Shown here one piece after another: positions 1-64,000 of a stretch of 64,000 bases of DNA. Origin of the DNA: Nitrospira sp. (GTDB taxonomy: Bacteria; Nitrospirota; Nitrospiria; Nitrospirales; Nitrospiraceae); contig BQWY01000001.1 of NCBI GenBank assembly GCA_036984305.1, positions 3,617,501 through 3,681,500 on the forward strand, read 5' to 3'. The translations under genes were made by a program, and so were the position numbers. The notes below the pieces were generated by a model, which worked only from the letters and a program-made list of their open reading frames with translations, had not been told where the DNA came from and ran no database searches. Every line of letters begins with the position of its first letter. Position 1 is the first letter of the stretch.

Positions 1-49
1 GCGTAACGACCCTATCTCATCCTCTGCCAGGCCACGGTATCATAAGGGC

Positions 50-916
50 ATGCGGGATCAGACTGATTGGCGGATCGTTGTTTTCGAACGGAAATGGCCG
101 CGATGCCTGACACCAGGGATGCTTTTCCTCAGTCTGATGGCATTCGCTGTCAGTCCTCACGCGCTTGCTGATACCGTGGCCATACTACATGCCGCAAGGA
201 CCGGTCCGGATGGCGCGGCAATGGCTCTCGTTCCTGACGGCGCGTTCATAATGGGCAGTTCAAATGGACAGGAGGACGAGCAACCGTCGCATGTTGTCGA
301 GGTCTCAGCCTTTTACATGGATCGCTACGAAGTCACTGTCGCGCAGTATGCGCGCTTCCTTAAAGCCGTCAACGCCGAACGTCCGATGGCCTGGGGAGAG
401 GCCACGAGCGGGCAGCATGACAACAAGCCGGTAGTCGGAGTCGATTGGTTCGACGCGAAGGAGTACTGTGAATGGGCGGGGAAACGACTACCCACGGAAG
501 CCGAGTGGGAAAAGGCCGCTCGTGGCACCGATGAACGTCCGTATCCCTGGGGCACTGACCTACCCACGCGCGCGCACGCGAATTTCCATCAGTCCGAGTG
601 GAGGGGCTACCGAACGGTCATGAATGTCGGACAGACCGAACGAGGCTACAGCCCATTTGGGGTTTACGATCTGGCTGGGAACGTGTGGGAGTGGACGGCC
701 GATCGATATGAGGCGCAATACTACGCCAACAGCCCGGTCAGGAATCCTCCGGGGCCATCCTTGGGTCCATTGCGGGTCCTCAGAGGGGGTGGTTGGAACA
801 GCCAGGCGGAACAACTCCGGGCGTCGAACCGAGGCGGGTATCCACCGGCAGCTCATCGAAGCGATTTTGGCTTTCGATGCGCAATGGATGCTACTACACC
901 AGAAGAGCGACCGTAG
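50..916 (+). CDS. Secreted formylglycine-generating-enzyme-like (SUMF1/FGE-sulfatase fold) protein
   Basis: A 288-residue protein. Residues ~20-41 form a hydrophobic signal-peptide-like segment ending in ALA, so export to the periplasm is likely. The rest matches the FGE-sulfatase (SUMF1) fold: an early LVPDGAFIMGSS segment, then FYMDRYEVTVAQY, then GKRLPTEAEWEKAARG, NVWEWTADRY, RVLRGGGWN and DFGFRC near the end. The two active-site cysteines of true formylglycine-generating enzymes, expected after the RGG-W motif, are not visible, so it is probably not a sulfatase activator. Members of this fold also act as PvdO/EgtB-type oxidases or as binding domains, and the substrate cannot be named. It is convergent with the OmpA-domain gene and their stops are 4 bp apart. 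A shorter start at 119 (MLFLSL) would still keep the signal peptide. Confidence 0.8.
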   Translation: MRDQTDWRIVVFERKWPRCLTPGMLFLSLMAFAVSPHALADTVAILHAARTGPDGAAMALVPDGAFIMGSSNGQEDEQPSHVVEVSAFYMDRYEVTVAQYARFLKAVNAERPMAWGEATSGQHDNKPVVGVDWFDAKEYCEWAGKRLPTEAEWEKAARGTDERPYPWGTDLPTRAHANFHQSEWRGYRTVMNVGQTERGYSPFGVYDLAGNVWEWTADRYEAQYYANSPVRNPPGPSLGPLRVLRGGGWNSQAEQLRASNRGGYPPAAHRSDFGFRCAMDATTPEERP

Positions 917-920
917 GCCG

Positions 921-1613
921 TTACGATGATGCGGACGGCGCGTGCGGCCTGAAGCGAAGCTTGAAGATCACTCGTCGACTTTTCCCTCGATCGGGAAGTT
1001 GGATCTCATCATACACCAGGTCCTGCCGTCCCCGTCCGCTGGCTGACGTCTTTTCCTGGAAGCAGGCATAGGCCCAAGGCACCGCTTGTCGGATCACTTC
1101 CAGGCTCTTCACCATGACGTTCAGCGAGCGTTCCTGGCTCAGCTTGAGGTTATGGATATCGGTTCCACGATCGTCTGTGTGCCCCTCGATGACAAAAGAT
1201 TGGATACGATCTCGAAAAGCCCCGCACAAGAGCGTTGCGTACGTTGGCATGGCCTCGGCCAAGAATCGTTCGGCGGCTCCTGAGAGCGTGCCCTTGTCGA
1301 ACTCAAAATTCAGCAAGGCCTCCGGCACCACGATCTGCAACACGTTGACGTCCAGCGGATCGGCCTGTAACAAGAGGTCGAATCGCCTGAAGTGGTCCCG
1401 CAGGACGGTCTGCAGATCGATGTTCGGCTGACGCACCGTCGGCTCCGGTGATGTGGGAGTGTGGGCTACGGTTTCGGACACCTTCGTGACGTAGGCCGCA
1501 AAGAGCAGCATGAAGATGACCGCGAGCGAGGTCATCAGGTCGGTGACGCCGTGGGTCACGGTCGACCCCTCATGAGGGGATCCGGATGCGCGCATGCGAA
1601 AATGGTGTTCCAC
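921..1613 (-). CDS. MotB/ZorB-like inner-membrane protein with OmpA peptidoglycan-binding domain
   Basis: One N-terminal transmembrane helix (DLMTSLAVIFMLLFAAYV) is followed by a linker and a C-terminal OmpA/MotB domain. Visible in that domain are a FEFDKGTLS strand, GHTDDRG and NLKLSQERSLNV, the peptidoglycan-binding signature. This is the layout of MotB and of ZorB from Zorya anti-phage systems: a channel subunit anchored to the cell wall. It lies directly downstream of a MotA/ZorA-like gene, 10 bp from its stop, so the two form a stator-like pair. The start is uncertain. GTG at 1613 fits the spacing after the upstream stop and ATG at 1595 is the alternative; neither has a clear Shine-Dalgarno. 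The reading frame extends to 1724, but that part overlaps the upstream gene and looks non-native. Confidence 0.75.
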   Translation of the reverse strand: MEHHFRMRASGSPHEGSTVTHGVTDLMTSLAVIFMLLFAAYVTKVSETVAHTPTSPEPTVRQPNIDLQTVLRDHFRRFDLLLQADPLDVNVLQIVVPEALLNFEFDKGTLSGAAERFLAEAMPTYATLLCGAFRDRIQSFVIEGHTDDRGTDIHNLKLSQERSLNVMVKSLEVIRQAVPWAYACFQEKTSASGRGRQDLVYDEIQLPDRGKSRRVIFKLRFRPHAPSASS

Positions 1614-1623
1614 GGTGGAGGAT

Positions 1624-2874
1624 TTAGGCCGCCCCTTTGACCGTCGCACGTTGCCGCAGGTTGGCGAGCCAGCGGAATCCAGCTCCGATATGTTGCGACT
1701 CGTCTCGCTCGAGCACATCTCCAAGATGACGGAGATCCACCGTCAATCGGCCTGCCAATTCGTCCAGTTGTAACTGAGTTCGCTCTTGGGCGTGCCGGAA
1801 ACTCCCGACCGATTGTGTCAGTTCAGCAATCGCCCGCTGCAGATCCTGCATGGGCGTCGCCAGGCCGTCACGCACTCCCTTGGCGATGTCGCCTATGGCT
1901 CGCGGCTGACCAACCGAGGATTCGCGCTGGGCACGCTGCGCAAACGTTTGTACGGCCGAGGTCAGCGCCGAGACCGAAGGCGCCAATCGGTCCGTGATGG
2001 TGGCTCCCACGCGATCGGCGAGATGCCCATCCTGGCCCAGCGGCGCTACAGGCGTGGGAGCTGCGTTCGTTCCCCGATTTTCGAGCAATTGTTCCAATGT
2101 CAGGCGTGGGAACAGCTCGTCGAGCGTCGTCACCAATCGTTGATGAGCGGTGGTCAAGCCATAAGTCCTAGACTTCTCAAGCATGACGAATACGTTGGCG
2201 CACACCAGGCCGATCACAGACGTGAGAAATTTCCCGGCTAATCCATTGATTAGCCCCTGAATGCCCACGATCTGCGCGCCTTCCGCATGAAGGCGACTGA
2301 GTCCGATCAAAATTGCGAGAAACGTAAAGAGCAGGCCGATCCCGGTCATGAGCGAGGGTAGTTGATGATAGAAAGAGAGATTCAATCTCCCCGCGAGCAC
2401 TTCCTCCGAGGGGAAATATTCCCCGGCCGGCTTCGTACTAAACACACGGGGCTCGATGAACCACGAGGTACGTTCCAAGACATACGTCTTGCGGAATTGC
2501 ATCCATGCTCGCTGAAAGAGGGGCTCCTGGCGCATGGCCGCATCGAGTTTGTGCACATCGTCCAGATCGATTCGGTCCGGGCGTAGGTTGGTCTGGCGTG
2601 AGGCTTGCGAATCGGCAAAGGCCTTAACAGTCAGCCACTCCTGATCTCCCTGCCGCCTTCCCTCTGCCAACGACGACACGGTCGGCCAAAGACGGAGATA
2701 GGCCGACCTGGCATATGACACGTGTCGAAAAAACCGTATGAGATGCCAGAGAAAAAATACGAAGATGCCGATCCCTCCGGCCCAACTGAGAAAAGGGCTC
2801 TGAATTCCTCCAAAGAGCGTCACGTCTCGCGTCAGAAAGTCCCACGCTGTCTGTGCGGAGCGGGTACCGATCAT
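1624..2874 (-). CDS. MotA/TolQ/ExbB-family proton-channel protein, ZorA-like
   Basis: A 416-residue protein with three predicted membrane segments: near residue 30-47 (GGIGIFVFFLWHLIRFF), near 173-193 (SLMTGIGLLFTFLAILIGL) and near 217-236 (FLTSVIGLVCANVFVML). The paired later helices with the GIGLLFTFL and GLINGLAGKFLTSVIG motifs are typical of MotA/TolQ/ExbB channels and especially of ZorA. The ~180-residue C-terminal tail looks helical, as in ZorA, but is much shorter than the long tail of E. coli ZorA. ATG at 2874 is chosen because AAGGA lies about 6 nt upstream. The MotB/ZorB-like partner follows at once. No ZorC, ZorD or ZorE is seen within 9 kb on the upstream side, so it may be a stand-alone stator or a minimal Zorya relative. 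Confidence 0.7.
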   Translation of the reverse strand: MIGTRSAQTAWDFLTRDVTLFGGIQSPFLSWAGGIGIFVFFLWHLIRFFRHVSYARSAYLRLWPTVSSLAEGRRQGDQEWLTVKAFADSQASRQTNLRPDRIDLDDVHKLDAAMRQEPLFQRAWMQFRKTYVLERTSWFIEPRVFSTKPAGEYFPSEEVLAGRLNLSFYHQLPSLMTGIGLLFTFLAILIGLSRLHAEGAQIVGIQGLINGLAGKFLTSVIGLVCANVFVMLEKSRTYGLTTAHQRLVTTLDELFPRLTLEQLLENRGTNAAPTPVAPLGQDGHLADRVGATITDRLAPSVSALTSAVQTFAQRAQRESSVGQPRAIGDIAKGVRDGLATPMQDLQRAIAELTQSVGSFRHAQERTQLQLDELAGRLTVDLRHLGDVLERDESQHIGAGFRWLANLRQRATVKGAA

Positions 2875-3087
2875 GGCCGTCCTTGTAACAATTGAATGCC
2901 CATGGTGTGCTCCAATGGTATCAATCAACATTCATGCCAAGGATAGCCGACCCAAGCGGGCTGATAATCAAGCAATTGACAGGGGAGCGGGAAGGGAAGA
3001 GAACGACGTCGGCAATATATTCCCACACACGTGAGCAATCCTGCCGTGGTGAGGAATCCGGGAGTGTGGACGGGGGATACAGAAACG

Positions 3088-3435
3088 TTAGGCGAGCGGC
3101 GCGAGGATGCGACAGAGTTCCGTCAATCGTCTCTGGGCGTCTTTGCGGATCGCCGAGAACTCAAGGCCGAACTCGCCGCGTTGGGCCCAGCGAACGACGG
3201 CCTCGTCAACAATCATGGGCACGGGATCGTTGTCGGTATAGATACACAACTCGAGCTTGGTGCCCGTCGGCACGACGACGGGGCTTTGAATGCGGCACCC
3301 CCCGACCGAGAGATCCTTGAGTTGCCCATCCCCCGCAATCATCTGGCCGCTGGAGGAGAAATGGCTACGGAACTGGACTTGTGCGCGTCGATGCTTTCGC
3401 TTGTCGCTATGGGCTGGAGAAGGTTGGATCGCCAT
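3088..3435 (-). CDS. PilZ-domain protein (probable c-di-GMP receptor)
   Basis: A 115-residue single-domain PilZ protein. The c-di-GMP signature is present: a basic RRAQVQFR segment (RxxxR-type) near the N-terminus and LKDLSVGGCRI (D/N-x-S-x-x-G) about 25 residues later, followed by the beta-barrel strands LELCIYTD and GEFGLEFS. Single-domain PilZ proteins relay c-di-GMP levels to motility, secretion or exopolysaccharide machinery; the target here is unknown. ATG at 3435 is preferred because AAGGAG lies 10 nt upstream, whereas the GTG at 3444 sits directly against that motif. It is transcribed in the same direction as the ZorA-like gene but is ~210 bp upstream, so co-transcription is not assured. 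Confidence 0.8.
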   Translation of the reverse strand: MAIQPSPAHSDKRKHRRAQVQFRSHFSSSGQMIAGDGQLKDLSVGGCRIQSPVVVPTGTKLELCIYTDNDPVPMIVDEAVVRWAQRGEFGLEFSAIRKDAQRRLTELCRILAPLA

Positions 3436-3465
3436 CAGAGACACGCTCCTTCCGTAGGAGTGTCC

Positions 3466-4242
3466 TTACCCCGCGCATGCGTAGGCTAGATCACGAGACT
3501 CGATGATCTTGATCTGCTCCAGCCGAGCTCCGTGCAAGTGGGAAGCGATCGAGTCCCAAACGAATCGCGTCACTTCCTCCCCCGTCCCGGCTCGCTCCCG
3601 ACGCCTCAGTTCGAGGACTGCATTGGGCAATGTGGTAAGAACGTGGTCGTGGATGACTCGATCGAGGTGTCGAAGGTCGATGACCATCCCCGTCTTTGCA
3701 TCGATGGGGCCTTCCACGGTCACCCATAGCTCATCATCATACCCCCTACCGTCCCGTCCAGTCCGTGAAGACAGACTCGGCACGTCGGTCCGTACGCCGT
3801 ACCGACGTGAAATCGACGCACGATCTAATCCCTGCGAGCCTGTCACCGTCGCCCGCAGGTCCTCGTCCTCCGCCAATTGTACCTTGTGCAGTGTGCCGAT
3901 GTTGCGGTGGCGCTCCAGCAGTCTCCACAACACTCGCGCAATATTTTCCATCGTGGGAACGGTGTCTTTGAAGTATGGCGTATCGAGATTGAGATGCTTA
4001 TGATCGAATTCCTCCAGAACCGCCTTGAGGACGATCTTCAAATCGTAGAGATTGACGACCATTCCGGTAGCCGGATCAATGTGCCCCGCGACGGTCACGT
4101 CCAGAAAATAATTGTGGCCGTGCCCCGGCGCGTTGTAGCAGGCCCCGAACACCTCTCGATTCCTTGCTTCATCCCATTCTTCTCGGAGGTAGCGGTGGGC
4201 GGCGGCAAACTCGATGCCCTTGGTCAGATAGACGAGCGACAC
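3466..4242 (-). CDS. Tandem two-domain 6-pyruvoyl/6-carboxy-tetrahydropterin synthase homologue (QueD/PTPS fold)
   Basis: The N-terminal half is a complete PTPS/QueD domain: FAAAHRYLREE (first Zn histidine), a Cys (GACYNAPGHGHNYFLDV) with the HGH zinc motif, GMVVNLYDLK and EEFDHKHLNLD. The C-terminal half repeats the fold (ELWVTVEGPIDAKTGMVIDLRHL and LEQIKIIESRD), but its zinc histidines and catalytic Cys are missing, so it is probably a degenerate, structural second domain. Usual family members have one domain of 120-150 residues; this one has ~258. PTPS-type enzymes convert dihydroneopterin triphosphate in queuosine or tetrahydropterin synthesis, but no other que genes are nearby. GTG at 4242 is chosen because GAGGGG lies ~9 nt upstream; a TTG at 4287 extends the frame without support. 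Confidence 0.8.
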   Translation of the reverse strand: MSLVYLTKGIEFAAAHRYLREEWDEARNREVFGACYNAPGHGHNYFLDVTVAGHIDPATGMVVNLYDLKIVLKAVLEEFDHKHLNLDTPYFKDTVPTMENIARVLWRLLERHRNIGTLHKVQLAEDEDLRATVTGSQGLDRASISRRYGVRTDVPSLSSRTGRDGRGYDDELWVTVEGPIDAKTGMVIDLRHLDRVIHDHVLTTLPNAVLELRRRERAGTGEEVTRFVWDSIASHLHGARLEQIKIIESRDLAYACAG

Positions 4243-4333
4243 GCGGATGATCCCCTCACAAACGAAGGGGCCAGGTCGGGTCGACAAACGGTCGCCCCGG
4301 CCCTAGCCCCTCATCTCGCAATGGTGATGTAGC

Positions 4334-4654
4334 TTAGGCGCTGAATGAACTCCCGCACCCACAGGTTGTCTTCGCTTGAGGATTCTTGATCGAAAAGCCG
4401 GATCCTTGCAGGCTATCGACATAATCCACCTCCGCCCCGCTCAGCAGGGGAGCGCTCTGCGGATCCATGATGACCTTGATCCCATCCTTCTCGATGATGG
4501 TATCGTCCTCCCCTACCTTGGATTCGAACGCCATGCCATATTGATAGCCATGGCACCCTCCACCCCGCACATAGATGCGAAGCCCTTCCACATCCTGCTC
4601 TTCCTTCATCAATTCGCGGATCTTCGTCTCGGCTTTATCCGTGATAATGACCAT
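4334..4654 (-). CDS. erpA: A-type iron-sulfur cluster carrier, ErpA/IscA family
   Basis: A 106-residue HesB/IscA-fold protein with the three conserved cluster-binding cysteines: one in RGGGCHGYQYGM and two in the C-terminal TTCGCGSSF. A-type carriers accept Fe-S clusters from scaffold proteins and pass them to apo-targets. The length and the acidic EEDQ/DD loops fit ErpA better than IscA, but the subfamily call is an inference. A strong Shine-Dalgarno (AAGGAGGG) precedes the ATG. It has its own near-consensus sigma-70 promoter just upstream, so it is not dependent on the DUF3501 operon, although an Fe-S oxidoreductase lies nearby. Confidence 0.9.
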   Translation of the reverse strand: MVIITDKAETKIRELMKEEQDVEGLRIYVRGGGCHGYQYGMAFESKVGEDDTIIEKDGIKVIMDPQSAPLLSGAEVDYVDSLQGSGFSIKNPQAKTTCGCGSSFSA

Positions 4655-4698
4655 GTGTCCCTCCTTCAGAATATCCGGGCTTGTGCCCCATCTTTAAC

Positions 4699-4727
4699 AC
4701 TATAATGCTGCCCTCACCCTCTGTCAA
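4699..4727 (-). promoter_or_regulatory. Near-consensus sigma-70 promoter of erpA
   Basis: Reading the minus strand, the -35 box TTGACA (4722-4727) is a perfect consensus. It is separated by exactly 17 bp from a -10 box TATAGT (4699-4704, 5 of 6). The -10 lies 44 bp upstream of the erpA ATG. Confidence 0.75.
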
Positions 4728-4783
4728 CGCTATGGGTTTGATTTTTTTGACTAAACCGGCTGTGTGTGCTCCATAGCACGGTA

Positions 4784-5371
4784 TTATTCTTCCGACAGAT
4801 CTCCCAACCAGGCCCCTCGGAGGGAGGCCGTCACCGACACCTCAGCCTGATAGCTGGCATGCTCAATCCTCATTTGCGCGGTCACATCCGGTCGCCGGAG
4901 TTCTGTAACTAATTCATCGGAGAGGGGAAATCGAACAAAATGCACCGCGCTAATCTTTTCCTCTTTACTATGTCCGCCTTCGAATATGGCGTAGGAAATA
5001 TGGGAACCAGCTACCAGGCTGAGGGTCTGTCCTTGATCGATCCCCTGAAACGCATCCAGGTCTCGTTTGATGTCTGAGGAATCGGTGATTTCGATGAAGA
5101 GCGTCGCGCTCAGTTCTCCGGCAGCAGGCAACAATGCATTATAGATATCCAATTCCTCCTGAATCTTAGCAGGATCGGCGATTCGCTCGGTCCGGATCAT
5201 CTCCTGAATCTGAAACTGAACCGTCTCTCTGTTTTCGAAGAGCAGCGTGACCTTTGGGCCGATCGAGATTCGTCGGATCTGCTTCAATGCGATAATACGA
5301 CGACGATACTCATCCCGCTGCCGTTCGTATGCGGCATCCGCAAGTAGATCCTCTTTGCTGAGTGGTTTCAT
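4784..5371 (-). CDS. DUF3501 family protein
   Basis: A 195-residue soluble protein. The N-terminal half is basic and charged (YERQRDEYRRRIIALKQIRRI), followed by strands such as KVTLLFENRETVQFQIQEMIR, the feature I recognise as DUF3501. The biochemical function is unknown. Its start overlaps the stop of the upstream Fe-S oxidoreductase gene by 4 bp (ATGA), so the two are translationally coupled. Co-occurrence of DUF3501 with a GlpC-like Fe-S protein and rubrerythrin is a recurring bacterial neighbourhood and suggests a role in electron transfer during oxidative-stress defence. Confidence 0.8.
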   Translation of the reverse strand: MKPLSKEDLLADAAYERQRDEYRRRIIALKQIRRISIGPKVTLLFENRETVQFQIQEMIRTERIADPAKIQEELDIYNALLPAAGELSATLFIEITDSSDIKRDLDAFQGIDQGQTLSLVAGSHISYAIFEGGHSKEEKISAVHFVRFPLSDELVTELRRPDVTAQMRIEHASYQAEVSVTASLRGAWLGDLSEE

Positions 5372-6642
5372 GGCGTGGGCAACCCATACGCGTCACGGAT
5401 AATCTGGATTGGATGTTGAACCCTTCCTCCTCCGGCATGGCCGCTTGCCCCAGCTTGGTCGAGTTGCAGTGCTGCCAGCGGACAATCGGACGCGACAAGG
5501 CCGGCGTCTACCTGTTCAATCGCTCGTACAGCCTTGCGGGCGATGGTCATCGACAGCGGAAAGAACTCGGTTTTGGCCGACCACGACCCGTCATGCCCGG
5601 AACACTTTTCTATGACCTCGACATGTGCGCCGGCGCATTCCATCAATTCTTTCGATTTGAATCCGATATTTTGATCTCGCAAGTGGCATGGCACCTGGTA
5701 GGCAACACGCCCCGGACTTTTCACAAAATCGAGTGCTAATCCGCCGTCGCGCTTCAACCGCATCAGGTACTCGCACACGTCAAATGTCCTGGCGGCCACC
5801 CGCTTCAAGTCGTCGCCACCCAGCAATTCGGCATATTCGCGTTTGAACATCAGGCTGCAACTCGGCACCGGCGCGACTATATCGTATCCTCGCTCGACCC
5901 ATGGGAGAAAGGCCTGTAGATTAGCCGTGGCGGCACGACGGATCATCTCGATATCTCCGAGATCAAATGAAGGCATGCCGCAACACTGCTGGGCGGGAAC
6001 CACGACCTCCACACCATTTTTTTCCAGAACTTGGACCGTTGCCTTCCCGACGTCCGTTGCCTGGTAGTTCACCAGACAGCCTCCGAACAACGCCACCTTA
6101 GGGGAGGAGTCGGCCGGAATGGAACGGGGCCGTCGGCCCCACCACCGCTCGAATGTTTCGGATTGATAGTGGAGCACTCGCCGATCCGCACTCACGCCGA
6201 GTGCATGCTCAAGCAACCGACGCACCCACCCCTGGGACATGGCCCAATTGACCACCGGGGCCAATGCGCTGTTCAGACGTCCAAGAAAATCCGTCCTGGT
6301 CAGAAGTCGATCTCGCCATGAAGAACCTCCTTGTCGAACATGTTGCTGTTTCCACATGACCATCAGACGGGGAAAGTCGATCGCGTATTGATGCGGTGGC
6401 GTGTAGGGACAATGGTTATAACAGAGTTTGCAGTAATAGCACTCGTCCACCACTCGACGGTGATCCTCCGGCGTCAACTTGGCCACGTCGCTCTCCACCT
6501 GATCGATCCGATCCAAGAGCGTATTGAAGGACGGGCACAAATTGAAACACCGCCGACAGCCGTCACAGATCTCGTAAATCCGCAACGTCTCCTTCACCAG
6601 CGTCTCCGGGGTAACCGGGTCGATCAATGTGAGACCCTTCAT
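5368..6642 (-). CDS. GlpC/HdrD-like Fe-S oxidoreductase (two 4Fe-4S + CCG domains)
   Basis: Two ferredoxin-type cysteine motifs lie near the N-terminus: C26-x2-C29-x2-C32-x3-C36 (CDGCRRCFNLC) and C68-x2-C71-x2-C74-x3-C78 (CYYCKLCYNHC). Two cysteine-rich CCG domains follow, visible as FGGCLVNYQ...QQCCGMP and YQVPCHLRDQ...EKCSGHDG. This is the layout of GlpC and of heterodisulfide-reductase subunit D, membrane-associated electron-transfer proteins. No flavoprotein GlpA-type partner is adjacent. It is the first gene of a two-gene coupled unit with DUF3501 and lies ~90 bp downstream of rubrerythrin on the same strand, so electron delivery to peroxide detoxification is plausible but inferred. The ~424-residue length is normal for this family. 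Confidence 0.8.
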   Translation of the reverse strand: MKGLTLIDPVTPETLVKETLRIYEICDGCRRCFNLCPSFNTLLDRIDQVESDVAKLTPEDHRRVVDECYYCKLCYNHCPYTPPHQYAIDFPRLMVMWKQQHVRQGGSSWRDRLLTRTDFLGRLNSALAPVVNWAMSQGWVRRLLEHALGVSADRRVLHYQSETFERWWGRRPRSIPADSSPKVALFGGCLVNYQATDVGKATVQVLEKNGVEVVVPAQQCCGMPSFDLGDIEMIRRAATANLQAFLPWVERGYDIVAPVPSCSLMFKREYAELLGGDDLKRVAARTFDVCEYLMRLKRDGGLALDFVKSPGRVAYQVPCHLRDQNIGFKSKELMECAGAHVEVIEKCSGHDGSWSAKTEFFPLSMTIARKAVRAIEQVDAGLVASDCPLAALQLDQAGASGHAGGGRVQHPIQIIRDAYGLPTP

Positions 6643-6733
6643 AACAACGATCCTTCAAGGAGCAAAAACGACGCCGGCCATCGGCCCAGCGATCGCCGCC
6701 TGCGCCGATGGCCAGCCGTCTGACAGACAAACG

Positions 6734-7162
6734 CTATGCCTGTTTTAAGCTCTCCAATCCTTTCGTAAACCGATTGGCGTGCGACCGCTCGGCCTTGGCC
6801 AGGGTCTCAAACCATTCGGCCAGTTCCGCGAATCCCTCGTCCCGCGCGGTCTTCGCCATCCCGGGGTACATCTGTGTGTACTCGTAGGTTTCGCCCTCGA
6901 TCGCCGACTTCAGATTCGCCTCAGTGTTACCAATTGGAGTGCCGGTGGCAGGATCCCCGACTTCCTTGAGAAAGTCCAGATGGCCCAGGGCATGTCCGGT
7001 TTCCGCCTCGGACGTATCCCTAAAAAGCCCTCCGATATCCGGGTACCCTTCGATATCGGCCCGTCGGGCGAAATAAAGATACCGCCGGTTCGCTTGTGAC
7101 TCGCCCGCGAAGGCGTGCTTTAGATTCTCGTGACTCTTCGTCCCATTCAAACTCTTACCCAT
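6734..7162 (-). CDS. Rubrerythrin (ferritin-like diiron peroxidase, no rubredoxin domain)
   Basis: A 142-residue four-helix-bundle protein. The diiron ligands are visible in each helix pair: [47 protein letters not shown] and [10 protein letters not shown]. The C-terminus stops after the bundle, so the rubredoxin-like Cys4 domain of classical rubrerythrin is absent and electrons must come from a partner protein. Rubrerythrins reduce hydrogen peroxide in the cytoplasm. The gene starts 3 bp after the stop of the upstream Fur/PerR-type regulator, so they form one operon, and peroxide-controlled expression is the natural reading. Confidence 0.9.
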
Positions 7163-7165
7163 GCG

Positions 7166-7648
7166 CTACCTCCTTGTCGGTCTGTGATGTATTCGGTTCG
7201 TATCGTCGCAACCGTGTTTCAATTCGCTGCGAGCCCGACACGCCGCACAATGGCCATAGATCTCGACACGATGCCCTGTCACGGCAAAGTGTGACGGTTC
7301 CGCGGCCTCCAGCGGGATGCGGTCGAGCGCCTCGTCGTGCACATCAAATATCCGTCGGCACGTCCGGCATACCAAGTGATGATGGGGCTCGACATTGCCG
7401 TCGAATCGGGCAGACTCATGCCCATAATTAACCTCATGGACAAGATCGGCCTCTCTCAGCGCTCCCAGCGTGTAGTACACCGTATTGACGGAAACGTCGG
7501 GTAGACGTCGGCGGACCGACGCCAACAGTTGCTCCGCGGTGGGATGCAAAGCTGTGTTCACCAGCGCCTCGTAAATGGCGACTCGTTGCGGCGTAACACG
7601 CAAACCACGGCGGCGAAATCGACGGCGAATTTCGTCCTGAGTCACACG
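7166..7648 (-). CDS. Fur-family transcriptional regulator, PerR-like
   Basis: A Fur-family protein: winged helix with GLRVTPQRVAIYEAL and the recognition helix SVNTVYYTLGALREADL, then the dimerisation domain with HHHLVCRTCRRIFDV and a second HCAACRA pair, giving the two CxxC motifs of the structural zinc site. HPTAEQLLASVRRRLP is a typical PerR/Fur helix. Its place directly upstream of rubrerythrin in one operon favours a PerR-type peroxide sensor over an iron-only Fur; this is inference. ATG at 7648 is preferred since GGAAG lies 6 nt upstream, and an ATG at 7666 is also in frame. A palindrome just upstream could be its own operator. Confidence 0.85.
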   Translation of the reverse strand, partial: RVTQDEIRRRFRRRGLRVTPQRVAIYEALVNTALHPTAEQLLASVRRRLPDVSVNTVYYTLGALREADLVHEVNYGHESARFDGNVEPHHHLVCRTCRRIFDVHDEALDRIPLEAAEPSHFAVTGHRVEIYGHCAACRARSELKHGCDDTNRIHHRPTRR

Positions 7649-7675
7649 CATGAGAGGCTTCCACATGACAGATCT

Positions 7676-7696
7676 AGATAGGAATCAATCCTACCT
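7676..7696. promoter_or_regulatory. Palindromic candidate operator upstream of the PerR-like gene
   Basis: The arms AGATAGGA and TCCTACCT flank a 5-bp centre, with 7 of 8 positions complementary. It sits ~28 bp upstream of the regulator's start, where autoregulatory Fur-family sites usually lie. The sequence does not match the AT-rich Fur or PerR consensus closely, so the binding protein is inferred from position only. Confidence 0.4.
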
Positions 7697-7771
7697 TGAT
7701 CTAACACCTAACACAGCATTGGTGCGCAGGTCAACGTACATGTCCGGGTCCGAGCGGATGACGGACGGCCG

Positions 7772-8323
7772 CTACCGTGGTAGGTCGGCCCCCATATCGC
7801 CGAGGGTACGGAAGGCTCTATCTTTCGCGGACAAGTGCGGGTCCTCGATGGGCCAGGAGATCGCAAGGGAGGGATCGTTCCAGATGATGCCGCGTTCGCC
7901 CGACGGCGCATAGATGTCCGAGCATTTGTAGAGAAAATCCGCCGACTCGCTGAGGACGCAGAACCCGTGGGCAAATCCGGGCGGGATATACAGCTGTTGA
8001 GGTCGATCGCCGGACAGTTCGCACCCCACCCATTGCCCGAATGTCGGCGAACTGCGGCGAACGTCGACGGCTACATCGAACACTCGGCCCGACAAGACAG
8101 TCACCAGTTTGGCCTGAGGATGTTCGAGCTGATAGTGAAGGCCGCGGAGCACGCCGTGCGTTGAACGTGAAAAATTGTCTTGCACGAACCTATCTGAGAT
8201 GCCCACAGCGCTATAATGCGGCTGACGATGCAACTCATAAAAGACGCCGCGGTCATCTCGAAACGCATCCACTTCGATCAACAACACATCGGGTATTGCG
8301 GTCGGCACGACACGCATCGGCAT
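7772..8323 (-). CDS. rfbC: dTDP-4-dehydrorhamnose 3,5-epimerase
   Basis: A 183-residue cupin-fold epimerase of dTDP-L-rhamnose synthesis, of standard family length. Visible motifs are FRDDRGVFYE, NFSRSTHGVLRGLHYQ (catalytic His region), KLVTVLSGRVFDVAVDVR, IPPGFAHGFCVLSE and the C-terminal GIIWNDPSLAISWP. It converts dTDP-4-keto-6-deoxyglucose to the L-lyxo keto sugar that the RfbD reductase finishes. The rfbA, B and D genes are not adjacent here. The gene downstream (8327-8722 ends 3 bp before it on the same strand) is probably co-transcribed. Start ATG at 8323; a second in-frame ATG follows two codons later. Confidence 0.9.
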   Translation of the reverse strand: MPMRVVPTAIPDVLLIEVDAFRDDRGVFYELHRQPHYSAVGISDRFVQDNFSRSTHGVLRGLHYQLEHPQAKLVTVLSGRVFDVAVDVRRSSPTFGQWVGCELSGDRPQQLYIPPGFAHGFCVLSESADFLYKCSDIYAPSGERGIIWNDPSLAISWPIEDPHLSAKDRAFRTLGDMGADLPR

Positions 8324-8326
8324 GCG

Positions 8327-8722
8327 CTAGTTCGCCGACCCTGAGGATGGCGCATTGGGGGGATACAGACGCTCAAGCCTGTCTACGAGCGGCTGCGCAT
8401 GGGGAGAGCTCGGCAAGGTCGGTGCACTCGGCGGGTGCTCCCACTGCACGACCGAAATCTCTGCCTCGGCCAGTGTGCCGCGGATGGTTTCCACCAATGC
8501 CTGCAGCGTCACCTCGGTTCCCGTTCGAAGGTCGAGGACCCGCTGGGCCGCCTCAATCGGCGGAGGTCCTTCGTTGACCAAGGCCCAGCATCGGTCGAAC
8601 AGTCGCGCTCGAACCGGATCGGGCACGTTCAGTGAGGGAAGCCCGGAGGTGCACAACGCAATCATCATCAGCACAAACTGCAAATCGTCCATCCCCGGCC
8701 GGTTGACATCCAAGGACTGCAT
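8327..8722 (-). CDS. Hypothetical protein, 131 aa
   Basis: I do not recognise a family. The protein is predicted soluble, with an N-terminal helical half (FVLMMIALCTSGLP, ARLFDRCWALVNEG) and a proline-rich C-terminus (HPPSAPTLPSSPHAQP). A good Shine-Dalgarno (AAGGAAA, ~5 nt spacing) supports ATG at 8722. It ends 3 bp before the rfbC start on the same strand, so the two are probably co-transcribed. There is no evidence that it acts in rhamnose synthesis. Confidence 0.6.
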   Translation of the reverse strand: MQSLDVNRPGMDDLQFVLMMIALCTSGLPSLNVPDPVRARLFDRCWALVNEGPPPIEAAQRVLDLRTGTEVTLQALVETIRGTLAEAEISVVQWEHPPSAPTLPSSPHAQPLVDRLERLYPPNAPSSGSAN

Positions 8723-8827
8723 GAGGTTTCCTTAACAGAGCGGCGGAGACCTGTCAATCAAGACAGTGGCAATCGGGCAACTGCTCAAGCTTCGCGCCAA
8801 CGGGGCAGTCCACGGGAGATATTCACG

Positions 8828-9103
8828 ATGGTGACGATTACACTCATGGGACAATTACAAACGGCGGATGGAGAGCGAGACTTCGCGTGCGACGTACCCG
8901 ACCCCCTGAGCGTGAAGCAACTGATTCAGCGACAAGGACGATCCCTGCGCCCAATTCTCCAATTACTACGTGAGAAAAAAGTGTTAGTGACCGTCAATAA
9001 GCGGATCGCGAGCGAAGATTCCGTCGTGCAGGATGGGGATGCCGTCCGTCTTGTCGGGCATGACGGTTTCGGAGGATCCGGTCTAGGCCCATCGCATTTT
9101 TAG
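8828..9103 (+). CDS. MoaD/ThiS-like beta-grasp protein
   Basis: A 91-residue ubiquitin-like protein. The segments SVKQLIQRQGRSLRPIL, KKVLVTVNKRIASEDSVVQ and DGDAVRLVGHDGFGG match the MoaD/ThiS beta-grasp (VN.....D..V..GD.V.L). In sulfur carriers a Gly-Gly is the extreme C-terminus and is adenylated or thiocarboxylated. Here GG is followed by nine further residues (SGLGPSHF region), so either the tail is processed or the protein is not a canonical carrier. No E1-like partner (MoeB/ThiF) is visible nearby. GGGAGA upstream of the ATG serves as the ribosome site. Confidence 0.7.
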   Translation: MVTITLMGQLQTADGERDFACDVPDPLSVKQLIQRQGRSLRPILQLLREKKVLVTVNKRIASEDSVVQDGDAVRLVGHDGFGGSGLGPSHF

Positions 9104-9144
9104 CCCTGCCTCCCGGTCGGTCTCACTCACAGCTCCTACACTGG

Positions 9145-9187
9145 AAAAAGCGAAGGGCCGGCTCCCCGCAGGGGAGCCGGCCCTTCG
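9145..9187 (-). terminator. Rho-independent terminator of the HU gene (shared with the convergent gene)
   Basis: A perfect 17-bp stem, CGAAGGGCCGGCTCCCC with its complement, has a 3-nt loop (9151-9187). On the minus strand it is followed by CTTTTT, the classic terminator layout for the HU gene ending at 9210. It may also stop the convergent plus-strand gene that ends at 9103, but no T-run follows in that direction. Confidence 0.85.
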
Positions 9188-9209
9188 AACATCGACCGTC
9201 GAGCCAGCG

Positions 9210-9497
9210 TTAGCGCTTTCCGAGGATCGCGTCCTTGGCCATCTTCGCCACGCGAAACTTCACGACGCGCTTGGCCGGAATCTTAATGGGCTCGCCTGTC
9301 TGCGGATTGCGGCCCATGCGCGCCTTTCGATTTGCCAACACCAACTTACCGATACCCGGAACCACGAATGCATTCTTCGCCTCTTTGTACGCGAGCGCGG
9401 CGAGATCGTCCAGTAACTGAACGGCCGTCTTTTTCGTGATCCCGGCTTTCCCGGCCAGATGGTCGGCAATTTGTGACTTGGTCATGGATTTGGCCAT
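9210..9497 (-). CDS. HU-family histone-like DNA-binding protein
   Basis: A 95-residue HU/IHF-fold protein. The N-terminal helices (MTKSQIADHLAGKAGITKK, AVQLLDDLAALAYKEA) are followed by VPGIGKLVLANRKARMGRNP, the DNA-contacting arm with GRNPQTGEPIKIPAK, and the terminal strand and helix VVKFRVAKMAKDAI. It bends and compacts DNA as a homodimer, or possibly a heterodimer. AAGGAGG precedes the ATG by 5-6 nt, consistent with high expression. It is monocistronic, ending in a strong terminator. Confidence 0.95.
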   Translation of the reverse strand: MAKSMTKSQIADHLAGKAGITKKTAVQLLDDLAALAYKEAKNAFVVPGIGKLVLANRKARMGRNPQTGEPIKIPAKRVVKFRVAKMAKDAILGKR

Positions 9498-9825
9498 GCG
9501 AACCTCCTTAAGCGGAACAGGGTGGATGATGGTGAGAAACTCAATCGAACGACGAGTGCGCGTTTTTTGATCGACCGGAGTGCCTGACTCGTCAAATCTG
9601 AGAGGGTGCTTCCGCGTCGAGCCGCGGGGAGTCTAGCGAACGGTCCTATGGCTGTCAACAGCAAAATCTCACATAACCCGCTCCAGATGCAGTTTTTGAA
9701 TCCTTACCCTTGCGCCAGACTCACCCGCTCGCCCTTGAAGGTTACCCTGCATCGAGGGTACGATAAGCGGGGTCGTTGGCTTCATGGCGACGCTCAGGTT
9801 GTGTGAGGATTAAGAGAGGGCACGT
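9498..9825. other. Divergent intergenic region, HU leader
   Basis: About 330 bp between divergently transcribed genes. It holds the HU ribosome site (AAGGAGG) and presumably both promoters. I see no clear consensus boxes, RNA gene or extra coding frame. Confidence 0.4.
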
Positions 9826-10380
9826 ATGGGAAAGCAATTGCCAGTCGTACCGGCACCGACGCCGGTGGACCCCAAGAGCGGGGAAGAGTACATCTTTTCA
9901 AGAGTTTTCTGTCTTCGGGAAAATGCCCCGCCCCTGAAACTCCTGGTGGATTTCCTGCGATCCCGCAATCAGAGCCCCATCCTTCCCAAGATGGAGCCGG
10001 AGGCCTTGGAGGACTGGGCCTGGGTCCAAGTTTCCATGGGATACGAGCAGGAACGAAAGCCGATCCAGATGTACTGCCTGCGAGACCGTGGTACGTATAA
10101 AGAGGGCTTGGAGCAAGAGCGGACGGCATTTCTGGATCAACTGTCGATGTACGACGACATCGAAGCCGGACTGGTCCGGGACTACGTAAACCGAGCCCGA
10201 TTCGTCCTGACGACACGCATGGTCAAGAACGACGTGAATGACGCAGGGTACGATTTTAACGGCTGGATCCTGCAATTCTTCCAAGAAAATTGTGACGGCG
10301 TCGTTCAGATCGATGGCCAGGGATTCTACGCTCCGACAGGAGATTTGGTCGTCGAGATGCTCGATCCAACTGGCGAATAG
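9826..10380 (+). CDS. Hypothetical protein, 184 aa
   Basis: I do not recognise a family. The protein appears soluble and acidic, with mixed helix and strand (VDFLRSRNQSPILPKM, DYVNRARFVLTTRM) and no membrane segment or signal peptide. The start is supported by AGAGAGGG about 7 nt before the ATG. It is followed 18 bp later by a YkgJ-type cysteine-cluster gene on the same strand, so the pair is probably co-transcribed. No function is proposed. Confidence 0.6.
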   Translation: MGKQLPVVPAPTPVDPKSGEEYIFSRVFCLRENAPPLKLLVDFLRSRNQSPILPKMEPEALEDWAWVQVSMGYEQERKPIQMYCLRDRGTYKEGLEQERTAFLDQLSMYDDIEAGLVRDYVNRARFVLTTRMVKNDVNDAGYDFNGWILQFFQENCDGVVQIDGQGFYAPTGDLVVEMLDPTGE

Positions 10381-10398
10381 CCCCCCTTGCGACGACCG

Positions 10399-11004
10399 AT
10401 GCGGGAGCACCTGGCCGAACGAGCTGACGGGTGGTTCGCCAAAGCCCAAGCCGCTTCTCTCAATTCCCTGCCCTGCCGAGCGGGCTGTAGTCAGTGTTGC
10501 GTCGGCCCCTTTGCCATCACCCTGCTCGATGTCGAGCGCATCCGGCAGGGCCTGAAGGCGATGCCCAAAGGACAAGGCGACGGTCTCCGCCGTCGCGCCC
10601 TCGCTCAGACAGGATCCATGGAGCGTGCCTTTCCGCGGCTGTCGACAACCCCCTTCCTCGATACCTGGCCCGATACCGAAATCGATGATCTCGTGACGGC
10701 CTTCCAGCATCTGCCATGTCCTGCACTAGAGCCCGATGGGACCTGTGCCGTATATCCGTGGCGGCCGCTCACCTGCCGGCTGATGGGTATCCCCACCGAC
10801 GAAGCAGGCCTCGTACAGGGTGCTTGTAAAGTACAAACAGCCGTTCCAATCCTGAGGCTCCCCGAGCAACTGCGTCAGCAGGAGCACGTCCTCGCTGAGG
10901 AGGAAGCCCGGGCGATTCTGAAGTATCAGCAAGATCGCGGCACTAGCGGCGAAGAGGTGCTCCTGCCGTACGGTTTCATGCTAGATATCTCCCCGTGTCG
11001 ATGA
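10399..11004 (+). CDS. YkgJ-family cysteine-cluster protein (putative Zn/Fe binding)
   Basis: A 201-residue protein with the YkgJ/Fli-B-like cysteine arrangement: CRAGCSQCCVGP (CxxxCxxCC) near residue 25-35 and a second group in LEPDGTCAVYPWRPLTCRL (C-x9-C). The cysteines probably bind zinc or an Fe-S cluster, and the family function is unknown. ATG at 10399 is used; a TTG four codons upstream (10387) also opens the frame. It follows the 184-residue hypothetical gene closely. The tRNA-Arg promoter begins ~25 bp past its stop. Confidence 0.75.
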   Translation: MREHLAERADGWFAKAQAASLNSLPCRAGCSQCCVGPFAITLLDVERIRQGLKAMPKGQGDGLRRRALAQTGSMERAFPRLSTTPFLDTWPDTEIDDLVTAFQHLPCPALEPDGTCAVYPWRPLTCRLMGIPTDEAGLVQGACKVQTAVPILRLPEQLRQQEHVLAEEEARAILKYQQDRGTSGEEVLLPYGFMLDISPCR

Positions 11005-11029
11005 TGCGGTGCGATACCTGACGGCCTTC

Positions 11030-11059
11030 TAGACAGCTTCCGAAAAGGTGTGCTAAGGT
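11030..11059 (+). promoter_or_regulatory. Candidate promoter for tRNA-Arg
   Basis: A -35-like TAGACA (11030-11035) and a -10-like TAAGGT (11054-11059) are separated by 18 bp. The -10 ends 17 bp before the mature tRNA 5' end. The match to sigma-70 is moderate. Confidence 0.45.
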
Positions 11060-11076
11060 CTGAGGTCCGTTTCTGG

Positions 11077-11152
11077 GCGCCTGTAGCTCAGTGGATAGAG
11101 CACTGGCCTCCGGAGCCAGGGGCCACAGGTTCAAATCCTGTCAGGCGCGCCA
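11077..11152 (+). tRNA. tRNA-Arg(CCG)
   Basis: A 76-nt cloverleaf with encoded CCA. The acceptor stem GCGCCTG pairs with CAGGCGC, then a discriminator G and CCA. The anticodon stem CTGGC/GCCAG encloses loop CTCCGGA, giving anticodon CCG, which reads the Arg codon CGG. The T-loop GGTTCAAATCC is standard. Confidence 0.95.
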
Positions 11153-11245
11153 TAAAGCACGTGAGGTGTGAAAAGTTAGGCGTAAAGTGCGACCTGAACT
11201 GCCTCACTTCTCCCCTTACGATTCACATAGCCTTCAAATTTGGTG

Positions 11246-11322
<77 letters not shown>

Positions 11323-11325
11323 CTT

Positions 11326-12426
11326 TCAAGCGGTTACAGAACCACTATGGTCGGTATCCGCAGTAGGTGTTATTAGCGTGTTAGCCATATAGACGTTTAG
11401 CGTCGCCGCTGCCTTCACCAGATCAGACTCCTCCACAGCGTTGTATCGACGATGCATCCTCTCGGACTTGTGCCCGATAATCCTCATTGCGGTCACTGTG
11501 TCCACTCCGGCACGTCGCAGATTGGTAGCGGCGCAGTGTCGAAGGTCGTGGATACGAAGGTCCCTAATACCCGCGTTTTCACAAGCCGTATAGAAGGCAT
11601 GATGAACACGGTCGATAGGCCGCCCACGAAATAAGAACACGTTGTTTGTGTCCAACCGGCGAACCTTCGCCAATTGAGCGAAAAGTGCTTTGCCTCCTGG
11701 GATGAGCGACATTGGAACGGCTCTCGCCTCACCGTTCTTCGTATCCTCCGCCCGTAGTCGTATAAAGCCCTCTGACGCGTCTACCCTGTCCCAAGTAAGG
11801 TTGAGCACCTCCCCGATCCTCATACCTGTGTAGTATGCAGTCATCAACACAGGTTTCAGATGCTCCGGAGCCGCTGCATGCAGCTGCTTCCACTCCTCAG
11901 CCCTTAAAACTCGGTCGCGTTCGTTCTGCGGCGTCGGCATCGACACCTTCTTCGCCGGGTTGCTCTGGATAATCCCCCTGCGATCAGCAATCCCAAGCAT
12001 GTGCTTCAGAACAGCATGATCATAGTTCACCGTTGCGACCGTCCTTCCGTCAGCGAGACGGCCTTTTCGATATGCTTCGACGTGCTGAGGCGTAATCTCA
12101 GTCAGCACCCTATCGCCGAAATGATCCACTAGCCTATTAGCGATCTGCTGACGGTCCCGATACGATCTGAGCCGCCTCACTGTCTCTAGTTCCAGATACG
12201 CTTTGGCCCACGCTCGGAATGTAGGCACTCGTTCAGGATTTACCGACCGGAGGCCCTTGAGCAATTCTGTCTTGATCAACGCCTCCTGCTGGCCAGCGAC
12301 TTGCCGTGTTGTTCTACCGACCTTCCAACGTTTCAGTCTTCCTACCTTTGCGAGGTACAGTTGGCCTTCCCGCTCTTCGACGTGAAACTCGACATACCAC
12401 CCATCTTTTCGTTTAGTCAGGCCCAT
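11326..12426 (-). CDS. Tyrosine recombinase / site-specific integrase
   Basis: A 366-residue phage-type integrase. An N-terminal arm-binding region is followed by a SAM-like core-binding domain (FRAWAKAYLELETV... HVEAYRKGR) and the catalytic domain. Catalytic residues are visible: Arg in YTGMRIGEVLNLTW, His-x-x-Arg in IHDLRHCAATN, His in IIGHKSERMHRRYN and the nucleophilic Tyr at its end. It reads toward the 3' end of tRNA-Lys and stops 4 bp from the attL repeat, the usual layout for tRNA-targeting integrases. The C-terminal codons (ANTLIT) contain a 19-bp motif repeated near the other island end. It is followed upstream by an XRE regulator 3 bp away, probably co-transcribed. Confidence 0.95.
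   Translation of the reverse strand: MGLTKRKDGWYVEFHVEEREGQLYLAKVGRLKRWKVGRTTRQVAGQQEALIKTELLKGLRSVNPERVPTFRAWAKAYLELETVRRLRSYRDRQQIANRLVDHFGDRVLTEITPQHVEAYRKGRLADGRTVATVNYDHAVLKHMLGIADRRGIIQSNPAKKVSMPTPQNERDRVLRAEEWKQLHAAAPEHLKPVLMTAYYTGMRIGEVLNLTWDRVDASEGFIRLRAEDTKNGEARAVPMSLIPGGKALFAQLAKVRRLDTNNVFLFRGRPIDRVHHAFYTACENAGIRDLRIHDLRHCAATNLRRAGVDTVTAMRIIGHKSERMHRRYNAVEESDLVKAAATLNVYMANTLITPTADTDHSGSVTA
11367..11385. repeat. 19-bp end repeat, left copy (possible arm-type integrase site)
   Basis: GTGTTATTAGCGTGTTAGC here and the same with one change (A for C) at 33,591-33,609, in direct orientation, each within 150 bp of an att repeat. The left copy lies inside the integrase 3' coding region. 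It could be an integrase arm site, or the right copy could be the relic of another integrase 3' end. Confidence 0.45.
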
Positions 12427-12429
12427 GGC

Positions 12430-12648
12430 TCACTTTCGTCCTCCTGTTGGACTCTTAGCTGCGTTAACTAATTCACCGAGAGAAATGTTTAATGCCGCAC
12501 ACAGCTTCAGAAGTGTCGAGAGGCGAGGATCGAGCCGCCCTGCTTCTAGTCGAGCCAGTGTAACGAAATGAACTCCGCTGAGACTGGCCAGTTCCCGCAG
12601 GCTAAATCCCCGCTTCTCTCGCCACGTTTTGAGCCGTATACACTTCAA
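12430..12648 (-). CDS. XRE-family helix-turn-helix regulator, 72 aa
   Basis: A small single-domain Cro/CI-type protein. The HTH reads RGFSLRELASLSGVHFVTLARLEAGRLDPRLSTLLKLCAALN, the full helix 2-5 pattern. It sits between the integrase and the excisionase-like gene, so it probably regulates integration and excision. There is no separate effector domain. Confidence 0.85.
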   Translation of the reverse strand: MKCIRLKTWREKRGFSLRELASLSGVHFVTLARLEAGRLDPRLSTLLKLCAALNISLGELVNAAKSPTGGRK

Positions 12649-12673
12649 TTGTTAGCGTTTAGTCTAACATATT

Positions 12674-12889
12674 TTACGCCGCTCTTAAAGCGAGCGGCAT
12701 CACGGTATGCTGCTTGATCCAATCATCAAGAAGTCGCACATCGAACATAGTTCGACGCCCCACCTTGGTGAAAGGAATCCGCCGCTGGCTCACCATCCTA
12801 TACAGAGTGGCAACAGCAACTCCGGTATAAGAGGCGGCCTCTTGAATGTTCAGTAATCGTTTCATAGGCACACAGGGAACGTTTGTCAT
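12674..12889 (-). CDS. Excisionase/AlpA-like winged-helix DNA-binding protein
   Basis: A 71-residue protein with the MerR/Xis-like motif LLNIQEAASYTGVAVATLYRMV followed by the wing IPFTKVGRRTMFDVRLLDDWI, the standard 'excisionase family DNA-binding' pattern. Together with the neighbouring integrase it likely directs excision of the island. A second in-frame ATG at 12,865 (MKRLLN) would give a 63-residue product and may be the true start, since neither start has a strong Shine-Dalgarno. Confidence 0.85.
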   Translation of the reverse strand: MTNVPCVPMKRLLNIQEAASYTGVAVATLYRMVSQRRIPFTKVGRRTMFDVRLLDDWIKQHTVMPLALRAA

Positions 12890-12932
12890 GGCTGTTCCAC
12901 CATCCCCGCATCCTTTCCCGTCGCGCTCCCGC

Positions 12933-13220
12933 CTAAGAGGTGATATCTGATTTGCCCAATTTCTTTCTCGCTCGTTCTTCTTTTTGATTGAATCCCGAGT
13001 CTTTCACCCTCACCTTGCCTGGGCTTGTCCTTACCGTCCCCTCTTCAACTTTCTCGCAATTCCAACAGGTTATCTTGTAGGCGGCCCGTTTGAAATCAAC
13101 CTGCCGACTGCCATTTCTTCGGTATTTTCGTGCGATATTCACCCCATTTTCTGGCCTCGGTATCGCGTTTTCAGGGGTTTCTAGCCCATTTTTGCGTTCC
13201 TCTGTGGTGATGACTTTCAT
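12933..13220 (-). CDS. Hypothetical island protein, ~95 aa
   Basis: Weakly supported. From the ATG at 13,220 (MKVITTEERKNG) the product is highly basic and charged, with one CWNC pair and a Lys/Arg-rich C-terminus (KEERARKKLGKSD), compatible with a nucleic-acid-binding protein. The frame continues upstream to 13,355, but that part is low-complexity and overlaps hairpin-rich DNA. No ribosome site is visible and I do not recognise a family. Confidence 0.35.
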   Translation of the reverse strand: MKVITTEERKNGLETPENAIPRPENGVNIARKYRRNGSRQVDFKRAAYKITCWNCEKVEEGTVRTSPGKVRVKDSGFNQKEERARKKLGKSDITS

Positions 13221-13472
13221 ACGGCCACTGACGCAGAAGGGGGCAGAGGGACCGGAGTGCGAGCCTACGGCCCGATTAGGGCCGGATCGGGCGAGCACGG
13301 AGGTCCTCTTCTTCCCTGTGAGGGCCGAAGGCCCGAGCGGCTCCAAAACCCACACAATATTCCCCTCAATATTCGAGGGACCAGCTACAAGTCTGGGTCG
13401 TTCCTAACTGGCCGCCTTTATCTCAGGGTGACCATGGTGACATAGGTGACCCACTCCGGCGTCATTCTTCTA
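13221..13472. other. Non-coding, hairpin-rich stretch beside the helicase gene
   Basis: It holds a GGGCC-GAA-GGCCC hairpin (13,322-13,334) and two CAATATTC direct repeats 12 bp apart (13,355-13,362 and 13,367-13,374). No gene is supported. The position next to a replicative helicase is typical of an element origin, but the repeats are few. Confidence 0.3.
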
Positions 13473-15181
13473 TTACGCAGCTTGAGCCTCATATTTCTCC
13501 CAACAGAAAGCTAGATCACCATCATCACCTTCATCACCCTCAGGATTGAGACCCGCTGCGCTAGTCTGCGTGGCGGGTTTGGGCTGGATCGTGATCCATG
13601 TCGCGCGCGCTTGGTGATGGTTATCGACTGAAACACAGGCATTCAAGTGCTGCTCTAGTGCTGACCGTTCCTCCTTCATGCTCCTCGTAAGAGCCGCGTT
13701 GTTCTTATACGGCCAGGCCAGGTTCAGACGTCCAGACTGCGCCTTCGCCTTCTCATGGAACTCCGAGGAAGTCATTTTGATGCGACCGTCTTGAGCATCT
13801 TTGAGCATCGCCAAAATTACCTCAACAAGTGGATTCTCCTCACTCGTGAAGCGTGCCTGTGCTTTATCTAATCGTTTCATCCGGGCCTCCCACTTCGCTC
13901 TCTCGCTGTCAGCACACAGCCCAGCCCCAAAGACAGAGAAGTCGCCTAGGCTGTGGCAGGGCTTCAGTTGCTCACCCACATCAGGCCACGTGTCCTGAAA
14001 GTGAGCGAGAATGGCCAAGACATCGCCCCAGATGGCGGGCCGATGGTCCGCAATCTCCTTTCGCATCACAGCTTCAGTTCGGCGTTGGTCAGGCTTCAGC
14101 CCCATGAACTGAATGGGTAGCAGGCGCCTTCCCACGTCGGCACGACGAAAATGCGGCGTGCGGCTGGTGATAATCAGCCCCGCTCGTGGAGTGAAATGCA
14201 CTTCGTCATGGTTCGTGTACAACTTGCGACAGCTGATTCGCTCCCCCGTCGAGTAGCGACACAGAAAATCCATAAGCCAAGCTGGTGAAGAGTCCACGTT
14301 GTCCAAAACAACGAGCGGTCTCTTCCATAAAGCCAGCTTCAAGGATTCTTCGGCCTTTGTTGTGGCAAGCCCCATGACATCGAAATTTGGCCCCTGCAGC
14401 CATCGCCCAATCATTTCACCCAAGACTGTCTTTCCACTCCCGGTCATTCCTTCAAACAGCGGAATTGGATGCACCGGGTTGCTGACAGGCATGAACAGAT
14501 GGAGCAACCACACCTTCACTAGCTCCCGCTGGTCCTCGATGGTCAACTCTCCCTCGGAAAAGTTGCCAAGGTGACACAACCACTCCAGGGCTTGGCCGTC
14601 GGCCTTATCCGGGTCAGCGGCATGCCACGGAGTGAGAAACTCAGGAGGCGTCTTGAATAGGACGCCCTCAGTTCCATTCGCAACATGCGACCAACATTGC
14701 CCCGCCTGCGCATCATCATCTTGCCATCAAAGGTATTGATGGCGATCAGATCGAGGTCGTCTGAGTTGTAGGCCAGGAACTCTGTGGCCACTTCGGTCCC
14801 ATCAAACTGTGCCCACGCGAGAAGGCAAGGGCCCCACTGGCTCTTGACCCCGGTAGGGCTATTCGTGAGCCGGATTAGATAACGCTGAAAAACCGATTCA
14901 TCCATCTCGTAGAGCCGAGAATCCGCTGCTCGATGGAACAGCAGCTCGTTATCGGTTGTCCGATAAAAACGGCCAACACGTTCCAATAGCTGTCGTAGAG
15001 CCTCAGCTGCTCCGTGGGCCTTGTACACGGAGACCAACGCCCTGTCTTTATCTCGAACTGCCTCCGGATCTTTTGCAGCCCGTTTAACGCGCAGGAATGC
15101 CTTGCTGACCTCCTGCTCCTCATCCGTCAGATTCATGGTCTGCTCCTGGGTCACCTTGGTTGTCTGTTCGACGTATGGCAA
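13473..15181 (-). pseudogene. Frameshifted primase/helicase-like AAA+ gene (D5/DUF5906-type)
   Basis: Two adjoining reading frames encode one protein. The N-terminal part (15,181 to ~14,715) ends its plausible sequence at INTFDGK. The C-terminal part continues in the -1 frame and is open from ~14,720 (DDAQAGQCWSHVANGTEG, then FKTPPEFLTPWHAAD), joining without a break to the ATPase. It has Walker A GMTGSGKT, Walker B PLVVLDNVD and an arginine-rich RRADVGRRLLPIQF. The fused product would be ~569 residues, typical of phage/plasmid replication helicases of the D5/P4 class. The shift lies at a GATGATGATG triplet repeat (14,711-14,722). It is not a homopolymer, so a real mutation or recoding should be considered besides sequencing error. 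It likely replicated the island after excision. Confidence 0.7.
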
Positions 15182-15563
15182 ACCAACCTACCAACCGGCG
15201 AAGCCAATCTCATAATTGGCCATGAACATGGTTTTGTACCTTTTGTCTTTTGTCTCCATCCCTTGCGTTGGTCCTACTGTGATAACGCCCCTGCAAATCA
15301 GCATCTCTCCCTGTGGTTTTACCAGTACACTGCGTAAACGTGGTGTCGCGTATCGCTCCTGTCATTAGAGGAATATTGGTAATGACCGCGTGCGTGTACC
15401 CCCTCCGCAGACACACTGTCAGCCTGCGCGGTGTCGATGGGCAGGGTCCCTTTACTATGAAGGGGCCCAAATAAGGGAGGGCCTAATCTCAAGGGAGCTT
15501 ACCGACCTGAGGTAGGCTCGAAGACGCCCTATACGGAATGAAAGCGGCCAACTAAGGGAGGGC
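15182..15563. other. Non-coding region with a 14-bp direct repeat
   Basis: TAAGGGAGGGCCTA occurs at 15,472-15,485 and 15,553-15,566; the second copy overlaps the stop of the next minus-strand gene. An open frame at 15,210-15,470 lacks a ribosome site and family resemblance and is not called. Confidence 0.35.
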
Positions 15564-16634
15564 CTATTCGTCATTGTTGTACGGCTCGCTAGCCGCATCG
15601 CTTGGACTTCTCTTCTTGCCAGAGGGACGATATTCCAATCGCGAAAGCTTCATCTGGTCCGAAGGCCGTTCGCGCTGTCCCTTAACATCCTGGTTGACGA
15701 AGGTTTGCACTTGAAGGCACATTTGGTCGAGTGTCTCAGCTCGTTGGCAAACTGCACACTGTTGCATATGTGTATCCACGTCGAGATCAACCATCGCTAG
15801 TTGCTCTTTTGACATCTTCTCGACTTCGGCAGCCTGCAATGCACCCTCTTTTTCAGGTGCGAGTTTCTGAATGTCCCTCGCGACTACAAGGTACGCTTTC
15901 TTGACCGTCGAAACTGGTCTTCTAACTTGCTTGGCTACCTTGATGTAGGGCTTACCGGCGGTTACGCCGTCGTAGACCCGAAGGTAATAGTCGGCCTTAT
16001 CCAAGCGTCTCCGATGGGCGACCAGCCCATCTTTTTGCTGTGGAACATTTCGCCGTCTCCTCAGAGCCTTCCTCAACTCACGACGGATAGCCTCCTCTAG
16101 CACGTCAAGGGGATAACTGAGGTCCACCGTCAAATCCAGTGCATCTCTGGAGCTGACAGCCAAATCAGGTCCCCGTCGTCGCTGATGGGCTTCCGGCTGT
16201 TGCTGCAGTTGCTCTGAAAGCTCCTCTGCGTAGCGATCTGCTTCCTCATCATGATAGAACTCCGCATCCGCTTCGGCTTGCTCCCAGTTGGAGAACTCCT
16301 CAAGTGGATCGCTCGTAAGCACAGGTGGCCGCCAGGGCAGCCAGCGTACGAATTCCGGGTCCACCTTCATTTCTTCTGTCATTTCCCGAATAAAAGCGTC
16401 CTCGATCTCGCTCGGCGTTGCTGGGGCATTTTCTGGATTTGTCCATATCAAACTGCTGGGCAGGTTCTGAAGTCCCCATTTACTTGTAAACGCCAGTTGT
16501 TTATCTAGGTCCCTGCAAGCCTTCACCTGCCAAAGCTCCCGTTGAAACGTTCGATTCCTGAGGAGGTATCTAAGGTGTGTGATCCCTTGCTTGAACCCCG
16601 CGACAATGGCTCTCTTACCTTTTCTCCGTGGCAT
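15564..16634 (-). CDS. Hypothetical island protein, 356 aa
   Basis: I do not recognise this protein. The N-terminus is strongly basic (MPRRKGKRAIVAGFKQG), and the middle is acidic and glutamine-rich (HDEEADRYAEELSEQLQQQ). A helix-turn-helix-like segment (YIKVAKQVRRPVSTVKKAYLVV) lies near residue 235, and a C-terminal CAVC...MC group could bind a metal. The layout suggests a DNA-associated protein of the island, perhaps a regulator or small-terminase-like factor, but that is speculation. No clear Shine-Dalgarno precedes the ATG. It lies ~380 bp upstream of the helicase remnant on the same strand. Confidence 0.65.
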   Translation of the reverse strand: MPRRKGKRAIVAGFKQGITHLRYLLRNRTFQRELWQVKACRDLDKQLAFTSKWGLQNLPSSLIWTNPENAPATPSEIEDAFIREMTEEMKVDPEFVRWLPWRPPVLTSDPLEEFSNWEQAEADAEFYHDEEADRYAEELSEQLQQQPEAHQRRRGPDLAVSSRDALDLTVDLSYPLDVLEEAIRRELRKALRRRRNVPQQKDGLVAHRRRLDKADYYLRVYDGVTAGKPYIKVAKQVRRPVSTVKKAYLVVARDIQKLAPEKEGALQAAEVEKMSKEQLAMVDLDVDTHMQQCAVCQRAETLDQMCLQVQTFVNQDVKGQRERPSDQMKLSRLEYRPSGKKRSPSDAASEPYNNDE

Positions 16635-17126
16635 GTTGCGACCCAGCTATATTGCTGGCCTCCAGGGAGTATCCTGACTCCTTGTAATTGGCACTTCAAC
16701 TGTCACAGCCTTCGTTAGAAGGTACAATTCTTGTAGCGAGGTGCGCTCTAGCCCGGGTATGATGGATGTTTCAATGGGCCCGGGACCGTCCCCACAGAAA
16801 TGCGCATGCGTCCAAATGGGTGGAGTACAAGCATATCGCCCAATGGACATGCCCCGTCCAATTAACCCGTGTCTAACGACGTCTCTCTGTGTTCTGGCTG
16901 ATCAAACAGGTTCTCCCAAGGGTGGCCCCCCTCTTCATGGGGAAGTGGGCGGCGATGACACAAGCGATTCGTTGCGGTCACCAAGTGGTACGGTACAAAG
17001 CTGCTTGCCACGCGGGTCGGGCGAGTTGTAAGTGAGCAGTCCTGCTCGCTTGGGGAAAGTATCTGGGCTATTTATCACGGGTACTTTACTGCATAAGAAT
17101 TGATTAAATTTTTAAACCCTGGGGGA
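16635..17126. other. Non-coding region between divergent island genes
   Basis: About 490 bp separating the minus-strand 356-residue gene from the plus-strand methyltransferase. A 96-residue frame at 16,741-17,031 shows no ribosome site or family features and is not called. The last ~60 bp become A+T-rich and probably carry the methyltransferase promoter. Confidence 0.35.
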
Positions 17127-18242
17127 ATGGATTTGATTGCAGAACAATCACGAATACGACTTGATCGCTTGAATGCCCTATGTCCTTACTACACCATGTA
17201 TCCACTTTCATTTCCGGTAGGAATACTCTCTGACAACTTAACACGAGGCACTCGCGTACTAGATCCATTTTGCGGACGAGGTACGACAAACTATGCTGCA
17301 AGATTGTTGGGGTACCCTTCTACTGGATTGGATACAAGCCCCATTGCAGTTGCCATAGCAAAATCAAAGCTGGCAAGAGCTTCTTCGGAAGTTGTTATTG
17401 AAGAAGCCGAAAACATCTTGCAAGAATCAAAGGCCATATACTGTCCAGACGATGATTTTTGGCGAGTCGCATATCACCCAAAGACTCTCAATGATATCTG
17501 CCGACTAAGACGAAGCCTGCTAAAGAATTGTCATAGCAATGCGAGAATCATGTTAAGAGCAATACTGCTCGGTGCATTGCACGGTCCGCGAACCAAGGCG
17601 GATCCGTCATATCTTTCCAACCAATCACCCAGGACTTTCGCACCTAAGCCGCGTTATGCTGTCTCCTACTGGAAAAAGCACAAAATGCGAGCGCCAGAGG
17701 TCGATGTCTTAGCTCTTATCCGTCGGAAAGCTGATTATTATTTATCATGCCAAGCTAGAGTTGTTTCTGGTTCAATTCACCAGATCGATAGCCGTGATAA
17801 AACTTTTTTCCTGACAGGCGAGAAATACTCGCATGTTGTCACGTCGCCTCCGTACTACGGCATGCGAACCTATTTGCCAGATCAATGGCTCAGGGCTTGG
17901 TTTCTCGGGGGGCCGAGCACGGTGTGTTATGGACAGCCAGAAGGGGAATTATGTCATTCGAGCCCAGAAATATTTGTTGAGCAGTTGTCCCAAGTTTGGA
18001 GGAGCATAGCCTTAGCGTGTAAACCCAAAGCCAAGCTTATATTCCGTTTTGGCTCTATCGAATCGAGAAGAGTCAACCCAATTGCACTAATAAAGCAATC
18101 TCTTTTCGACACGCCTTGGAGGCTGAATACGATTAGGGATGCCGGTTCCTCGAACGATTGGAATCGACAGGCTTCACAATTCGGGCTGAATATGTCGAAG
18201 GCAAGAAATGAATACGATTTCTACGCCGCGTTGCAGGAATAG
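17127..18242 (+). CDS. DNA methyltransferase (N4-cytosine/N6-adenine amino-MTase, TSPPY type)
   Basis: A Rossmann-fold methyltransferase. The AdoMet-binding motif I reads VLDPFCGRGTT near residue 45-55 (FxGxG), followed by GYPSTGLDTSPIAVAIAKSKL (motif II/III). The catalytic motif IV is TSPPYYGMRTY near residue 240, which places it among enzymes that methylate the exocyclic amine of adenine or cytosine. Motif I precedes motif IV, the alpha/gamma-like order. ATG at 17,127 follows GGGGG closely; a TTG at 17,100 is the alternative, giving 380 residues. It is convergent with the HerA-like gene (15 bp between stops). A modification enzyme beside a nuclease-translocase operon suggests self/non-self marking. 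The target sequence is unknown, and no type II endonuclease is adjacent. Confidence 0.85.
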   Translation: MDLIAEQSRIRLDRLNALCPYYTMYPLSFPVGILSDNLTRGTRVLDPFCGRGTTNYAARLLGYPSTGLDTSPIAVAIAKSKLARASSEVVIEEAENILQESKAIYCPDDDFWRVAYHPKTLNDICRLRRSLLKNCHSNARIMLRAILLGALHGPRTKADPSYLSNQSPRTFAPKPRYAVSYWKKHKMRAPEVDVLALIRRKADYYLSCQARVVSGSIHQIDSRDKTFFLTGEKYSHVVTSPPYYGMRTYLPDQWLRAWFLGGPSTVCYGQPEGELCHSSPEIFVEQLSQVWRSIALACKPKAKLIFRFGSIESRRVNPIALIKQSLFDTPWRLNTIRDAGSSNDWNRQASQFGLNMSKARNEYDFYAALQE

Positions 18243-18257
18243 TAACCAGTACGTGGA

Positions 18258-20351
18258 TTATTGAGAAGCTGGCAATGTACGGACGATGAATGTGGTATTC
18301 TTCTTGCCCTTTCTTACTGTCGTCCACGCCACGTTTTGAGGCCCTACCAATTGGTCCATAGCTTTTGGTACCAGTGAGAATGCGAATTTGGAGCGGTTGT
18401 CCATTGTGTCGGGAAGCGCGTCTTCTAATATCCCCTTGACGACTCCCCAAGGTACGCCTTCACTATCAAAGCTAGACCAGAATTCTCCATTGTTCTTCAG
18501 TGCCAGAATCGCTCTATCAACCGAGTTGTGCAATGGGTCTTCACTTGAATTCAAGTCAACAGACTCCGCAACAACTTCATCTGCGGGCAACTCATTTTGT
18601 AAAGAGACGGCATGGCGGAAGTGCTCCTTTAATCTTGAAGCATAGCACTCTGTCGATGGCAGTTCATAATGTTCGTCAAGTCGCATATATAGTTTGCTGA
18701 ATGAAAATACGCGAAATGGTATGGGATAGGGCATATCGCTCACTCCACTCCAATAAACGCCTTGCCCTTTAATTGGCTCATTCAGTAATGAACTCAAAAT
18801 ATCGGAGCTGAAATGGGCGTTCGCCCTTTGAAGGTTCTGAAGGTCTGCCGCAGACAAGAGATGAAAGATAAACCAGTTGTCCCCTTGACTTAAAATTTCT
18901 GCCGGTATGCTTCCTGGTTGCTGTGTGATTAGAAAAGCTCCAAGGTCGTACTTGCGCCCCTCCTTCACCCACTCTATGTAAGGCGCAGACGCGGATGATT
19001 TCTCGGACAACACAGACTGCGCTTCTTCAACCACTGCAATTGTGGGTATAGTTCGAGGCTTAGCACTGGTAAACTCTAACTGGTTATGATCAAAGATTTT
19101 CCGAAGTATCAGCCCCGATAACGTTAGAGAAGGGCCTCCACGCAGCTGGGATACGTCGATTATGCAAAGTTTACCGTCGGTCAAGGCTTTAAGAAGAATA
19201 TCCATCAACTGACTTCTTCGATCATGCAGTGTCTTTACGATAGTCGTCATATTGGCGCGCGCTGCTAGACTCTCCATCTTCTGATCATCCTCTAAGTGGA
19301 GCAATTTTCGTATTCTGTCCAGATTTGCGTTATTGCCATCGCGATCAATCAGATCAACTAGTTCCGTCCAATCTCCGAGGTTCATTCTGCGTAACTTATG
19401 GACGTTTTGTTGATCTTGCTTGTCGGGTGGCAAGGCAATTGAAACGATGTCGCTTGCAGGCAACCGACGAATATCAAGCTTTACGCCGCCAACAACGAAG
19501 GACTGATAAAAAGGACTGGGAGCCAAACGAGATGTAAACACTACCAATCGGTCTCTTAAGTGTGGGACGTCACACAGTCCAGGATTTCCCTTGTCATCTG
19601 GCCAAAAATATTCACCGTCAGGATCGAAGATAATCGTCCCCACTGGAACTTGTGCGCCTGCTTTTTTCGCGACTGTCGGATCCTCGGCATACAGGGTACT
19701 AAAAAGCAATTTGTTGAGGTTGGACTTCCCATACCCGGCTCGGGCAAACACCAAAGACCTTCTCGACACCAAATGCCTAATCGGAAATCTGACCTTCACC
19801 TGCAGAGGTTGAATCTGGACCCAAGGCTCTGATTCGATTCGTGGGTCATGTCCGGAATAAACAAATTCGCCAAGAGCAAAACATCCTATCTCTGCCCCAT
19901 CTCGCTTCTGACTAACTAATTGCTGCATTACTTGATCGGATGGAAAGGCGACCGCACTCCCCACATGAGGAAGACGACGGTGAGATGGTGCAAAGACGAG
20001 GCTGTTAGAATCGGCTTGGCGCACCACTCCTAGAACCCTTATCTTCACCCTATATTTTAGGTACTCCTCTCTCAGATGATCAGGAACTTCGCGCCCCTCA
20101 CTAATGGCACGAATGCTATACTGTTCCCCAGCTGCGCTTGCTAGCCTGCCTTCAGATGAAAGGGAGGTAATCCTTCCCAGGACCGCCTCATTAGGGTGTT
20201 CCAGTTGCACAAGCAGGAACTGGCCATGCATTGGAATATTATGAAGTTTCACTTGATACGGTAATGACAAGTCGGCATGGAACTCCATTCCACCTTCCGA
20301 AAAGCCTCTAAATACGCCAACAATTTCGCGACGCGGAAACAACTCTAACAT
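18258..20351 (-). CDS. HerA-like DNA-translocating ATPase (FtsK/HerA, HAS-barrel)
   Basis: A ~697-residue ATPase. The N-terminal ~190 residues contain a beta-rich HAS-barrel-like region (REIVGVFRGFSEGG... QFLLVQLEHPNEAVLGRI). The ATPase core has Walker A ARAGYGKSN near residue 204-211, DPDGEYFW, CIIDVSQLRGGPSL and Walker B TIAVVEEAQSVL, with a LITQQPGSIP segment matching HerA/VirB4 sensor motifs. A ~120-residue C-terminal extension has no match I know. HerA rings pump or unwind DNA and work with NurA nucleases in end resection and in several defence systems. ATG at 20,351 is chosen, 7 nt past the NurA stop; the frame extends to 20,411 with no better start. It is the last gene of the operon. 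Confidence 0.85.
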   Translation of the reverse strand: MLELFPRREIVGVFRGFSEGGMEFHADLSLPYQVKLHNIPMHGQFLLVQLEHPNEAVLGRITSLSSEGRLASAAGEQYSIRAISEGREVPDHLREEYLKYRVKIRVLGVVRQADSNSLVFAPSHRRLPHVGSAVAFPSDQVMQQLVSQKRDGAEIGCFALGEFVYSGHDPRIESEPWVQIQPLQVKVRFPIRHLVSRRSLVFARAGYGKSNLNKLLFSTLYAEDPTVAKKAGAQVPVGTIIFDPDGEYFWPDDKGNPGLCDVPHLRDRLVVFTSRLAPSPFYQSFVVGGVKLDIRRLPASDIVSIALPPDKQDQQNVHKLRRMNLGDWTELVDLIDRDGNNANLDRIRKLLHLEDDQKMESLAARANMTTIVKTLHDRRSQLMDILLKALTDGKLCIIDVSQLRGGPSLTLSGLILRKIFDHNQLEFTSAKPRTIPTIAVVEEAQSVLSEKSSASAPYIEWVKEGRKYDLGAFLITQQPGSIPAEILSQGDNWFIFHLLSAADLQNLQRANAHFSSDILSSLLNEPIKGQGVYWSGVSDMPYPIPFRVFSFSKLYMRLDEHYELPSTECYASRLKEHFRHAVSLQNELPADEVVAESVDLNSSEDPLHNSVDRAILALKNNGEFWSSFDSEGVPWGVVKGILEDALPDTMDNRSKFAFSLVPKAMDQLVGPQNVAWTTVRKGKKNTTFIVRTLPASQ

Positions 20352-20358
20352 GTCGGTA

Positions 20359-21495
20359 TCACTCGTACCTTTCTCTCGAAGGATCAGCTTCTTGGAGTGC
20401 CAGTTCGTCAACTATCCACTTCTTTTCACCTAGGCCATCCCGTAATCCATTACATATTTCGCTCTGTAGAATGTCCATATCGAATTCGACCAGAGCAGCA
20501 TTTTCGTGGGCTCTTTGTAAGCAGCGAGGATAAAATGGGATGGGGAAGCCATCGATAGCATCCGCTAACAGGTAGCCAAATATTGTGGGCGCGTCATCCG
20601 CCTGAGAGTCCAAGAGGTCGATGGCCCAGACGGGGTCATACGGGCCTCCTCCGAACTTTGCTAGGAACATTTTACCGGCGACAAACTTATTGATCTCTCC
20701 CTCGCCTGCCTCCTCGTCCCCACGGGCATACTCAGGCCACTTATAAACCTTCTTTTCCAATTCCCGATTGACCGGGGCATAACACGGATAAGCATTCCGA
20801 AGAACATCCTCTATGGCCATTGCCAAACGATAGGTCTGCAGGACCTTGCTGTGCTTTGCAACTCCGACGATATAGATTCGACGACGCTTCTTGTCGAAAT
20901 GCCGTCTTATGCCTTCTTGGAGACCTTCACGGTATTTAGCGAAAAGATCCTTGGAAAACATTTTTGACCGGAGGAAGCCATCCCTGACTATTACGGTATC
21001 AGTCCCGAATTCAGCCTCCTTCACTAACGAGAATAATACTGCCCACTCGGACATTTCACGGTAGACCTGTGTCCAACTCGCCTTTCGCCTTCGACGATCG
21101 GCCTTAAATACCCCTGACAACTCTTCAAGACAAGAGATGCCAAGGTATACCATCATCCGCCCTAAAGGCGTTTTTCCAGCACCGGCACTGGTCAAATGGC
21201 GAGAATTTAGCTCGTTGATGTCAGAGTTCTGTGTCACGGCCTCAAGGCAATATTCATTGCAACTTGAGTCCACTACGCGTACCAGTTCCACCATAAACGG
21301 ATCATAGTACAGCTGGTTGTTGCCCCCGTCAGTCCCCACAAGAGAAATTGCAGTGGCGACTCTTCGGTGTATTCTTCTAGTTGTGCTCTTTAGAGCTCGA
21401 ACATCCATCCTCATTTCATCAAGGATATTCCGATCTCCTTCAATACTTCTCCTGATGGATGAACTGAGTTCTGTTAAGCTTGAAGGTTCAATCAT
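20359..21495 (-). CDS. NurA-like 5'-3' nuclease domain protein
   Basis: A 378-residue protein. The NurA fold is suggested by a first acidic strand, ISLVGTDGGNN (Asp56), a second, TVIVRDGFLRSKMF (Asp172), the segment RRRIYIVGVAKHSKVL, and the late MFLAKFGGGPYDPVWAIDLLD strand-turn. These are the positions of the metal-binding acidic residues and lysine/tyrosine motifs of NurA. NurA degrades DNA 5'-3' in complex with the HerA ring. Its start overlaps the KGGVGR ATPase stop by 4 bp, and HerA begins within 8 bp of its own stop, so the genes are translationally coupled. The family call is by motif only and the sequence is divergent. Confidence 0.7.
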   Translation of the reverse strand: MIEPSSLTELSSSIRRSIEGDRNILDEMRMDVRALKSTTRRIHRRVATAISLVGTDGGNNQLYYDPFMVELVRVVDSSCNEYCLEAVTQNSDINELNSRHLTSAGAGKTPLGRMMVYLGISCLEELSGVFKADRRRRKASWTQVYREMSEWAVLFSLVKEAEFGTDTVIVRDGFLRSKMFSKDLFAKYREGLQEGIRRHFDKKRRRIYIVGVAKHSKVLQTYRLAMAIEDVLRNAYPCYAPVNRELEKKVYKWPEYARGDEEAGEGEINKFVAGKMFLAKFGGGPYDPVWAIDLLDSQADDAPTIFGYLLADAIDGFPIPFYPRCLQRAHENAALVEFDMDILQSEICNGLRDGLGEKKWIVDELALQEADPSRERYE

Positions 21496-23351
21496 GGCTG
21501 GCTCACACCATGAGAATGTTCGAGACCTATGAAAAGAGGCCTCGTATCATTTCCTCTCATCATTTGTTCAAGGGCGTAAAGGTCATCCACAAATTGATCT
21601 GGGGTAACGTTTAGATAGCGCCAGGCGCTGAAATCCTCCTTCTGAGTAGACATTATTTTCTGTCTGGATTTGTTTATCCATTCGCGCGCTTTGTCTTTAT
21701 TGCCGGTCACTGCGTAGGCCACACCTATGCATTGCATGTAATTAGCGGAGTTTGGGGGGGGATTCCCGCCCTCCATGGTCATCAATGCTGATTGAAACAG
21801 GTCCACTGGTGGTAGGCCAAGATGTCCCCATTCTGCCATAGCATAGTTGAACGCTTCGTAAGTCTTTAGAGAGCCTGGCTTTGGGCGAACAGCACTGATG
21901 TTGTGCATGGCATCTTTAAAGCGTCCGGACCCTATGTAGGAGAGCGTGAGCATATTCGAGATTTTCTTGTTTTCGTCTTCCGATAGAGAACCTTTACTCG
22001 CCAACCCTTTAATCATTGGCTCAGCGATTTGAAGCGATTCTCTATTCCAGAACAACTCATCCATTACTATTAATTGCCCCTCGGGCTCGAGCATAGAAAA
22101 AGCTATGGAATCCTGTAACAGACCAAGTAGCTGGGGGTCGATTTGACGTAAAATTCTTGCACTGAGATCCACCTCAAAATAGGTGGACTCTTTTGAGTTA
22201 AGGATCTTTTTGATGGCATCTACTGCAGCATCGTGGTCGGAAGTTAGCCAATTTAAATTTGCAAGGCGAGCCAAGACTGAAGCATTGGTAAAACCATCTT
22301 CCACTGCATCAGTTAGTATTGTCGCTGCTTCTTCTAGCCGCCCCTGCTGCTCTCTAACGGCAGCTAGGCTGGAGAGTACTTCGCCGTCGTGCGCATGAGA
22401 GACACGAATTGTGTCTAGTCGTGCCTCGAGATCACTTGGTGTCATTTGCAGCTCTCTTGTAAAGCGCTGGCGTTGGCGAAGGATTCTTGTCAAGAAGTCG
22501 AGGACTCCCTCGCGATCCTCTGGGTTGTGGCGAATAATGGCTCTCACCAGGCGCCTATATTCGTGCGCTAGACGACTGCGTCGTCTATCAGCTGTAAAAA
22601 CTATTTGGTTGAGCAGGGCGAGACTATTGTAGTGATGGATTATCGCGGACAGTTCTTGGTAGCCCAAAGAGTCTCGAAATCGCTGCATTCTGCTCTCTAA
22701 AATTTGGTCTTCGTCGTCTATATCAGGGACGTTTGAAGTAACGAAATGTAGCTGAATATTCTTCTTTCTGGGTTCAAGGGCTTCTTTCCGTACGTCGGAA
22801 ACTACCTTCCTTAAACCTTGTAAATTTTGCTCATTTGGGAAAAAGAGTATGGAAACTGCATCTGGTAATTGTCGCGTGCAAATACCTGCTTCATCTGTAT
22901 GCCCTGTTCTGGAATCTACTAAGACATAGTCAGGCTGCAGACGTTGCTTCCACTGTTCCTTCAAATCCTCAAACATCAGGTAACCATCGTATTCGCTATA
23001 GAGCTTCTGCCAATCGATGGAGGCCAGTCTGACTGCATATGTGTCATCCTCGCGCCCAGCTGGCATAACCCATAAGCGGCCAGTGTCTTTGATCATTCCA
23101 CTCGCTTCGTACATGAAGTCCATTACATTAGGTGCTTTTCCCGTGTCCATATACTGAGTCACATACTCCACCAAGCCCGACACCGGAGTCATCGGCTTAT
23201 GTAAGTTAAAAGTCCCTAGGCCAGGAGCTTCTAAGTCGAAATCCACCATGAGAACACGACGCCCAGAGTTTGCCAATTCAACTCCGACATTGACCAAGGC
23301 CATCGTACGTCCAACACCGCCTTTGAATGAGTAAAAGGTTACAACGTACAT
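21492..23351 (-). CDS. KGGVGR-motif MinD/ParA-like ATPase with C-terminal helical repeats
   Basis: A 619-residue protein. The N-terminus is a deviant-Walker SIMIBI ATPase: FYSFKGGVGRTMALVNVG (KGGVGR, residues 10-15) instead of KGGVGKT, VLMVDFDLEAPGLGTF (switch I) and DYVLVDSRTGHTDEAG (Walker B region). The second half (residues ~300-600) consists of helix pairs (SSLAAVREQQGRLEEAATIL, ARLANLNWLTSDHDAAVDAI, MQCIGVAYAVTGNKDKAREW) that look like TPR repeats. KGGVGR ATPases are known from computational surveys of bacterial conflict systems, where they probably act as regulated switches in front of an effector. The start lies 3 bp after the MqsA-like stop and the end overlaps NurA. It may sense phage or gate the HerA-NurA complex. 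Confidence 0.85.
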   Translation of the reverse strand: MYVVTFYSFKGGVGRTMALVNVGVELANSGRRVLMVDFDLEAPGLGTFNLHKPMTPVSGLVEYVTQYMDTGKAPNVMDFMYEASGMIKDTGRLWVMPAGREDDTYAVRLASIDWQKLYSEYDGYLMFEDLKEQWKQRLQPDYVLVDSRTGHTDEAGICTRQLPDAVSILFFPNEQNLQGLRKVVSDVRKEALEPRKKNIQLHFVTSNVPDIDDEDQILESRMQRFRDSLGYQELSAIIHHYNSLALLNQIVFTADRRRSRLAHEYRRLVRAIIRHNPEDREGVLDFLTRILRQRQRFTRELQMTPSDLEARLDTIRVSHAHDGEVLSSLAAVREQQGRLEEAATILTDAVEDGFTNASVLARLANLNWLTSDHDAAVDAIKKILNSKESTYFEVDLSARILRQIDPQLLGLLQDSIAFSMLEPEGQLIVMDELFWNRESLQIAEPMIKGLASKGSLSEDENKKISNMLTLSYIGSGRFKDAMHNISAVRPKPGSLKTYEAFNYAMAEWGHLGLPPVDLFQSALMTMEGGNPPPNSANYMQCIGVAYAVTGNKDKAREWINKSRQKIMSTQKEDFSAWRYLNVTPDQFVDDLYALEQMMRGNDTRPLFIGLEHSHGVSQP

Positions 23352-23354
23352 AGG

Positions 23355-23927
23355 TTAGTCCCCCGCACGCACTGGATTAAACACTCTAGAGCCAGCAATC
23401 ATTTCAGGGGACGGCTCTCCAAGAGTCGGGAACCGATCGCTACTTCTGCCTCTCGTTTGCAGAGAACCTTCTGTAGGAAGGTTAATTGAGATGCTGTGGT
23501 TCCTTCTCATTAACCGTTCAAGATTATCTTGAAACTGGAGCAGATATAGAAACTGATCTAGGGCAGCATTCTGAATCAGTTGACCAGTTTCCCAACGTGC
23601 CAGCGAAGCTTCGCCTATCTTGGTAATTGCCGCAAAATTGGCGCGTGAAAGGCTATACAATTCGCGCAGGGCTCGAATATCCCTGGGAGGCATTACGCCA
23701 AGATGTCGGCAAACAGCCTCATGTCTAACTTCCTCGGCTTCGCCATCAGTGAACTCGAAATGGCACTCTTCGCAAACTCGAACGCCCACCTTTGCGACCA
23801 GCATGACCGTACGGGGACTCTCTCCATATGGGAAAGTTTGATTCTCGAACTTTGTGCTCAGGGACGCTGCTCCGCACGCTGGACAAGAGTTGAGAGTTTC
23901 CCCTGTATTTTTATTGCCCTCTTTCAT
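23355..23927 (-). CDS. MqsA/YgiT-like protein: Cys4 zinc finger plus XRE helix-turn-helix
   Basis: A 190-residue protein in two parts. Residues ~14-57 carry CPAC...CEEC, the YgiT-type zinc ribbon of MqsA antitoxins. Residues ~80-135 form an XRE-like HTH (ALRELYSLSRANFAAITKIGEASLARWETG). In MqsA the two domains bind toxin and operator. The C-terminal ~50 residues are extra. Its start overlaps the stop of the upstream small gene by 4 bp, a typical toxin-antitoxin spacing, and it is likely the autorepressor that binds the inverted repeat at 24,327-24,380. Confidence 0.8.
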   Translation of the reverse strand: MKEGNKNTGETLNSCPACGAASLSTKFENQTFPYGESPRTVMLVAKVGVRVCEECHFEFTDGEAEEVRHEAVCRHLGVMPPRDIRALRELYSLSRANFAAITKIGEASLARWETGQLIQNAALDQFLYLLQFQDNLERLMRRNHSISINLPTEGSLQTRGRSSDRFPTLGEPSPEMIAGSRVFNPVRAGD

Positions 23928-24301
23928 TCAATCTCCTCATCGCCACAGTGGTCGGTGTAGTGAAAGCTTCTCCCAATCACAGTTCCCATTCCGATTTGAA
24001 GTTTCACGTACAACAATGGTCGGTCGGAACCGATTTCTATTTTTAGAACATATCCTCTTTTGCCGTGGGGAACTTTCAGTGACACTTCCTCGAACGGATG
24101 GCCTTCGCTTAACTTGTCGGCAACAAAGTTCCATGCAGAATCTTCCGTGAAAGGAGCCCCCGATATGCTCAAGACTTCGTAGGGAAACCATCGGCACGGC
24201 ATTGCACGCATGTTGGGCACTACCCGTGTCCTTCGAGATCGCGCGCATCTGACAAGCTGCTGGCGTATACCTTCAAGATCCGTGGATGATGAGTCCGGCA
24301 C
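23924..24301 (-). CDS. Uncharacterised 125-aa partner of the MqsA-like regulator (possible toxin)
   Basis: GTG at 24,301 is chosen because GGAGGGGG lies about 7 nt upstream; the longer frame to 24,331 runs into the operator. The protein has a compact C-terminal alpha/beta domain (FTEDSAWNFVADKLSEGH, GYVLKIEIGSDRPLLYVKLQ, VIGRSFHYTDH). The LYVKLQ strand vaguely recalls MqsR, but the RNase residues of MqsR are not evident. Its place directly before an MqsA-like gene, overlapping by ATGA, is that of a toxin or a specificity partner. No function is proven. Confidence 0.65.
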   Translation of the reverse strand: MPDSSSTDLEGIRQQLVRCARSRRTRVVPNMRAMPCRWFPYEVLSISGAPFTEDSAWNFVADKLSEGHPFEEVSLKVPHGKRGYVLKIEIGSDRPLLYVKLQIGMGTVIGRSFHYTDHCGDEEIE

Positions 24302-24326
24302 GAGATGCCCCCTCCACAATGGAGGC

Positions 24327-24380
24327 ATCATATGATATCTTAACCATCATGATCAATACATCAATTAGATATCATATGAT
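24327..24380. promoter_or_regulatory. 14-bp perfect inverted repeat operator and promoter of the defence operon
   Basis: ATCATATGATATCT (24,327-24,340) is repeated inverted as AGATATCATATGAT (24,367-24,380). Each arm itself contains the palindrome ATCATATGAT, so two dimers could bind. On the minus strand a TTGATG -35 and a TAAGAT -10 lie between the arms, 16 bp apart. This is the usual place for MqsA-type autorepression of the operon reading toward 18,258. Confidence 0.65.
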
Positions 24381-24711
24381 ACCACTAAAATTAATATACC
24401 AGGGTTAATATCCAACACGTTGATTTAAATGCTTGTATTGCATGGATTCCCCAGCATGAAGATCGGGGCGGAAGGAGCCAGCTGGCCCAGAAGAAAGTCT
24501 TCCCGAGCCACGTACGAGCAGATCAAGTACAAGATCGTGGCGAGGCAGAAGTGAGCCAGGGCGTCGTATGTTTCTCACCAGCCAACGGAGCATTAATGCG
24601 AGTCGCTGATCATATCGGGAGGTCAATGCCAAATGTCCTACAAGACCGATCATTCCTGTTACCAGACTAGATTCTGGCAAGGCGCCCCATGCAAGGAGCA
24701 AATGTAACACC
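24381..24711. other. Non-coding remnant between operon promoter and IS element
   Basis: About 330 bp. A 164-residue minus-strand frame (24,405-24,899) crosses into the IS left end and antisense of its orfA, so it is not a gene. A 33-codon plus-strand frame ending RATYEQIKYKIVARQK may be debris of an older element. Confidence 0.35.
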
Positions 24712-24789
24712 TGACCTTCTCCCACAAAACTAGACCAACCAGAGCTGGAATTTTCGGCTAGACTGCGGCCCTCAACCAGGAGGGCGGGC

Positions 24790-25056
24790 ATGAAGACGAG
24801 CAAGTATTCGGAGAGCCAGATTGCGACGGCCTTACGGCAAGTGGGGGCCGGGGCGCCGATCGCCGAGGTGACGCGGAGCCTCGGGGTCAGCGAAGCCACC
24901 TACTATCACTGGAGGAAGAAGTACGGCCAGATGGCCGTCGCCGAGATCCGGCGCCTCCGGCAGCTCGAGGAGGAGAACCGCAAGCTGAAGCAATTGGTGG
25001 CGGACCTCACGCTGGATAAAGTGATTCTCCAGGAGGTGCTCGCAAAAAAGGCCTGA
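24790..25056 (+). CDS. IS3-family transposase OrfA
   Basis: An 88-residue protein with an HTH ([35 protein letters not shown]) and a leucine-zipper-like tail ([20 protein letters not shown]), the standard OrfA structure for binding the IS ends. It terminates just after a slippery sequence that allows -1 shifting into orfB. Confidence 0.9.
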
Positions 25057-25076
25057 GGCCCACCCGCAAGCGCGGG
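25044..25076 (+). promoter_or_regulatory. Programmed -1 frameshift site of the IS (A6G heptamer plus hairpin)
   Basis: A AAA AAG at 25,044-25,050 is the classical IS3-type slippery heptamer. A CCCGC-AAGC-GCGGG hairpin follows at 25,063-25,076. A -1 shift joins OrfA to OrfB (…[16 protein letters not shown]), producing the OrfAB transposase. Confidence 0.75.
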
Positions 25077-25079
25077 CTC

Positions 25080-25916
25080 GTGCAGGACGTGCTGGGGCAC
25101 TTTCCGATCGGCGTCCGACGCGCGTGTGGGCTCCTCCAATTACCGCGGGCCTCCTGGTACTACCGGGCGCACCGGCGCGAGGATACTGCCTTACGGCGGC
25201 GGCTTCGGGAATTGGCGCAAGCGCGGCCGCGGTTTGGCTATCTACGTCTGCATGTGCTACTGCGGCGGGAGGGCTGGCGGATCAACAAGAAACGGGTACA
25301 TCGGTTGTATCGAGAGGAAGGGCTGACGGTGCGGCTCGCGCCCCGGCGGAAACGGGCGAGTCACTTGCGCGTGGTTCCGCCGCCCCCACAGCAGGCCAAC
25401 GAGCGGTGGAGCATGGATTTTGTGGCCGACACGCTGCTGGATGGCCGGCGGTTTCGGGCGCTGACCGTCGTGGATAATTGGAGTCGCCACAGTCCCTTAA
25501 TTGAGGTGGATGTGACGTTGACAGGGGCGAGAGTGGTAAGTGCGCTCGAGCGCGTGGCCAAGCACCGCGGATATCCGCGGATGATTACCGTGGATAACGG
25601 CAGCGAATTTGCCTCAAAAGCATTGGATGCGTGGGCCTATGCTCGTGGGGTGAAGCTGGATTTCATCCGGCCCGGTAAGCCCGTGGAGAATGCGGTGATT
25701 GAGAGTTTCAACGGCCGGTTTCGTGATGAGTGTTTGAACGCGCAGGTCTTCATCTCCCTACATGATGCGCGACAGAAGATAGAAGCATGGCGGATCGATT
25801 ACAATGAGCACCGGCCGCATAGTGCGCTCGGCGATCTGACGCCTCGGGAGTTCGTCGAACGGGCGGCCAAAACCGGGCTGCACGAAGGAGCGAATTTCCA
25901 GTTTTCAGCGGTCTAG
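25080..25916 (+). CDS. IS3-family transposase OrfB (DDE integrase domain)
   Basis: A 278-residue rve-type catalytic protein. It has an N-terminal HTH_21 region ([30 protein letters not shown]), then DDE residues in [10 protein letters not shown] (Asp), TVDNGSEF (Asp) and [18 protein letters not shown] (Glu), and the terminal [11 protein letters not shown] motif. It is mainly expressed as the OrfAB fusion through the A6G shift. GTG at 25,080 is the nominal start. It appears intact, so the IS may still be active. Confidence 0.92.
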
Positions 25917-25998
25917 TTTTTGGGGAGGTCTCAGAGCCAGGAGGTCACTTCCTCAACTTTGGTGTAACTGACGGGGGGAGGTCACACCCACATGCCCG

Positions 25999-26367
25999 AT
26001 GTGCGGCTGGCACACGACGCGACCTCTTGAGGAACTCGAGCGAGAGGAGTGCGAAGAACGCAAGAAGTACGATAGCAAAGGTGTCACGCCTCCACTTCGC
26101 GCTAGATTGGGACCACTCCTCAAACCTCCATCCGAACCACTCCCGCTTGGAATTAGCACTGCCACTTTCTTAGGTGTGTTAATCATCATGTCAGTACTTA
26201 ACTATCCAACTGGGCTTTTCAATGTAGTTCTCGCACTTCTTTCCTCTGCCGGTGTGTATTACCATTTCAAGCGCAATTACGATGCGACCTACAAAGCGTG
26301 GCGAGATTCAGCTGAGGGCGCCCAGGTATGCCCAAAGTGTTGGGCCTGCTTTCCTCAACAGCGTTAG
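25999..26367 (+). CDS. Small zinc-ribbon membrane protein, 122 aa
   Basis: A CxxC pair near the start (CPMCGW, the first Cys lying two codons before the ATG) and a second near the end (VCPKCWACF) form a possible split zinc ribbon. Two adjacent hydrophobic helices lie between (ATFLGVLIIMSVL, GLFNVVLALLSSAGVYY). The reading frame is open back to 25,972 with no start codon there, and GGGGGGAGG sits upstream, so the N-terminus may be truncated by the IS or misread at the G-run. It lies ~275 bp upstream of the TIR-NACHT gene on the same strand and may belong with it. Function unknown. Confidence 0.5.
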   Translation: MCGWHTTRPLEELEREECEERKKYDSKGVTPPLRARLGPLLKPPSEPLPLGISTATFLGVLIIMSVLNYPTGLFNVVLALLSSAGVYYHFKRNYDATYKAWRDSAEGAQVCPKCWACFPQQR

Positions 26368-26641
26368 TTCGGTGTCTCGGCGTTCTTCGTATCTGTTATC
26401 TCATGCCCTTGCGGTTCCTTCTTTAAACCAGTTCATAGGACTCGATTAAAATGGTTCCCCAGCATTATCCGGCCTAATGCAAGTATTTTCATTCCAAGGT
26501 AGACTTGACACATCTCCAGACTGGGACTAGCCTCACGCACATCATTCCCATGCACACTTAGACTTTCTGACCAGGAAACAACCTGCTAGGAAAGCGTCTC
26601 ATTAGCTAAGTGTCTAAAGGGCTAGGCTCAGGTAAGGCGCC

Positions 26642-29602
26642 ATGCAGACGGTTTTCCTCAGCTATGCTAGTCAGGACCAACAGAAAGTTGATCAGCTTGC
26701 GCATGATCTGTCCAATCAGGGAGTCTCGTACTGGCGCGATCGAGAGAAGTTGTATGCGGGACAGCGGTGGCCGAGAGAACTGGGTGAGGCCGTTGCAGAG
26801 CGTGATTGTGTGCTCCTCATATGGTCAGCGCAAGCCGCTGAATCGTACTACGTGGAATTGGAGTGGTGCACGGGGCTAGCGTTAAAGAAGGCAATCCTGC
26901 CATGCCGACTTGATGATACACCGTTGCCTGCAATCTTGAAATCGCTTCACTCCGCAGACCTCCGCCAGCCCGCCACGGCGATACCAAACGTTCTCAGATT
27001 TTTACGCAACGCTACAGTACCGAGAAATAACGAGCGCGAATCGGAGGTGATCAAGGAATTAGGGGAAATAGCAAGCAGTGATCCCAGGGAAGTGGTCGAG
27101 GCTGCACGTAGCCGATTCTTGCAACGAGAATGGATCATCAATGTCTTTGAGGGACCCGTAACGGTCATCCAAAACCCCGTCATTATAACGCCAGCCCAAC
27201 GAAGCTCGCGTGATCCTAACCTACTCACGCTCATGGCAGGTGTGAAACGGGATTGGATAGAAGGCTTTCGTAAGAATTCTTTGCATGGCGTAGTACAACT
27301 CGAGCTTGGAAAACAAACATACGATCGTGCCATTGATCACCCATTGAAGGAAATGATGGAGCTGGCGAACGAAAGTATCCAACCATTGCCACCGGGAACG
27401 CGCCTCATTGATGTCTTCAATAGTGCCGGAGGATTTCTCCTCATCCTCGGGGAACCGGGGTCCGGCAAAACAATTACGCTTCTTGATCTGACAATGGAGT
27501 TGATTACCTCGGCTGAAAGTGATCCGACCAAACCAATCCCAGTTGTTCTAAACCTCTCAACTTGGAATGAATCGGCTACTTCGTTAACCAGTTGGACCAT
27601 TGGAGAACTGAAATCCAAGTACTATGTGGGCCGACGACTTAGTGAAGCATGGCTCAAGAAGGGCCGTCTCCTTCTCCTTCTCGATGGTCTCGATGAAGTG
27701 CGAGCAAATGCCCGGGACAAATGCGTTGCAGCCATCAATTCATTTCTTGGCGAGTATACCCCCTCAGGCGTAGTGGTGGCTTGTCGTTCCAGTGAATACG
27801 AAGCCTTGCCGCTTCGCTTGAAGTTTAAGGCCGCAATTAAACTATTACCTCTCACGACCGATCAGGTCGATAATTTTCTCAAAACCGTGGGGCTTGAGAC
27901 CCTTCAAGCGGCGGTTAAAACGGATACCGCTCTGAGAGAGCTAGCTCAGTCACCACTCATGTTGAACATCCTGGTATTGGCTTTTAAAGACGAACAAAGT
28001 AGCGAGCTGGTTACGGGGGTAGACATCACACGACACGAGTTATACACGAAGATCATGAATCGTTACATTGACAAGATGTTCAAGCGAAAAGGCGAAGGGA
28101 AGCACCCCTACACGCGTGAGACAGTGATGCACAGCCTTTCATGGCTCGCCCAGCATCTAGTGGAGCGGTCACAGACGGTGTTCTTGATCGAGAGTCTTCA
28201 ACCTGATTGGCTCAGAGGCCGAATCGCATGGGCAACTTATTGGGCTGGCTCTCGTGTTGCTTGGGCAGTAGCGTACGTGCTCATCCTTGGCAGTGCCTCG
28301 CTTAGCATACTAGGCACTGGCCGTGTTCGTGAGGCAGCTTCAATATATTCACTTGTGGGAATCCCTCTCCTTTGCGGCCTTGGGATAATAACTGGTCTCA
28401 TCGATGGCAAATTGTCCGATAGGCGGCACAACCGGGGAAATGACTCAAAATGGAAGCGTTTTATATTACGCATACTGCAGTACGACATGGGCTACGTACT
28501 GATCATTCCTCTCTGTGGAATTCCTGCGTTTGCTTTTTCCGCTGGAGACATGGTCTGGCTCAGTTTAGCTTACAGCCTGGTGTATTTGGGACCAATAGCA
28601 TCGTTTCTAAGCATTCGGCGTGAAACCGTCGGTGAAATAAGAACGGCTGCCTTTGGTTGGTCTTGGAAACGCGCCGAGAAGGGTTACATTTGGACGCTGT
28701 TTGTGCTCGCTATCACATATTTTTTGATTGGCCCGCTTGTATTCGTTTACGCGGGAGATGTTCCAGGCTCCTTCCCTACGGGCTTAGCAGGGTCCTGCGG
28801 TGCACTGGCTGTCTTGGGTGGCCCCTATCTCTGGCGCCGGGTCCAGCAGAAGAAGAACGGATTGGGGGATAGTTTCCTATCAAATATCGGAATGGGCACC
28901 TGGGTGTCAGCTAGTATTAGGTTTACCTTATGCGGATACCTCGTTGGCTTGGTGATGTTGGTAGGGGTCCTTCTGTCTGGAGGAGGGCATACTCTGCTCC
29001 CCAATTTGGATCTATCTAAGATCGACATGCGCGCTATAGCCATTTTGATTGGGCTCATTGTGGTGGCTCCCATTGCGCTCTTTGTAGCAGTTGCGTGGAT
29101 GGGGTTAGCGGCCGCATCGTTTAGCGGCTTTAAGCCCAGCGCGATCGAATCAACGGCGACCCCAAATCAAGGAATAAAATCAACACTCCGTCGTGCACTA
29201 CTCACTACCATTGTTGTTTCCTTGATCAGTTCATTAATGTTTTTGGTGCCACTCTTGTTCATTTCGTGGACAGCGTCCGATAAGGAGAAATCGTTGCACA
29301 TAATACCGCTGTTGGAATGGTTATTTCTTGTAGTGACTGTTGGCCTGTGGCAGAGTACGCCGGCACTGCGCCACTATGTTCTTCGGGCTATTCTTTACTG
29401 TCAAGGACACCTCCCGCCACATTTCGTGTCTTTTCTGGATTACGCTGCCGGTCTAATATTTTTGCAGAAGGTTGGAGGAGGGTACGTTTTTATCCATCGT
29501 CTGGTGATGGAGCACTTTGCGAGTCTTGGAGGCGGGGCAGGGGCACCTCAGGTTCAGGCTACATCAATAGCAGAACTCGCAACACAGCGAGCCACATCCT
29601 AG
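26642..29602 (+). CDS. TIR-NACHT-transmembrane STAND protein (putative anti-phage effector)
   Basis: A 986-residue, three-part protein. Residues 1-~110 are a TIR domain (VFLSYASQDQQKVDQL; the catalytic-Glu region SYYVELEW, probably Glu74, fits an NADase). Residues ~255-450 are a NACHT-type NTPase: Walker A GEPGSGKT (270-277), Walker B LLLLLDGLDE (343-352), CRSSEYE sensor and SPLML. Residues ~545-960 hold about ten hydrophobic segments (VAWAVAYVLILGSASLSIL onward), so the C-terminus is embedded in the inner membrane. This replaces the LRR/TPR sensors of typical NACHT immune proteins. Its N-terminal ~165 residues resemble those of the double-TIR protein at 31,288-32,748, implying a joint function. 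A purine-rich Shine-Dalgarno (AGGTAAGG) precedes ATG 26,642. Its 3' end overlaps the convergent DUF72 gene by 44 bp. Confidence 0.85.
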   Translation: MQTVFLSYASQDQQKVDQLAHDLSNQGVSYWRDREKLYAGQRWPRELGEAVAERDCVLLIWSAQAAESYYVELEWCTGLALKKAILPCRLDDTPLPAILKSLHSADLRQPATAIPNVLRFLRNATVPRNNERESEVIKELGEIASSDPREVVEAARSRFLQREWIINVFEGPVTVIQNPVIITPAQRSSRDPNLLTLMAGVKRDWIEGFRKNSLHGVVQLELGKQTYDRAIDHPLKEMMELANESIQPLPPGTRLIDVFNSAGGFLLILGEPGSGKTITLLDLTMELITSAESDPTKPIPVVLNLSTWNESATSLTSWTIGELKSKYYVGRRLSEAWLKKGRLLLLLDGLDEVRANARDKCVAAINSFLGEYTPSGVVVACRSSEYEALPLRLKFKAAIKLLPLTTDQVDNFLKTVGLETLQAAVKTDTALRELAQSPLMLNILVLAFKDEQSSELVTGVDITRHELYTKIMNRYIDKMFKRKGEGKHPYTRETVMHSLSWLAQHLVERSQTVFLIESLQPDWLRGRIAWATYWAGSRVAWAVAYVLILGSASLSILGTGRVREAASIYSLVGIPLLCGLGIITGLIDGKLSDRRHNRGNDSKWKRFILRILQYDMGYVLIIPLCGIPAFAFSAGDMVWLSLAYSLVYLGPIASFLSIRRETVGEIRTAAFGWSWKRAEKGYIWTLFVLAITYFLIGPLVFVYAGDVPGSFPTGLAGSCGALAVLGGPYLWRRVQQKKNGLGDSFLSNIGMGTWVSASIRFTLCGYLVGLVMLVGVLLSGGGHTLLPNLDLSKIDMRAIAILIGLIVVAPIALFVAVAWMGLAAASFSGFKPSAIESTATPNQGIKSTLRRALLTTIVVSLISSLMFLVPLLFISWTASDKEKSLHIIPLLEWLFLVVTVGLWQSTPALRHYVLRAILYCQGHLPPHFVSFLDYAAGLIFLQKVGGGYVFIHRLVMEHFASLGGGAGAPQVQATSIAELATQRATS

Positions 29603-30491
29603 TTGTTATATTGGGATACTGAGTTGGCCGATCAGCCAAAATTTGAATAGTCAACGGCGCATTCCCCTCCGCCCGGTTGTTCACCAGCACGTAGGAGCGC
29701 ACGCTCTCCTTCACCGCCTGCCGTACCAGGTCCACCGCCTGGTTCCTCATTTCAGGTAATTCCTCCACGATGGCCGTATACGGCTGCGCCCGCTTCTTCG
29801 CAGCCTCGTATGACATCTGGAGGGGCGTGAGGAGGCGCACGACTGTGAAGGGCGCGGTGAATCCGCCCAGCCGTTCATGCTGCAGTGCGAGTGGCGGCAT
29901 GTAGCTCCAGTGGTTATAGACATGCGCGACCCCATGCGTGGCCAGTGTGTCGTGATACGCAGGACCCAGAAGGCCGGTATTGCGAATCTCAACGGCGTAT
30001 CGGAAGTCGCGTGGCAGCTCACTGAGGAACGCGCCCAACTTGGTGAGGAACTCTTGCGCCGGGATACCGTGGCGTTGGAACTCGAAGAGGAAGGGGCCGG
30101 TGTGCGACTGGAAGTTCGCCTCTCGGTACGGGGTTAGCACCATATCCGTGAACAACTTGGCGTCGAGGAAGCGCGGGTTCGCCTGCCCTGCCTTGGCACC
30201 GTACCGCGCCTGCTTGGCGAAGGTGGGGATGGTGATCTCCTCCCACACCTTACAGCACATCTCGAAGTCTTCGGGGACCTGCGTGGCGTTTATCGTGGGC
30301 GGGCGATAGAACGTGCTGTCATTTCCCACACAACGGAAGAGTGGCTCCCCGTCTGGGGCGTACTGCGCGTACTCCTCCAGGCACAGCTGCGAGAACTTGG
30401 ACTTGGGATACTGGCGTTTGTACACCTGCCCCTGCCAGCCTTCGTAGGTCCAGGTGGAGGTGCCGAAGCGGATAAGATTCGAGAGTGCCAC
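29559..30491 (-). CDS. DUF72 family protein
   Basis: A 310-residue TIM-barrel-like protein of the DUF72 (YecE) family, with the opening FGTSTWTYEGWQGQVYK, then NDSTFYRPPT, FEMCCKVWEEITIP, GPFLFEFQRHG, FRYAVEIRNTGLL and the closing YVLVNNRAEGNAP. The biochemical role of the family is unknown. The last ~15 codons (NITTRMWLAVLRVLLLM) are antisense to the 3' end of the TIR-NACHT gene and may be read-through past a lost native stop. It lies 19 bp downstream of the EEP nuclease remnant on the same strand, so the two were probably one operon. A second, unrelated-position DUF72 gene occurs at 55,167. Confidence 0.8.
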   Translation of the reverse strand: MALSNLIRFGTSTWTYEGWQGQVYKRQYPKSKFSQLCLEEYAQYAPDGEPLFRCVGNDSTFYRPPTINATQVPEDFEMCCKVWEEITIPTFAKQARYGAKAGQANPRFLDAKLFTDMVLTPYREANFQSHTGPFLFEFQRHGIPAQEFLTKLGAFLSELPRDFRYAVEIRNTGLLGPAYHDTLATHGVAHVYNHWSYMPPLALQHERLGGFTAPFTVVRLLTPLQMSYEAAKKRAQPYTAIVEELPEMRNQAVDLVRQAVKESVRSYVLVNNRAEGNAPLTIQILADRPTQYPNITTRMWLAVLRVLLLM

Positions 30492-30510
30492 CGTGGTTCG
30501 CCACTCGATG

Positions 30511-31224
30511 TTAGCGCAAATCCAACGTCAGCACGAACGGGCGGTGATCGGAGACACGAGGATTGGTTTGGTCCAACACCCGTGGGCTGACCTTTTTCGA
30601 CGCGTCTTTCACGGACTGGGAGATGAGGATGTGGTCGAGCTGCTGCCGGACGCCACGAAACTCGTAGGTCCACCGCGTGACCTGCTGGGTCGGGTCGAAG
30701 AACGAGTATTGCCCCGTCTCGATGAGGTCCTCCCAGATGTCATCCCTGCCACGGATGCGGCGTAGGGTGGGATCACCTCGGTCGGCATTGAAGTCCCCCG
30801 CCACGATGAGGTGAGTTCAGGCGTTCAGCGTGGGAAGGTAGTGTCGCCGCACAAACGACGCCTGCGCGAGCCGTTGCGCATCCTTCTCGTGTCCACCCAC
30901 CTCACTGGCGAAGTGCAGAACATAGAGGACGAACTGTTGCCCCCGCGCCTGGAAGGCTACACGCAGGCCCTTACTGATCCCGGTATCGTCCTCCTCCTCT
31001 GGCTCATCCAGCTCCTTGTCGTAATACTCACGCCCTGGAATCGCCCGGACGATCTCCGTGAGTGGGAACTTGGACAGAACGGCGACATGCTGCTGCGTCG
31101 TGTTGTCAGTGCAGTCGCACACCACCGCGTGGTCGCAGGTCACTCCGAGGGCCCGAATCTCAGCATTCAACTCCTCCACATCGGGCCGGTCGCCCACCTC
31201 AGTGAGGGCTAGGACATATTGCAT
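30511..31224 (-). pseudogene. Endonuclease/exonuclease/phosphatase (EEP) gene, truncated and interrupted by TGA
   Basis: One frame is open from 31,224 to 30,511 except for a single in-frame TGA at 30,817-30,819. The part before it has LTEVGDRPDVEELNAEI and VAVLSKFPLTEI; the part after has LIVAGDFNADRGDP and the terminal SDHRPFVLTLDLR. These are the EEP catalytic motifs (Glu, GDFN, SDH). The usual N-terminal strand (IATFN-type) is absent, so the gene is also cut at its 5' end. The same TGA is in both copies of the repeat, so it is a true mutation, not a copy-2 error. In the wider family these are Mg-dependent DNases or phosphatases. It is probably inactive. Confidence 0.75.
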
Positions 31225-31287
31225 TGGGAGGTAGCAAAATCCAGAAGAGAGAGAATACTGTGACGATCAGTTCCACCAGTATCGGTG

Positions 31288-32748
31288 TTACTGTTCTAGA
31301 GATTTTCTGACCAGCATATTCGGGTCTCCAAAGTGTAGGTGTTTCAGCTCCTCTGGGGGTGGTGCCTCTTGCACCGTTTCAAGCGGATGAAGCTGAAAAG
31401 CTATTTCGCCCTTCGCTTGCAAGGCGGTACGCCATTCCCAGGACACCCATGGAGAATTTTTCGCATGGTGTGACCAAAACAACAGAAATACATCTCGATG
31501 GCGGATTTCGTCATATAAGCGGGTCTTCCATTCCTCGCCTGGGGTCAACGACAAACAATCGACCCAAACATCAAGGCCCGCACTGATCGTCAGCGCAGCG
31601 ACTCGGTCCAGCACTCGTTGCCTGTCCGGTAAGGCATAGGATGCAAAGGCGGTTTGTGCGGGATGTACCGCTGTAGCCGTTGCTCTGCGGAAACTTGGCA
31701 CGCGAGAAATTTTGATGTCTAGTCGTAGCGTCGCCACAATGACATCATGTATAGACACATCATATCTAAGCGTTGTAGTGCCCAGTGGAGCATGTTGAGC
31801 GACGGTGACATCAAAATCGACTAGGCTATTCCCTCCTTCCCATGTGAAGGTTTGCCTGGGCTGCTGCACTTCCAAAAATTGACCGGAAAGCAGCACCACC
31901 ACTTCCGTCCCCCGTTTCCAGCGACAGATTTTTAGACCGAAGTGGCTAGATGAATCAGGGCATAAGGTAGCGAGCATTCTGCGGACTTTCTTCTCCAAAT
32001 CAGGCCTGTACGCTATGAACCTGGCAGTGAAGGATTGTCCTTGCCTTACTTTTTTTGGTGACGAACCACCTAATAGAACCGGTCCGGCATCACTTGGGTC
32101 GATACGGGAATCAGAAGGTGGATACCGACTTCGGCGTTTCCAAAGCTGCCACCATTTCGGCCGGAGACCAAGATATGGTACAGAGTCCGCGGGTGGCGGT
32201 GGACATCCCCTATGGTTGTAAATGTCGCTCGCCTTCCAATAGTCCTGATAGACATTGCCCTGGACACTCCAAAGCTGGTGTGCAAAGACGCTCTTCGCCT
32301 GCGCCAGCACCGGTCCCGGTTCCGTCGCGGTGATGCCGCCGAGTGCATGGATGACAGGCGCGCGCCGGTTCGTGTCTCCCGGTGCAGCAGTCCGCAGTGA
32401 ATGGACGAGGCCTTCGATGTCGCTGGCCCGGTGAGCATGAAGTGCCTTGAGCGCCGGTGCGAGCGGGGTGTCGTCCAGCAGACAAAGTACGATGGTCTTC
32501 TTGAGCGCGATGGCGGTGGTCCACTCAAACTCAACATAGTAGGAATCCGCCGCAGCCTTGGACCAGGCGAGCAGGAAGACATCCTGGTCTGCAATGGCTT
32601 CGCCCAGGACTTTCGGCCAGTGTTGCCCGCCGTAGATTTTCTCTTGGTCGCACCAGCTGGAGAGGCCCGGTGTGCTTGCGAGGTGAGTCGCCAGTTGTTC
32701 GACCAGAGGCAAGTCCTGGCGAGCGTAACTGACAAAGACTCGTGGCAT
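31288..32748 (-). CDS. Double-TIR-domain protein
   Basis: A 486-residue protein with TIR domains at both ends. The N-terminal TIR (VFVSYARQDLPLVEQLATHL; Glu in SYYVEFEW, about residue 75) closely resembles that of the TIR-NACHT protein, including the YGGQHWPKVLGEAI and LLDDTPLAPALKALHA segments. The similarity continues to about residue 165. A middle beta-rich region (LLSGQFLEVQQ, TFTWEGGNSLVDFDVTV, GTTTLRYDVSIHDV) looks like an immunoglobulin-like or binding domain. The C-terminal TIR (AFASYALPDRQRVLDRVAAL, DVFLLFWSHHAKNSPWVSWEW) again has a candidate Glu. TIR domains cleave NAD+ or make signalling nucleotides. An AAAAAAA run at 32,050-32,056 is the site of the copy-2 frameshift; copy 1 is intact. 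Confidence 0.85.
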   Translation of the reverse strand: MPRVFVSYARQDLPLVEQLATHLASTPGLSSWCDQEKIYGGQHWPKVLGEAIADQDVFLLAWSKAAADSYYVEFEWTTAIALKKTIVLCLLDDTPLAPALKALHAHRASDIEGLVHSLRTAAPGDTNRRAPVIHALGGITATEPGPVLAQAKSVFAHQLWSVQGNVYQDYWKASDIYNHRGCPPPPADSVPYLGLRPKWWQLWKRRSRYPPSDSRIDPSDAGPVLLGGSSPKKVRQGQSFTARFIAYRPDLEKKVRRMLATLCPDSSSHFGLKICRWKRGTEVVVLLSGQFLEVQQPRQTFTWEGGNSLVDFDVTVAQHAPLGTTTLRYDVSIHDVIVATLRLDIKISRVPSFRRATATAVHPAQTAFASYALPDRQRVLDRVAALTISAGLDVWVDCLSLTPGEEWKTRLYDEIRHRDVFLLFWSHHAKNSPWVSWEWRTALQAKGEIAFQLHPLETVQEAPPPEELKHLHFGDPNMLVRKSLEQ

Positions 32749-32885
32749 AGATTGCTGGCTAGGGAGACATCCCTACCACAATGTGGTAGCGGCCCAAGGG
32801 TAGCGCAACGCGTCGCAGCACTCAAGCCGCGACCAAGAAATACGGGTATTTTCCCATTTGCCTAGCGAACCATTCGACCCCTTTG

Positions 32886-33269
32886 CTAATAGTGAGCTCG
32901 TTCATTCCGTTTCATCTGAACCGAGGCTGTCAGATTCCTTTCTTCCGGTGAGTCATTCACGAACGGCAGGGGTAGCTGAAGCGGGTGCTCCTTGCGGGCG
33001 GCTGCTGCGCGACTGGGTTTTACGTACGACGACACCGGGGTGGGCATAGGCCCCTCGAACACCTCGAAGCAGGGCAGGTCCTCCTCGAATAAGTTGAGGC
33101 TATACGTCCGGCGCACCGGGGAGGCCCGCGTGAGCCATACCACGGTGAAGCACCACAGGTCCGCTGTGCGCCCGACCGTATCCACGCGGGCGAGCGTCCC
33201 AGTGGGTGCATCCCACCGGTCCACAACCACGCGCACGAGGTTGCCAACTATCACATCGCCCTTCGTCAT
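32886..33269 (-). CDS. Hypothetical island protein, ~127 aa
   Basis: I do not recognise this protein. From ATG 33,269 it begins MTKGDVIVGNLVRVVVDRWD with beta strands continuing (DLWCFTVVWLTRA, RRTYSLNLFEEDLPCFEVF), like a small barrel, and ends in a basic tail. The frame opens at a TTG at 33,314 without support. It is the last gene before the attR repeat, on the same strand as the double-TIR gene, ~140 bp away. Codon use looks like the island's GC-rich part. Confidence 0.5.
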   Translation of the reverse strand: MTKGDVIVGNLVRVVVDRWDAPTGTLARVDTVGRTADLWCFTVVWLTRASPVRRTYSLNLFEEDLPCFEVFEGPMPTPVSSYVKPSRAAAARKEHPLQLPLPFVNDSPEERNLTASVQMKRNERAHY

Positions 33270-33314
33270 GGCCCACCGGGGCGAGAGCCTGCCTGATTTG
33301 AGAGGGGGCGTCAA

Positions 33315-33738
33315 ACTATGAGGGGAACGACGCCAACAGAGGGGGTTTTCAGATAGAAATTGACCACCCTTAGGGAACCATAGGCCGAGGATTTTCGATG
33401 TCGAAAATGGCTCCAGGAGCGCCGATTCCGAGATTAGCGGGGGTGTTCCGTGGGAGGGATCGCAACCATGCTCTCGATATCAGCAGGTGCTAGAAATTTT
33501 TTGGGAGTCCCACATTGCCGGGGTACAGCCTACGCAAGGCACCCCCCGGGTCACCCTTCCCAAGCCTGGCCCCCCGGTCCCTCTGGCCAAGTGTTATTAG
33601 AGTGTTAGCGAACGAGGCAAATCGGTAAGATTCTAGACAGAATGAGACAACGTGAGATAGGCGGTCCTGATCGTAACTCACTGAAGAAGCGCAGGGATGG
33701 CCTATCATACCGCGTCCTTCAGCCGCCCCCTTGAAGCC
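33315..33738. other. Non-coding right end of the island
   Basis: No supported gene. It contains the right copy of the 19-bp end repeat (33,591-33,609) and two C6 runs (33,542-33,547 and 33,570-33,575), both shortened by one base in copy 2. A minus-strand frame here reads through the tRNA fragment (GPLIKSGFK) and is a false gene. Confidence 0.5.
33591..33609. repeat. 19-bp end repeat, right copy
   Basis: GTGTTATTAGAGTGTTAGC, 18 of 19 identical to 11,367-11,385 in the same orientation, 130 bp inside attR. It encodes the same ANTLIT peptide on the minus strand as the integrase C-terminus, so it may be either an arm site or an integrase relic. Confidence 0.45.
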
Positions 33739-33785
33739 ACTCTTAATCAGCGGGCCGTAGGTTCGACCCCTACACGGCCCACCAT
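33739..33785 (+). repeat. attR: 47-bp copy of tRNA-Lys 3' half
   Basis: Exact copy of 11,276-11,322, preceded by unrelated sequence, so no complete tRNA exists here. It marks the right edge of the island; backbone genes resume at 33,958. Confidence 0.9.
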
Positions 33786-33957
33786 ACCGCACCTCGTCAG
33801 TATCACCATACATGGGCGGAACACCGCGCCACTTCCTCGGCCGGAGGCCATTACCTGGCTGAAGTACTGAATCTCTTACCTCCGGCTCGGGAATGAGTTG
33901 AGGACTTCATTTCCCTTGTCTTGCGCTCTCATGCCGGTTTCAGTATCGTGCTAAGCC

Positions 33958-34863
33958 ATGCCCCCGGCGCCTGCGTCGCCTGAGCAACTCCTGGTGTTCA
34001 CTGACCTGGATGGCTCGCTCCTTGACCCTGTCACATACTCCTGGGATAACGCACGCGAGGCCCTCGAACAACTGTCCAGCCGAGAGATTCCGCTGATTCT
34101 CGTCTCGAGCAAAACGCGCGCGGAAATTGAACCGCTTCGGCTAGAACTTCAACATCGCCACCCCTTTATTACGGAAAATGGAGGGGCAATTTTTATCCCC
34201 CAAGGATACTTTATGTCGGTTTCTCAGGAAGCCCGCATTCGTGAGGGGTTCGAGGTCATCGAATTGGGAGCCCCCTACGCATCACTGCTTCGCGCACTGC
34301 GCGACATCGAGCACGCCGCCGGAATTCAGCTTCGCGGCTTCCACGACATGACGGTCGACGAAGTCGCCACCCGCACCGGCCTCACGCTCGACGAGGCCGA
34401 ACTTGCCATGCGACGAGAGTACGATGAGCCCTTCATTATCGAAGGCCCGCCCTCCCTCCTCCCGGTTATCCAGCGTGAGGCCGCGGAACGACAGCTCTCG
34501 GTCACGACGGGGGGTCGTTTCCATCATCTCCTTGGTGAAAGCGACAAGGGCCGGGCCTGCCTTCACCTCCTGGACCGCTACCGTCGGCACTGGCACCGGC
34601 CGCCCAAGTCCATCCGATCGATTGGTCTCGGCGACAGCGCGAACGACCACCCGATGCTGGAGGTCGTGGATGTTCCGATCGCGATTCAGCGCGCCGACGG
34701 CTCCTACGATCCAGACCTCCACGTAGCACATCTCATCAAAGCCCGGGGAGTAGGACCTGTCGGCTGGAATTCAGCCGTCCTCGATCAATTGGCGCCTCCC
34801 CCTGCGCGGACTCGACGGAGGCGCCAAGAAACCAAGCGACCTGCCCCCCCGAGTTCCAGGTAA
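33958..34863 (+). CDS. Mannosyl-3-phosphoglycerate phosphatase-like HAD hydrolase
   Basis: A 301-residue HAD-IIB (Cof-type) phosphatase of the MPGP family. Motif I is FTDLDGSLLD (nucleophile and acid Asp), motif II lies in PLILVSSKTRAEIE, the PFITENGGAIFIP segment is typical of MPGP/YedP, and the late IGLGDSANDHPMLEVVD holds motif IV. The family dephosphorylates mannosyl-3-phosphoglycerate to the osmolyte mannosylglycerate, but the synthase (MPGS) is not in the window, so the substrate could be another sugar phosphate. It ends with a low-complexity arginine/proline tail. A second, frameshifted copy is at 44,597-45,500. Confidence 0.85.
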   Translation: MPPAPASPEQLLVFTDLDGSLLDPVTYSWDNAREALEQLSSREIPLILVSSKTRAEIEPLRLELQHRHPFITENGGAIFIPQGYFMSVSQEARIREGFEVIELGAPYASLLRALRDIEHAAGIQLRGFHDMTVDEVATRTGLTLDEAELAMRREYDEPFIIEGPPSLLPVIQREAAERQLSVTTGGRFHHLLGESDKGRACLHLLDRYRRHWHRPPKSIRSIGLGDSANDHPMLEVVDVPIAIQRADGSYDPDLHVAHLIKARGVGPVGWNSAVLDQLAPPPARTRRRRQETKRPAPPSSR

Positions 34864-35055
34864 GGACCTGCATTTACCGGCTTGGCTTCCGTCTCGTGTC
34901 ATAGTATAAGAGGGCCATCATGCCCAGCCTGCATCGGCTTGACGTGATGTCGACACGCCTCTCACCGCTGGTATAGTCAACCGTCGTTGAGTCAGCACAT
35001 CGTCGATCCAATCAGCAGTCACCGCCATTCACTCTCATCAAAGGGAGATACGCGC

Positions 35056-35907
35056 ATGCGTTCATTGCTCGCTCTATCCACCCAGCGAATCGTTTTCGGA
35101 TTGCTGGTACTGGGATTACTCGGCGGGTGTTCCGGGAAAAAGATTTCGACCGGCGTCGGCGATCAAACCTCGACCCCCGGTCAGAAGGCATCAGCCCCGC
35201 CCCCGCCACAATCGGAAATCGTGACTGAGCCGATCCCTCCGCCTCCTGTAGAGGGGCCGGCTGAACCGCCGCCCCCGCCACCAGTCGTCGAGCCGGCGCC
35301 AGAACCGCCAACATCGGTTGCTGAGGAAGCACCGCCTGCGGCAGTCGCGGAAGAGCCAACGCCTCCGGCAGCCGAAGAGTCGCCGCCATCGCCGGTTGTT
35401 GAAGAGCCGTCGCCGCCCCCAGCCGCCGAGGAACCGCCGCCATCACCACCGGTCGCGGTTGAACCGGAGCCTCCAACTTCTGAAGCGGCGCCGGAACCAG
35501 CCCCGCTGCCACAGATCGCGCAAGCACCCGAGGCCAAACCGGTAGAGCCTCCTCCGCCTCCGATGGAGGAGCCTTCCGGTTCCTTGGAAGACGTGTATTT
35601 TGATTTCGATCAGTCAGCGCTACGCGAAGATGCACGGGCCACGCTGGAGGACAATGCCAAGCTTTTGCGTAACACTAGCGACGGGAGGGTCATTATCGAA
35701 GGGCACTGCGATGAGCGAGGCACCTCAGCCTATAATCTAATTCTGGGCGAACAACGCGCCAAGTCCGTGAAGCGCTACCTGGAGAATCTCGGCATTGAGG
35801 CCTCAAGCCTGTCGATCGTCAGCTATGGCAAAGAGCGTCCATTCTGCAAGGAGCACAACGATGAGTGTTGGCAATCGAACCGCCGCGCTCACTTCATTAT
35901 GAAATGA
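35056..35907 (+). CDS. pal: Peptidoglycan-associated lipoprotein Pal with long Pro/Glu-rich spacer
   Basis: A 283-residue outer-membrane lipoprotein. The signal sequence LLALSTQRIVFGLLVLGL is followed by the lipobox LGGC, with the Cys near residue 26. Residues ~45-170 are a proline, glutamate and alanine-rich spacer (PPPPPVVEPAPEPP repeats) much longer than usual, which could let the domain span the periplasm. The C-terminal OmpA domain has VYFDFDQSALRED, IIEGHCDERGTSAYNL and LGEQRAKSVKRYL, the Pal signature. Pal links the outer membrane to peptidoglycan with the Tol system, but no tol genes are adjacent. ATG 35,056 has AAGGGAG 8 nt upstream. A frameshifted second copy starts at 45,693. Confidence 0.92.
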   Translation: MRSLLALSTQRIVFGLLVLGLLGGCSGKKISTGVGDQTSTPGQKASAPPPPQSEIVTEPIPPPPVEGPAEPPPPPPVVEPAPEPPTSVAEEAPPAAVAEEPTPPAAEESPPSPVVEEPSPPPAAEEPPPSPPVAVEPEPPTSEAAPEPAPLPQIAQAPEAKPVEPPPPPMEEPSGSLEDVYFDFDQSALREDARATLEDNAKLLRNTSDGRVIIEGHCDERGTSAYNLILGEQRAKSVKRYLENLGIEASSLSIVSYGKERPFCKEHNDECWQSNRRAHFIMK

Positions 35908-35983
35908 GGCATCGGGGTGCCCCCGGAGACACCCATTCATTGCCGCACGGACGCATTTGCCTATCCGCGTCTTAAAATCGATA

Positions 35984-36021
35984 CCCAGGCTCCGATAGCC
36001 ATAAGGTTATCGGAACCTGGG
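35984..36021 (+). terminator. Probable terminator downstream of pal
   Basis: CCCAGG-TCCGATA on one arm pairs with TATCGGA-CCTGGG on the other, with one mismatch in the middle and a short loop. GCCATTTTCC follows, a weak T-run. It lies 77 bp after the pal stop. Confidence 0.6.
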
Positions 36022-36111
36022 GCCATTTTCCGCCCTTCCCGCAGTTGACTGCACTAAATATCCATCGCACGTCGCTCAACCTGACATGACAGCCGACGTC
36101 CGCTTCAGACT

Positions 36112-36458
36112 GAACCTATCTCAAAATTGTTACAGCAACAGTGGTGGGAGGGTGTTCGTGGAACTCGGTCGGCTGGCGAGTGGTGAGCCGCGCCAGCCTC
36201 GCCCTGATACGGTGATGTTGGGCACGCCGGCTGACGTGCTCGGCTTGGTTGGTCACCTCCAGGAGCAGGTCGGATCGTCGACCCGCAGCGGGTCTGGCCT
36301 GCGGGCCTCAGCCTCCACCATGGCGAAAGCTGGCGGACTCATCCCCTCCAGCCGTAGAAGAGAGGAGAGGGGGGCGGGACACACCGCTCGCAAGCTTGTC
36401 CCCGCTCGGAGTCTTCCGTCACGGTGTCAGGCTCAAAACACAATTTTAAGATAGGTTC
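36112..36458. mobile_element. MITE-like 347-bp element
   Basis: The terminal inverted repeats GAACCTATCTCAAAATTGT (36,112-36,130) and ACAATTTTAAGATAGGTTC (36,440-36,458) match at 18 of 19 positions. The interior has no transposase, only one low-quality 122-codon frame that starts and ends at the repeats. This is the structure of a miniature inverted-repeat transposable element or an IS internal-deletion derivative. The target-site duplication is unclear. Confidence 0.65.
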
Positions 36459-36640
36459 TAGAGCACCGGACCCCGGGTGTCATAGGTTTGCCGGGGAATT
36501 GCCGCTCACACATGCTCCAGCCTGCCAAGGAGCGAATTTCCAGTTTTCAGCGGTCTAGTTTTTGGGGAGGTCTCAGAGCCAGGAGGTCACTTCCTCAACT
36601 TTGGTGTAACTGACGGGGGGAGGTCACACCCACATGCCCG

Positions 36641-37009
36641 ATGTGCGGCTGGCACACGACGCGACCTCTTGAGGAACTCGAGCGAGAGGAGTGCGAAGAA
36701 CGCAAGAAGTACGATAGCAAAGGTGTCACGCCTCCACTTCGCGCTAGATTGGGACCACTCCTCAAACCTCCATCCGAACCACTCCCGCTTGGAATTAGCA
36801 CTGCCACTTTCTTAGGTGTGTTAATCATCATGTCAGTACTTAACTATCCAACTGGGCTTTTCAATGTAGTTCTCGCACTTCTTTCCTCTGCCGGTGTGTA
36901 TTACCATTTCAAGCGCAATTACGATGCGACCTACAAAGCGTGGCGAGATTCAGCTGAGGGCGCCCAGGTATGCCCAAAGTGTTGGGCCTGCTTTCCTCAA
37001 CAGCGTTAG
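36641..37009 (+). CDS. Copy 2 of the small zinc-ribbon membrane protein
   Basis: Identical in translation to 25,999-26,367 (CPMC/CPKC pairs around two membrane helices). It adds no independent evidence for the gene because the whole block is repeated. Confidence 0.45.
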   Translation: MCGWHTTRPLEELEREECEERKKYDSKGVTPPLRARLGPLLKPPSEPLPLGISTATFLGVLIIMSVLNYPTGLFNVVLALLSSAGVYYHFKRNYDATYKAWRDSAEGAQVCPKCWACFPQQR

Positions 37010-37283
37010 TTCGGTGTCTCGGCGTTCTTCGTATCTGTTATCTCATGCCCTTGCGGTTCCTTCTTTAAACCAGTTCATAGGACTCGATTAAAATGGTTCC
37101 CCAGCATTATCCGGCCTAATGCAAGTATTTTCATTCCAAGGTAGACTTGACACATCTCCAGACTGGGACTAGCCTCACGCACATCATTCCCATGCACACT
37201 TAGACTTTCTGACCAGGAAACAACCTGCTAGGAAAGCGTCTCATTAGCTAAGTGTCTAAAGGGCTAGGCTCAGGTAAGGCGCC

Positions 37284-40244
37284 ATGCAGACGGTTTTCCT
37301 CAGCTATGCTAGTCAGGACCAACAGAAAGTTGATCAGCTTGCGCATGATCTGTCCAATCAGGGAGTCTCGTACTGGCGCGATCGAGAGAAGTTGTATGCG
37401 GGACAGCGGTGGCCGAGAGAACTGGGTGAGGCCGTTGCAGAGCGTGATTGTGTGCTCCTCATATGGTCAGCGCAAGCCGCTGAATCGTACTACGTGGAAT
37501 TGGAGTGGTGCACGGGGCTAGCGTTAAAGAAGGCAATCCTGCCATGCCGACTTGATGATACACCGTTGCCTGCAATCTTGAAATCGCTTCACTCCGCAGA
37601 CCTCCGCCAGCCCGCCACGGCGATACCAAACGTTCTCAGATTTTTACGCAACGCTACAGTACCGAGAAATAACGAGCGCGAATCGGAGGTGATCAAGGAA
37701 TTAGGGGAAATAGCAAGCAGTGATCCCAGGGAAGTGGTCGAGGCTGCACGTAGCCGATTCTTGCAACGAGAATGGATCATCAATGTCTTTGAGGGACCCG
37801 TAACGGTCATCCAAAACCCCGTCATTATAACGCCAGCCCAACGAAGCTCGCGTGATCCTAACCTACTCACGCTCATGGCAGGTGTGAAACGGGATTGGAT
37901 AGAAGGCTTTCGTAAGAATTCTTTGCATGGCGTAGTACAACTCGAGCTTGGAAAACAAACATACGATCGTGCCATTGATCACCCATTGAAGGAAATGATG
38001 GAGCTGGCGAACGAAAGTATCCAACCATTGCCACCGGGAACGCGCCTCATTGATGTCTTCAATAGTGCCGGAGGATTTCTCCTCATCCTCGGGGAACCGG
38101 GGTCCGGCAAAACAATTACGCTTCTTGATCTGACAATGGAGTTGATTACCTCGGCTGAAAGTGATCCGACCAAACCAATCCCAGTTGTTCTAAACCTCTC
38201 AACTTGGAATGAATCGGCTACTTCGTTAACCAGTTGGACCATTGGAGAACTGAAATCCAAGTACTATGTGGGCCGACGACTTAGTGAAGCATGGCTCAAG
38301 AAGGGCCGTCTCCTTCTCCTTCTCGATGGTCTCGATGAAGTGCGAGCAAATGCCCGGGACAAATGCGTTGCAGCCATCAATTCATTTCTTGGCGAGTATA
38401 CCCCCTCAGGCGTAGTGGTGGCTTGTCGTTCCAGTGAATACGAAGCCTTGCCGCTTCGCTTGAAGTTTAAGGCCGCAATTAAACTATTACCTCTCACGAC
38501 CGATCAGGTCGATAATTTTCTCAAAACCGTGGGGCTTGAGACCCTTCAAGCGGCGGTTAAAACGGATACCGCTCTGAGAGAGCTAGCTCAGTCACCACTC
38601 ATGTTGAACATCCTGGTATTGGCTTTTAAAGACGAACAAAGTAGCGAGCTGGTTACGGGGGTAGACATCACACGACACGAGTTATACACGAAGATCATGA
38701 ATCGTTACATTGACAAGATGTTCAAGCGAAAAGGCGAAGGGAAGCACCCCTACACGCGTGAGACAGTGATGCACAGCCTTTCATGGCTCGCCCAGCATCT
38801 AGTGGAGCGGTCACAGACGGTGTTCTTGATCGAGAGTCTTCAACCTGATTGGCTCAGAGGCCGAATCGCATGGGCAACTTATTGGGCTGGCTCTCGTGTT
38901 GCTTGGGCAGTAGCGTACGTGCTCATCCTTGGCAGTGCCTCGCTTAGCATACTAGGCACTGGCCGTGTTCGTGAGGCAGCTTCAATATATTCACTTGTGG
39001 GAATCCCTCTCCTTTGCGGCCTTGGGATAATAACTGGTCTCATCGATGGCAAATTGTCCGATAGGCGGCACAACCGGGGAAATGACTCAAAATGGAAGCG
39101 TTTTATATTACGCATACTGCAGTACGACATGGGCTACGTACTGATCATTCCTCTCTGTGGAATTCCTGCGTTTGCTTTTTCCGCTGGAGACATGGTCTGG
39201 CTCAGTTTAGCTTACAGCCTGGTGTATTTGGGACCAATAGCATCGTTTCTAAGCATTCGGCGTGAAACCGTCGGTGAAATAAGAACGGCTGCCTTTGGTT
39301 GGTCTTGGAAACGCGCCGAGAAGGGTTACATTTGGACGCTGTTTGTGCTCGCTATCACATATTTTTTGATTGGCCCGCTTGTATTCGTTTACGCGGGAGA
39401 TGTTCCAGGCTCCTTCCCTACGGGCTTAGCAGGGTCCTGCGGTGCACTGGCTGTCTTGGGTGGCCCCTATCTCTGGCGCCGGGTCCAGCAGAAGAAGAAC
39501 GGATTGGGGGATAGTTTCCTATCAAATATCGGAATGGGCACCTGGGTGTCAGCTAGTATTAGGTTTACCTTATGCGGATACCTCGTTGGCTTGGTGATGT
39601 TGGTAGGGGTCCTTCTGTCTGGAGGAGGGCATACTCTGCTCCCCAATTTGGATCTATCTAAGATCGACATGCGCGCTATAGCCATTTTGATTGGGCTCAT
39701 TGTGGTGGCTCCCATTGCGCTCTTTGTAGCAGTTGCGTGGATGGGGTTAGCGGCCGCATCGTTTAGCGGCTTTAAGCCCAGCGCGATCGAATCAACGGCG
39801 ACCCCAAATCAAGGAATAAAATCAACACTCCGTCGTGCACTACTCACTACCATTGTTGTTTCCTTGATCAGTTCATTAATGTTTTTGGTGCCACTCTTGT
39901 TCATTTCGTGGACAGCGTCCGATAAGGAGAAATCGTTGCACATAATACCGCTGTTGGAATGGTTATTTCTTGTAGTGACTGTTGGCCTGTGGCAGAGTAC
40001 GCCGGCACTGCGCCACTATGTTCTTCGGGCTATTCTTTACTGTCAAGGACACCTCCCGCCACATTTCGTGTCTTTTCTGGATTACGCTGCCGGTCTAATA
40101 TTTTTGCAGAAGGTTGGAGGAGGGTACGTTTTTATCCATCGTCTGGTGATGGAGCACTTTGCGAGTCTTGGAGGCGGGGCAGGGGCACCTCAGGTTCAGG
40201 CTACATCAATAGCAGAACTCGCAACACAGCGAGCCACATCCTAG
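37284..40244 (+). CDS. Copy 2 of the TIR-NACHT-transmembrane protein
   Basis: Identical 986-residue translation to 26,642-29,602: TIR domain, NACHT with GEPGSGKT Walker A, multi-pass C-terminus. Intact because no contracted homopolymer falls inside it. Probably the same physical gene counted twice. Confidence 0.8.
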   Translation: MQTVFLSYASQDQQKVDQLAHDLSNQGVSYWRDREKLYAGQRWPRELGEAVAERDCVLLIWSAQAAESYYVELEWCTGLALKKAILPCRLDDTPLPAILKSLHSADLRQPATAIPNVLRFLRNATVPRNNERESEVIKELGEIASSDPREVVEAARSRFLQREWIINVFEGPVTVIQNPVIITPAQRSSRDPNLLTLMAGVKRDWIEGFRKNSLHGVVQLELGKQTYDRAIDHPLKEMMELANESIQPLPPGTRLIDVFNSAGGFLLILGEPGSGKTITLLDLTMELITSAESDPTKPIPVVLNLSTWNESATSLTSWTIGELKSKYYVGRRLSEAWLKKGRLLLLLDGLDEVRANARDKCVAAINSFLGEYTPSGVVVACRSSEYEALPLRLKFKAAIKLLPLTTDQVDNFLKTVGLETLQAAVKTDTALRELAQSPLMLNILVLAFKDEQSSELVTGVDITRHELYTKIMNRYIDKMFKRKGEGKHPYTRETVMHSLSWLAQHLVERSQTVFLIESLQPDWLRGRIAWATYWAGSRVAWAVAYVLILGSASLSILGTGRVREAASIYSLVGIPLLCGLGIITGLIDGKLSDRRHNRGNDSKWKRFILRILQYDMGYVLIIPLCGIPAFAFSAGDMVWLSLAYSLVYLGPIASFLSIRRETVGEIRTAAFGWSWKRAEKGYIWTLFVLAITYFLIGPLVFVYAGDVPGSFPTGLAGSCGALAVLGGPYLWRRVQQKKNGLGDSFLSNIGMGTWVSASIRFTLCGYLVGLVMLVGVLLSGGGHTLLPNLDLSKIDMRAIAILIGLIVVAPIALFVAVAWMGLAAASFSGFKPSAIESTATPNQGIKSTLRRALLTTIVVSLISSLMFLVPLLFISWTASDKEKSLHIIPLLEWLFLVVTVGLWQSTPALRHYVLRAILYCQGHLPPHFVSFLDYAAGLIFLQKVGGGYVFIHRLVMEHFASLGGGAGAPQVQATSIAELATQRATS

Positions 40245-41133
40245 TTGTTATATTGGGATACTGAGTTGGCCGATCAGCCAAAATTTGAATAGTCAACGGC
40301 GCATTCCCCTCCGCCCGGTTGTTCACCAGCACGTAGGAGCGCACGCTCTCCTTCACCGCCTGCCGTACCAGGTCCACCGCCTGGTTCCTCATTTCAGGTA
40401 ATTCCTCCACGATGGCCGTATACGGCTGCGCCCGCTTCTTCGCAGCCTCGTATGACATCTGGAGGGGCGTGAGGAGGCGCACGACTGTGAAGGGCGCGGT
40501 GAATCCGCCCAGCCGTTCATGCTGCAGTGCGAGTGGCGGCATGTAGCTCCAGTGGTTATAGACATGCGCGACCCCATGCGTGGCCAGTGTGTCGTGATAC
40601 GCAGGACCCAGAAGGCCGGTATTGCGAATCTCAACGGCGTATCGGAAGTCGCGTGGCAGCTCACTGAGGAACGCGCCCAACTTGGTGAGGAACTCTTGCG
40701 CCGGGATACCGTGGCGTTGGAACTCGAAGAGGAAGGGGCCGGTGTGCGACTGGAAGTTCGCCTCTCGGTACGGGGTTAGCACCATATCCGTGAACAACTT
40801 GGCGTCGAGGAAGCGCGGGTTCGCCTGCCCTGCCTTGGCACCGTACCGCGCCTGCTTGGCGAAGGTGGGGATGGTGATCTCCTCCCACACCTTACAGCAC
40901 ATCTCGAAGTCTTCGGGGACCTGCGTGGCGTTTATCGTGGGCGGGCGATAGAACGTGCTGTCATTTCCCACACAACGGAAGAGTGGCTCCCCGTCTGGGG
41001 CGTACTGCGCGTACTCCTCCAGGCACAGCTGCGAGAACTTGGACTTGGGATACTGGCGTTTGTACACCTGCCCCTGCCAGCCTTCGTAGGTCCAGGTGGA
41101 GGTGCCGAAGCGGATAAGATTCGAGAGTGCCAC
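40201..41133 (-). CDS. Copy 2 of the DUF72 protein
   Basis: Identical translation to 29,559-30,491, with the same 44-bp overlap with the convergent TIR-NACHT gene. Confidence 0.75.
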   Translation of the reverse strand: MALSNLIRFGTSTWTYEGWQGQVYKRQYPKSKFSQLCLEEYAQYAPDGEPLFRCVGNDSTFYRPPTINATQVPEDFEMCCKVWEEITIPTFAKQARYGAKAGQANPRFLDAKLFTDMVLTPYREANFQSHTGPFLFEFQRHGIPAQEFLTKLGAFLSELPRDFRYAVEIRNTGLLGPAYHDTLATHGVAHVYNHWSYMPPLALQHERLGGFTAPFTVVRLLTPLQMSYEAAKKRAQPYTAIVEELPEMRNQAVDLVRQAVKESVRSYVLVNNRAEGNAPLTIQILADRPTQYPNITTRMWLAVLRVLLLM

Positions 41134-41152
41134 CGTGGTTCGCCACTCGATG

Positions 41153-41866
41153 TTAGCGCAAATCCAACGTCAGCACGAACGGGCGGTGATCGGAGACACG
41201 AGGATTGGTTTGGTCCAACACCCGTGGGCTGACCTTTTTCGACGCGTCTTTCACGGACTGGGAGATGAGGATGTGGTCGAGCTGCTGCCGGACGCCACGA
41301 AACTCGTAGGTCCACCGCGTGACCTGCTGGGTCGGGTCGAAGAACGAGTATTGCCCCGTCTCGATGAGGTCCTCCCAGATGTCATCCCTGCCACGGATGC
41401 GGCGTAGGGTGGGATCACCTCGGTCGGCATTGAAGTCCCCCGCCACGATGAGGTGAGTTCAGGCGTTCAGCGTGGGAAGGTAGTGTCGCCGCACAAACGA
41501 CGCCTGCGCGAGCCGTTGCGCATCCTTCTCGTGTCCACCCACCTCACTGGCGAAGTGCAGAACATAGAGGACGAACTGTTGCCCCCGCGCCTGGAAGGCT
41601 ACACGCAGGCCCTTACTGATCCCGGTATCGTCCTCCTCCTCTGGCTCATCCAGCTCCTTGTCGTAATACTCACGCCCTGGAATCGCCCGGACGATCTCCG
41701 TGAGTGGGAACTTGGACAGAACGGCGACATGCTGCTGCGTCGTGTTGTCAGTGCAGTCGCACACCACCGCGTGGTCGCAGGTCACTCCGAGGGCCCGAAT
41801 CTCAGCATTCAACTCCTCCACATCGGGCCGGTCGCCCACCTCAGTGAGGGCTAGGACATATTGCAT
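41153..41866 (-). pseudogene. Copy 2 of the interrupted EEP nuclease gene
   Basis: Same as 30,511-31,224, with the in-frame TGA at 41,459-41,461 and the missing N-terminal strand. Confidence 0.7.
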
Positions 41867-41929
41867 TGGGAGGTAGCAAAATCCAGAAGAGAGAGAATAC
41901 TGTGACGATCAGTTCCACCAGTATCGGTG

Positions 41930-43389
41930 TTACTGTTCTAGAGATTTTCTGACCAGCATATTCGGGTCTCCAAAGTGTAGGTGTTTCAGCTCCTCTGGGG
42001 GTGGTGCCTCTTGCACCGTTTCAAGCGGATGAAGCTGAAAAGCTATTTCGCCCTTCGCTTGCAAGGCGGTACGCCATTCCCAGGACACCCATGGAGAATT
42101 TTTCGCATGGTGTGACCAAAACAACAGAAATACATCTCGATGGCGGATTTCGTCATATAAGCGGGTCTTCCATTCCTCGCCTGGGGTCAACGACAAACAA
42201 TCGACCCAAACATCAAGGCCCGCACTGATCGTCAGCGCAGCGACTCGGTCCAGCACTCGTTGCCTGTCCGGTAAGGCATAGGATGCAAAGGCGGTTTGTG
42301 CGGGATGTACCGCTGTAGCCGTTGCTCTGCGGAAACTTGGCACGCGAGAAATTTTGATGTCTAGTCGTAGCGTCGCCACAATGACATCATGTATAGACAC
42401 ATCATATCTAAGCGTTGTAGTGCCCAGTGGAGCATGTTGAGCGACGGTGACATCAAAATCGACTAGGCTATTCCCTCCTTCCCATGTGAAGGTTTGCCTG
42501 GGCTGCTGCACTTCCAAAAATTGACCGGAAAGCAGCACCACCACTTCCGTCCCCCGTTTCCAGCGACAGATTTTTAGACCGAAGTGGCTAGATGAATCAG
42601 GGCATAAGGTAGCGAGCATTCTGCGGACTTTCTTCTCCAAATCAGGCCTGTACGCTATGAACCTGGCAGTGAAGGATTGTCCTTGCCTTACTTTTTTGGT
42701 GACGAACCACCTAATAGAACCGGTCCGGCATCACTTGGGTCGATACGGGAATCAGAAGGTGGATACCGACTTCGGCGTTTCCAAAGCTGCCACCATTTCG
42801 GCCGGAGACCAAGATATGGTACAGAGTCCGCGGGTGGCGGTGGACATCCCCTATGGTTGTAAATGTCGCTCGCCTTCCAATAGTCCTGATAGACATTGCC
42901 CTGGACACTCCAAAGCTGGTGTGCAAAGACGCTCTTCGCCTGCGCCAGCACCGGTCCCGGTTCCGTCGCGGTGATGCCGCCGAGTGCATGGATGACAGGC
43001 GCGCGCCGGTTCGTGTCTCCCGGTGCAGCAGTCCGCAGTGAATGGACGAGGCCTTCGATGTCGCTGGCCCGGTGAGCATGAAGTGCCTTGAGCGCCGGTG
43101 CGAGCGGGGTGTCGTCCAGCAGACAAAGTACGATGGTCTTCTTGAGCGCGATGGCGGTGGTCCACTCAAACTCAACATAGTAGGAATCCGCCGCAGCCTT
43201 GGACCAGGCGAGCAGGAAGACATCCTGGTCTGCAATGGCTTCGCCCAGGACTTTCGGCCAGTGTTGCCCGCCGTAGATTTTCTCTTGGTCGCACCAGCTG
43301 GAGAGGCCCGGTGTGCTTGCGAGGTGAGTCGCCAGTTGTTCGACCAGAGGCAAGTCCTGGCGAGCGTAACTGACAAAGACTCGTGGCAT
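41930..43389 (-). pseudogene. Copy 2 of the double-TIR gene, frameshifted at a T6/A6 run
   Basis: The run of seven A's (sense strand) of copy 1 is six here (42,692-42,697). The product is split into an N-terminal TIR part (43,389 to ~42,690) and a C-terminal part that would restart at 42,640. All other sequence equals 31,288-32,748. The break is best explained as a homopolymer error, so it should not be read as a genuine pseudogene. Confidence 0.8.
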
Positions 43390-43526
43390 AGATTGCTGGC
43401 TAGGGAGACATCCCTACCACAATGTGGTAGCGGCCCAAGGGTAGCGCAACGCGTCGCAGCACTCAAGCCGCGACCAAGAAATACGGGTATTTTCCCATTT
43501 GCCTAGCGAACCATTCGACCCCTTTG

Positions 43527-43910
43527 CTAATAGTGAGCTCGTTCATTCCGTTTCATCTGAACCGAGGCTGTCAGATTCCTTTCTTCCGGTGAGTCATTCA
43601 CGAACGGCAGGGGTAGCTGAAGCGGGTGCTCCTTGCGGGCGGCTGCTGCGCGACTGGGTTTTACGTACGACGACACCGGGGTGGGCATAGGCCCCTCGAA
43701 CACCTCGAAGCAGGGCAGGTCCTCCTCGAATAAGTTGAGGCTATACGTCCGGCGCACCGGGGAGGCCCGCGTGAGCCATACCACGGTGAAGCACCACAGG
43801 TCCGCTGTGCGCCCGACCGTATCCACGCGGGCGAGCGTCCCAGTGGGTGCATCCCACCGGTCCACAACCACGCGCACGAGGTTGCCAACTATCACATCGC
43901 CCTTCGTCAT
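43527..43910 (-). CDS. Copy 2 of the hypothetical island protein
   Basis: Identical translation to 32,886-33,269 (MTKGDVIVGNLV...). Confidence 0.45.
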   Translation of the reverse strand: MTKGDVIVGNLVRVVVDRWDAPTGTLARVDTVGRTADLWCFTVVWLTRASPVRRTYSLNLFEEDLPCFEVFEGPMPTPVSSYVKPSRAAAARKEHPLQLPLPFVNDSPEERNLTASVQMKRNERAHY

Positions 43911-44377
43911 GGCCCACCGGGGCGAGAGCCTGCCTGATTTGAGAGGGGGCGTCAAACTATGAGGGGAACGACGCCAACAGAGGGGGTTTTCAGATAGAAA
44001 TTGACCACCCTTAGGGAACCATAGGCCGAGGATTTTCGATGTCGAAAATGGCTCCAGGAGCGCCGATTCCGAGATTAGCGGGGGTGTTCCGTGGGAGGGA
44101 TCGCAACCATGCTCTCGATATCAGCAGGTGCTAGAAATTTTTTGGGAGTCCCACATTGCCGGGGTACAGCCTACGCAAGGCACCCCCGGGTCACCCTTCC
44201 CAAGCCTGGCCCCCGGTCCCTCTGGCCAAGTGTTATTAGAGTGTTAGCGAACGAGGCAAATCGGTAAGATTCTAGACAGAATGAGACAACGTGAGATAGG
44301 CGGTCCTGATCGTAACTCACTGAAGAAGCGCAGGGATGGCCTATCATACCGCGTCCTTCAGCCGCCCCCTTGAAGCC

Positions 44378-44424
44378 ACTCTTAATCAGCGGGCCGTAGG
44401 TTCGACCCCTACACGGCCCACCAT
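44378..44424 (+). repeat. Repeat-derived extra copy of attR
   Basis: Identical to 33,739-33,785; present only because the block is repeated. It does not mark another island boundary. Confidence 0.8.
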
Positions 44425-44596
44425 ACCGCACCTCGTCAGTATCACCATACATGGGCGGAACACCGCGCCACTTCCTCGGCCGGAGGCCATTACCTGGCTG
44501 AAGTACTGAATCTCTTACCTCCGGCTCGGGAATGAGTTGAGGACTTCATTTCCCTTGTCTTGCGCTCTCATGCCGGTTTCAGTATCGTGCTAAGCC

Positions 44597-45500
44597 ATGC
44601 CCCCGGCGCCTGCGTCGCCTGAGCAACTCCTGGTGTTCACTGACCTGGATGGCTCGCTCCTTGACCCTGTCACATACTCCTGGGATAACGCACGCGAGGC
44701 CCTCGAACAACTGTCCAGCCGAGAGATTCCGCTGATTCTCGTCTCGAGCAAAACGCGCGCGGAAATTGAACCGCTTCGGCTAGAACTTCAACATCGCCAC
44801 CCCTTTATTACGGAAAATGGAGGGGCAATTTTTATCCCCCAAGGATACTTTATGTCGGTTTCTCAGGAAGCCCGCATTCGTGAGGGGTTCGAGGTCATCG
44901 AATTGGGAGCCCCCTACGCATCACTGCTTCGCGCACTGCGCGACATCGAGCACGCCGCCGGAATTCAGCTTCGCGGCTTCCACGACATGACGGTCGACGA
45001 AGTCGCCACCCGCACCGGCCTCACGCTCGACGAGGCCGAACTTGCCATGCGACGAGAGTACGATGAGCCCTTCATTATCGAAGGCCCGCCCTCCCTCCTC
45101 CCGGTTATCCAGCGTGAGGCCGCGGAACGACAGCTCTCGGTCACGACGGGGGTCGTTTCCATCATCTCCTTGGTGAAAGCGACAAGGGCCGGGCCTGCCT
45201 TCACCTCCTGGACCGCTACCGTCGGCACTGGCACCGGCCGCCCAAGTCCATCCGATCGATTGGTCTCGGCGACAGCGCGAACGACCACCCGATGCTGGAG
45301 GTCGTGGATGTTCCGATCGCGATTCAGCGCGCCGACGGCTCCTACGATCCAGACCTCCACGTAGCACATCTCATCAAAGCCCGGGGAGTAGGACCTGTCG
45401 GCTGGAATTCAGCCGTCCTCGATCAATTGGCGCCTCCCCCTGCGCGGACTCGACGGAGGCGCCAAGAAACCAAGCGACCTGCCCCCCGAGTTCCAGGTAA
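44597..45500 (+). pseudogene. Copy 2 of the MPGP-like phosphatase, frameshifted
   Basis: Identical to 33,958-34,863 up to SVTTG; there a G6 run is G5 (45,148-45,152) and the frame is lost, so motif IV (IGLGDSANDHP) is out of frame. A second contraction at 45,482-45,487 follows. Probably sequence error. Confidence 0.8.
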
Positions 45501-45692
45501 GGACCTGCATTTACCGGCTTGGCTTCCGTCTCGTGTCATAGTATAAGAGGGCCATCATGCCCAGCCTGCATCGGCTTGACGTGATGTCGACACGCCTCTC
45601 ACCGCTGGTATAGTCAACCGTCGTTGAGTCAGCACATCGTCGATCCAATCAGCAGTCACCGCCATTCACTCTCATCAAAGGGAGATACGCGC

Positions 45693-46543
45693 ATGCGTTC
45701 ATTGCTCGCTCTATCCACCCAGCGAATCGTTTTCGGATTGCTGGTACTGGGATTACTCGGCGGGTGTTCCGGGAAAAAGATTTCGACCGGCGTCGGCGAT
45801 CAAACCTCGACCCCGGTCAGAAGGCATCAGCCCCGCCCCCGCCACAATCGGAAATCGTGACTGAGCCGATCCCTCCGCCTCCTGTAGAGGGGCCGGCTGA
45901 ACCGCCGCCCCCGCCACCAGTCGTCGAGCCGGCGCCAGAACCGCCAACATCGGTTGCTGAGGAAGCACCGCCTGCGGCAGTCGCGGAAGAGCCAACGCCT
46001 CCGGCAGCCGAAGAGTCGCCGCCATCGCCGGTTGTTGAAGAGCCGTCGCCGCCCCCAGCCGCCGAGGAACCGCCGCCATCACCACCGGTCGCGGTTGAAC
46101 CGGAGCCTCCAACTTCTGAAGCGGCGCCGGAACCAGCCCCGCTGCCACAGATCGCGCAAGCACCCGAGGCCAAACCGGTAGAGCCTCCTCCGCCTCCGAT
46201 GGAGGAGCCTTCCGGTTCCTTGGAAGACGTGTATTTTGATTTCGATCAGTCAGCGCTACGCGAAGATGCACGGGCCACGCTGGAGGACAATGCCAAGCTT
46301 TTGCGTAACACTAGCGACGGGAGGGTCATTATCGAAGGGCACTGCGATGAGCGAGGCACCTCAGCCTATAATCTAATTCTGGGCGAACAACGCGCCAAGT
46401 CCGTGAAGCGCTACCTGGAGAATCTCGGCATTGAGGCCTCAAGCCTGTCGATCGTCAGCTATGGCAAAGAGCGTCCATTCTGCAAGGAGCACAACGATGA
46501 GTGTTGGCAATCGAACCGCCGCGCTCACTTCATTATGAAATGA
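45693..46543 (+). pseudogene. Copy 2 of pal, frameshifted after the lipobox
   Basis: Same start and lipobox as 35,056-35,907. The C5 run after DQTST is C4 (45,811-45,814), moving the spacer and OmpA domain out of frame with the signal peptide. The OmpA part remains intact in the other frame. Probably sequence error; loss of pal by true mutation is unlikely. Confidence 0.8.
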
Positions 46544-46619
46544 GGCATCGGGGTGCCCCCGGAGACACCCATTCATTGCCGCACGGACGCATTTGCCTAT
46601 CCGCGTCTTAAAATCGATA

Positions 46620-46657
46620 CCCAGGCTCCGATAGCCATAAGGTTATCGGAACCTGGG
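46620..46657 (+). terminator. Copy 2 of the pal terminator hairpin
   Basis: Same hairpin as 35,984-36,021. Confidence 0.5.
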
Positions 46658-46747
46658 GCCATTTTCCGCCCTTCCCGCAGTTGACTGCACTAAATATCCA
46701 TCGCACGTCGCTCAACCTGACATGACAGCCGACGTCCGCTTCAGACT

Positions 46748-47094
46748 GAACCTATCTCAAAATTGTTACAGCAACAGTGGTGGGAGGGTGTTCGTGGAAC
46801 TCGGTCGGCTGGCGAGTGGTGAGCCGCGCCAGCCTCGCCCTGATACGGTGATGTTGGGCACGCCGGCTGACGTGCTCGGCTTGGTTGGTCACCTCCAGGA
46901 GCAGGTCGGATCGTCGACCCGCAGCGGGTCTGGCCTGCGGGCCTCAGCCTCCACCATGGCGAAAGCTGGCGGACTCATCCCCTCCAGCCGTAGAAGAGAG
47001 GAGAGGGGGGCGGGACACACCGCTCGCAAGCTTGTCCCCGCTCGGAGTCTTCCGTCACGGTGTCAGGCTCAAAACACAATTTTAAGATAGGTTC
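46748..47094. mobile_element. Copy 2 of the MITE-like element
   Basis: Same inverted repeats and interior as 36,112-36,458. Confidence 0.6.
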
Positions 47095-47168
47095 TAGAGC
47101 ACCGGACCCCGGGTGTCATAGGTTTGCCGGGGAATTGCCGCTCACACATGCTCCAGCCTGCCACGGAC

Positions 47169-47200
47169 AAAAAAAGCACCCTCAGTGAAACTGAGGGTGC
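47169..47200 (-). terminator. Rho-independent terminator of the MFS/glycosyltransferase operon
   Basis: On the minus strand GCACCCTCAG-TTTCA-CTGAGGGTGC (47,176-47,200) is followed by seven T's (47,169-47,175). A perfect 10-bp stem with a long T-run; it ends transcription of the gene stopping at 47,242. Confidence 0.9.
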
Positions 47201-47241
47201 TCAGAACAAGCGCGAGGAAAATTGAGAGAGAACCCCTGCCG

Positions 47242-48561
47242 CTAACGAGCCACAACCGAGGTGCGGCTGCAACGCGCAGCGAAGAACGCCGTCCCAAACA
47301 GTACTAGGCCAATCCCGATCAGACTCACGCTCGGCCCCATGGCGTCAGCAGCCCATCCGAATCCCGCCATGCCCGCCATCGAGGATGCCATACCGCCAGT
47401 ACTGAATGTTGTGAATACCCGACCAAGTAACGGCTCAGGTGTCACCTCCTGAAGCACGCCCCACACAATAGGCATAAACACCGCTGTGCATGCTCCGATG
47501 ACCACGATAAGTGCGATAGCGAGAAGCGGTGTTTGCAGGGTGCTCAGCAGACATACAGAGAGGCCTCCAAGCGACATTGCCCCAGCCACCATGCGAAACC
47601 GGCTGAAAAGGTCATGCTGCCCTTTGGAAGCAAGCCAAGCCGAAGTAAGGAGCATCCCCATCCCCAAACCGGACCACAGCCACCCCAGCTCCAATGGACC
47701 CACGGCCAAGCTGCGCTCGGCAAAGACCGGCAGCATGAATACGAACGCGCTCACACCCAAGCTGTACAACGTCGCGGTGAGCATCAGAGAAAAAATCGTG
47801 CGGTCGCGATTGAAGACGAACCGAAAGCCCACACTGAGTTCCTGAAGGAAAGACCCTCGCGGCGTCTCGGTCCGGTCCGCCCAATCAACCTCGCGTACTC
47901 GCATCGGCATGAGGCAGAGGGCAGAGATCAGAAACGTCACCGCATCGACGTACAACACATTCTGTGCCCCAATGGTTGCAATACCGATCCCACTGATGAT
48001 CGGACCAATTAAGACCCCGGCATTGGCCGTGCCTTGCAACCAGGCATTCGCTGAGGTGAGTTGGGTTCGGTTCACGATCATGGGCACGGCTGACGCTAAG
48101 GCCGGTCCGAAAATCATGGACACGATGGCATTGAGAAAGACGAGACAGTACAGCCCCTCCAGCGTCAGCAGATCGAGGGAGTAGAGCGTCGGAATGAGAG
48201 CCACCAGCACGAATCGGGCGATGTCGACACCGACCATCGTCGCCTTCTTCGGCAATCGATCCAAGTAAACGCCCATGATGGGGCCCAAAAGTAATGGAGG
48301 AACGGTCTGCAACAGCCCGATCATGGCCATCTTCAGGGCCGATCCCGTCAGTTGGTACACAAACCACAACAACGCCACCTTGCTCAGGCTGTCTCCGATC
48401 TGCGAGGTCAATTGACCCCAAAAGAGAAGCCCGAAATTGCGGGTCCGAATCAACTCCCAACCGGGCGGCAACATATTGGTCACCCTCGCGCGGAAGGTCC
48501 CCAACCCGGGTTCGCTCCCTGCTCCGCCCGCTATCACTTGCCCTTCACTCATGACAGACAT
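47242..48561 (-). CDS. MFS transporter (DHA3/enterobactin-exporter-like), paralogue 1
   Basis: A 439-residue protein with ~12 hydrophobic segments. The first-loop motif DRLPKKATMVGVD and the opening RNFGLLFWGQLTSQIGDSLSKVALLWFVYQLTGS are typical of the DHA3-type MFS drug/siderophore exporters. It shares layout and motifs (WGVLQE, LLQTVPPLLLGPI) with the transporter at 52,698-53,990, so the two are paralogues. It begins 2 bp after the glycosyltransferase stop, with GGAG about 9 nt upstream of the ATG, forming an operon. The substrate is unknown. Confidence 0.85.
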   Translation of the reverse strand: MSVMSEGQVIAGGAGSEPGLGTFRARVTNMLPPGWELIRTRNFGLLFWGQLTSQIGDSLSKVALLWFVYQLTGSALKMAMIGLLQTVPPLLLGPIMGVYLDRLPKKATMVGVDIARFVLVALIPTLYSLDLLTLEGLYCLVFLNAIVSMIFGPALASAVPMIVNRTQLTSANAWLQGTANAGVLIGPIISGIGIATIGAQNVLYVDAVTFLISALCLMPMRVREVDWADRTETPRGSFLQELSVGFRFVFNRDRTIFSLMLTATLYSLGVSAFVFMLPVFAERSLAVGPLELGWLWSGLGMGMLLTSAWLASKGQHDLFSRFRMVAGAMSLGGLSVCLLSTLQTPLLAIALIVVIGACTAVFMPIVWGVLQEVTPEPLLGRVFTTFSTGGMASSMAGMAGFGWAADAMGPSVSLIGIGLVLFGTAFFAARCSRTSVVAR

Positions 48562-48563
48562 CG

Positions 48564-49655
48564 TTAAGGCTCCAGTACCGGGTAAGGCTCAGACAAGGCC
48601 GTCCGCGACCGGGTGGTCGACAGAAACCGATTCTCCCGAACCAGTTCTTCGTAGATCTTCAGATAATCCTTCACCATTCGTTCGGCGGTGAAACGCCGAT
48701 CAAATGCCGCGCGGCAACGACGTCGGTCGATCGTGTCGAGACTGGCTACCGACGCGACCATCTCGTCGAGCGTTTCGCTGATAAACCCAGTCACCCCGTG
48801 GTCGATAATTTCCGGAATCGACCCACGGCGATAGGCGAGTACCGGCGTGGCGCACGCCAGCGATTCGATGAAGACGATCCCGAATGGTTCAGGCCAGTCG
48901 TACGGACAAACCAGCGCCAGCGCATTGCCGACAAACTCTTCTTTTTCGTCGTCCGTAATCTCTCCAACAAACTCGATCAGAGGATGGCGCAGCATCGGCT
49001 CGATTTCGGCCCGGAAATATGCTTCATCGGCCGGATCAACCTTTGCTGCGATTTTTAAGGGGATTCCGACCCGCTTGGCCACTTCGATTGCCTGGTCAGG
49101 TCGCTTTTCTGGAGCAATCCGTCCAAGAAACGCGAGATACTGTCCGGGTTCAAACCGCGGCGCGTAGAAGTCCGGCAGCCCATGGTGGACCGTCCCCGCC
49201 CAGTTTGCCCAGGGAAGGGGGCGGCGCTGCGCATCGGAAATCGAAACCAATGGGATCTCGGCGAATTCGCGGAAGATTGGTTGCAATTCGGGCAGATCCA
49301 ACCGCCCGTGCAAGGTCGTGACTACCGGGGTGCGGATACGTCGCGCCAGTGGGAAGCCCAGAAAGTCCAGATGGGAATGAATCAAGTCGAACTCGTCGGC
49401 CATCGAGCCGAATGCCCGCTCTTGCAGGAGGACCTGGGGAGCATCGCGATTGAAAATGCCGGTGTTCAGCCGCAGGGCTTGCGGACAAATGGCCTCGAGA
49501 CGCGCAGCCGTCACTGAATCGCCGCTTGCAAACAAGGTGACCTCATGCCCTTGCCGAACGAGTTCTTCCGTGATGTACGACACAATACGCTCCGTTCCCC
49601 CGTAACGCTGGGGCGGAACGCTCTCCCACAACGGTGCGATCTGCGCGATTTTCAT
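48564..49655 (-). CDS. Family 4 glycosyltransferase (GT-B fold)
   Basis: A 363-residue GT4-type enzyme. It opens with KIAQIAPLWESVPPQRYGGTE, a G-rich acceptor loop, then LTLHGRLDLP, FLGRIAPEKRPDQAIEVAKR (donor-phosphate region), and PFGIVFIESLACATPVLAYRRGSIPE, the E-x7-E nucleotide-sugar motif. It transfers a hexose from a nucleotide sugar onto an unknown acceptor. ATG 49,655 has a perfect AGGAGG. The frame extends to 49,781, but that part lacks support. It is co-transcribed with MFS paralogue 1 and near a glucan-debranching-type enzyme. Confidence 0.88.
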   Translation of the reverse strand: MKIAQIAPLWESVPPQRYGGTERIVSYITEELVRQGHEVTLFASGDSVTAARLEAICPQALRLNTGIFNRDAPQVLLQERAFGSMADEFDLIHSHLDFLGFPLARRIRTPVVTTLHGRLDLPELQPIFREFAEIPLVSISDAQRRPLPWANWAGTVHHGLPDFYAPRFEPGQYLAFLGRIAPEKRPDQAIEVAKRVGIPLKIAAKVDPADEAYFRAEIEPMLRHPLIEFVGEITDDEKEEFVGNALALVCPYDWPEPFGIVFIESLACATPVLAYRRGSIPEIIDHGVTGFISETLDEMVASVASLDTIDRRRCRAAFDRRFTAERMVKDYLKIYEELVRENRFLSTTRSRTALSEPYPVLEP

Positions 49656-49695
49656 GCTTCCTCCTAATCTACGATCCTTCATCTGAAAAAGTCGT

Positions 49696-50052
49696 TTACT
49701 TCGCCGGTTGGACTGACATCGCGTGGCCATCTGGCGCAACCTGCACGTCGACCCATTCTCCCGGGACCAAGGGACGATCACGCTTCGTCTGCGAATCCAC
49801 TCGTAGTCGATGGAAGCGCCCCATCGAGTCCCTTACCACATAGATGAACATCTGACCGTGCCCCTCAATCGCGAACAACTGAGCACGGATCGTCTGTAAG
49901 GCCGGTTGTTGCTGAACTGTCCACGATGAGGGATCCATTGCAGGAGCTGTTCCACACAGATGCGCCTCCAGGCTCGATGCTAGGAGAACAACAGCGAAAT
50001 ACCTCCACACCGGGAGAAGATTCCGTTTTTTTTCTATGGCTTGTATCCACAT
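49696..50052 (-). CDS. Small exported protein, ~118 aa
   Basis: The ATG at 50,052 starts MWIQAIEKKRNLLP with a hydrophobic stretch VWRYFAVVLLASSLEA, a signal peptide or membrane anchor. The mature part (LQTIRAQLFAIEGHGQMFIYVVRD, DRPLVPGEWVDVQVAPDG) resembles a small OB/beta domain. No family is recognised. The frame extends to 50,271 with no ribosome site for either start. Confidence 0.55.
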   Translation of the reverse strand: MWIQAIEKKRNLLPVWRYFAVVLLASSLEAHLCGTAPAMDPSSWTVQQQPALQTIRAQLFAIEGHGQMFIYVVRDSMGRFHRLRVDSQTKRDRPLVPGEWVDVQVAPDGHAMSVQPAK

Positions 50053-50482
50053 CGCGGTGCTTCGCGTCTCAGTGATCAGCCTATGATGACCACTTGGGCT
50101 TGACAATGGACAAAACTCCATTGGGTGAAAACCGAAAAATATACTGTAGGCTGCTATATGTGGGTTGTAGGGTTTTCTAGACAGACCCAAAGTGGGACTA
50201 ATCCACAGGAAAAATATTTGTCCAATTTCAAGGTCGTCTGAGTGGGTCGGCAGCAGGTCGGTCCAACTCAAGGAAAAGAGGTGGGTTACTGAACTCCTAT
50301 CATGGACGGACCTGTGGATAACTCTATTGCAGGAGAACTATTTCACTGGTAGGCCTGAATGGCCCTGTATGCACTCACATACATATAAAAATCTTTTTCT
50401 TCGGCTATTTAGAGGTAAATGGGCCCAAAAGTCAGTTCTACGAAAAACGCCACAATCGACGATGTGTGAGGCCAGATGGGCC
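50053..50482. other. A+T-rich non-coding region
   Basis: About 430 bp, markedly richer in A+T than its neighbours. A plus-strand frame (50,192-50,575) shows no start signal or family features. I see no RNA gene or clear hairpin. Confidence 0.35.
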
Positions 50483-52654
50483 TCACTTTTCATGTACGAT
50501 CTGAACGCCATGGTCTGCCCTGATCACTTCCATCCGCAGCCCTCCCCGCTCGCGCTTGAGAGAAAAATCCACTGACCCGTCACCGACCCGGAGATTTCGA
50601 ATACTCATATCGCGAAGGAAATCAGGAAGCACCGGGTGTTGGAGGGTCACTCTCCGGGTGATGCCATCGATGCGCAACCCCAGGGAAGCAGCCAGCAGCA
50701 TGAAGGCGGCGCCGGCGCTCCACGCTTGAGGCGCACAGGCGACCGGATACAAACTCGGGCCCTCATCTTCCCGACGCGGAAATCCGCAAAACAGCTCTGG
50801 AAGTCGATAGAGACCCATGTGAAGTGAGGCCTCGAAGAGCGTCTGCATGATCGTTCTCGCCTGCTCGGTCATGCCGTAGCGTGACAGCCCCATGGCAATG
50901 ATGGCGTTATCGTGAGGCCAGATCGACCCGTCATGATACGACATCGGACTGTACCGCGCCTCACGATCTCCAATCGTCCGTATGCCCCATCCGGAAAACA
51001 TTTCCGAACCCAACAGCGTCTTGGCCACGCGGTGTGCCCGCGTCGCATCCACGATTCCCGTATACAGACAATGTCCGGCGTTAGAAGCCTGCACGAGACA
51101 TGGCCGCTTGGCTCCATCCAACGCCAGCGCATAATTCGACAGCGCTTCCGACCAAAAGGTAGCTTCGAACCGTTCACGGATCAACGCCGCTTCCTGTGTC
51201 AGACTTCTTTCTCGCTCAGAGGTCCCCAGGGCCCTGGCGCAAGTCGCAGCCGCCAGCTTCGCCGCGTAGACATATCCCTGGACTTCGCAGAGAGCAATAG
51301 GTGCTTCCGCCATCGCCCCATCGCGATGAAAGATTGAATCATGTGAATCCTTCCACCCTTGATGGACCAACCCATGGGGCGAACGCCTGGCATATTCGAT
51401 AAACCCGTCGCTATCGACGTCGCCGTACTGATCAATCCATTCGAGGGCTCGCTCAATGTTTGACCAGATGGCGCGGATACACTCCACGTCTCCCGTGCAC
51501 TCGTAATACGCGCCGGCCAACATGACGAACAACGGAGTCGAATCCACGCTGCCGTAATAGCGCCCAAAGGGAATCTCGCCCAGGGTTGCCATTTCCCCCA
51601 ATCGGCTCTCATGGAGGATCTTGCCTGGCTCGGCATCGCGCTCGGCACTCGCCTCCACCGCCTGGTGATGGGCCAGATACTGAAGGACTCCCTTGGCCAC
51701 GAGGGGGTTCACCCAGAGATACTCGAGTGCCGTGATGATCCCGTCACGTCCGAACGGGGTGCTAAACCAGGGGACGCCCGCGTATGGATACAGGCCCTGC
51801 GGGGTATCCGTAAACATCATGTATAAGTCGGACCGCGACCGGTGGAGCCAGTTATTGAACTGCCAACTCGAGGTTGTGATTTCACATTCCTGTGACACGC
51901 AGGCCTCGATCATCCGGCTCATCTCCGCACAGGCCTGATCGTAGGACCGAGGCTCAACCGGACTTCCCTGACGCTCACAGGTCACAGTGAGCGCAATCAT
52001 CATCGATTCCTTGGGCGCGAGGCGACAGTTGAAGACCGCCTCGGTTTCGCTCAACCGGTCCGGCGTCGGATCCCATTGCACGTGCGTGCGGCGCACGACC
52101 CCATCCAGCCCTTCGTATCCCAACGTGACCACTGAGCCGGTAACCGCACTCTCCAGACACCGCCCCTTTCGGGACCGGGTCATCCCCCTTACTTCGAAAA
52201 TATCCGCATAATCGGCCCCAAATCGAAACATCAGATCGAGTTCTGTCGGTTCCAGGCCGTAATGCATCAGGCGGATTTGCTCGTAGCAGGTCCCATTCCA
52301 CAGAAAGCGGGAACGCAGGATATGCACAGTGCCTCGCATAAGTGCGAGGCGCCCTCCCCGCCGTACATCAAGGTTGGTCAAATCGACTGTCAAGGCGGCG
52401 TTGTCCTCCTTGACCATGGAACTGAGAAACATCGGTCTCTCCCGGCCCAGAAATAATTCGAGATACGACAGGTACCGAGTGCCTTCATGGTAGAGCCCAT
52501 GGGTGAACGCTTCCACGGGCTGAATGTCCCCGTAGCGATCGAACACGCCGAACGTTTCGCCCTGTTTCAATACCCGTGTCCGATCGTCGATCAGTGAAGA
52601 CTCGGCATGAATATAAAACTCGTCGTTGATACGGATGATCGTGTCCACCGTCAT
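50483..52654 (-). CDS. Amylo-alpha-1,6-glucosidase / glycogen-debranching-type glycoside hydrolase
   Basis: A ~723-residue protein. The N-terminal domain (FGVFDRYGDIQPV, LYHEGTRYLSYLELFLG) is the bacterial debranching N-terminal module. The C-terminal (alpha/alpha)6 barrel has YPYAGVPWFSTPFGRDGIITALEYL with catalytic Asp, GWKDSHDSIFHRDG, and SYHDGSIWPHDNAIIAMGLSR. It hydrolyses alpha-1,6 branch glucose in glycogen or related glucans. ATG 52,654 (GGAACGGAGG upstream) is used; the frame to 52,750 overlaps the upstream MFS gene. It lies directly downstream of MFS paralogue 2 on the same strand, and phosphoglucomutase is 4.5 kb away. Confidence 0.88.
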   Translation of the reverse strand: MTVDTIIRINDEFYIHAESSLIDDRTRVLKQGETFGVFDRYGDIQPVEAFTHGLYHEGTRYLSYLELFLGRERPMFLSSMVKEDNAALTVDLTNLDVRRGGRLALMRGTVHILRSRFLWNGTCYEQIRLMHYGLEPTELDLMFRFGADYADIFEVRGMTRSRKGRCLESAVTGSVVTLGYEGLDGVVRRTHVQWDPTPDRLSETEAVFNCRLAPKESMMIALTVTCERQGSPVEPRSYDQACAEMSRMIEACVSQECEITTSSWQFNNWLHRSRSDLYMMFTDTPQGLYPYAGVPWFSTPFGRDGIITALEYLWVNPLVAKGVLQYLAHHQAVEASAERDAEPGKILHESRLGEMATLGEIPFGRYYGSVDSTPLFVMLAGAYYECTGDVECIRAIWSNIERALEWIDQYGDVDSDGFIEYARRSPHGLVHQGWKDSHDSIFHRDGAMAEAPIALCEVQGYVYAAKLAAATCARALGTSERERSLTQEAALIRERFEATFWSEALSNYALALDGAKRPCLVQASNAGHCLYTGIVDATRAHRVAKTLLGSEMFSGWGIRTIGDREARYSPMSYHDGSIWPHDNAIIAMGLSRYGMTEQARTIMQTLFEASLHMGLYRLPELFCGFPRREDEGPSLYPVACAPQAWSAGAAFMLLAASLGLRIDGITRRVTLQHPVLPDFLRDMSIRNLRVGDGSVDFSLKRERGGLRMEVIRADHGVQIVHEK

Positions 52655-52697
52655 GCCTCCGTTCCAGTCTTGTATGGATGGTTCGAGCGAGACTCGC

Positions 52698-53990
52698 TCA
52701 CGACGAAGCGGGCGTCCGCTGATACGAGCGCCGCGAAAAGCTTGCGGCAAAAATCGCCGTGATAAAGAGGGTCACGCCGATGCCCATCACGCTCCACTGT
52801 TCTCCCCAGCGCTCTGATGTCCAACCGAAAAACCACATACCGGCGATGGCGGCGGTCATCGCACCCGTGGAATACAAAGCCAATGCCCGCCCGACCATCT
52901 GGGGCGGTACGAGTTCCTGCAACACCCCCCACGCAATCGGCGTGAGTGCCCCGAGGCCGCCTCCGATCAGGACCATCAATGCGCCAGCCAGATATCGATC
53001 GCTCACCCACACCAGGCCGAGCATCGCCCATCCGCTGACTGTGGTGGCGAAGAGGATCACCTGAATGCGCCGCATGAGATTCCATTCGCTGATCCAGATC
53101 AAGCCAATGGACACGGCCATGAGGCCGACGCCGAATGCCGACCAGAGATAGCCCACTTCGACCGGCCCCAAATCCAGCAACTTCCTGGCGAATACAGGAA
53201 ACAGCGTGCTGAAGGCGCTCGAACCGAACGTGTACAGGCTGGCCATGATGGTCAGCGTCAGAATGGTCGGCTGGCGCACGATTGAAAAATGAATGACCTC
53301 CCGCAGATCGTGCAGGGTGGATGACACCGCACCGCCGGTTTGTTCCACTGTCTCGGTGGGAGCAAGCTTCAAGGGGACGAAACAGGCGGCAGAAACCATA
53401 TAGGTCAGCGCGTTCAAACAGAGCACATCTTGCGAACTGAGTGCTGCAATGCCCAGACCGCTGATGGCCGGTCCGACAATCACGCCGAGGCTCGTCGTAC
53501 TTTGGAGCAGCGCATTCGCCGCGGTGTATTGGGGGCGCGCCACAATGGCCGGAATAGCCGCCGTGAGCGCGGGACCGAATACCGCCGTCGCCACGGAATT
53601 AAGCAGCACTAAGAGATACAGCCGATCGACCGTGAACGACTCAACCGACATCCAGCAGGGTATAAAACCGATGACGAAGGCTCGGATGACGTCGGATCCA
53701 ATGAGGAGCGGTTTTTTGGGGAGCCGGTCGATCGCCACGCCGATGAGCGGACCCAGAAGAATCGGAGGGATCGTCTGAAGCAAGCCAATCACCGTGGCCT
53801 TCAAGGGAGAGCCGGTCACGGCGTACACGAACCAGATCAGTGCCAATTTCGAAATCCCGTCGCCCACTTGGGAGACGGTCTGCCCCCACCAAACCAGGCG
53901 GAACCCGGGAGACAAGAGCCACTGGCGGCGCGCCGCATCGGCCCGACCGACTGGCCACGTCACGTCCGCCTCGGTACACTGACTGTCCAC
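52698..53990 (-). CDS. MFS transporter (DHA3-like), paralogue 2
   Basis: A 430-residue, ~12-helix protein. The opening PGFRLVWWGQTVSQVGDGISKLALIWFVYAVTGS and the loop DRLPKKPLLIGSDVIR mirror paralogue 1; both carry IPTIAWGVLQE-like and STGAM/SGG motifs at the same places. It lies 43 bp upstream of the debranching-enzyme start on the same strand. A duplication of a transporter around a glycosyltransferase and a debranching enzyme suggests a conserved carbohydrate unit, although the cargo is unknown. Confidence 0.85.
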   Translation of the reverse strand: MDSQCTEADVTWPVGRADAARRQWLLSPGFRLVWWGQTVSQVGDGISKLALIWFVYAVTGSPLKATVIGLLQTIPPILLGPLIGVAIDRLPKKPLLIGSDVIRAFVIGFIPCWMSVESFTVDRLYLLVLLNSVATAVFGPALTAAIPAIVARPQYTAANALLQSTTSLGVIVGPAISGLGIAALSSQDVLCLNALTYMVSAACFVPLKLAPTETVEQTGGAVSSTLHDLREVIHFSIVRQPTILTLTIMASLYTFGSSAFSTLFPVFARKLLDLGPVEVGYLWSAFGVGLMAVSIGLIWISEWNLMRRIQVILFATTVSGWAMLGLVWVSDRYLAGALMVLIGGGLGALTPIAWGVLQELVPPQMVGRALALYSTGAMTAAIAGMWFFGWTSERWGEQWSVMGIGVTLFITAIFAASFSRRSYQRTPASS

Positions 53991-54036
53991 TCGGCTCTGA
54001 CTCCTCTCTGTGATGGTCGACCGCTGACCAGCGCGC

Positions 54037-54909
54037 TTACTCGCCGGTCAATTGCACGTTGCTCGTGTCCACCGCGCGCACGCCCGGAACCTGTCGAGCC
54101 GCCTGTGCCGCCTCTAAGGCAAAGACTTGAAAGCGAACCGTGCCACTCAGGTAGATGACACCCTGGTCGCACTTCACATCGAACCCCGCCGCCTTGAGCG
54201 TCTCACTCCTAGCGAAGCGGTCTTTGACGGCTTGGACGAGCGCTTGATCGTGCCGTTTCGCCACGGACAATGCCAACTCCTTCGCGATCTCGATGTGGTT
54301 GACCACGGTATTCACCGGATCGACACGCTTGGCGATGGTCGTTGCGAGTTGCTTTTGTTCCTCGGTGGCGACTTTACCCGACAAAACGGCCTTGTCTCCG
54401 TCCATTCCCACCTCGATGTCATAGGGGAACAAAGTGGACTCCGCCATCATCGCCAGCTTCACCGTCAGAATATTGGATCCCAACGGCCTCTTTGGCGGCG
54501 CCGTATCTGCCTTAGCCGGAGCAGACGGCGATTCCTCGGCCTCCGGCCTTGACGATTTTCCCGCTGGCGTCGCATCCTTCTTGGGTAAGTTCTTGCCGGA
54601 CTCTTTCGTCCCATCCTTAGGGGGTTCGGACCTTGTCTCGCTTTTCCCTTTCGCCGGTGGCGCGGTCTCGCTTTTGCCCTCCTTGCCCGCCTTCGGGGGC
54701 GTCGCCGGAGTAGTCGCCTCGGCACTCGGCTCTCGTTTGGGGGCGTCGGACTTGGGCGGTTCGCTTTTCTTCGGCTCCTTCGCCGGTTCCTTGCTCGGTG
54801 AGGTGGATTCCGCTTCCGAAGGCGAAGTGGTGGATTCAGTGGCCCTGAGGGGAGCCCATAGCGCCAGACCACCGATCAGCACGAACACCATGATGCAGAT
54901 GCGAGTCAC
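54037..54909 (-). CDS. Exported BON-domain protein with Lys/Pro/Glu-rich spacer
   Basis: A ~290-residue protein with an N-terminal signal peptide (ICIMVFVLIGGLALWAPLRA). A low-complexity spacer rich in Lys, Pro, Glu and Ser (residues ~30-150) follows, then two BON domains (SNILTVKLAMMAE... GDKAVLSGKVATEEQKQLA and DVKCDQGVIYLSGTVRF). BON domains bind phospholipid or peptidoglycan surfaces in the periplasm (as in OsmY/DolP). GTG 54,909 is preferred because GGAGG lies about 8 nt upstream. It stands alone, divergent from the DUF72 gene. Confidence 0.85.
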   Translation of the reverse strand: MTRICIMVFVLIGGLALWAPLRATESTTSPSEAESTSPSKEPAKEPKKSEPPKSDAPKREPSAEATTPATPPKAGKEGKSETAPPAKGKSETRSEPPKDGTKESGKNLPKKDATPAGKSSRPEAEESPSAPAKADTAPPKRPLGSNILTVKLAMMAESTLFPYDIEVGMDGDKAVLSGKVATEEQKQLATTIAKRVDPVNTVVNHIEIAKELALSVAKRHDQALVQAVKDRFARSETLKAAGFDVKCDQGVIYLSGTVRFQVFALEAAQAARQVPGVRAVDTSNVQLTGE

Positions 54910-55166
54910 GGAAGACACCTCCAGGCAGAGTACGGTTCAGGAATCAGAATGGACGACCACTGCGGAGTTGCAAGCAACGCGCACACGCAGACATCCCATG
55001 TCAAACACGAACAGAATGGTTTCAATGTCTCATACCATAGACATTGACGAAAGCCCACTAGGTTTTGCTTCCGTGTGGGTTTCATCCTACAGTCTTGGCG
55101 TCCCAGGTGGACGTCTGCGACACGCCATTCATTGGGCGACCTGCCACGTTCTTTCGGTAAAATACA

Positions 55167-55949
55167 ATGCGGGACCGCGAGCGATGGAGCGAATCCGTGG
55201 GACGGGTTTTCATCGGCACATCCGGATGGAGCTACCGAAGTTGGAAGGGGGACTTTTATCCGACCAACTTGTCGAGCCGAGGTTTTCTTAAATTTTATGC
55301 GAATCGCTTCGACACGACCGAAATCAACTCCTCCTTCTATCATCTCCCACGTCAGCAGACCTACGAGAGATGGAAGGCAGAAGTCCCGAATCGTTTCGTC
55401 TTTTCAGTCAAAGCCAGCCGGGTGATCACCCACGTGAAACGATTGTCTGACGCAAAGAATCTCTGGGACACCTTCGTGTATCACGCGCAGGTGCTTGGTT
55501 CTCATCTCGGGCCAATACTCCTCCAATTCCCAGAGTCGTTTCGTGTCGACCTGCCGACACTCTCCCGATTCCTGCAGCAGGCACGGGGCTCGGTGTCGAC
55601 CGGTCTGCAGCTTCGGCTCGTAGTGGAATTTCGCCATTTGTCCTGGTTCACGGATGCGGTGTACGCGCTGCTTCGCCGACACCATGTGGCGCTCTGCATC
55701 GCTGATTCTCCCCGGCACCCGCGTCGCAATGTTGTGACCGCGGATTTCGCCTACCTGCGTTTCCACGGACGGGACGAATTGTTCGTTTCCAGCTACTCGA
55801 ACGAAGCATTAGCAGCCGAGGCGAATGGGATTCGGCGCCATCTCCATCGTGGGCTTGACGTCTATGTCTACTTTAACAACGACGCAAAGGGGCACGCAGT
55901 TCCAAACGCGCAGACGCTGCGGCGAATGATTGCGGAACAGAACCCATGA
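55167..55949 (+). CDS. DUF72 family protein (backbone paralogue)
   Basis: A 260-residue DUF72 protein: FIGTSGWSYRSWKGDFYP, TTEINSSFYHLPRQQTYERW, RFVFSVKASRVITHVKRL, LGPILLQFPESF, LRLVVEFRHLSW and VYVYFNNDAKGHAVPNA, the standard family pattern and length. It differs clearly from the island DUF72 at 29,559. Its stop overlaps the following membrane protein by 4 bp (ATGA). Function unknown. Confidence 0.88.
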   Translation: MRDRERWSESVGRVFIGTSGWSYRSWKGDFYPTNLSSRGFLKFYANRFDTTEINSSFYHLPRQQTYERWKAEVPNRFVFSVKASRVITHVKRLSDAKNLWDTFVYHAQVLGSHLGPILLQFPESFRVDLPTLSRFLQQARGSVSTGLQLRLVVEFRHLSWFTDAVYALLRRHHVALCIADSPRHPRRNVVTADFAYLRFHGRDELFVSSYSNEALAAEANGIRRHLHRGLDVYVYFNNDAKGHAVPNAQTLRRMIAEQNP

Positions 55950-57082
55950 GAAGGCGGCGAGTGGTCCTCATACCCACGGTGGTCCTGCTGCTGGGACTCC
56001 CACTATGCGGCGTCTGGCTAACGGGCCTACCGGTCACGCGCTACCTGGAATTTCCTCCGCGCACATCGTCTGTGACGCACGCTCCCTTTTCATGGGAAGG
56101 ATTTCTGCTCGTCGCGATCATATTGATCGGCACGATCGCTCCGTTCATATGGCGTACTCTGAGCACGAACACGTACGCAGCCAGGGTTCGATTCAAGAGA
56201 CCCGACGCACTGAACGGGAGGCAGCAGTTTCCTTGGTGGGGATGGGTCGGAATAGGGTGGACGGCTCTGTGGTGGATCATCGCTTGGACCCGTTTTCCCT
56301 GGGCCGCCTCGGTCCAGGAACACACCTTCACGCCGCTATGGCTGGGCTATATCCTGGTCGTCAATGCCTGGGCCTATATGCGAACCGGTCGCTGTGTCAT
56401 GCTCCACGACTGGCAGGACTTTTGGATCCTCTTTCCGGCAAGCGCAGGCTTCTGGTGGATGTTCGAGTATCTCAATCGCTTCGTTGAGAACTGGGTGTAT
56501 AGCGGGGCCGGCGAATTGACGGCCGTTGAGTATATGGTTCGAGCCACTGTTCCCTTCTCGACGGTCTTGCCCGCAGTCGTCGGCACGGCCGAGGTCCTGC
56601 GGAGTTACCCGCGCATGAGCGCAGGACTCGATCGCTTTGCCGCCATCCCTGCGATCGATTCTCCTTGGCTCGGCTGGTTTTTTCTGAGCGTCTCCTCCGT
56701 TGGCTTGCTCGGGCTCGGCATCTGGCCGAACTATCTGTTCCCATTCGTCTGGCTCGGTCCTCTCTTCCTGATCATTTCCGTTCAAATCATCTCCGGCCAG
56801 TCAACCATCCTGTCGCCTCTTGCCAAGGGAGACTGGCGGAAGTCTTGGGTGCCGGCACTGGCCGGGCTGATCTGCGGATTGTTCTGGGAACTGTGGAATT
56901 GGCACAGCCTCGCCCACTGGGAATATGCGATTCCTTTCGTCCATCGTTTTACGATCTTCGAAATGCCGCTGCTTGGCTACGCGGGTTATCTTCCCTTCGG
57001 CGTCACCTGTATCGCCGTGGCAGACCTCGTCCTTGATCGAAACCGTCCCGGGGGCGCACGCAGCACAGCGCTCTGCTCGTAG
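55946..57082 (+). CDS. Polytopic membrane protein, 378 aa
   Basis: About nine to ten hydrophobic helices, rich in Trp and Phe ([94 protein letters not shown]). I do not recognise the family. The N-terminal ~20 residues are basic ([13 protein letters not shown]), so the N-terminus faces the cytoplasm. Coupled by a 4-bp overlap to DUF72. Confidence 0.7.
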
Positions 57083-57194
57083 CGCGTACCGCACCTTCGA
57101 CAGAGGAAGCGACTCGAGATCTTATTCCCTACTTGTTTCGGCATACCGATGGTCCTATCATGCAATCCATTATCGACGCGCACCGATTACGATC

Positions 57195-58835
57195 ATGGCC
57201 GTACATCCCCTCGCCGGAAAACCAGCGCCTCTTGAACAGTTGATCGACCTTTCCGCGCTGCATCATGCCTACCATGACAATGCACCCGACCCCGCCGAAC
57301 CCTCGCACCGCGTGAGTTTCGGCACGAGTGGCCATCGCGGCTCGGCCCTGCGCCATTCGTTCACCGAATCGCACATCCTCGCCATCACCCAGGCGATCTG
57401 TGAGTATCGCCGCAACGAACACATTACCGGCCCGCTCTATTTGGGGAAGGACACGCACGCGCTCTCGGATCCCGCGTTTCACACGGCCCTTGGCGTACTG
57501 GCCGCGAACAACGTTGATGTCATGATCGACCGAGACAACGGCTTCACACCGACCCCGGTCATCTCACACGCCATCCTGACCTATAACCACGGCCGTACGA
57601 AGGGTCTGGCCGACGGAATCGTGGTCACTCCCTCGCACAATCCGCCTGAAGACGGCGGCTTTAAGTACAATCCGCCGAACGGCGGCCCAGCCGATACCGG
57701 GATCACGAAATGGATCGAAGAACGGGCAAATACCCTGTTGATCGACTATCTGAAGGGTGTCGTGCACCTGCCCTACGAGCAGGCGCTGGCAGCTTCATCC
57801 ACACACCGGCACGACTACGTCGGCACCTACGTGAACGATCTCCTCAATGTCATCGACATGGCCGCCATCAAAGGCGCTCACCTGACCATCGGAGCGGACC
57901 CGCTCGGCGGTTCGAACGTGGCCTATTGGGAGCCGATCGCCGACCAATATGGTCTTTCGATCAAAATCGTGAATGCGGCGGTGGACCCGACGTTTCGATT
58001 CATGCCGCTCGACTGGGACGGAAAGATTCGAATGGATTGTTCTTCCCCCTATGCCATGGCCTCGCTCATTGCGCTACGCCAGAAATTCGATATCGCCTTT
58101 GGAAACGACGCCGACAGCGACCGGCATGGAATCGTCACGAAGAGCGTGGGATTGATGAATCCGAATCATTACCTCGCCACAGCGATTCACTATCTGTTTA
58201 CACATCGGCCTGGCTGGACCACGAGCACCGCGATCGGCAAGACCTTGGTCAGCAGCAGCCTCATCGACCGCGTGGCGTCCAAATTGAATCGGAAATTGGT
58301 CGAAGTGCCGGTCGGATTTAAGTGGTTCGTGCCCGGGTTGCTGGACGGCTGCCTTGGATTCGGCGGAGAAGAAAGCGCAGGGGCGTCATTCTTGCGGCAG
58401 GACGGACGCGTGTGGACCACTGACAAAGACGGCATCATCATGGATCTCTTGGCCGCCGAAATGCGGGCGACCACCGGCAAGGATCCAGGCGAACTGTATC
58501 GGGATCTGACGAAGGAATTGGGTGAACCTTGTTACGAACGCATTGACGCGCCCGCGTCAGCACAGCAAAAAGCCGTGCTTTCGAAACTGTCAGCCGACAC
58601 GGTGAAGATGACGGAACTGGCCGGCGATAAGGTCACGTCCGTGCTCTCAAAGGCACCCGGCAATGGCGCCGCGATCGGTGGGGTGAAGGTCATCACCGAG
58701 CACGGCTGGTTTGCCGCACGCCCATCCGGAACGGAAGAGGTCTACAAGCTCTACACCGAGTCCTTCCGAGGCACCGAGCACCTCAAGCGCATCCAGGCCG
58801 AAGCTCAGGCCATCCTTAGAGCGGCGTTTTCGTAG
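57195..58835 (+). CDS. pgm: Phosphoglucomutase (alpha-D-glucose-phosphate-specific)
   Basis: A 546-residue enzyme, the normal length for bacterial Pgm. The catalytic serine loop is [18 protein letters not shown], the metal loop [13 protein letters not shown], the sugar-binding [12 protein letters not shown], and the phosphate-binding tail [12 protein letters not shown]. The N-terminus [11 protein letters not shown] is typical. It interconverts glucose-1- and glucose-6-phosphate, linking glycogen and nucleotide-sugar metabolism with the debranching enzyme and RfbC pathway. ATG 57,195 is chosen; the frame upstream to 56,925 overlaps the membrane-protein gene and encodes nothing of the family. 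Confidence 0.95.
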
Positions 58836-58973
58836 TCGCGCCCTACAGCGCGAGCTTCGTGCAAGGCACTGATCGTCGCCGGCCATACACGGCGGCTAGA
58901 TTCTCTGGGAGTACCGTCGATGGCGCCATGCCATGCCGTACGCGCGCGTCACCGGATGTGCCCGTGTCGCGAG

Positions 58974-59924
58974 TCAGACCCGGATGTCCTCCCAGGAGCG
59001 AATCTCTTGCCGTAGGGCACGGCGCGTCCGTCCTTCCTCGGTCGTGAACCCATCGTATTGCTTCAGATCTCCGAACCGCAGGTCGGTCATCTGTTCGATT
59101 TGCCCAATGCTGACTTGATAGGTTTTGTATTTCCCGAAGCCAAAGGCCCGAAGATTCTCCAGCAGATCGGCCTGGCTGATCATGTAGGCCGTTGCCGACG
59201 GCCGCCCCTCCGATACGACTGCGACCACCTTCCAATATTCACGGGGAATCAACACGTCGCGATAGGTGGGATCGTCATCTTTGAAGACCGGACCGCTGAA
59301 CACGCTGACCTTCAAGTCATGTGCACGCGAATTGAGGAGAATGTAATTCTCCAGTCCAAGCCATGTGCGTTGGTTGTACTTCTCGTGTTGTGGCGAGCAA
59401 TTGGTGAAATGAAAGCTGTCCTGATTGGCAAGAGCCGCCTCCTTTTCTTCTCCCCAAACGGGATCTTCGCGCCGGACCAAATGACCACGGTCCAAGTCGT
59501 TTCGACTGTAGAGCTCCTCGCCGACTTGATACGCGGGATCGATCCTGGGATCGAGACTCCATCGGTCCCGCCCACGACGGATCTTTTGCGATCGCTTGCC
59601 ATTGATGTTGCAGGCCACGTAGATGGCCAAGCGCCTCGATTTCGACATCACAACGGAAAAGTGTTGGTACTTCAGCTCAGAACCAGACCCATCGAGCAAT
59701 GGGGCCGCATCGTCAGTGCGCCTCCCGGTCATCGTAGGGTGGCACACCTGAAAACCAGGCAGAAATTGGCGGGAATAGCCTGGCCGCCGCGCATAATCCG
59801 ACGGCGAGCGCATCGTTACGCGGGGTTGGATCTGCCGCATTGCTCGGAGGATACCCCGTGCCTCTCCAGCAAGTTCGCCCAACGATTTCATCTGCTCCAG
59901 TTCAACAGGTCCTGCGACGGTCAT
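58974..59924 (-). CDS. DNA/RNA non-specific endonuclease (NUC1/NucA family)
   Basis: A 316-residue betabeta-alpha-Me nuclease. The catalytic motif is YSRNDLDRGHLVRRED (DRGH) and the metal-binding Asn is in FTNCSPQHEKYNQRTWLGLENY. AAAGGAGG lies upstream of ATG 59,924. No signal peptide is visible at the N-terminus (MTVAGPVELEQMKSLGEL), unlike secreted NucA/EndA enzymes, so it is either cytoplasmic with some restraint, or exported by another route. No immunity protein is adjacent. The ~100-residue N-terminal extension is of unknown role. Confidence 0.85.
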   Translation of the reverse strand: MTVAGPVELEQMKSLGELAGEARGILRAMRQIQPRVTMRSPSDYARRPGYSRQFLPGFQVCHPTMTGRRTDDAAPLLDGSGSELKYQHFSVVMSKSRRLAIYVACNINGKRSQKIRRGRDRWSLDPRIDPAYQVGEELYSRNDLDRGHLVRREDPVWGEEKEAALANQDSFHFTNCSPQHEKYNQRTWLGLENYILLNSRAHDLKVSVFSGPVFKDDDPTYRDVLIPREYWKVVAVVSEGRPSATAYMISQADLLENLRAFGFGKYKTYQVSIGQIEQMTDLRFGDLKQYDGFTTEEGRTRRALRQEIRSWEDIRV

Positions 59925-60348
59925 CAGAACCTCCTTTCACTCACACTCGGTCAGGTGGTGATCATAAACGATATGAGTTCGGCATGAGAACGCGAGCGCC
60001 CCCTGCATGACATCAATCGCCACCGGAGGTTGGCTCAGGGCGGCGACCCGCTCGTCTCCAATCGTGTCCTAGCAAACTATCGGCCAGGCACGGCCGGTCG
60101 AAACTGCCCGACAACACGGGCATTCATCGTATGGGTACCCATCAAGTCGTATCTTTTTCGACCTCCGGTCGTATCACGGTCGATACATGAAGTCGCTACT
60201 TTCGCAGGAACACGACTACGGCTCACCTGCCACACACCGACGGACTGAGGACCGTTTGTACGTTCACACAACGTACGTAGATTCTTTCCATCAGGTTCCA
60301 GTATAGTAACTCATTACCCCCTCGGATACGACCGACGCGCCTTCAGGC
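59925..60348. other. Intergenic region with a 19-bp inverted repeat
   Basis: About 420 bp between divergent genes. GTACGTT-CACAC-AACGTAC (60,258-60,276) is a perfect 7-bp inverted repeat and TATAGT (60,302) could be a -10 box for the downstream transporter. No gene is seen. Confidence 0.4.
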
Positions 60349-61659
60349 ATGCATCAGCTCATAAACCGGATCGTCAACGTCGAACGGCCGGAACTCCGGG
60401 CGCTTCTCTTCTCCTTCCTCTACTTTTTTACCCTTCTGGCGTCCTACTACGTCTTGCGGCCCGTCCGAGACGAAATGGGAGTACAAACCGGAGCCCAGAG
60501 GCTGCCATGGCTCTTTTCCGCCGTCTTCCTGTGCATGGTGGTCTTGGTGCCGATCTTCGGATGGATTGCCGGACGGCTCCCGGTTCGCCGCCTCATCCCA
60601 ACCGTGTACTTATTTTTTGCCGGAAATTTACTTCTGTTTTTCCTCGCGCTCAACAGCAGCATCCCCCTCGCCGACATTGCCCCGGTGTTTTTCGTGTGGG
60701 TGAGCGTGTTTAACCTCTTCGTCGTCTCGGTGTTTTGGAGCGTCATGGCGGATCTGTACACCACGGAAGCCGCCCGGCGCCTGTTTGGATTCATCGCGGC
60801 GGGGGGAAGCTGCGGTGCCGTAGCCGGTCCCCTGTTTACGGCAATTATGGTCCCACACATGGGGATTGCCCCGCTTCTGCTGGTGTCGATCTCCCTGCTG
60901 CTCTGCGCCATGCTGTGCTTTTTCTCCGTCGTCAGGACGCACCCTCGACACGTCAACGATTCCGAGCGGCAAGCCACGAACGTCGCGCAGAGCACCCCGG
61001 AACCACCAAGTCTCCTGGTGGGCATGACGAAGATCTTTCAATCCCGGTATCTGCTGGCGATCTGTCTCTACTTAGCTTGCTACTCCATACTCTCAACCAT
61101 GCTGTACAGCCAGCAGATGCGCCTGGTCCCCGAGGTGGTAGCCGACTCGGCCGACCGAACACGCCTCTTCGCATGGGTGGACTTCGGCGTCAATGCATTG
61201 ACCGTGTTGACACAGCTGGTCCTCACGGGCCGGTTGTTGTCCAGCCTTGGTGTTACCGCGATGCTCGCGGCCGTACCGGCCTTCAATCTCTTTGGCTTTA
61301 CCATCTTCGGCATCGCGCCGATTCTTGCGGTGTTGGTCGTTTTCGGCATCCTACGGCGCGCAGGAGAGTTTGCGATTGCCAAGCCCTCGCGCGAAACGCT
61401 GTTCACGGTCGTGACACGGGAAGAAAAATACCAGGCAAAGAACGTCATCGACACCGTCGTGCATCGCGGTGGAGACATGGCGAGCAGCTGGGTATCGAGC
61501 GCCTTGCAATCGGCCGGACTGACCATAGGGGAGTCCGCCTTCGCCGCGGTGCCCATCGCCGGACTGTGGCTTATGAACGGTCTGTACCTTGGAGCGCAAC
61601 ACGAGCGGCTTCGAGCCCGACGACCATCGGCCGACGCCGCCCCGTCTGCTCCTGCTTAG
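60349..61659 (+). CDS. NTP/NDP exchange transporter-like (TlcA/ATP:ADP antiporter family) membrane protein
   Basis: A 436-residue, ~12-helix carrier. The opening RALLFSFLYFFTLLASYYVLRPVRDEMGVQ is characteristic of the non-mitochondrial ATP/ADP translocase family (PF03219-like), and the late GGDMASSWV plus EKYQAKNVIDTVVHR match the same family. In rickettsiae and chlamydiae these import host ATP; free-living members probably have other substrates. No fused HEAT or cyclic-nucleotide domain is present. It stands alone with a likely promoter upstream. Confidence 0.75.
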   Translation: MHQLINRIVNVERPELRALLFSFLYFFTLLASYYVLRPVRDEMGVQTGAQRLPWLFSAVFLCMVVLVPIFGWIAGRLPVRRLIPTVYLFFAGNLLLFFLALNSSIPLADIAPVFFVWVSVFNLFVVSVFWSVMADLYTTEAARRLFGFIAAGGSCGAVAGPLFTAIMVPHMGIAPLLLVSISLLLCAMLCFFSVVRTHPRHVNDSERQATNVAQSTPEPPSLLVGMTKIFQSRYLLAICLYLACYSILSTMLYSQQMRLVPEVVADSADRTRLFAWVDFGVNALTVLTQLVLTGRLLSSLGVTAMLAAVPAFNLFGFTIFGIAPILAVLVVFGILRRAGEFAIAKPSRETLFTVVTREEKYQAKNVIDTVVHRGGDMASSWVSSALQSAGLTIGESAFAAVPIAGLWLMNGLYLGAQHERLRARRPSADAAPSAPA

Positions 61660-61945
61660 CCTCACGCCGCCCCATCCGGCAGCAGCCTTCCTAGTGGATC
61701 CGCTCGAACCGCAGACGTCACCCGCCATGTCCCTTGCTGACAACCTTCCTGAGATTATGGTACGAGGCTTGCCTGGGCCACGACCAGTCAACGCGTCTTC
61801 AGCATTGAAATCATCGAAGAGGTGGGTCATGCCCGCGAAGATACGAACTTCACGTCGATCGCAAACACGTGGAAGCGCTCGTGCGCGCAAAGCTTCAGCA
61901 CAGGGGTCACGGACGACCGGCATCACGCCCGCCTTGGCCCCCGAT

Positions 61946-62767
61946 ATGAATCCATTCGTGATTGTAGACCACCGCCTGTCCGGACCAATGGTCGAACACC
62001 GCACCACGCCAAATCGTAGCCCCGGCACGATTGTGCCTCGCTACCTCGTATTCCATTACACGGCGGGAAGGAGCGTTCAGGAATCGTGCAATTGGTTGTG
62101 TAATCCTGAGGCCAGGGCGTCGGCGCATCTCGTCATCGGGCGCGACGGCTCCGTGACGCAATTGGCGCCGTTCAATATCAAGACATGGCACGCGGGTATC
62201 AGCCAATGGGAAGGTCTCACAGGACTGAATGGCCATGCGATCGGAATCGAGATGGACAATGCCGGCTGGTTCCGTGAATCCGGCGATCGCTTGCTGGCTT
62301 GGTTCGGCGATACCTACTCCAAAACACAGGCCATTCAGGCTCGGCATAAGCTCGAGCAAGACCAGCGCTGGTGGCATACGTATACTGACATCCAGTTGCA
62401 GCGCGCGCTCGACCTTGCCCTCTTGCTAGTCCGTCACTATGCATTACTGGACATCGTGGGGCATGACGACATTGCGCCGGACCGCAAGCGCGACCCGGGA
62501 CCGGCGTTTCCACTCGACTTCATCCGTGCTCGAGTGGTCGGCCGTCAGCAGGACGAACGCGAGCGCGTGCGGGTCATCGCAGACGCACTGAACATCCGCA
62601 AGGGGCCTGGAATTGAGTTCGAACTAGCGGGCGCCCCACTGGCTCGAGGCACCGAGGTGTTTATCCTAGAAAAGGGAGCACGCTGGACCAAGGTCGACGT
62701 CAGCGACGACACGGATTTGGAAGGCTGGGTCGCCAATCGATTTATCGAGGCAATAACGGACCGATGA
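61946..62767 (+). CDS. N-acetylmuramoyl-L-alanine amidase with C-terminal SH3b domain
   Basis: Residues ~30-190 are an Amidase_2 (PGRP-like) domain: VFHYTAGRS (Zn His), HAIGIEMDNAGWF, and GHDDIAPDRKRDPGPAF (Zn His and Asp). A C-terminal SH3b domain (DALNIRKGPGIEFELAGAPL, DLEGWVANRFIEAI) follows and likely binds peptidoglycan. ATG 61,946 is chosen. The frame extends to 61,589, and a start at 61,829 has a GAGGTGGG ribosome site, but that extra N-terminus is low-complexity and Arg/Ser-rich and no export signal is seen. It hydrolyses the amide between muramic acid and the stem peptide. It leads a plus-strand group with SLOG and patatin genes. Confidence 0.8.
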   Translation: MNPFVIVDHRLSGPMVEHRTTPNRSPGTIVPRYLVFHYTAGRSVQESCNWLCNPEARASAHLVIGRDGSVTQLAPFNIKTWHAGISQWEGLTGLNGHAIGIEMDNAGWFRESGDRLLAWFGDTYSKTQAIQARHKLEQDQRWWHTYTDIQLQRALDLALLLVRHYALLDIVGHDDIAPDRKRDPGPAFPLDFIRARVVGRQQDERERVRVIADALNIRKGPGIEFELAGAPLARGTEVFILEKGARWTKVDVSDDTDLEGWVANRFIEAITDR

Positions 62768-62804
62768 CCATGGTGCGTCGGCAGGAACTGGTCACGGAAT
62801 CGGC

Positions 62805-63743
62805 ATGGTACCGGACATCGGACAGGGTCCGCTGGGCAGCAGCGCTCCCGCCCACTATCCTGCGATGAACCCTTCACCCTCGATGGCCAACCGTCTCAGC
62901 CAATGGCGGATTTATTTCGACCGCGCATTGGCGCATGAGGCCCTCGGCGATCTGCTCATGCTAGCAGAGGAGGCCCCGTCGTCCACGCTGCGAATCGAGG
63001 CACGTCGTCTTCTGGCGAAACGATTGCTCGACAAAGATCACCGTCGATTGGCTCGCAATCAAATCAAGGCGATTTTGTCGAATCATCCTTCTGACGCATA
63101 CGGGCGTGCGCTCCTCGCAACAATTGACGCAACGGAGGCACGCGTTACCGGCGCGTCGCCGCGGCATGGTGCCCAAGCCGTCTTGTTCAGCGGGCATATG
63201 ATCGATGCTCCGAACAGACCGAGCCCACGGTTTCCCCCTGACAAGGAATCCGTGGCGGCGGGCGCTATCGGGAAGGCGCTGGATGACATCCACGTGCAAT
63301 CGACGGATTTGGCCATCTGCGGCGGCGCGTGCGGAGGCGATACGCTATTCGCTGAGGCCTGCCTGGCACGAGGGATGCGGGTGCAGCTCTATCTTCAATT
63401 CGAGGAACCGACGTTTCTGGATGCGTCGGTCGCCTTCGCCGGACCCCAGTGGGTCGAACGTTATCGCCGCATCGCCTCGAATGCACGCACGCGCGTCCGA
63501 ATCATGCCGCGTGAATTAGGTCCGGCGCCAACCGACACGAATGCGTACGAACGAAACAACCGGTGGCAACTTGATAATGCCCTTGCCGTAGGAGCCGTGC
63601 ACTGCATTGCCTTATGGAACGGTCAAGGCGGCAATGGCCCAGGCGGAACTGAACACATGCTCGACACCGTAGGACAGTATGGAGGCCAGGTCACCATTCT
63701 GGACACGACTCTGTTATGGTCACCGCCGCAAGGTCTACGCTAG
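62805..63743 (+). CDS. SLOG-superfamily sensor-like protein with N-terminal helical repeats
   Basis: A 312-residue protein. Residues ~30-105 are helical (TPR-like: ALAHEALGDLLMLAEEAP, ARRLLAKRLLDKDHRRLARNQ). From ~123 the segment VLFSGHMIDAPNR, then LAICGGACGGDTLFAEACLARGMRVQLYLQF, resembles the SLOG/LOG Rossmann-like fold (a GG-x-GGD-type nucleotide loop) as I recall it from TPR-containing regulators. SLOG proteins bind or sense nucleotides in conflict and stress systems. The start is uncertain; an internal ATG at 62,883 (MANRLSQWR) is possible. Its stop TAG overlaps the patatin ribosome site, so the two are coupled. Confidence 0.6.
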   Translation: MVPDIGQGPLGSSAPAHYPAMNPSPSMANRLSQWRIYFDRALAHEALGDLLMLAEEAPSSTLRIEARRLLAKRLLDKDHRRLARNQIKAILSNHPSDAYGRALLATIDATEARVTGASPRHGAQAVLFSGHMIDAPNRPSPRFPPDKESVAAGAIGKALDDIHVQSTDLAICGGACGGDTLFAEACLARGMRVQLYLQFEEPTFLDASVAFAGPQWVERYRRIASNARTRVRIMPRELGPAPTDTNAYERNNRWQLDNALAVGAVHCIALWNGQGGNGPGGTEHMLDTVGQYGGQVTILDTTLLWSPPQGLR

Positions 63744-63752
63744 GAGGCACGC

Positions 63753-64000
63753 ATGGCCCTCGCGACACGCATTCGGGATTCAGGGCCGAAAAAGATTCTG
63801 GCACTGGACGGAGGGGGCATTCGGGGCATGATCACCGTCGAGATTCTTGCCTGTATTGAGGAGCTGCTCAAGAAGGCGCTGCCTCCCGACAAGCAAGCGT
63901 CGTTCGTTCTGGCGGACTACTTCGATTTTGTGGCGGGGACGAGTACGGGTGCGATTCTGGCGGCATGTATCTCATTGGGGATGCCGGTCGCAAGGATCCG
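63753..64000 (+). CDS. Patatin-like phospholipase, 5' part (cut by window end)
   Basis: The first 82 residues are visible. The oxyanion motif ILALDGGGIRGM and the nucleophile elbow GTSTG (VAGTSTGAILAAC) identify a patatin-fold lipase. AGGAGG lies 8 nt upstream of ATG 63,753, and the preceding SLOG gene stops inside that leader, so they form an operon. Patatin phospholipases are effectors (CapV) in several anti-phage signalling systems, but no CD-NTase is seen here. Confidence 0.9.
   Translation, partial: MALATRIRDSGPKKILALDGGGIRGMITVEILACIEELLKKALPPDKQASFVLADYFDFVAGTSTGAILAACISLGMPVARI

Follow-up and report, generated by a model that had tools for sequence, protein, structure and literature searches.

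The stretch of Nitrospira sp. DNA analysed here (64,000 nucleotides, referred to below as the window) encodes a protein with a TIR domain at each end, an uncommon form of an otherwise familiar type of immune protein. Judging from its sequence, we consider it reasonably probable that two NADase-type TIR modules of different ancestry have been fused in this protein, which likely serves as an anti-phage effector on a tRNA-Lys integrative element (Table 1). The original prediction of a TIR domain at both ends was borne out by two TIR_2 (PF13676) matches above the curated cut-off of 28 bits, one per end (67.8 and 59.8 bits), and by the TIR fold that the C-terminal segment adopts in a structural model. 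The Pfam match was spread over two stretches of the ORF (E = 4.5e-35) and, in a search of the protein's own genome, the two ends scored separately (E = 4.0e-18 at the N end and 1.2e-15 at the C end) within a single stop-free frame of 494 codons; two TIR matches in one open frame are far beyond chance. This is the only ORF to hold two of the 24 TIR matches in the genome. Relatives start at the same residue in the alignment, supporting the assigned start codon, and the beginning of the linker is common to the family of the N-terminal TIR (VQGNVYQ motif), after which it becomes divergent and proline-rich.

Table 1. Coordinates, within the window, of the double-TIR gene, its parts and its surroundings.
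Feature	Position	Strand	Remarks
tRNA-Lys 3' end, left 47-bp direct repeat, likely att site	11276-11322	+	
Tyrosine integrase (PF00589)	11326-12426	-	Adjoins left repeat
TIR-NACHT protein, 986 aa	26642-29602	+	Convergent with double-TIR gene
Double-TIR protein	31288-32748	-	486 aa, ATG start; coordinates take in stop codon
N-terminal TIR_2 domain, residues 1-115	32404-32748	-	
Candidate catalytic Glu75, S69-x5-E75	32524-32526	-	Alignment, PDB profile match
Linker, residues 116-209	32122-32403	-	
Middle strand-rich domain, residues 210-356	31681-32121	-	Without family match
C-terminal TIR_2 domain, residues 360-486	31291-31671	-	
Candidate catalytic Glu438, S432-x5-E438	31435-31437	-	Alignment, PDB profile match
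Right 47-bp tRNA-Lys repeat, likely att site	33739-33785	+	About 1 kb from double-TIR start
Second tandem copy of 25885-36526	36527-47162		Directly after copy 1
Copy 2 of double-TIR gene	41930-43389	-	Two ORFs, split by T7-to-T6 difference

Among described TIR systems, ThcB4 (type III) failed as a full-length family match (42.2 bits vs. a cut-off of 220), and the models of Thoeris ThsB matched TIR stretches only, without a full-length family match. The top PADLOC match was a SAVED_TIR model whose best stretch covered only positions 8-110 of 404, and Pfam gave no match to a SAVED domain in the double-TIR protein. A PDB search with the single double-TIR sequence returned nothing at E ≤ 0.01; a profile made from an alignment of seven TIRs matched 53 distinct PDB sequences at that threshold, Cat1 and SARM1 leading. 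E75 and E438 occupy an invariant Glu column of this alignment, in which both residues of the SY motif (Ser and Tyr), two more Ser and one Asp, Gly and Trp each are invariant as well. The conserved Glu aligns with residue 86 of SARM1 in 6o0u, which is E642 when counted from the chain range of 7knq and is the residue named in the title of PDB entry 7cm7 (E642A). According to the available excerpts of PMC12162218, the active site of Cat1 is lined in cis by S7, D33, S68 and E74; by our reading of the alignments these correspond to S7, D34, S69 and E75 at the N end and to S370, D397, S432 and E438 at the C end of the double-TIR protein. The candidate catalytic Glu that had been proposed for each TIR, within an S-x5-E pattern, is thus present in both, aligned with the SARM1 Glu, and neither site has decayed.

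An AlphaFold2 model of the whole protein from its single sequence reached a pLDDT of 34.5, too low for use. In a second run, restricted to residues 205-486 and supplied with four TIR rows drawn from this window and related loci, the C-terminal TIR core showed the expected alternation of strands and helices, with block pLDDT values of 60-86. The best Foldseek matches of this model were TIR-APAZ proteins, SARM1 also being listed, and the comparison effectively covered the TIR part of the model. With VIA-align, the C-terminal TIR (C-TIR) scored Z = 14.1 against the TIR-APAZ entry 8ifl (rmsd 2.9, 117 aligned) and Z = 11.8 against SARM1 6o0u, with nucleoside deoxyribosyltransferases, which share the fold, at Z of about 12-13. 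The C-terminal segment therefore folds as a TIR domain in the model.

The two ends have different origins. Maximum-likelihood analysis of 33 TIR rows (31 of them different) placed the N-terminal TIR (N-TIR) inside a 13-row clade of its own family (support 99/96), whereas the C-TIR joined genomes G106 and G117 and a plasmid protein in a clade of four rows (100/99); many other forks of the tree are weakly supported. Because the N-TIR and C-TIR lie in separate clades, both well supported, we read the gene as two effector modules of different ancestry joined together and reject duplication of a single TIR within the protein. A protein search gave matches in 41 of 175 genomes, many simply to any TIR.

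The family that includes residues 1-203 occurs in several Nitrospiraceae genomes. Its layout is TIR, conserved linker and then varying C-terminal parts, among them TPRs, a NACHT protein and a segment that reads in the sequences as membrane-helix-like and is followed by a strand-rich domain. Members (L042, L048 and others) resemble the window protein in the N-TIR and the start of the linker, most of them at 53-64% identity, and in many the C-terminal part differs, being the membrane-helix-like segment plus a different strand-rich domain, which in the one member checked (L053) is CarboxypepD_reg (Pfam). After the N-TIR, the linker of L042, L048 and their relatives reads VQGNVYQAGGDIHIH, which is degenerate in the window protein (32209-32271); in the relatives this stretch may resemble amyloid signalling motifs. 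A shared gene lies near the family gene in 12 of the 19 compared stretches (L039-L056) and contains two ABC domains in the one case checked (L040); we presume it to be an 'ABC-F' gene. An overlapping gene is often found downstream of the N-TIR family gene, with TPR matches in four of the six such genes checked. This arrangement of ABC-F-like gene, N-TIR gene and downstream gene suggests a conserved Nitrospiraceae defence locus.

The second module comprises residues from about 210 to 486, that is, the middle domain and the C-TIR. When its profile was run against 175 Nitrospiraceae genomes and 395 from the phylum (the two sets overlap), the whole module turned up only in the window genome, in both copies, and in G117; G106 yielded the C-TIR end alone. 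The G117 protein (L041, 859 aa) shares the middle domain and C-TIR (36.7% identity over residues 278-475) but carries HEAT repeats where the window protein has its N-terminal TIR. Among 72,556 plasmid records, one cyanobacterial protein contained the module (L069, WP_015211574.1 of an Allocoleopsis franciscana PCC 7113 plasmid; 32% identity over residues 177-475). It is similar in length to the window protein and its neighbours are caspase-like genes; its N-terminal half is perhaps TIR-like but not clearly so, with two Pfam TIR_2 stretches at E ≤ 1 and a profile-comparison probability of 4.6%. Phage records gave no match, and scans of viral contigs for relatives gave one phage contig only (L070, the same as L071).

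The middle domain, common to L041 and L069, was predicted as strands and one helix, mostly below pLDDT 60. It had been described as beta-rich and immunoglobulin-like; the strand-rich character stands, weakly, in this low-pLDDT model, and the immunoglobulin-like assignment is at most conjectural at this model confidence. Pfam gave no match at E ≤ 1. NCBIfam and PHROG likewise gave no match of its own at E ≤ 1, and the best hit of its profile in the PDB was at E = 0.45. One match to the profile in G131 (E = 0.04) falls, from a reading of the sequence, in an apparent valyl-tRNA synthetase and was set aside as chance. The domain accompanies the C-TIR both in Nitrospiraceae and on a cyanobacterial plasmid and is unnamed in the libraries searched, a candidate adaptor domain.

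A broken relic in G106 (L040) retains the first 53 residues of the N-TIR, with the C-TIR about 260 bp on, at a chromosomal site that is occupied by the N-TIR gene in other genomes; at least two genera have therefore had the fusion or its component parts. Pairwise counts for the window N-TIR against six relatives gave pN of 0.20-0.24 and pS of 0.72-0.77, and those for the C-TIR against G106 gave pN of 0.16 and pS of 0.78, ratios that are rough since synonymous sites are near saturation. On these counts, both TIRs look to be held by selection. Both also have longer branches in the tree than most relatives (0.53 for the window N-TIR vs. 0.07-0.27 for the other N-family rows of the 13-row clade; 0.36 for the window C-TIR vs. 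0.094 for that of G106), which could reflect loosened constraint.

The arrangement had also been called rare among bacterial TIR proteins, which is roughly right in that multi-TIR chains are uncommon; it is not unique, given a TIR-nSTAND1-TIR protein and a triple-TIR protein in the same family, Nitrospiraceae. Among the matches listed for 175 genomes, at least one ORF had two TIR_2 matches, the TIR-nSTAND1-TIR protein of G127, a lower bound given that the triple-TIR protein of G103 has a single row among those matches. The G127 protein (L072, 2728-5244, 839 aa) has TIR_2 at both ends like the window protein but a STAND NTPase (nSTAND1) in the middle, and its TIRs fall outside both window clades in the tree. 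That of G103 (L050, 4438-5898) has several TIR_2 domains in a chain of near-equal length (487 aa) and adjoins a related TIR-NACHT gene; it differs in having three TIRs and lacks a recognised middle domain of the window type, and is at most a candidate orthologue. A phage contig has a TIR together with a CAP12-type TIR, and TirE of Dictyostelium is described in the excerpts available of PMC13142454 as having two diverged tandem TIRs. In the literature on double or tandem bacterial TIRs, the present architecture occurred in no title or abstract found, its absence from print being unproven.

How such a chain might work is suggested by SpbK and Cat1, in which, according to the available parts of the two reports, the NADase site lies between two stacked TIRs and is activated by clustering (PMC12847820, PMC12162218). 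We read the double-TIR protein as an intracellular, stacking-activated NADase effector because SpbK and Cat1 work by head-to-tail TIR stacking; they share its catalytic Glu pattern, activation by stacking being a proposed analogy, and differ in having one TIR per chain, accompanied by a portal-binding domain or a CARF sensor. The N-TIR comes from the Nitrospiraceae family in which it is normally backed by a membrane-helix-like segment or another domain, and the C-terminal module of strand-rich domain and TIR is one that elsewhere comes after HEAT repeats. Infection would cluster the double-TIR chains, whose TIRs would stack head-to-tail into composite active sites and cleave NAD+ in the manner of abortive infection. 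Several points count against this effector reading: the protein has no recognised sensor domain, it lacks the membrane-helix-like segment of many N-TIR family members, both of its TIRs have long branches, no trace of the fusion came to light elsewhere except the G106 relic, which is broken, and the second copy in the window is frame-broken, though probably through sequencing error.

A possible but unlikely alternative is that the protein is a bridging adaptor in a receptor-to-effector relay, its N-TIR docking on the TIR of the TIR-NACHT protein and its C-TIR performing or nucleating catalysis. The TIR of the TIR-NACHT protein groups with the N-TIR clade (98/96) and has its highest identity in the tree set, 53%, with the window N-TIR; both genes lie on a single element and are transcribed towards each other and, in G103, the related TIR-NACHT gene is likewise convergent with the triple-TIR gene, across a gap of about 260 bp. 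However, a DUF72 gene and a broken endonuclease/exonuclease/phosphatase (EEP) gene separate the two genes in the window, TIR genes might gather in defence regions regardless, and pairing of TIR-NACHT with a multi-TIR protein is unsupported as a regular rule: a multi-TIR neighbour occurs at only two of 11 TIR-NACHT loci (the window and G103), at one further locus (L128) there are separate TIR ORFs close by, and the remaining eight have none beyond TIR pieces adjoining the NACHT ORF, several of the stretches compared ending at contig ends. More specifically, and distinctly unlikely in our view, one end of the chain might take the TIR-NACHT signal by TIR-TIR contact and the end of the other lineage might cleave NAD+. 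Were such a two-ended bridge real, a single fused prokaryotic chain would mirror the logic of the TIR relay between receptor and adaptor in animals. The double-TIR chain bears on whether bacteria use receptor-effector TIR-TIR relays and, with two intact TIRs of different ancestry per chain, the question of which scaffolds and which cleaves becomes directly addressable.

We also think it unlikely that one chain, or a pair of chains, holds N-TIR against C-TIR in a fixed heterotypic head-to-tail contact that would lower the number of chains required for an active site, although an internal TIR-TIR interface of a single chain had been proposed originally. Such a built-in pair would accord with the catalytic-type Glu at both ends and with TIR active sites being composite across two TIRs, but in the systems as described in the available portions of these same reports the partners come from different chains (PMC12847820, PMC12162218); moreover, the two TIRs here belong to different clades, and the full-length model attained only the low pLDDT given above.

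The second tandem copy of the region differs from copy 1 by six 1-base homopolymer shortenings and zero substitutions, which rules it out as a separate paralogue. This 10.6-kb duplication covers the element's end together with chromosomal genes beside it and is either a recent duplication or an assembly artefact. Copy 1 is probably the correct reading, because its ORFs for an OmpA-family protein and a HAD hydrolase are longer (306 and 301 aa vs. 259 and 255 aa in copy 2), and the frame break in the double-TIR gene of copy 2, at the T6/T7 run that lies at 32050-32056 in copy 1, is probably a sequencing error. The weakest explanation, a chance gene fusion en route to decay with a non-functional product, would fit the long branches of both window TIRs, the broken relic in G106, the frame-broken second copy and the in-frame interruption of the neighbouring EEP gene, but is very unlikely given the strong synonymous excess at both TIRs (pairwise pN/pS averages the whole history and is compatible with recent decay), the retention of both Glu residues and 486 open codons.

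The double-TIR gene sits at one end of a 22.5-kb element bounded by the tRNA-Lys repeats, in the company of the TIR-NACHT gene and other defence-like genes, a setting in line with the proposed effector role. The element's further genes include a DNA methyltransferase, a HerA-like protein, an MqsA-type antitoxin and an integrase-core transposase. The EEP gene (30511-31224), which separates the TIR-NACHT gene from the double-TIR gene, is broken by an in-frame stop, and both copies of the duplication are the same at that point. In L128 (G039), whose TIR-NACHT protein belongs to the same group as that of the window, a WD40 protein with a C-terminal TIR is encoded directly upstream of the TIR-NACHT gene (4380-7415 and 8029-10791). 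Inside the element, the region 18261-23351 encodes, besides a HerA/DUF87 protein, one that matches ParA-type, TPR and PDC-M28B models, possibly a further defence system.
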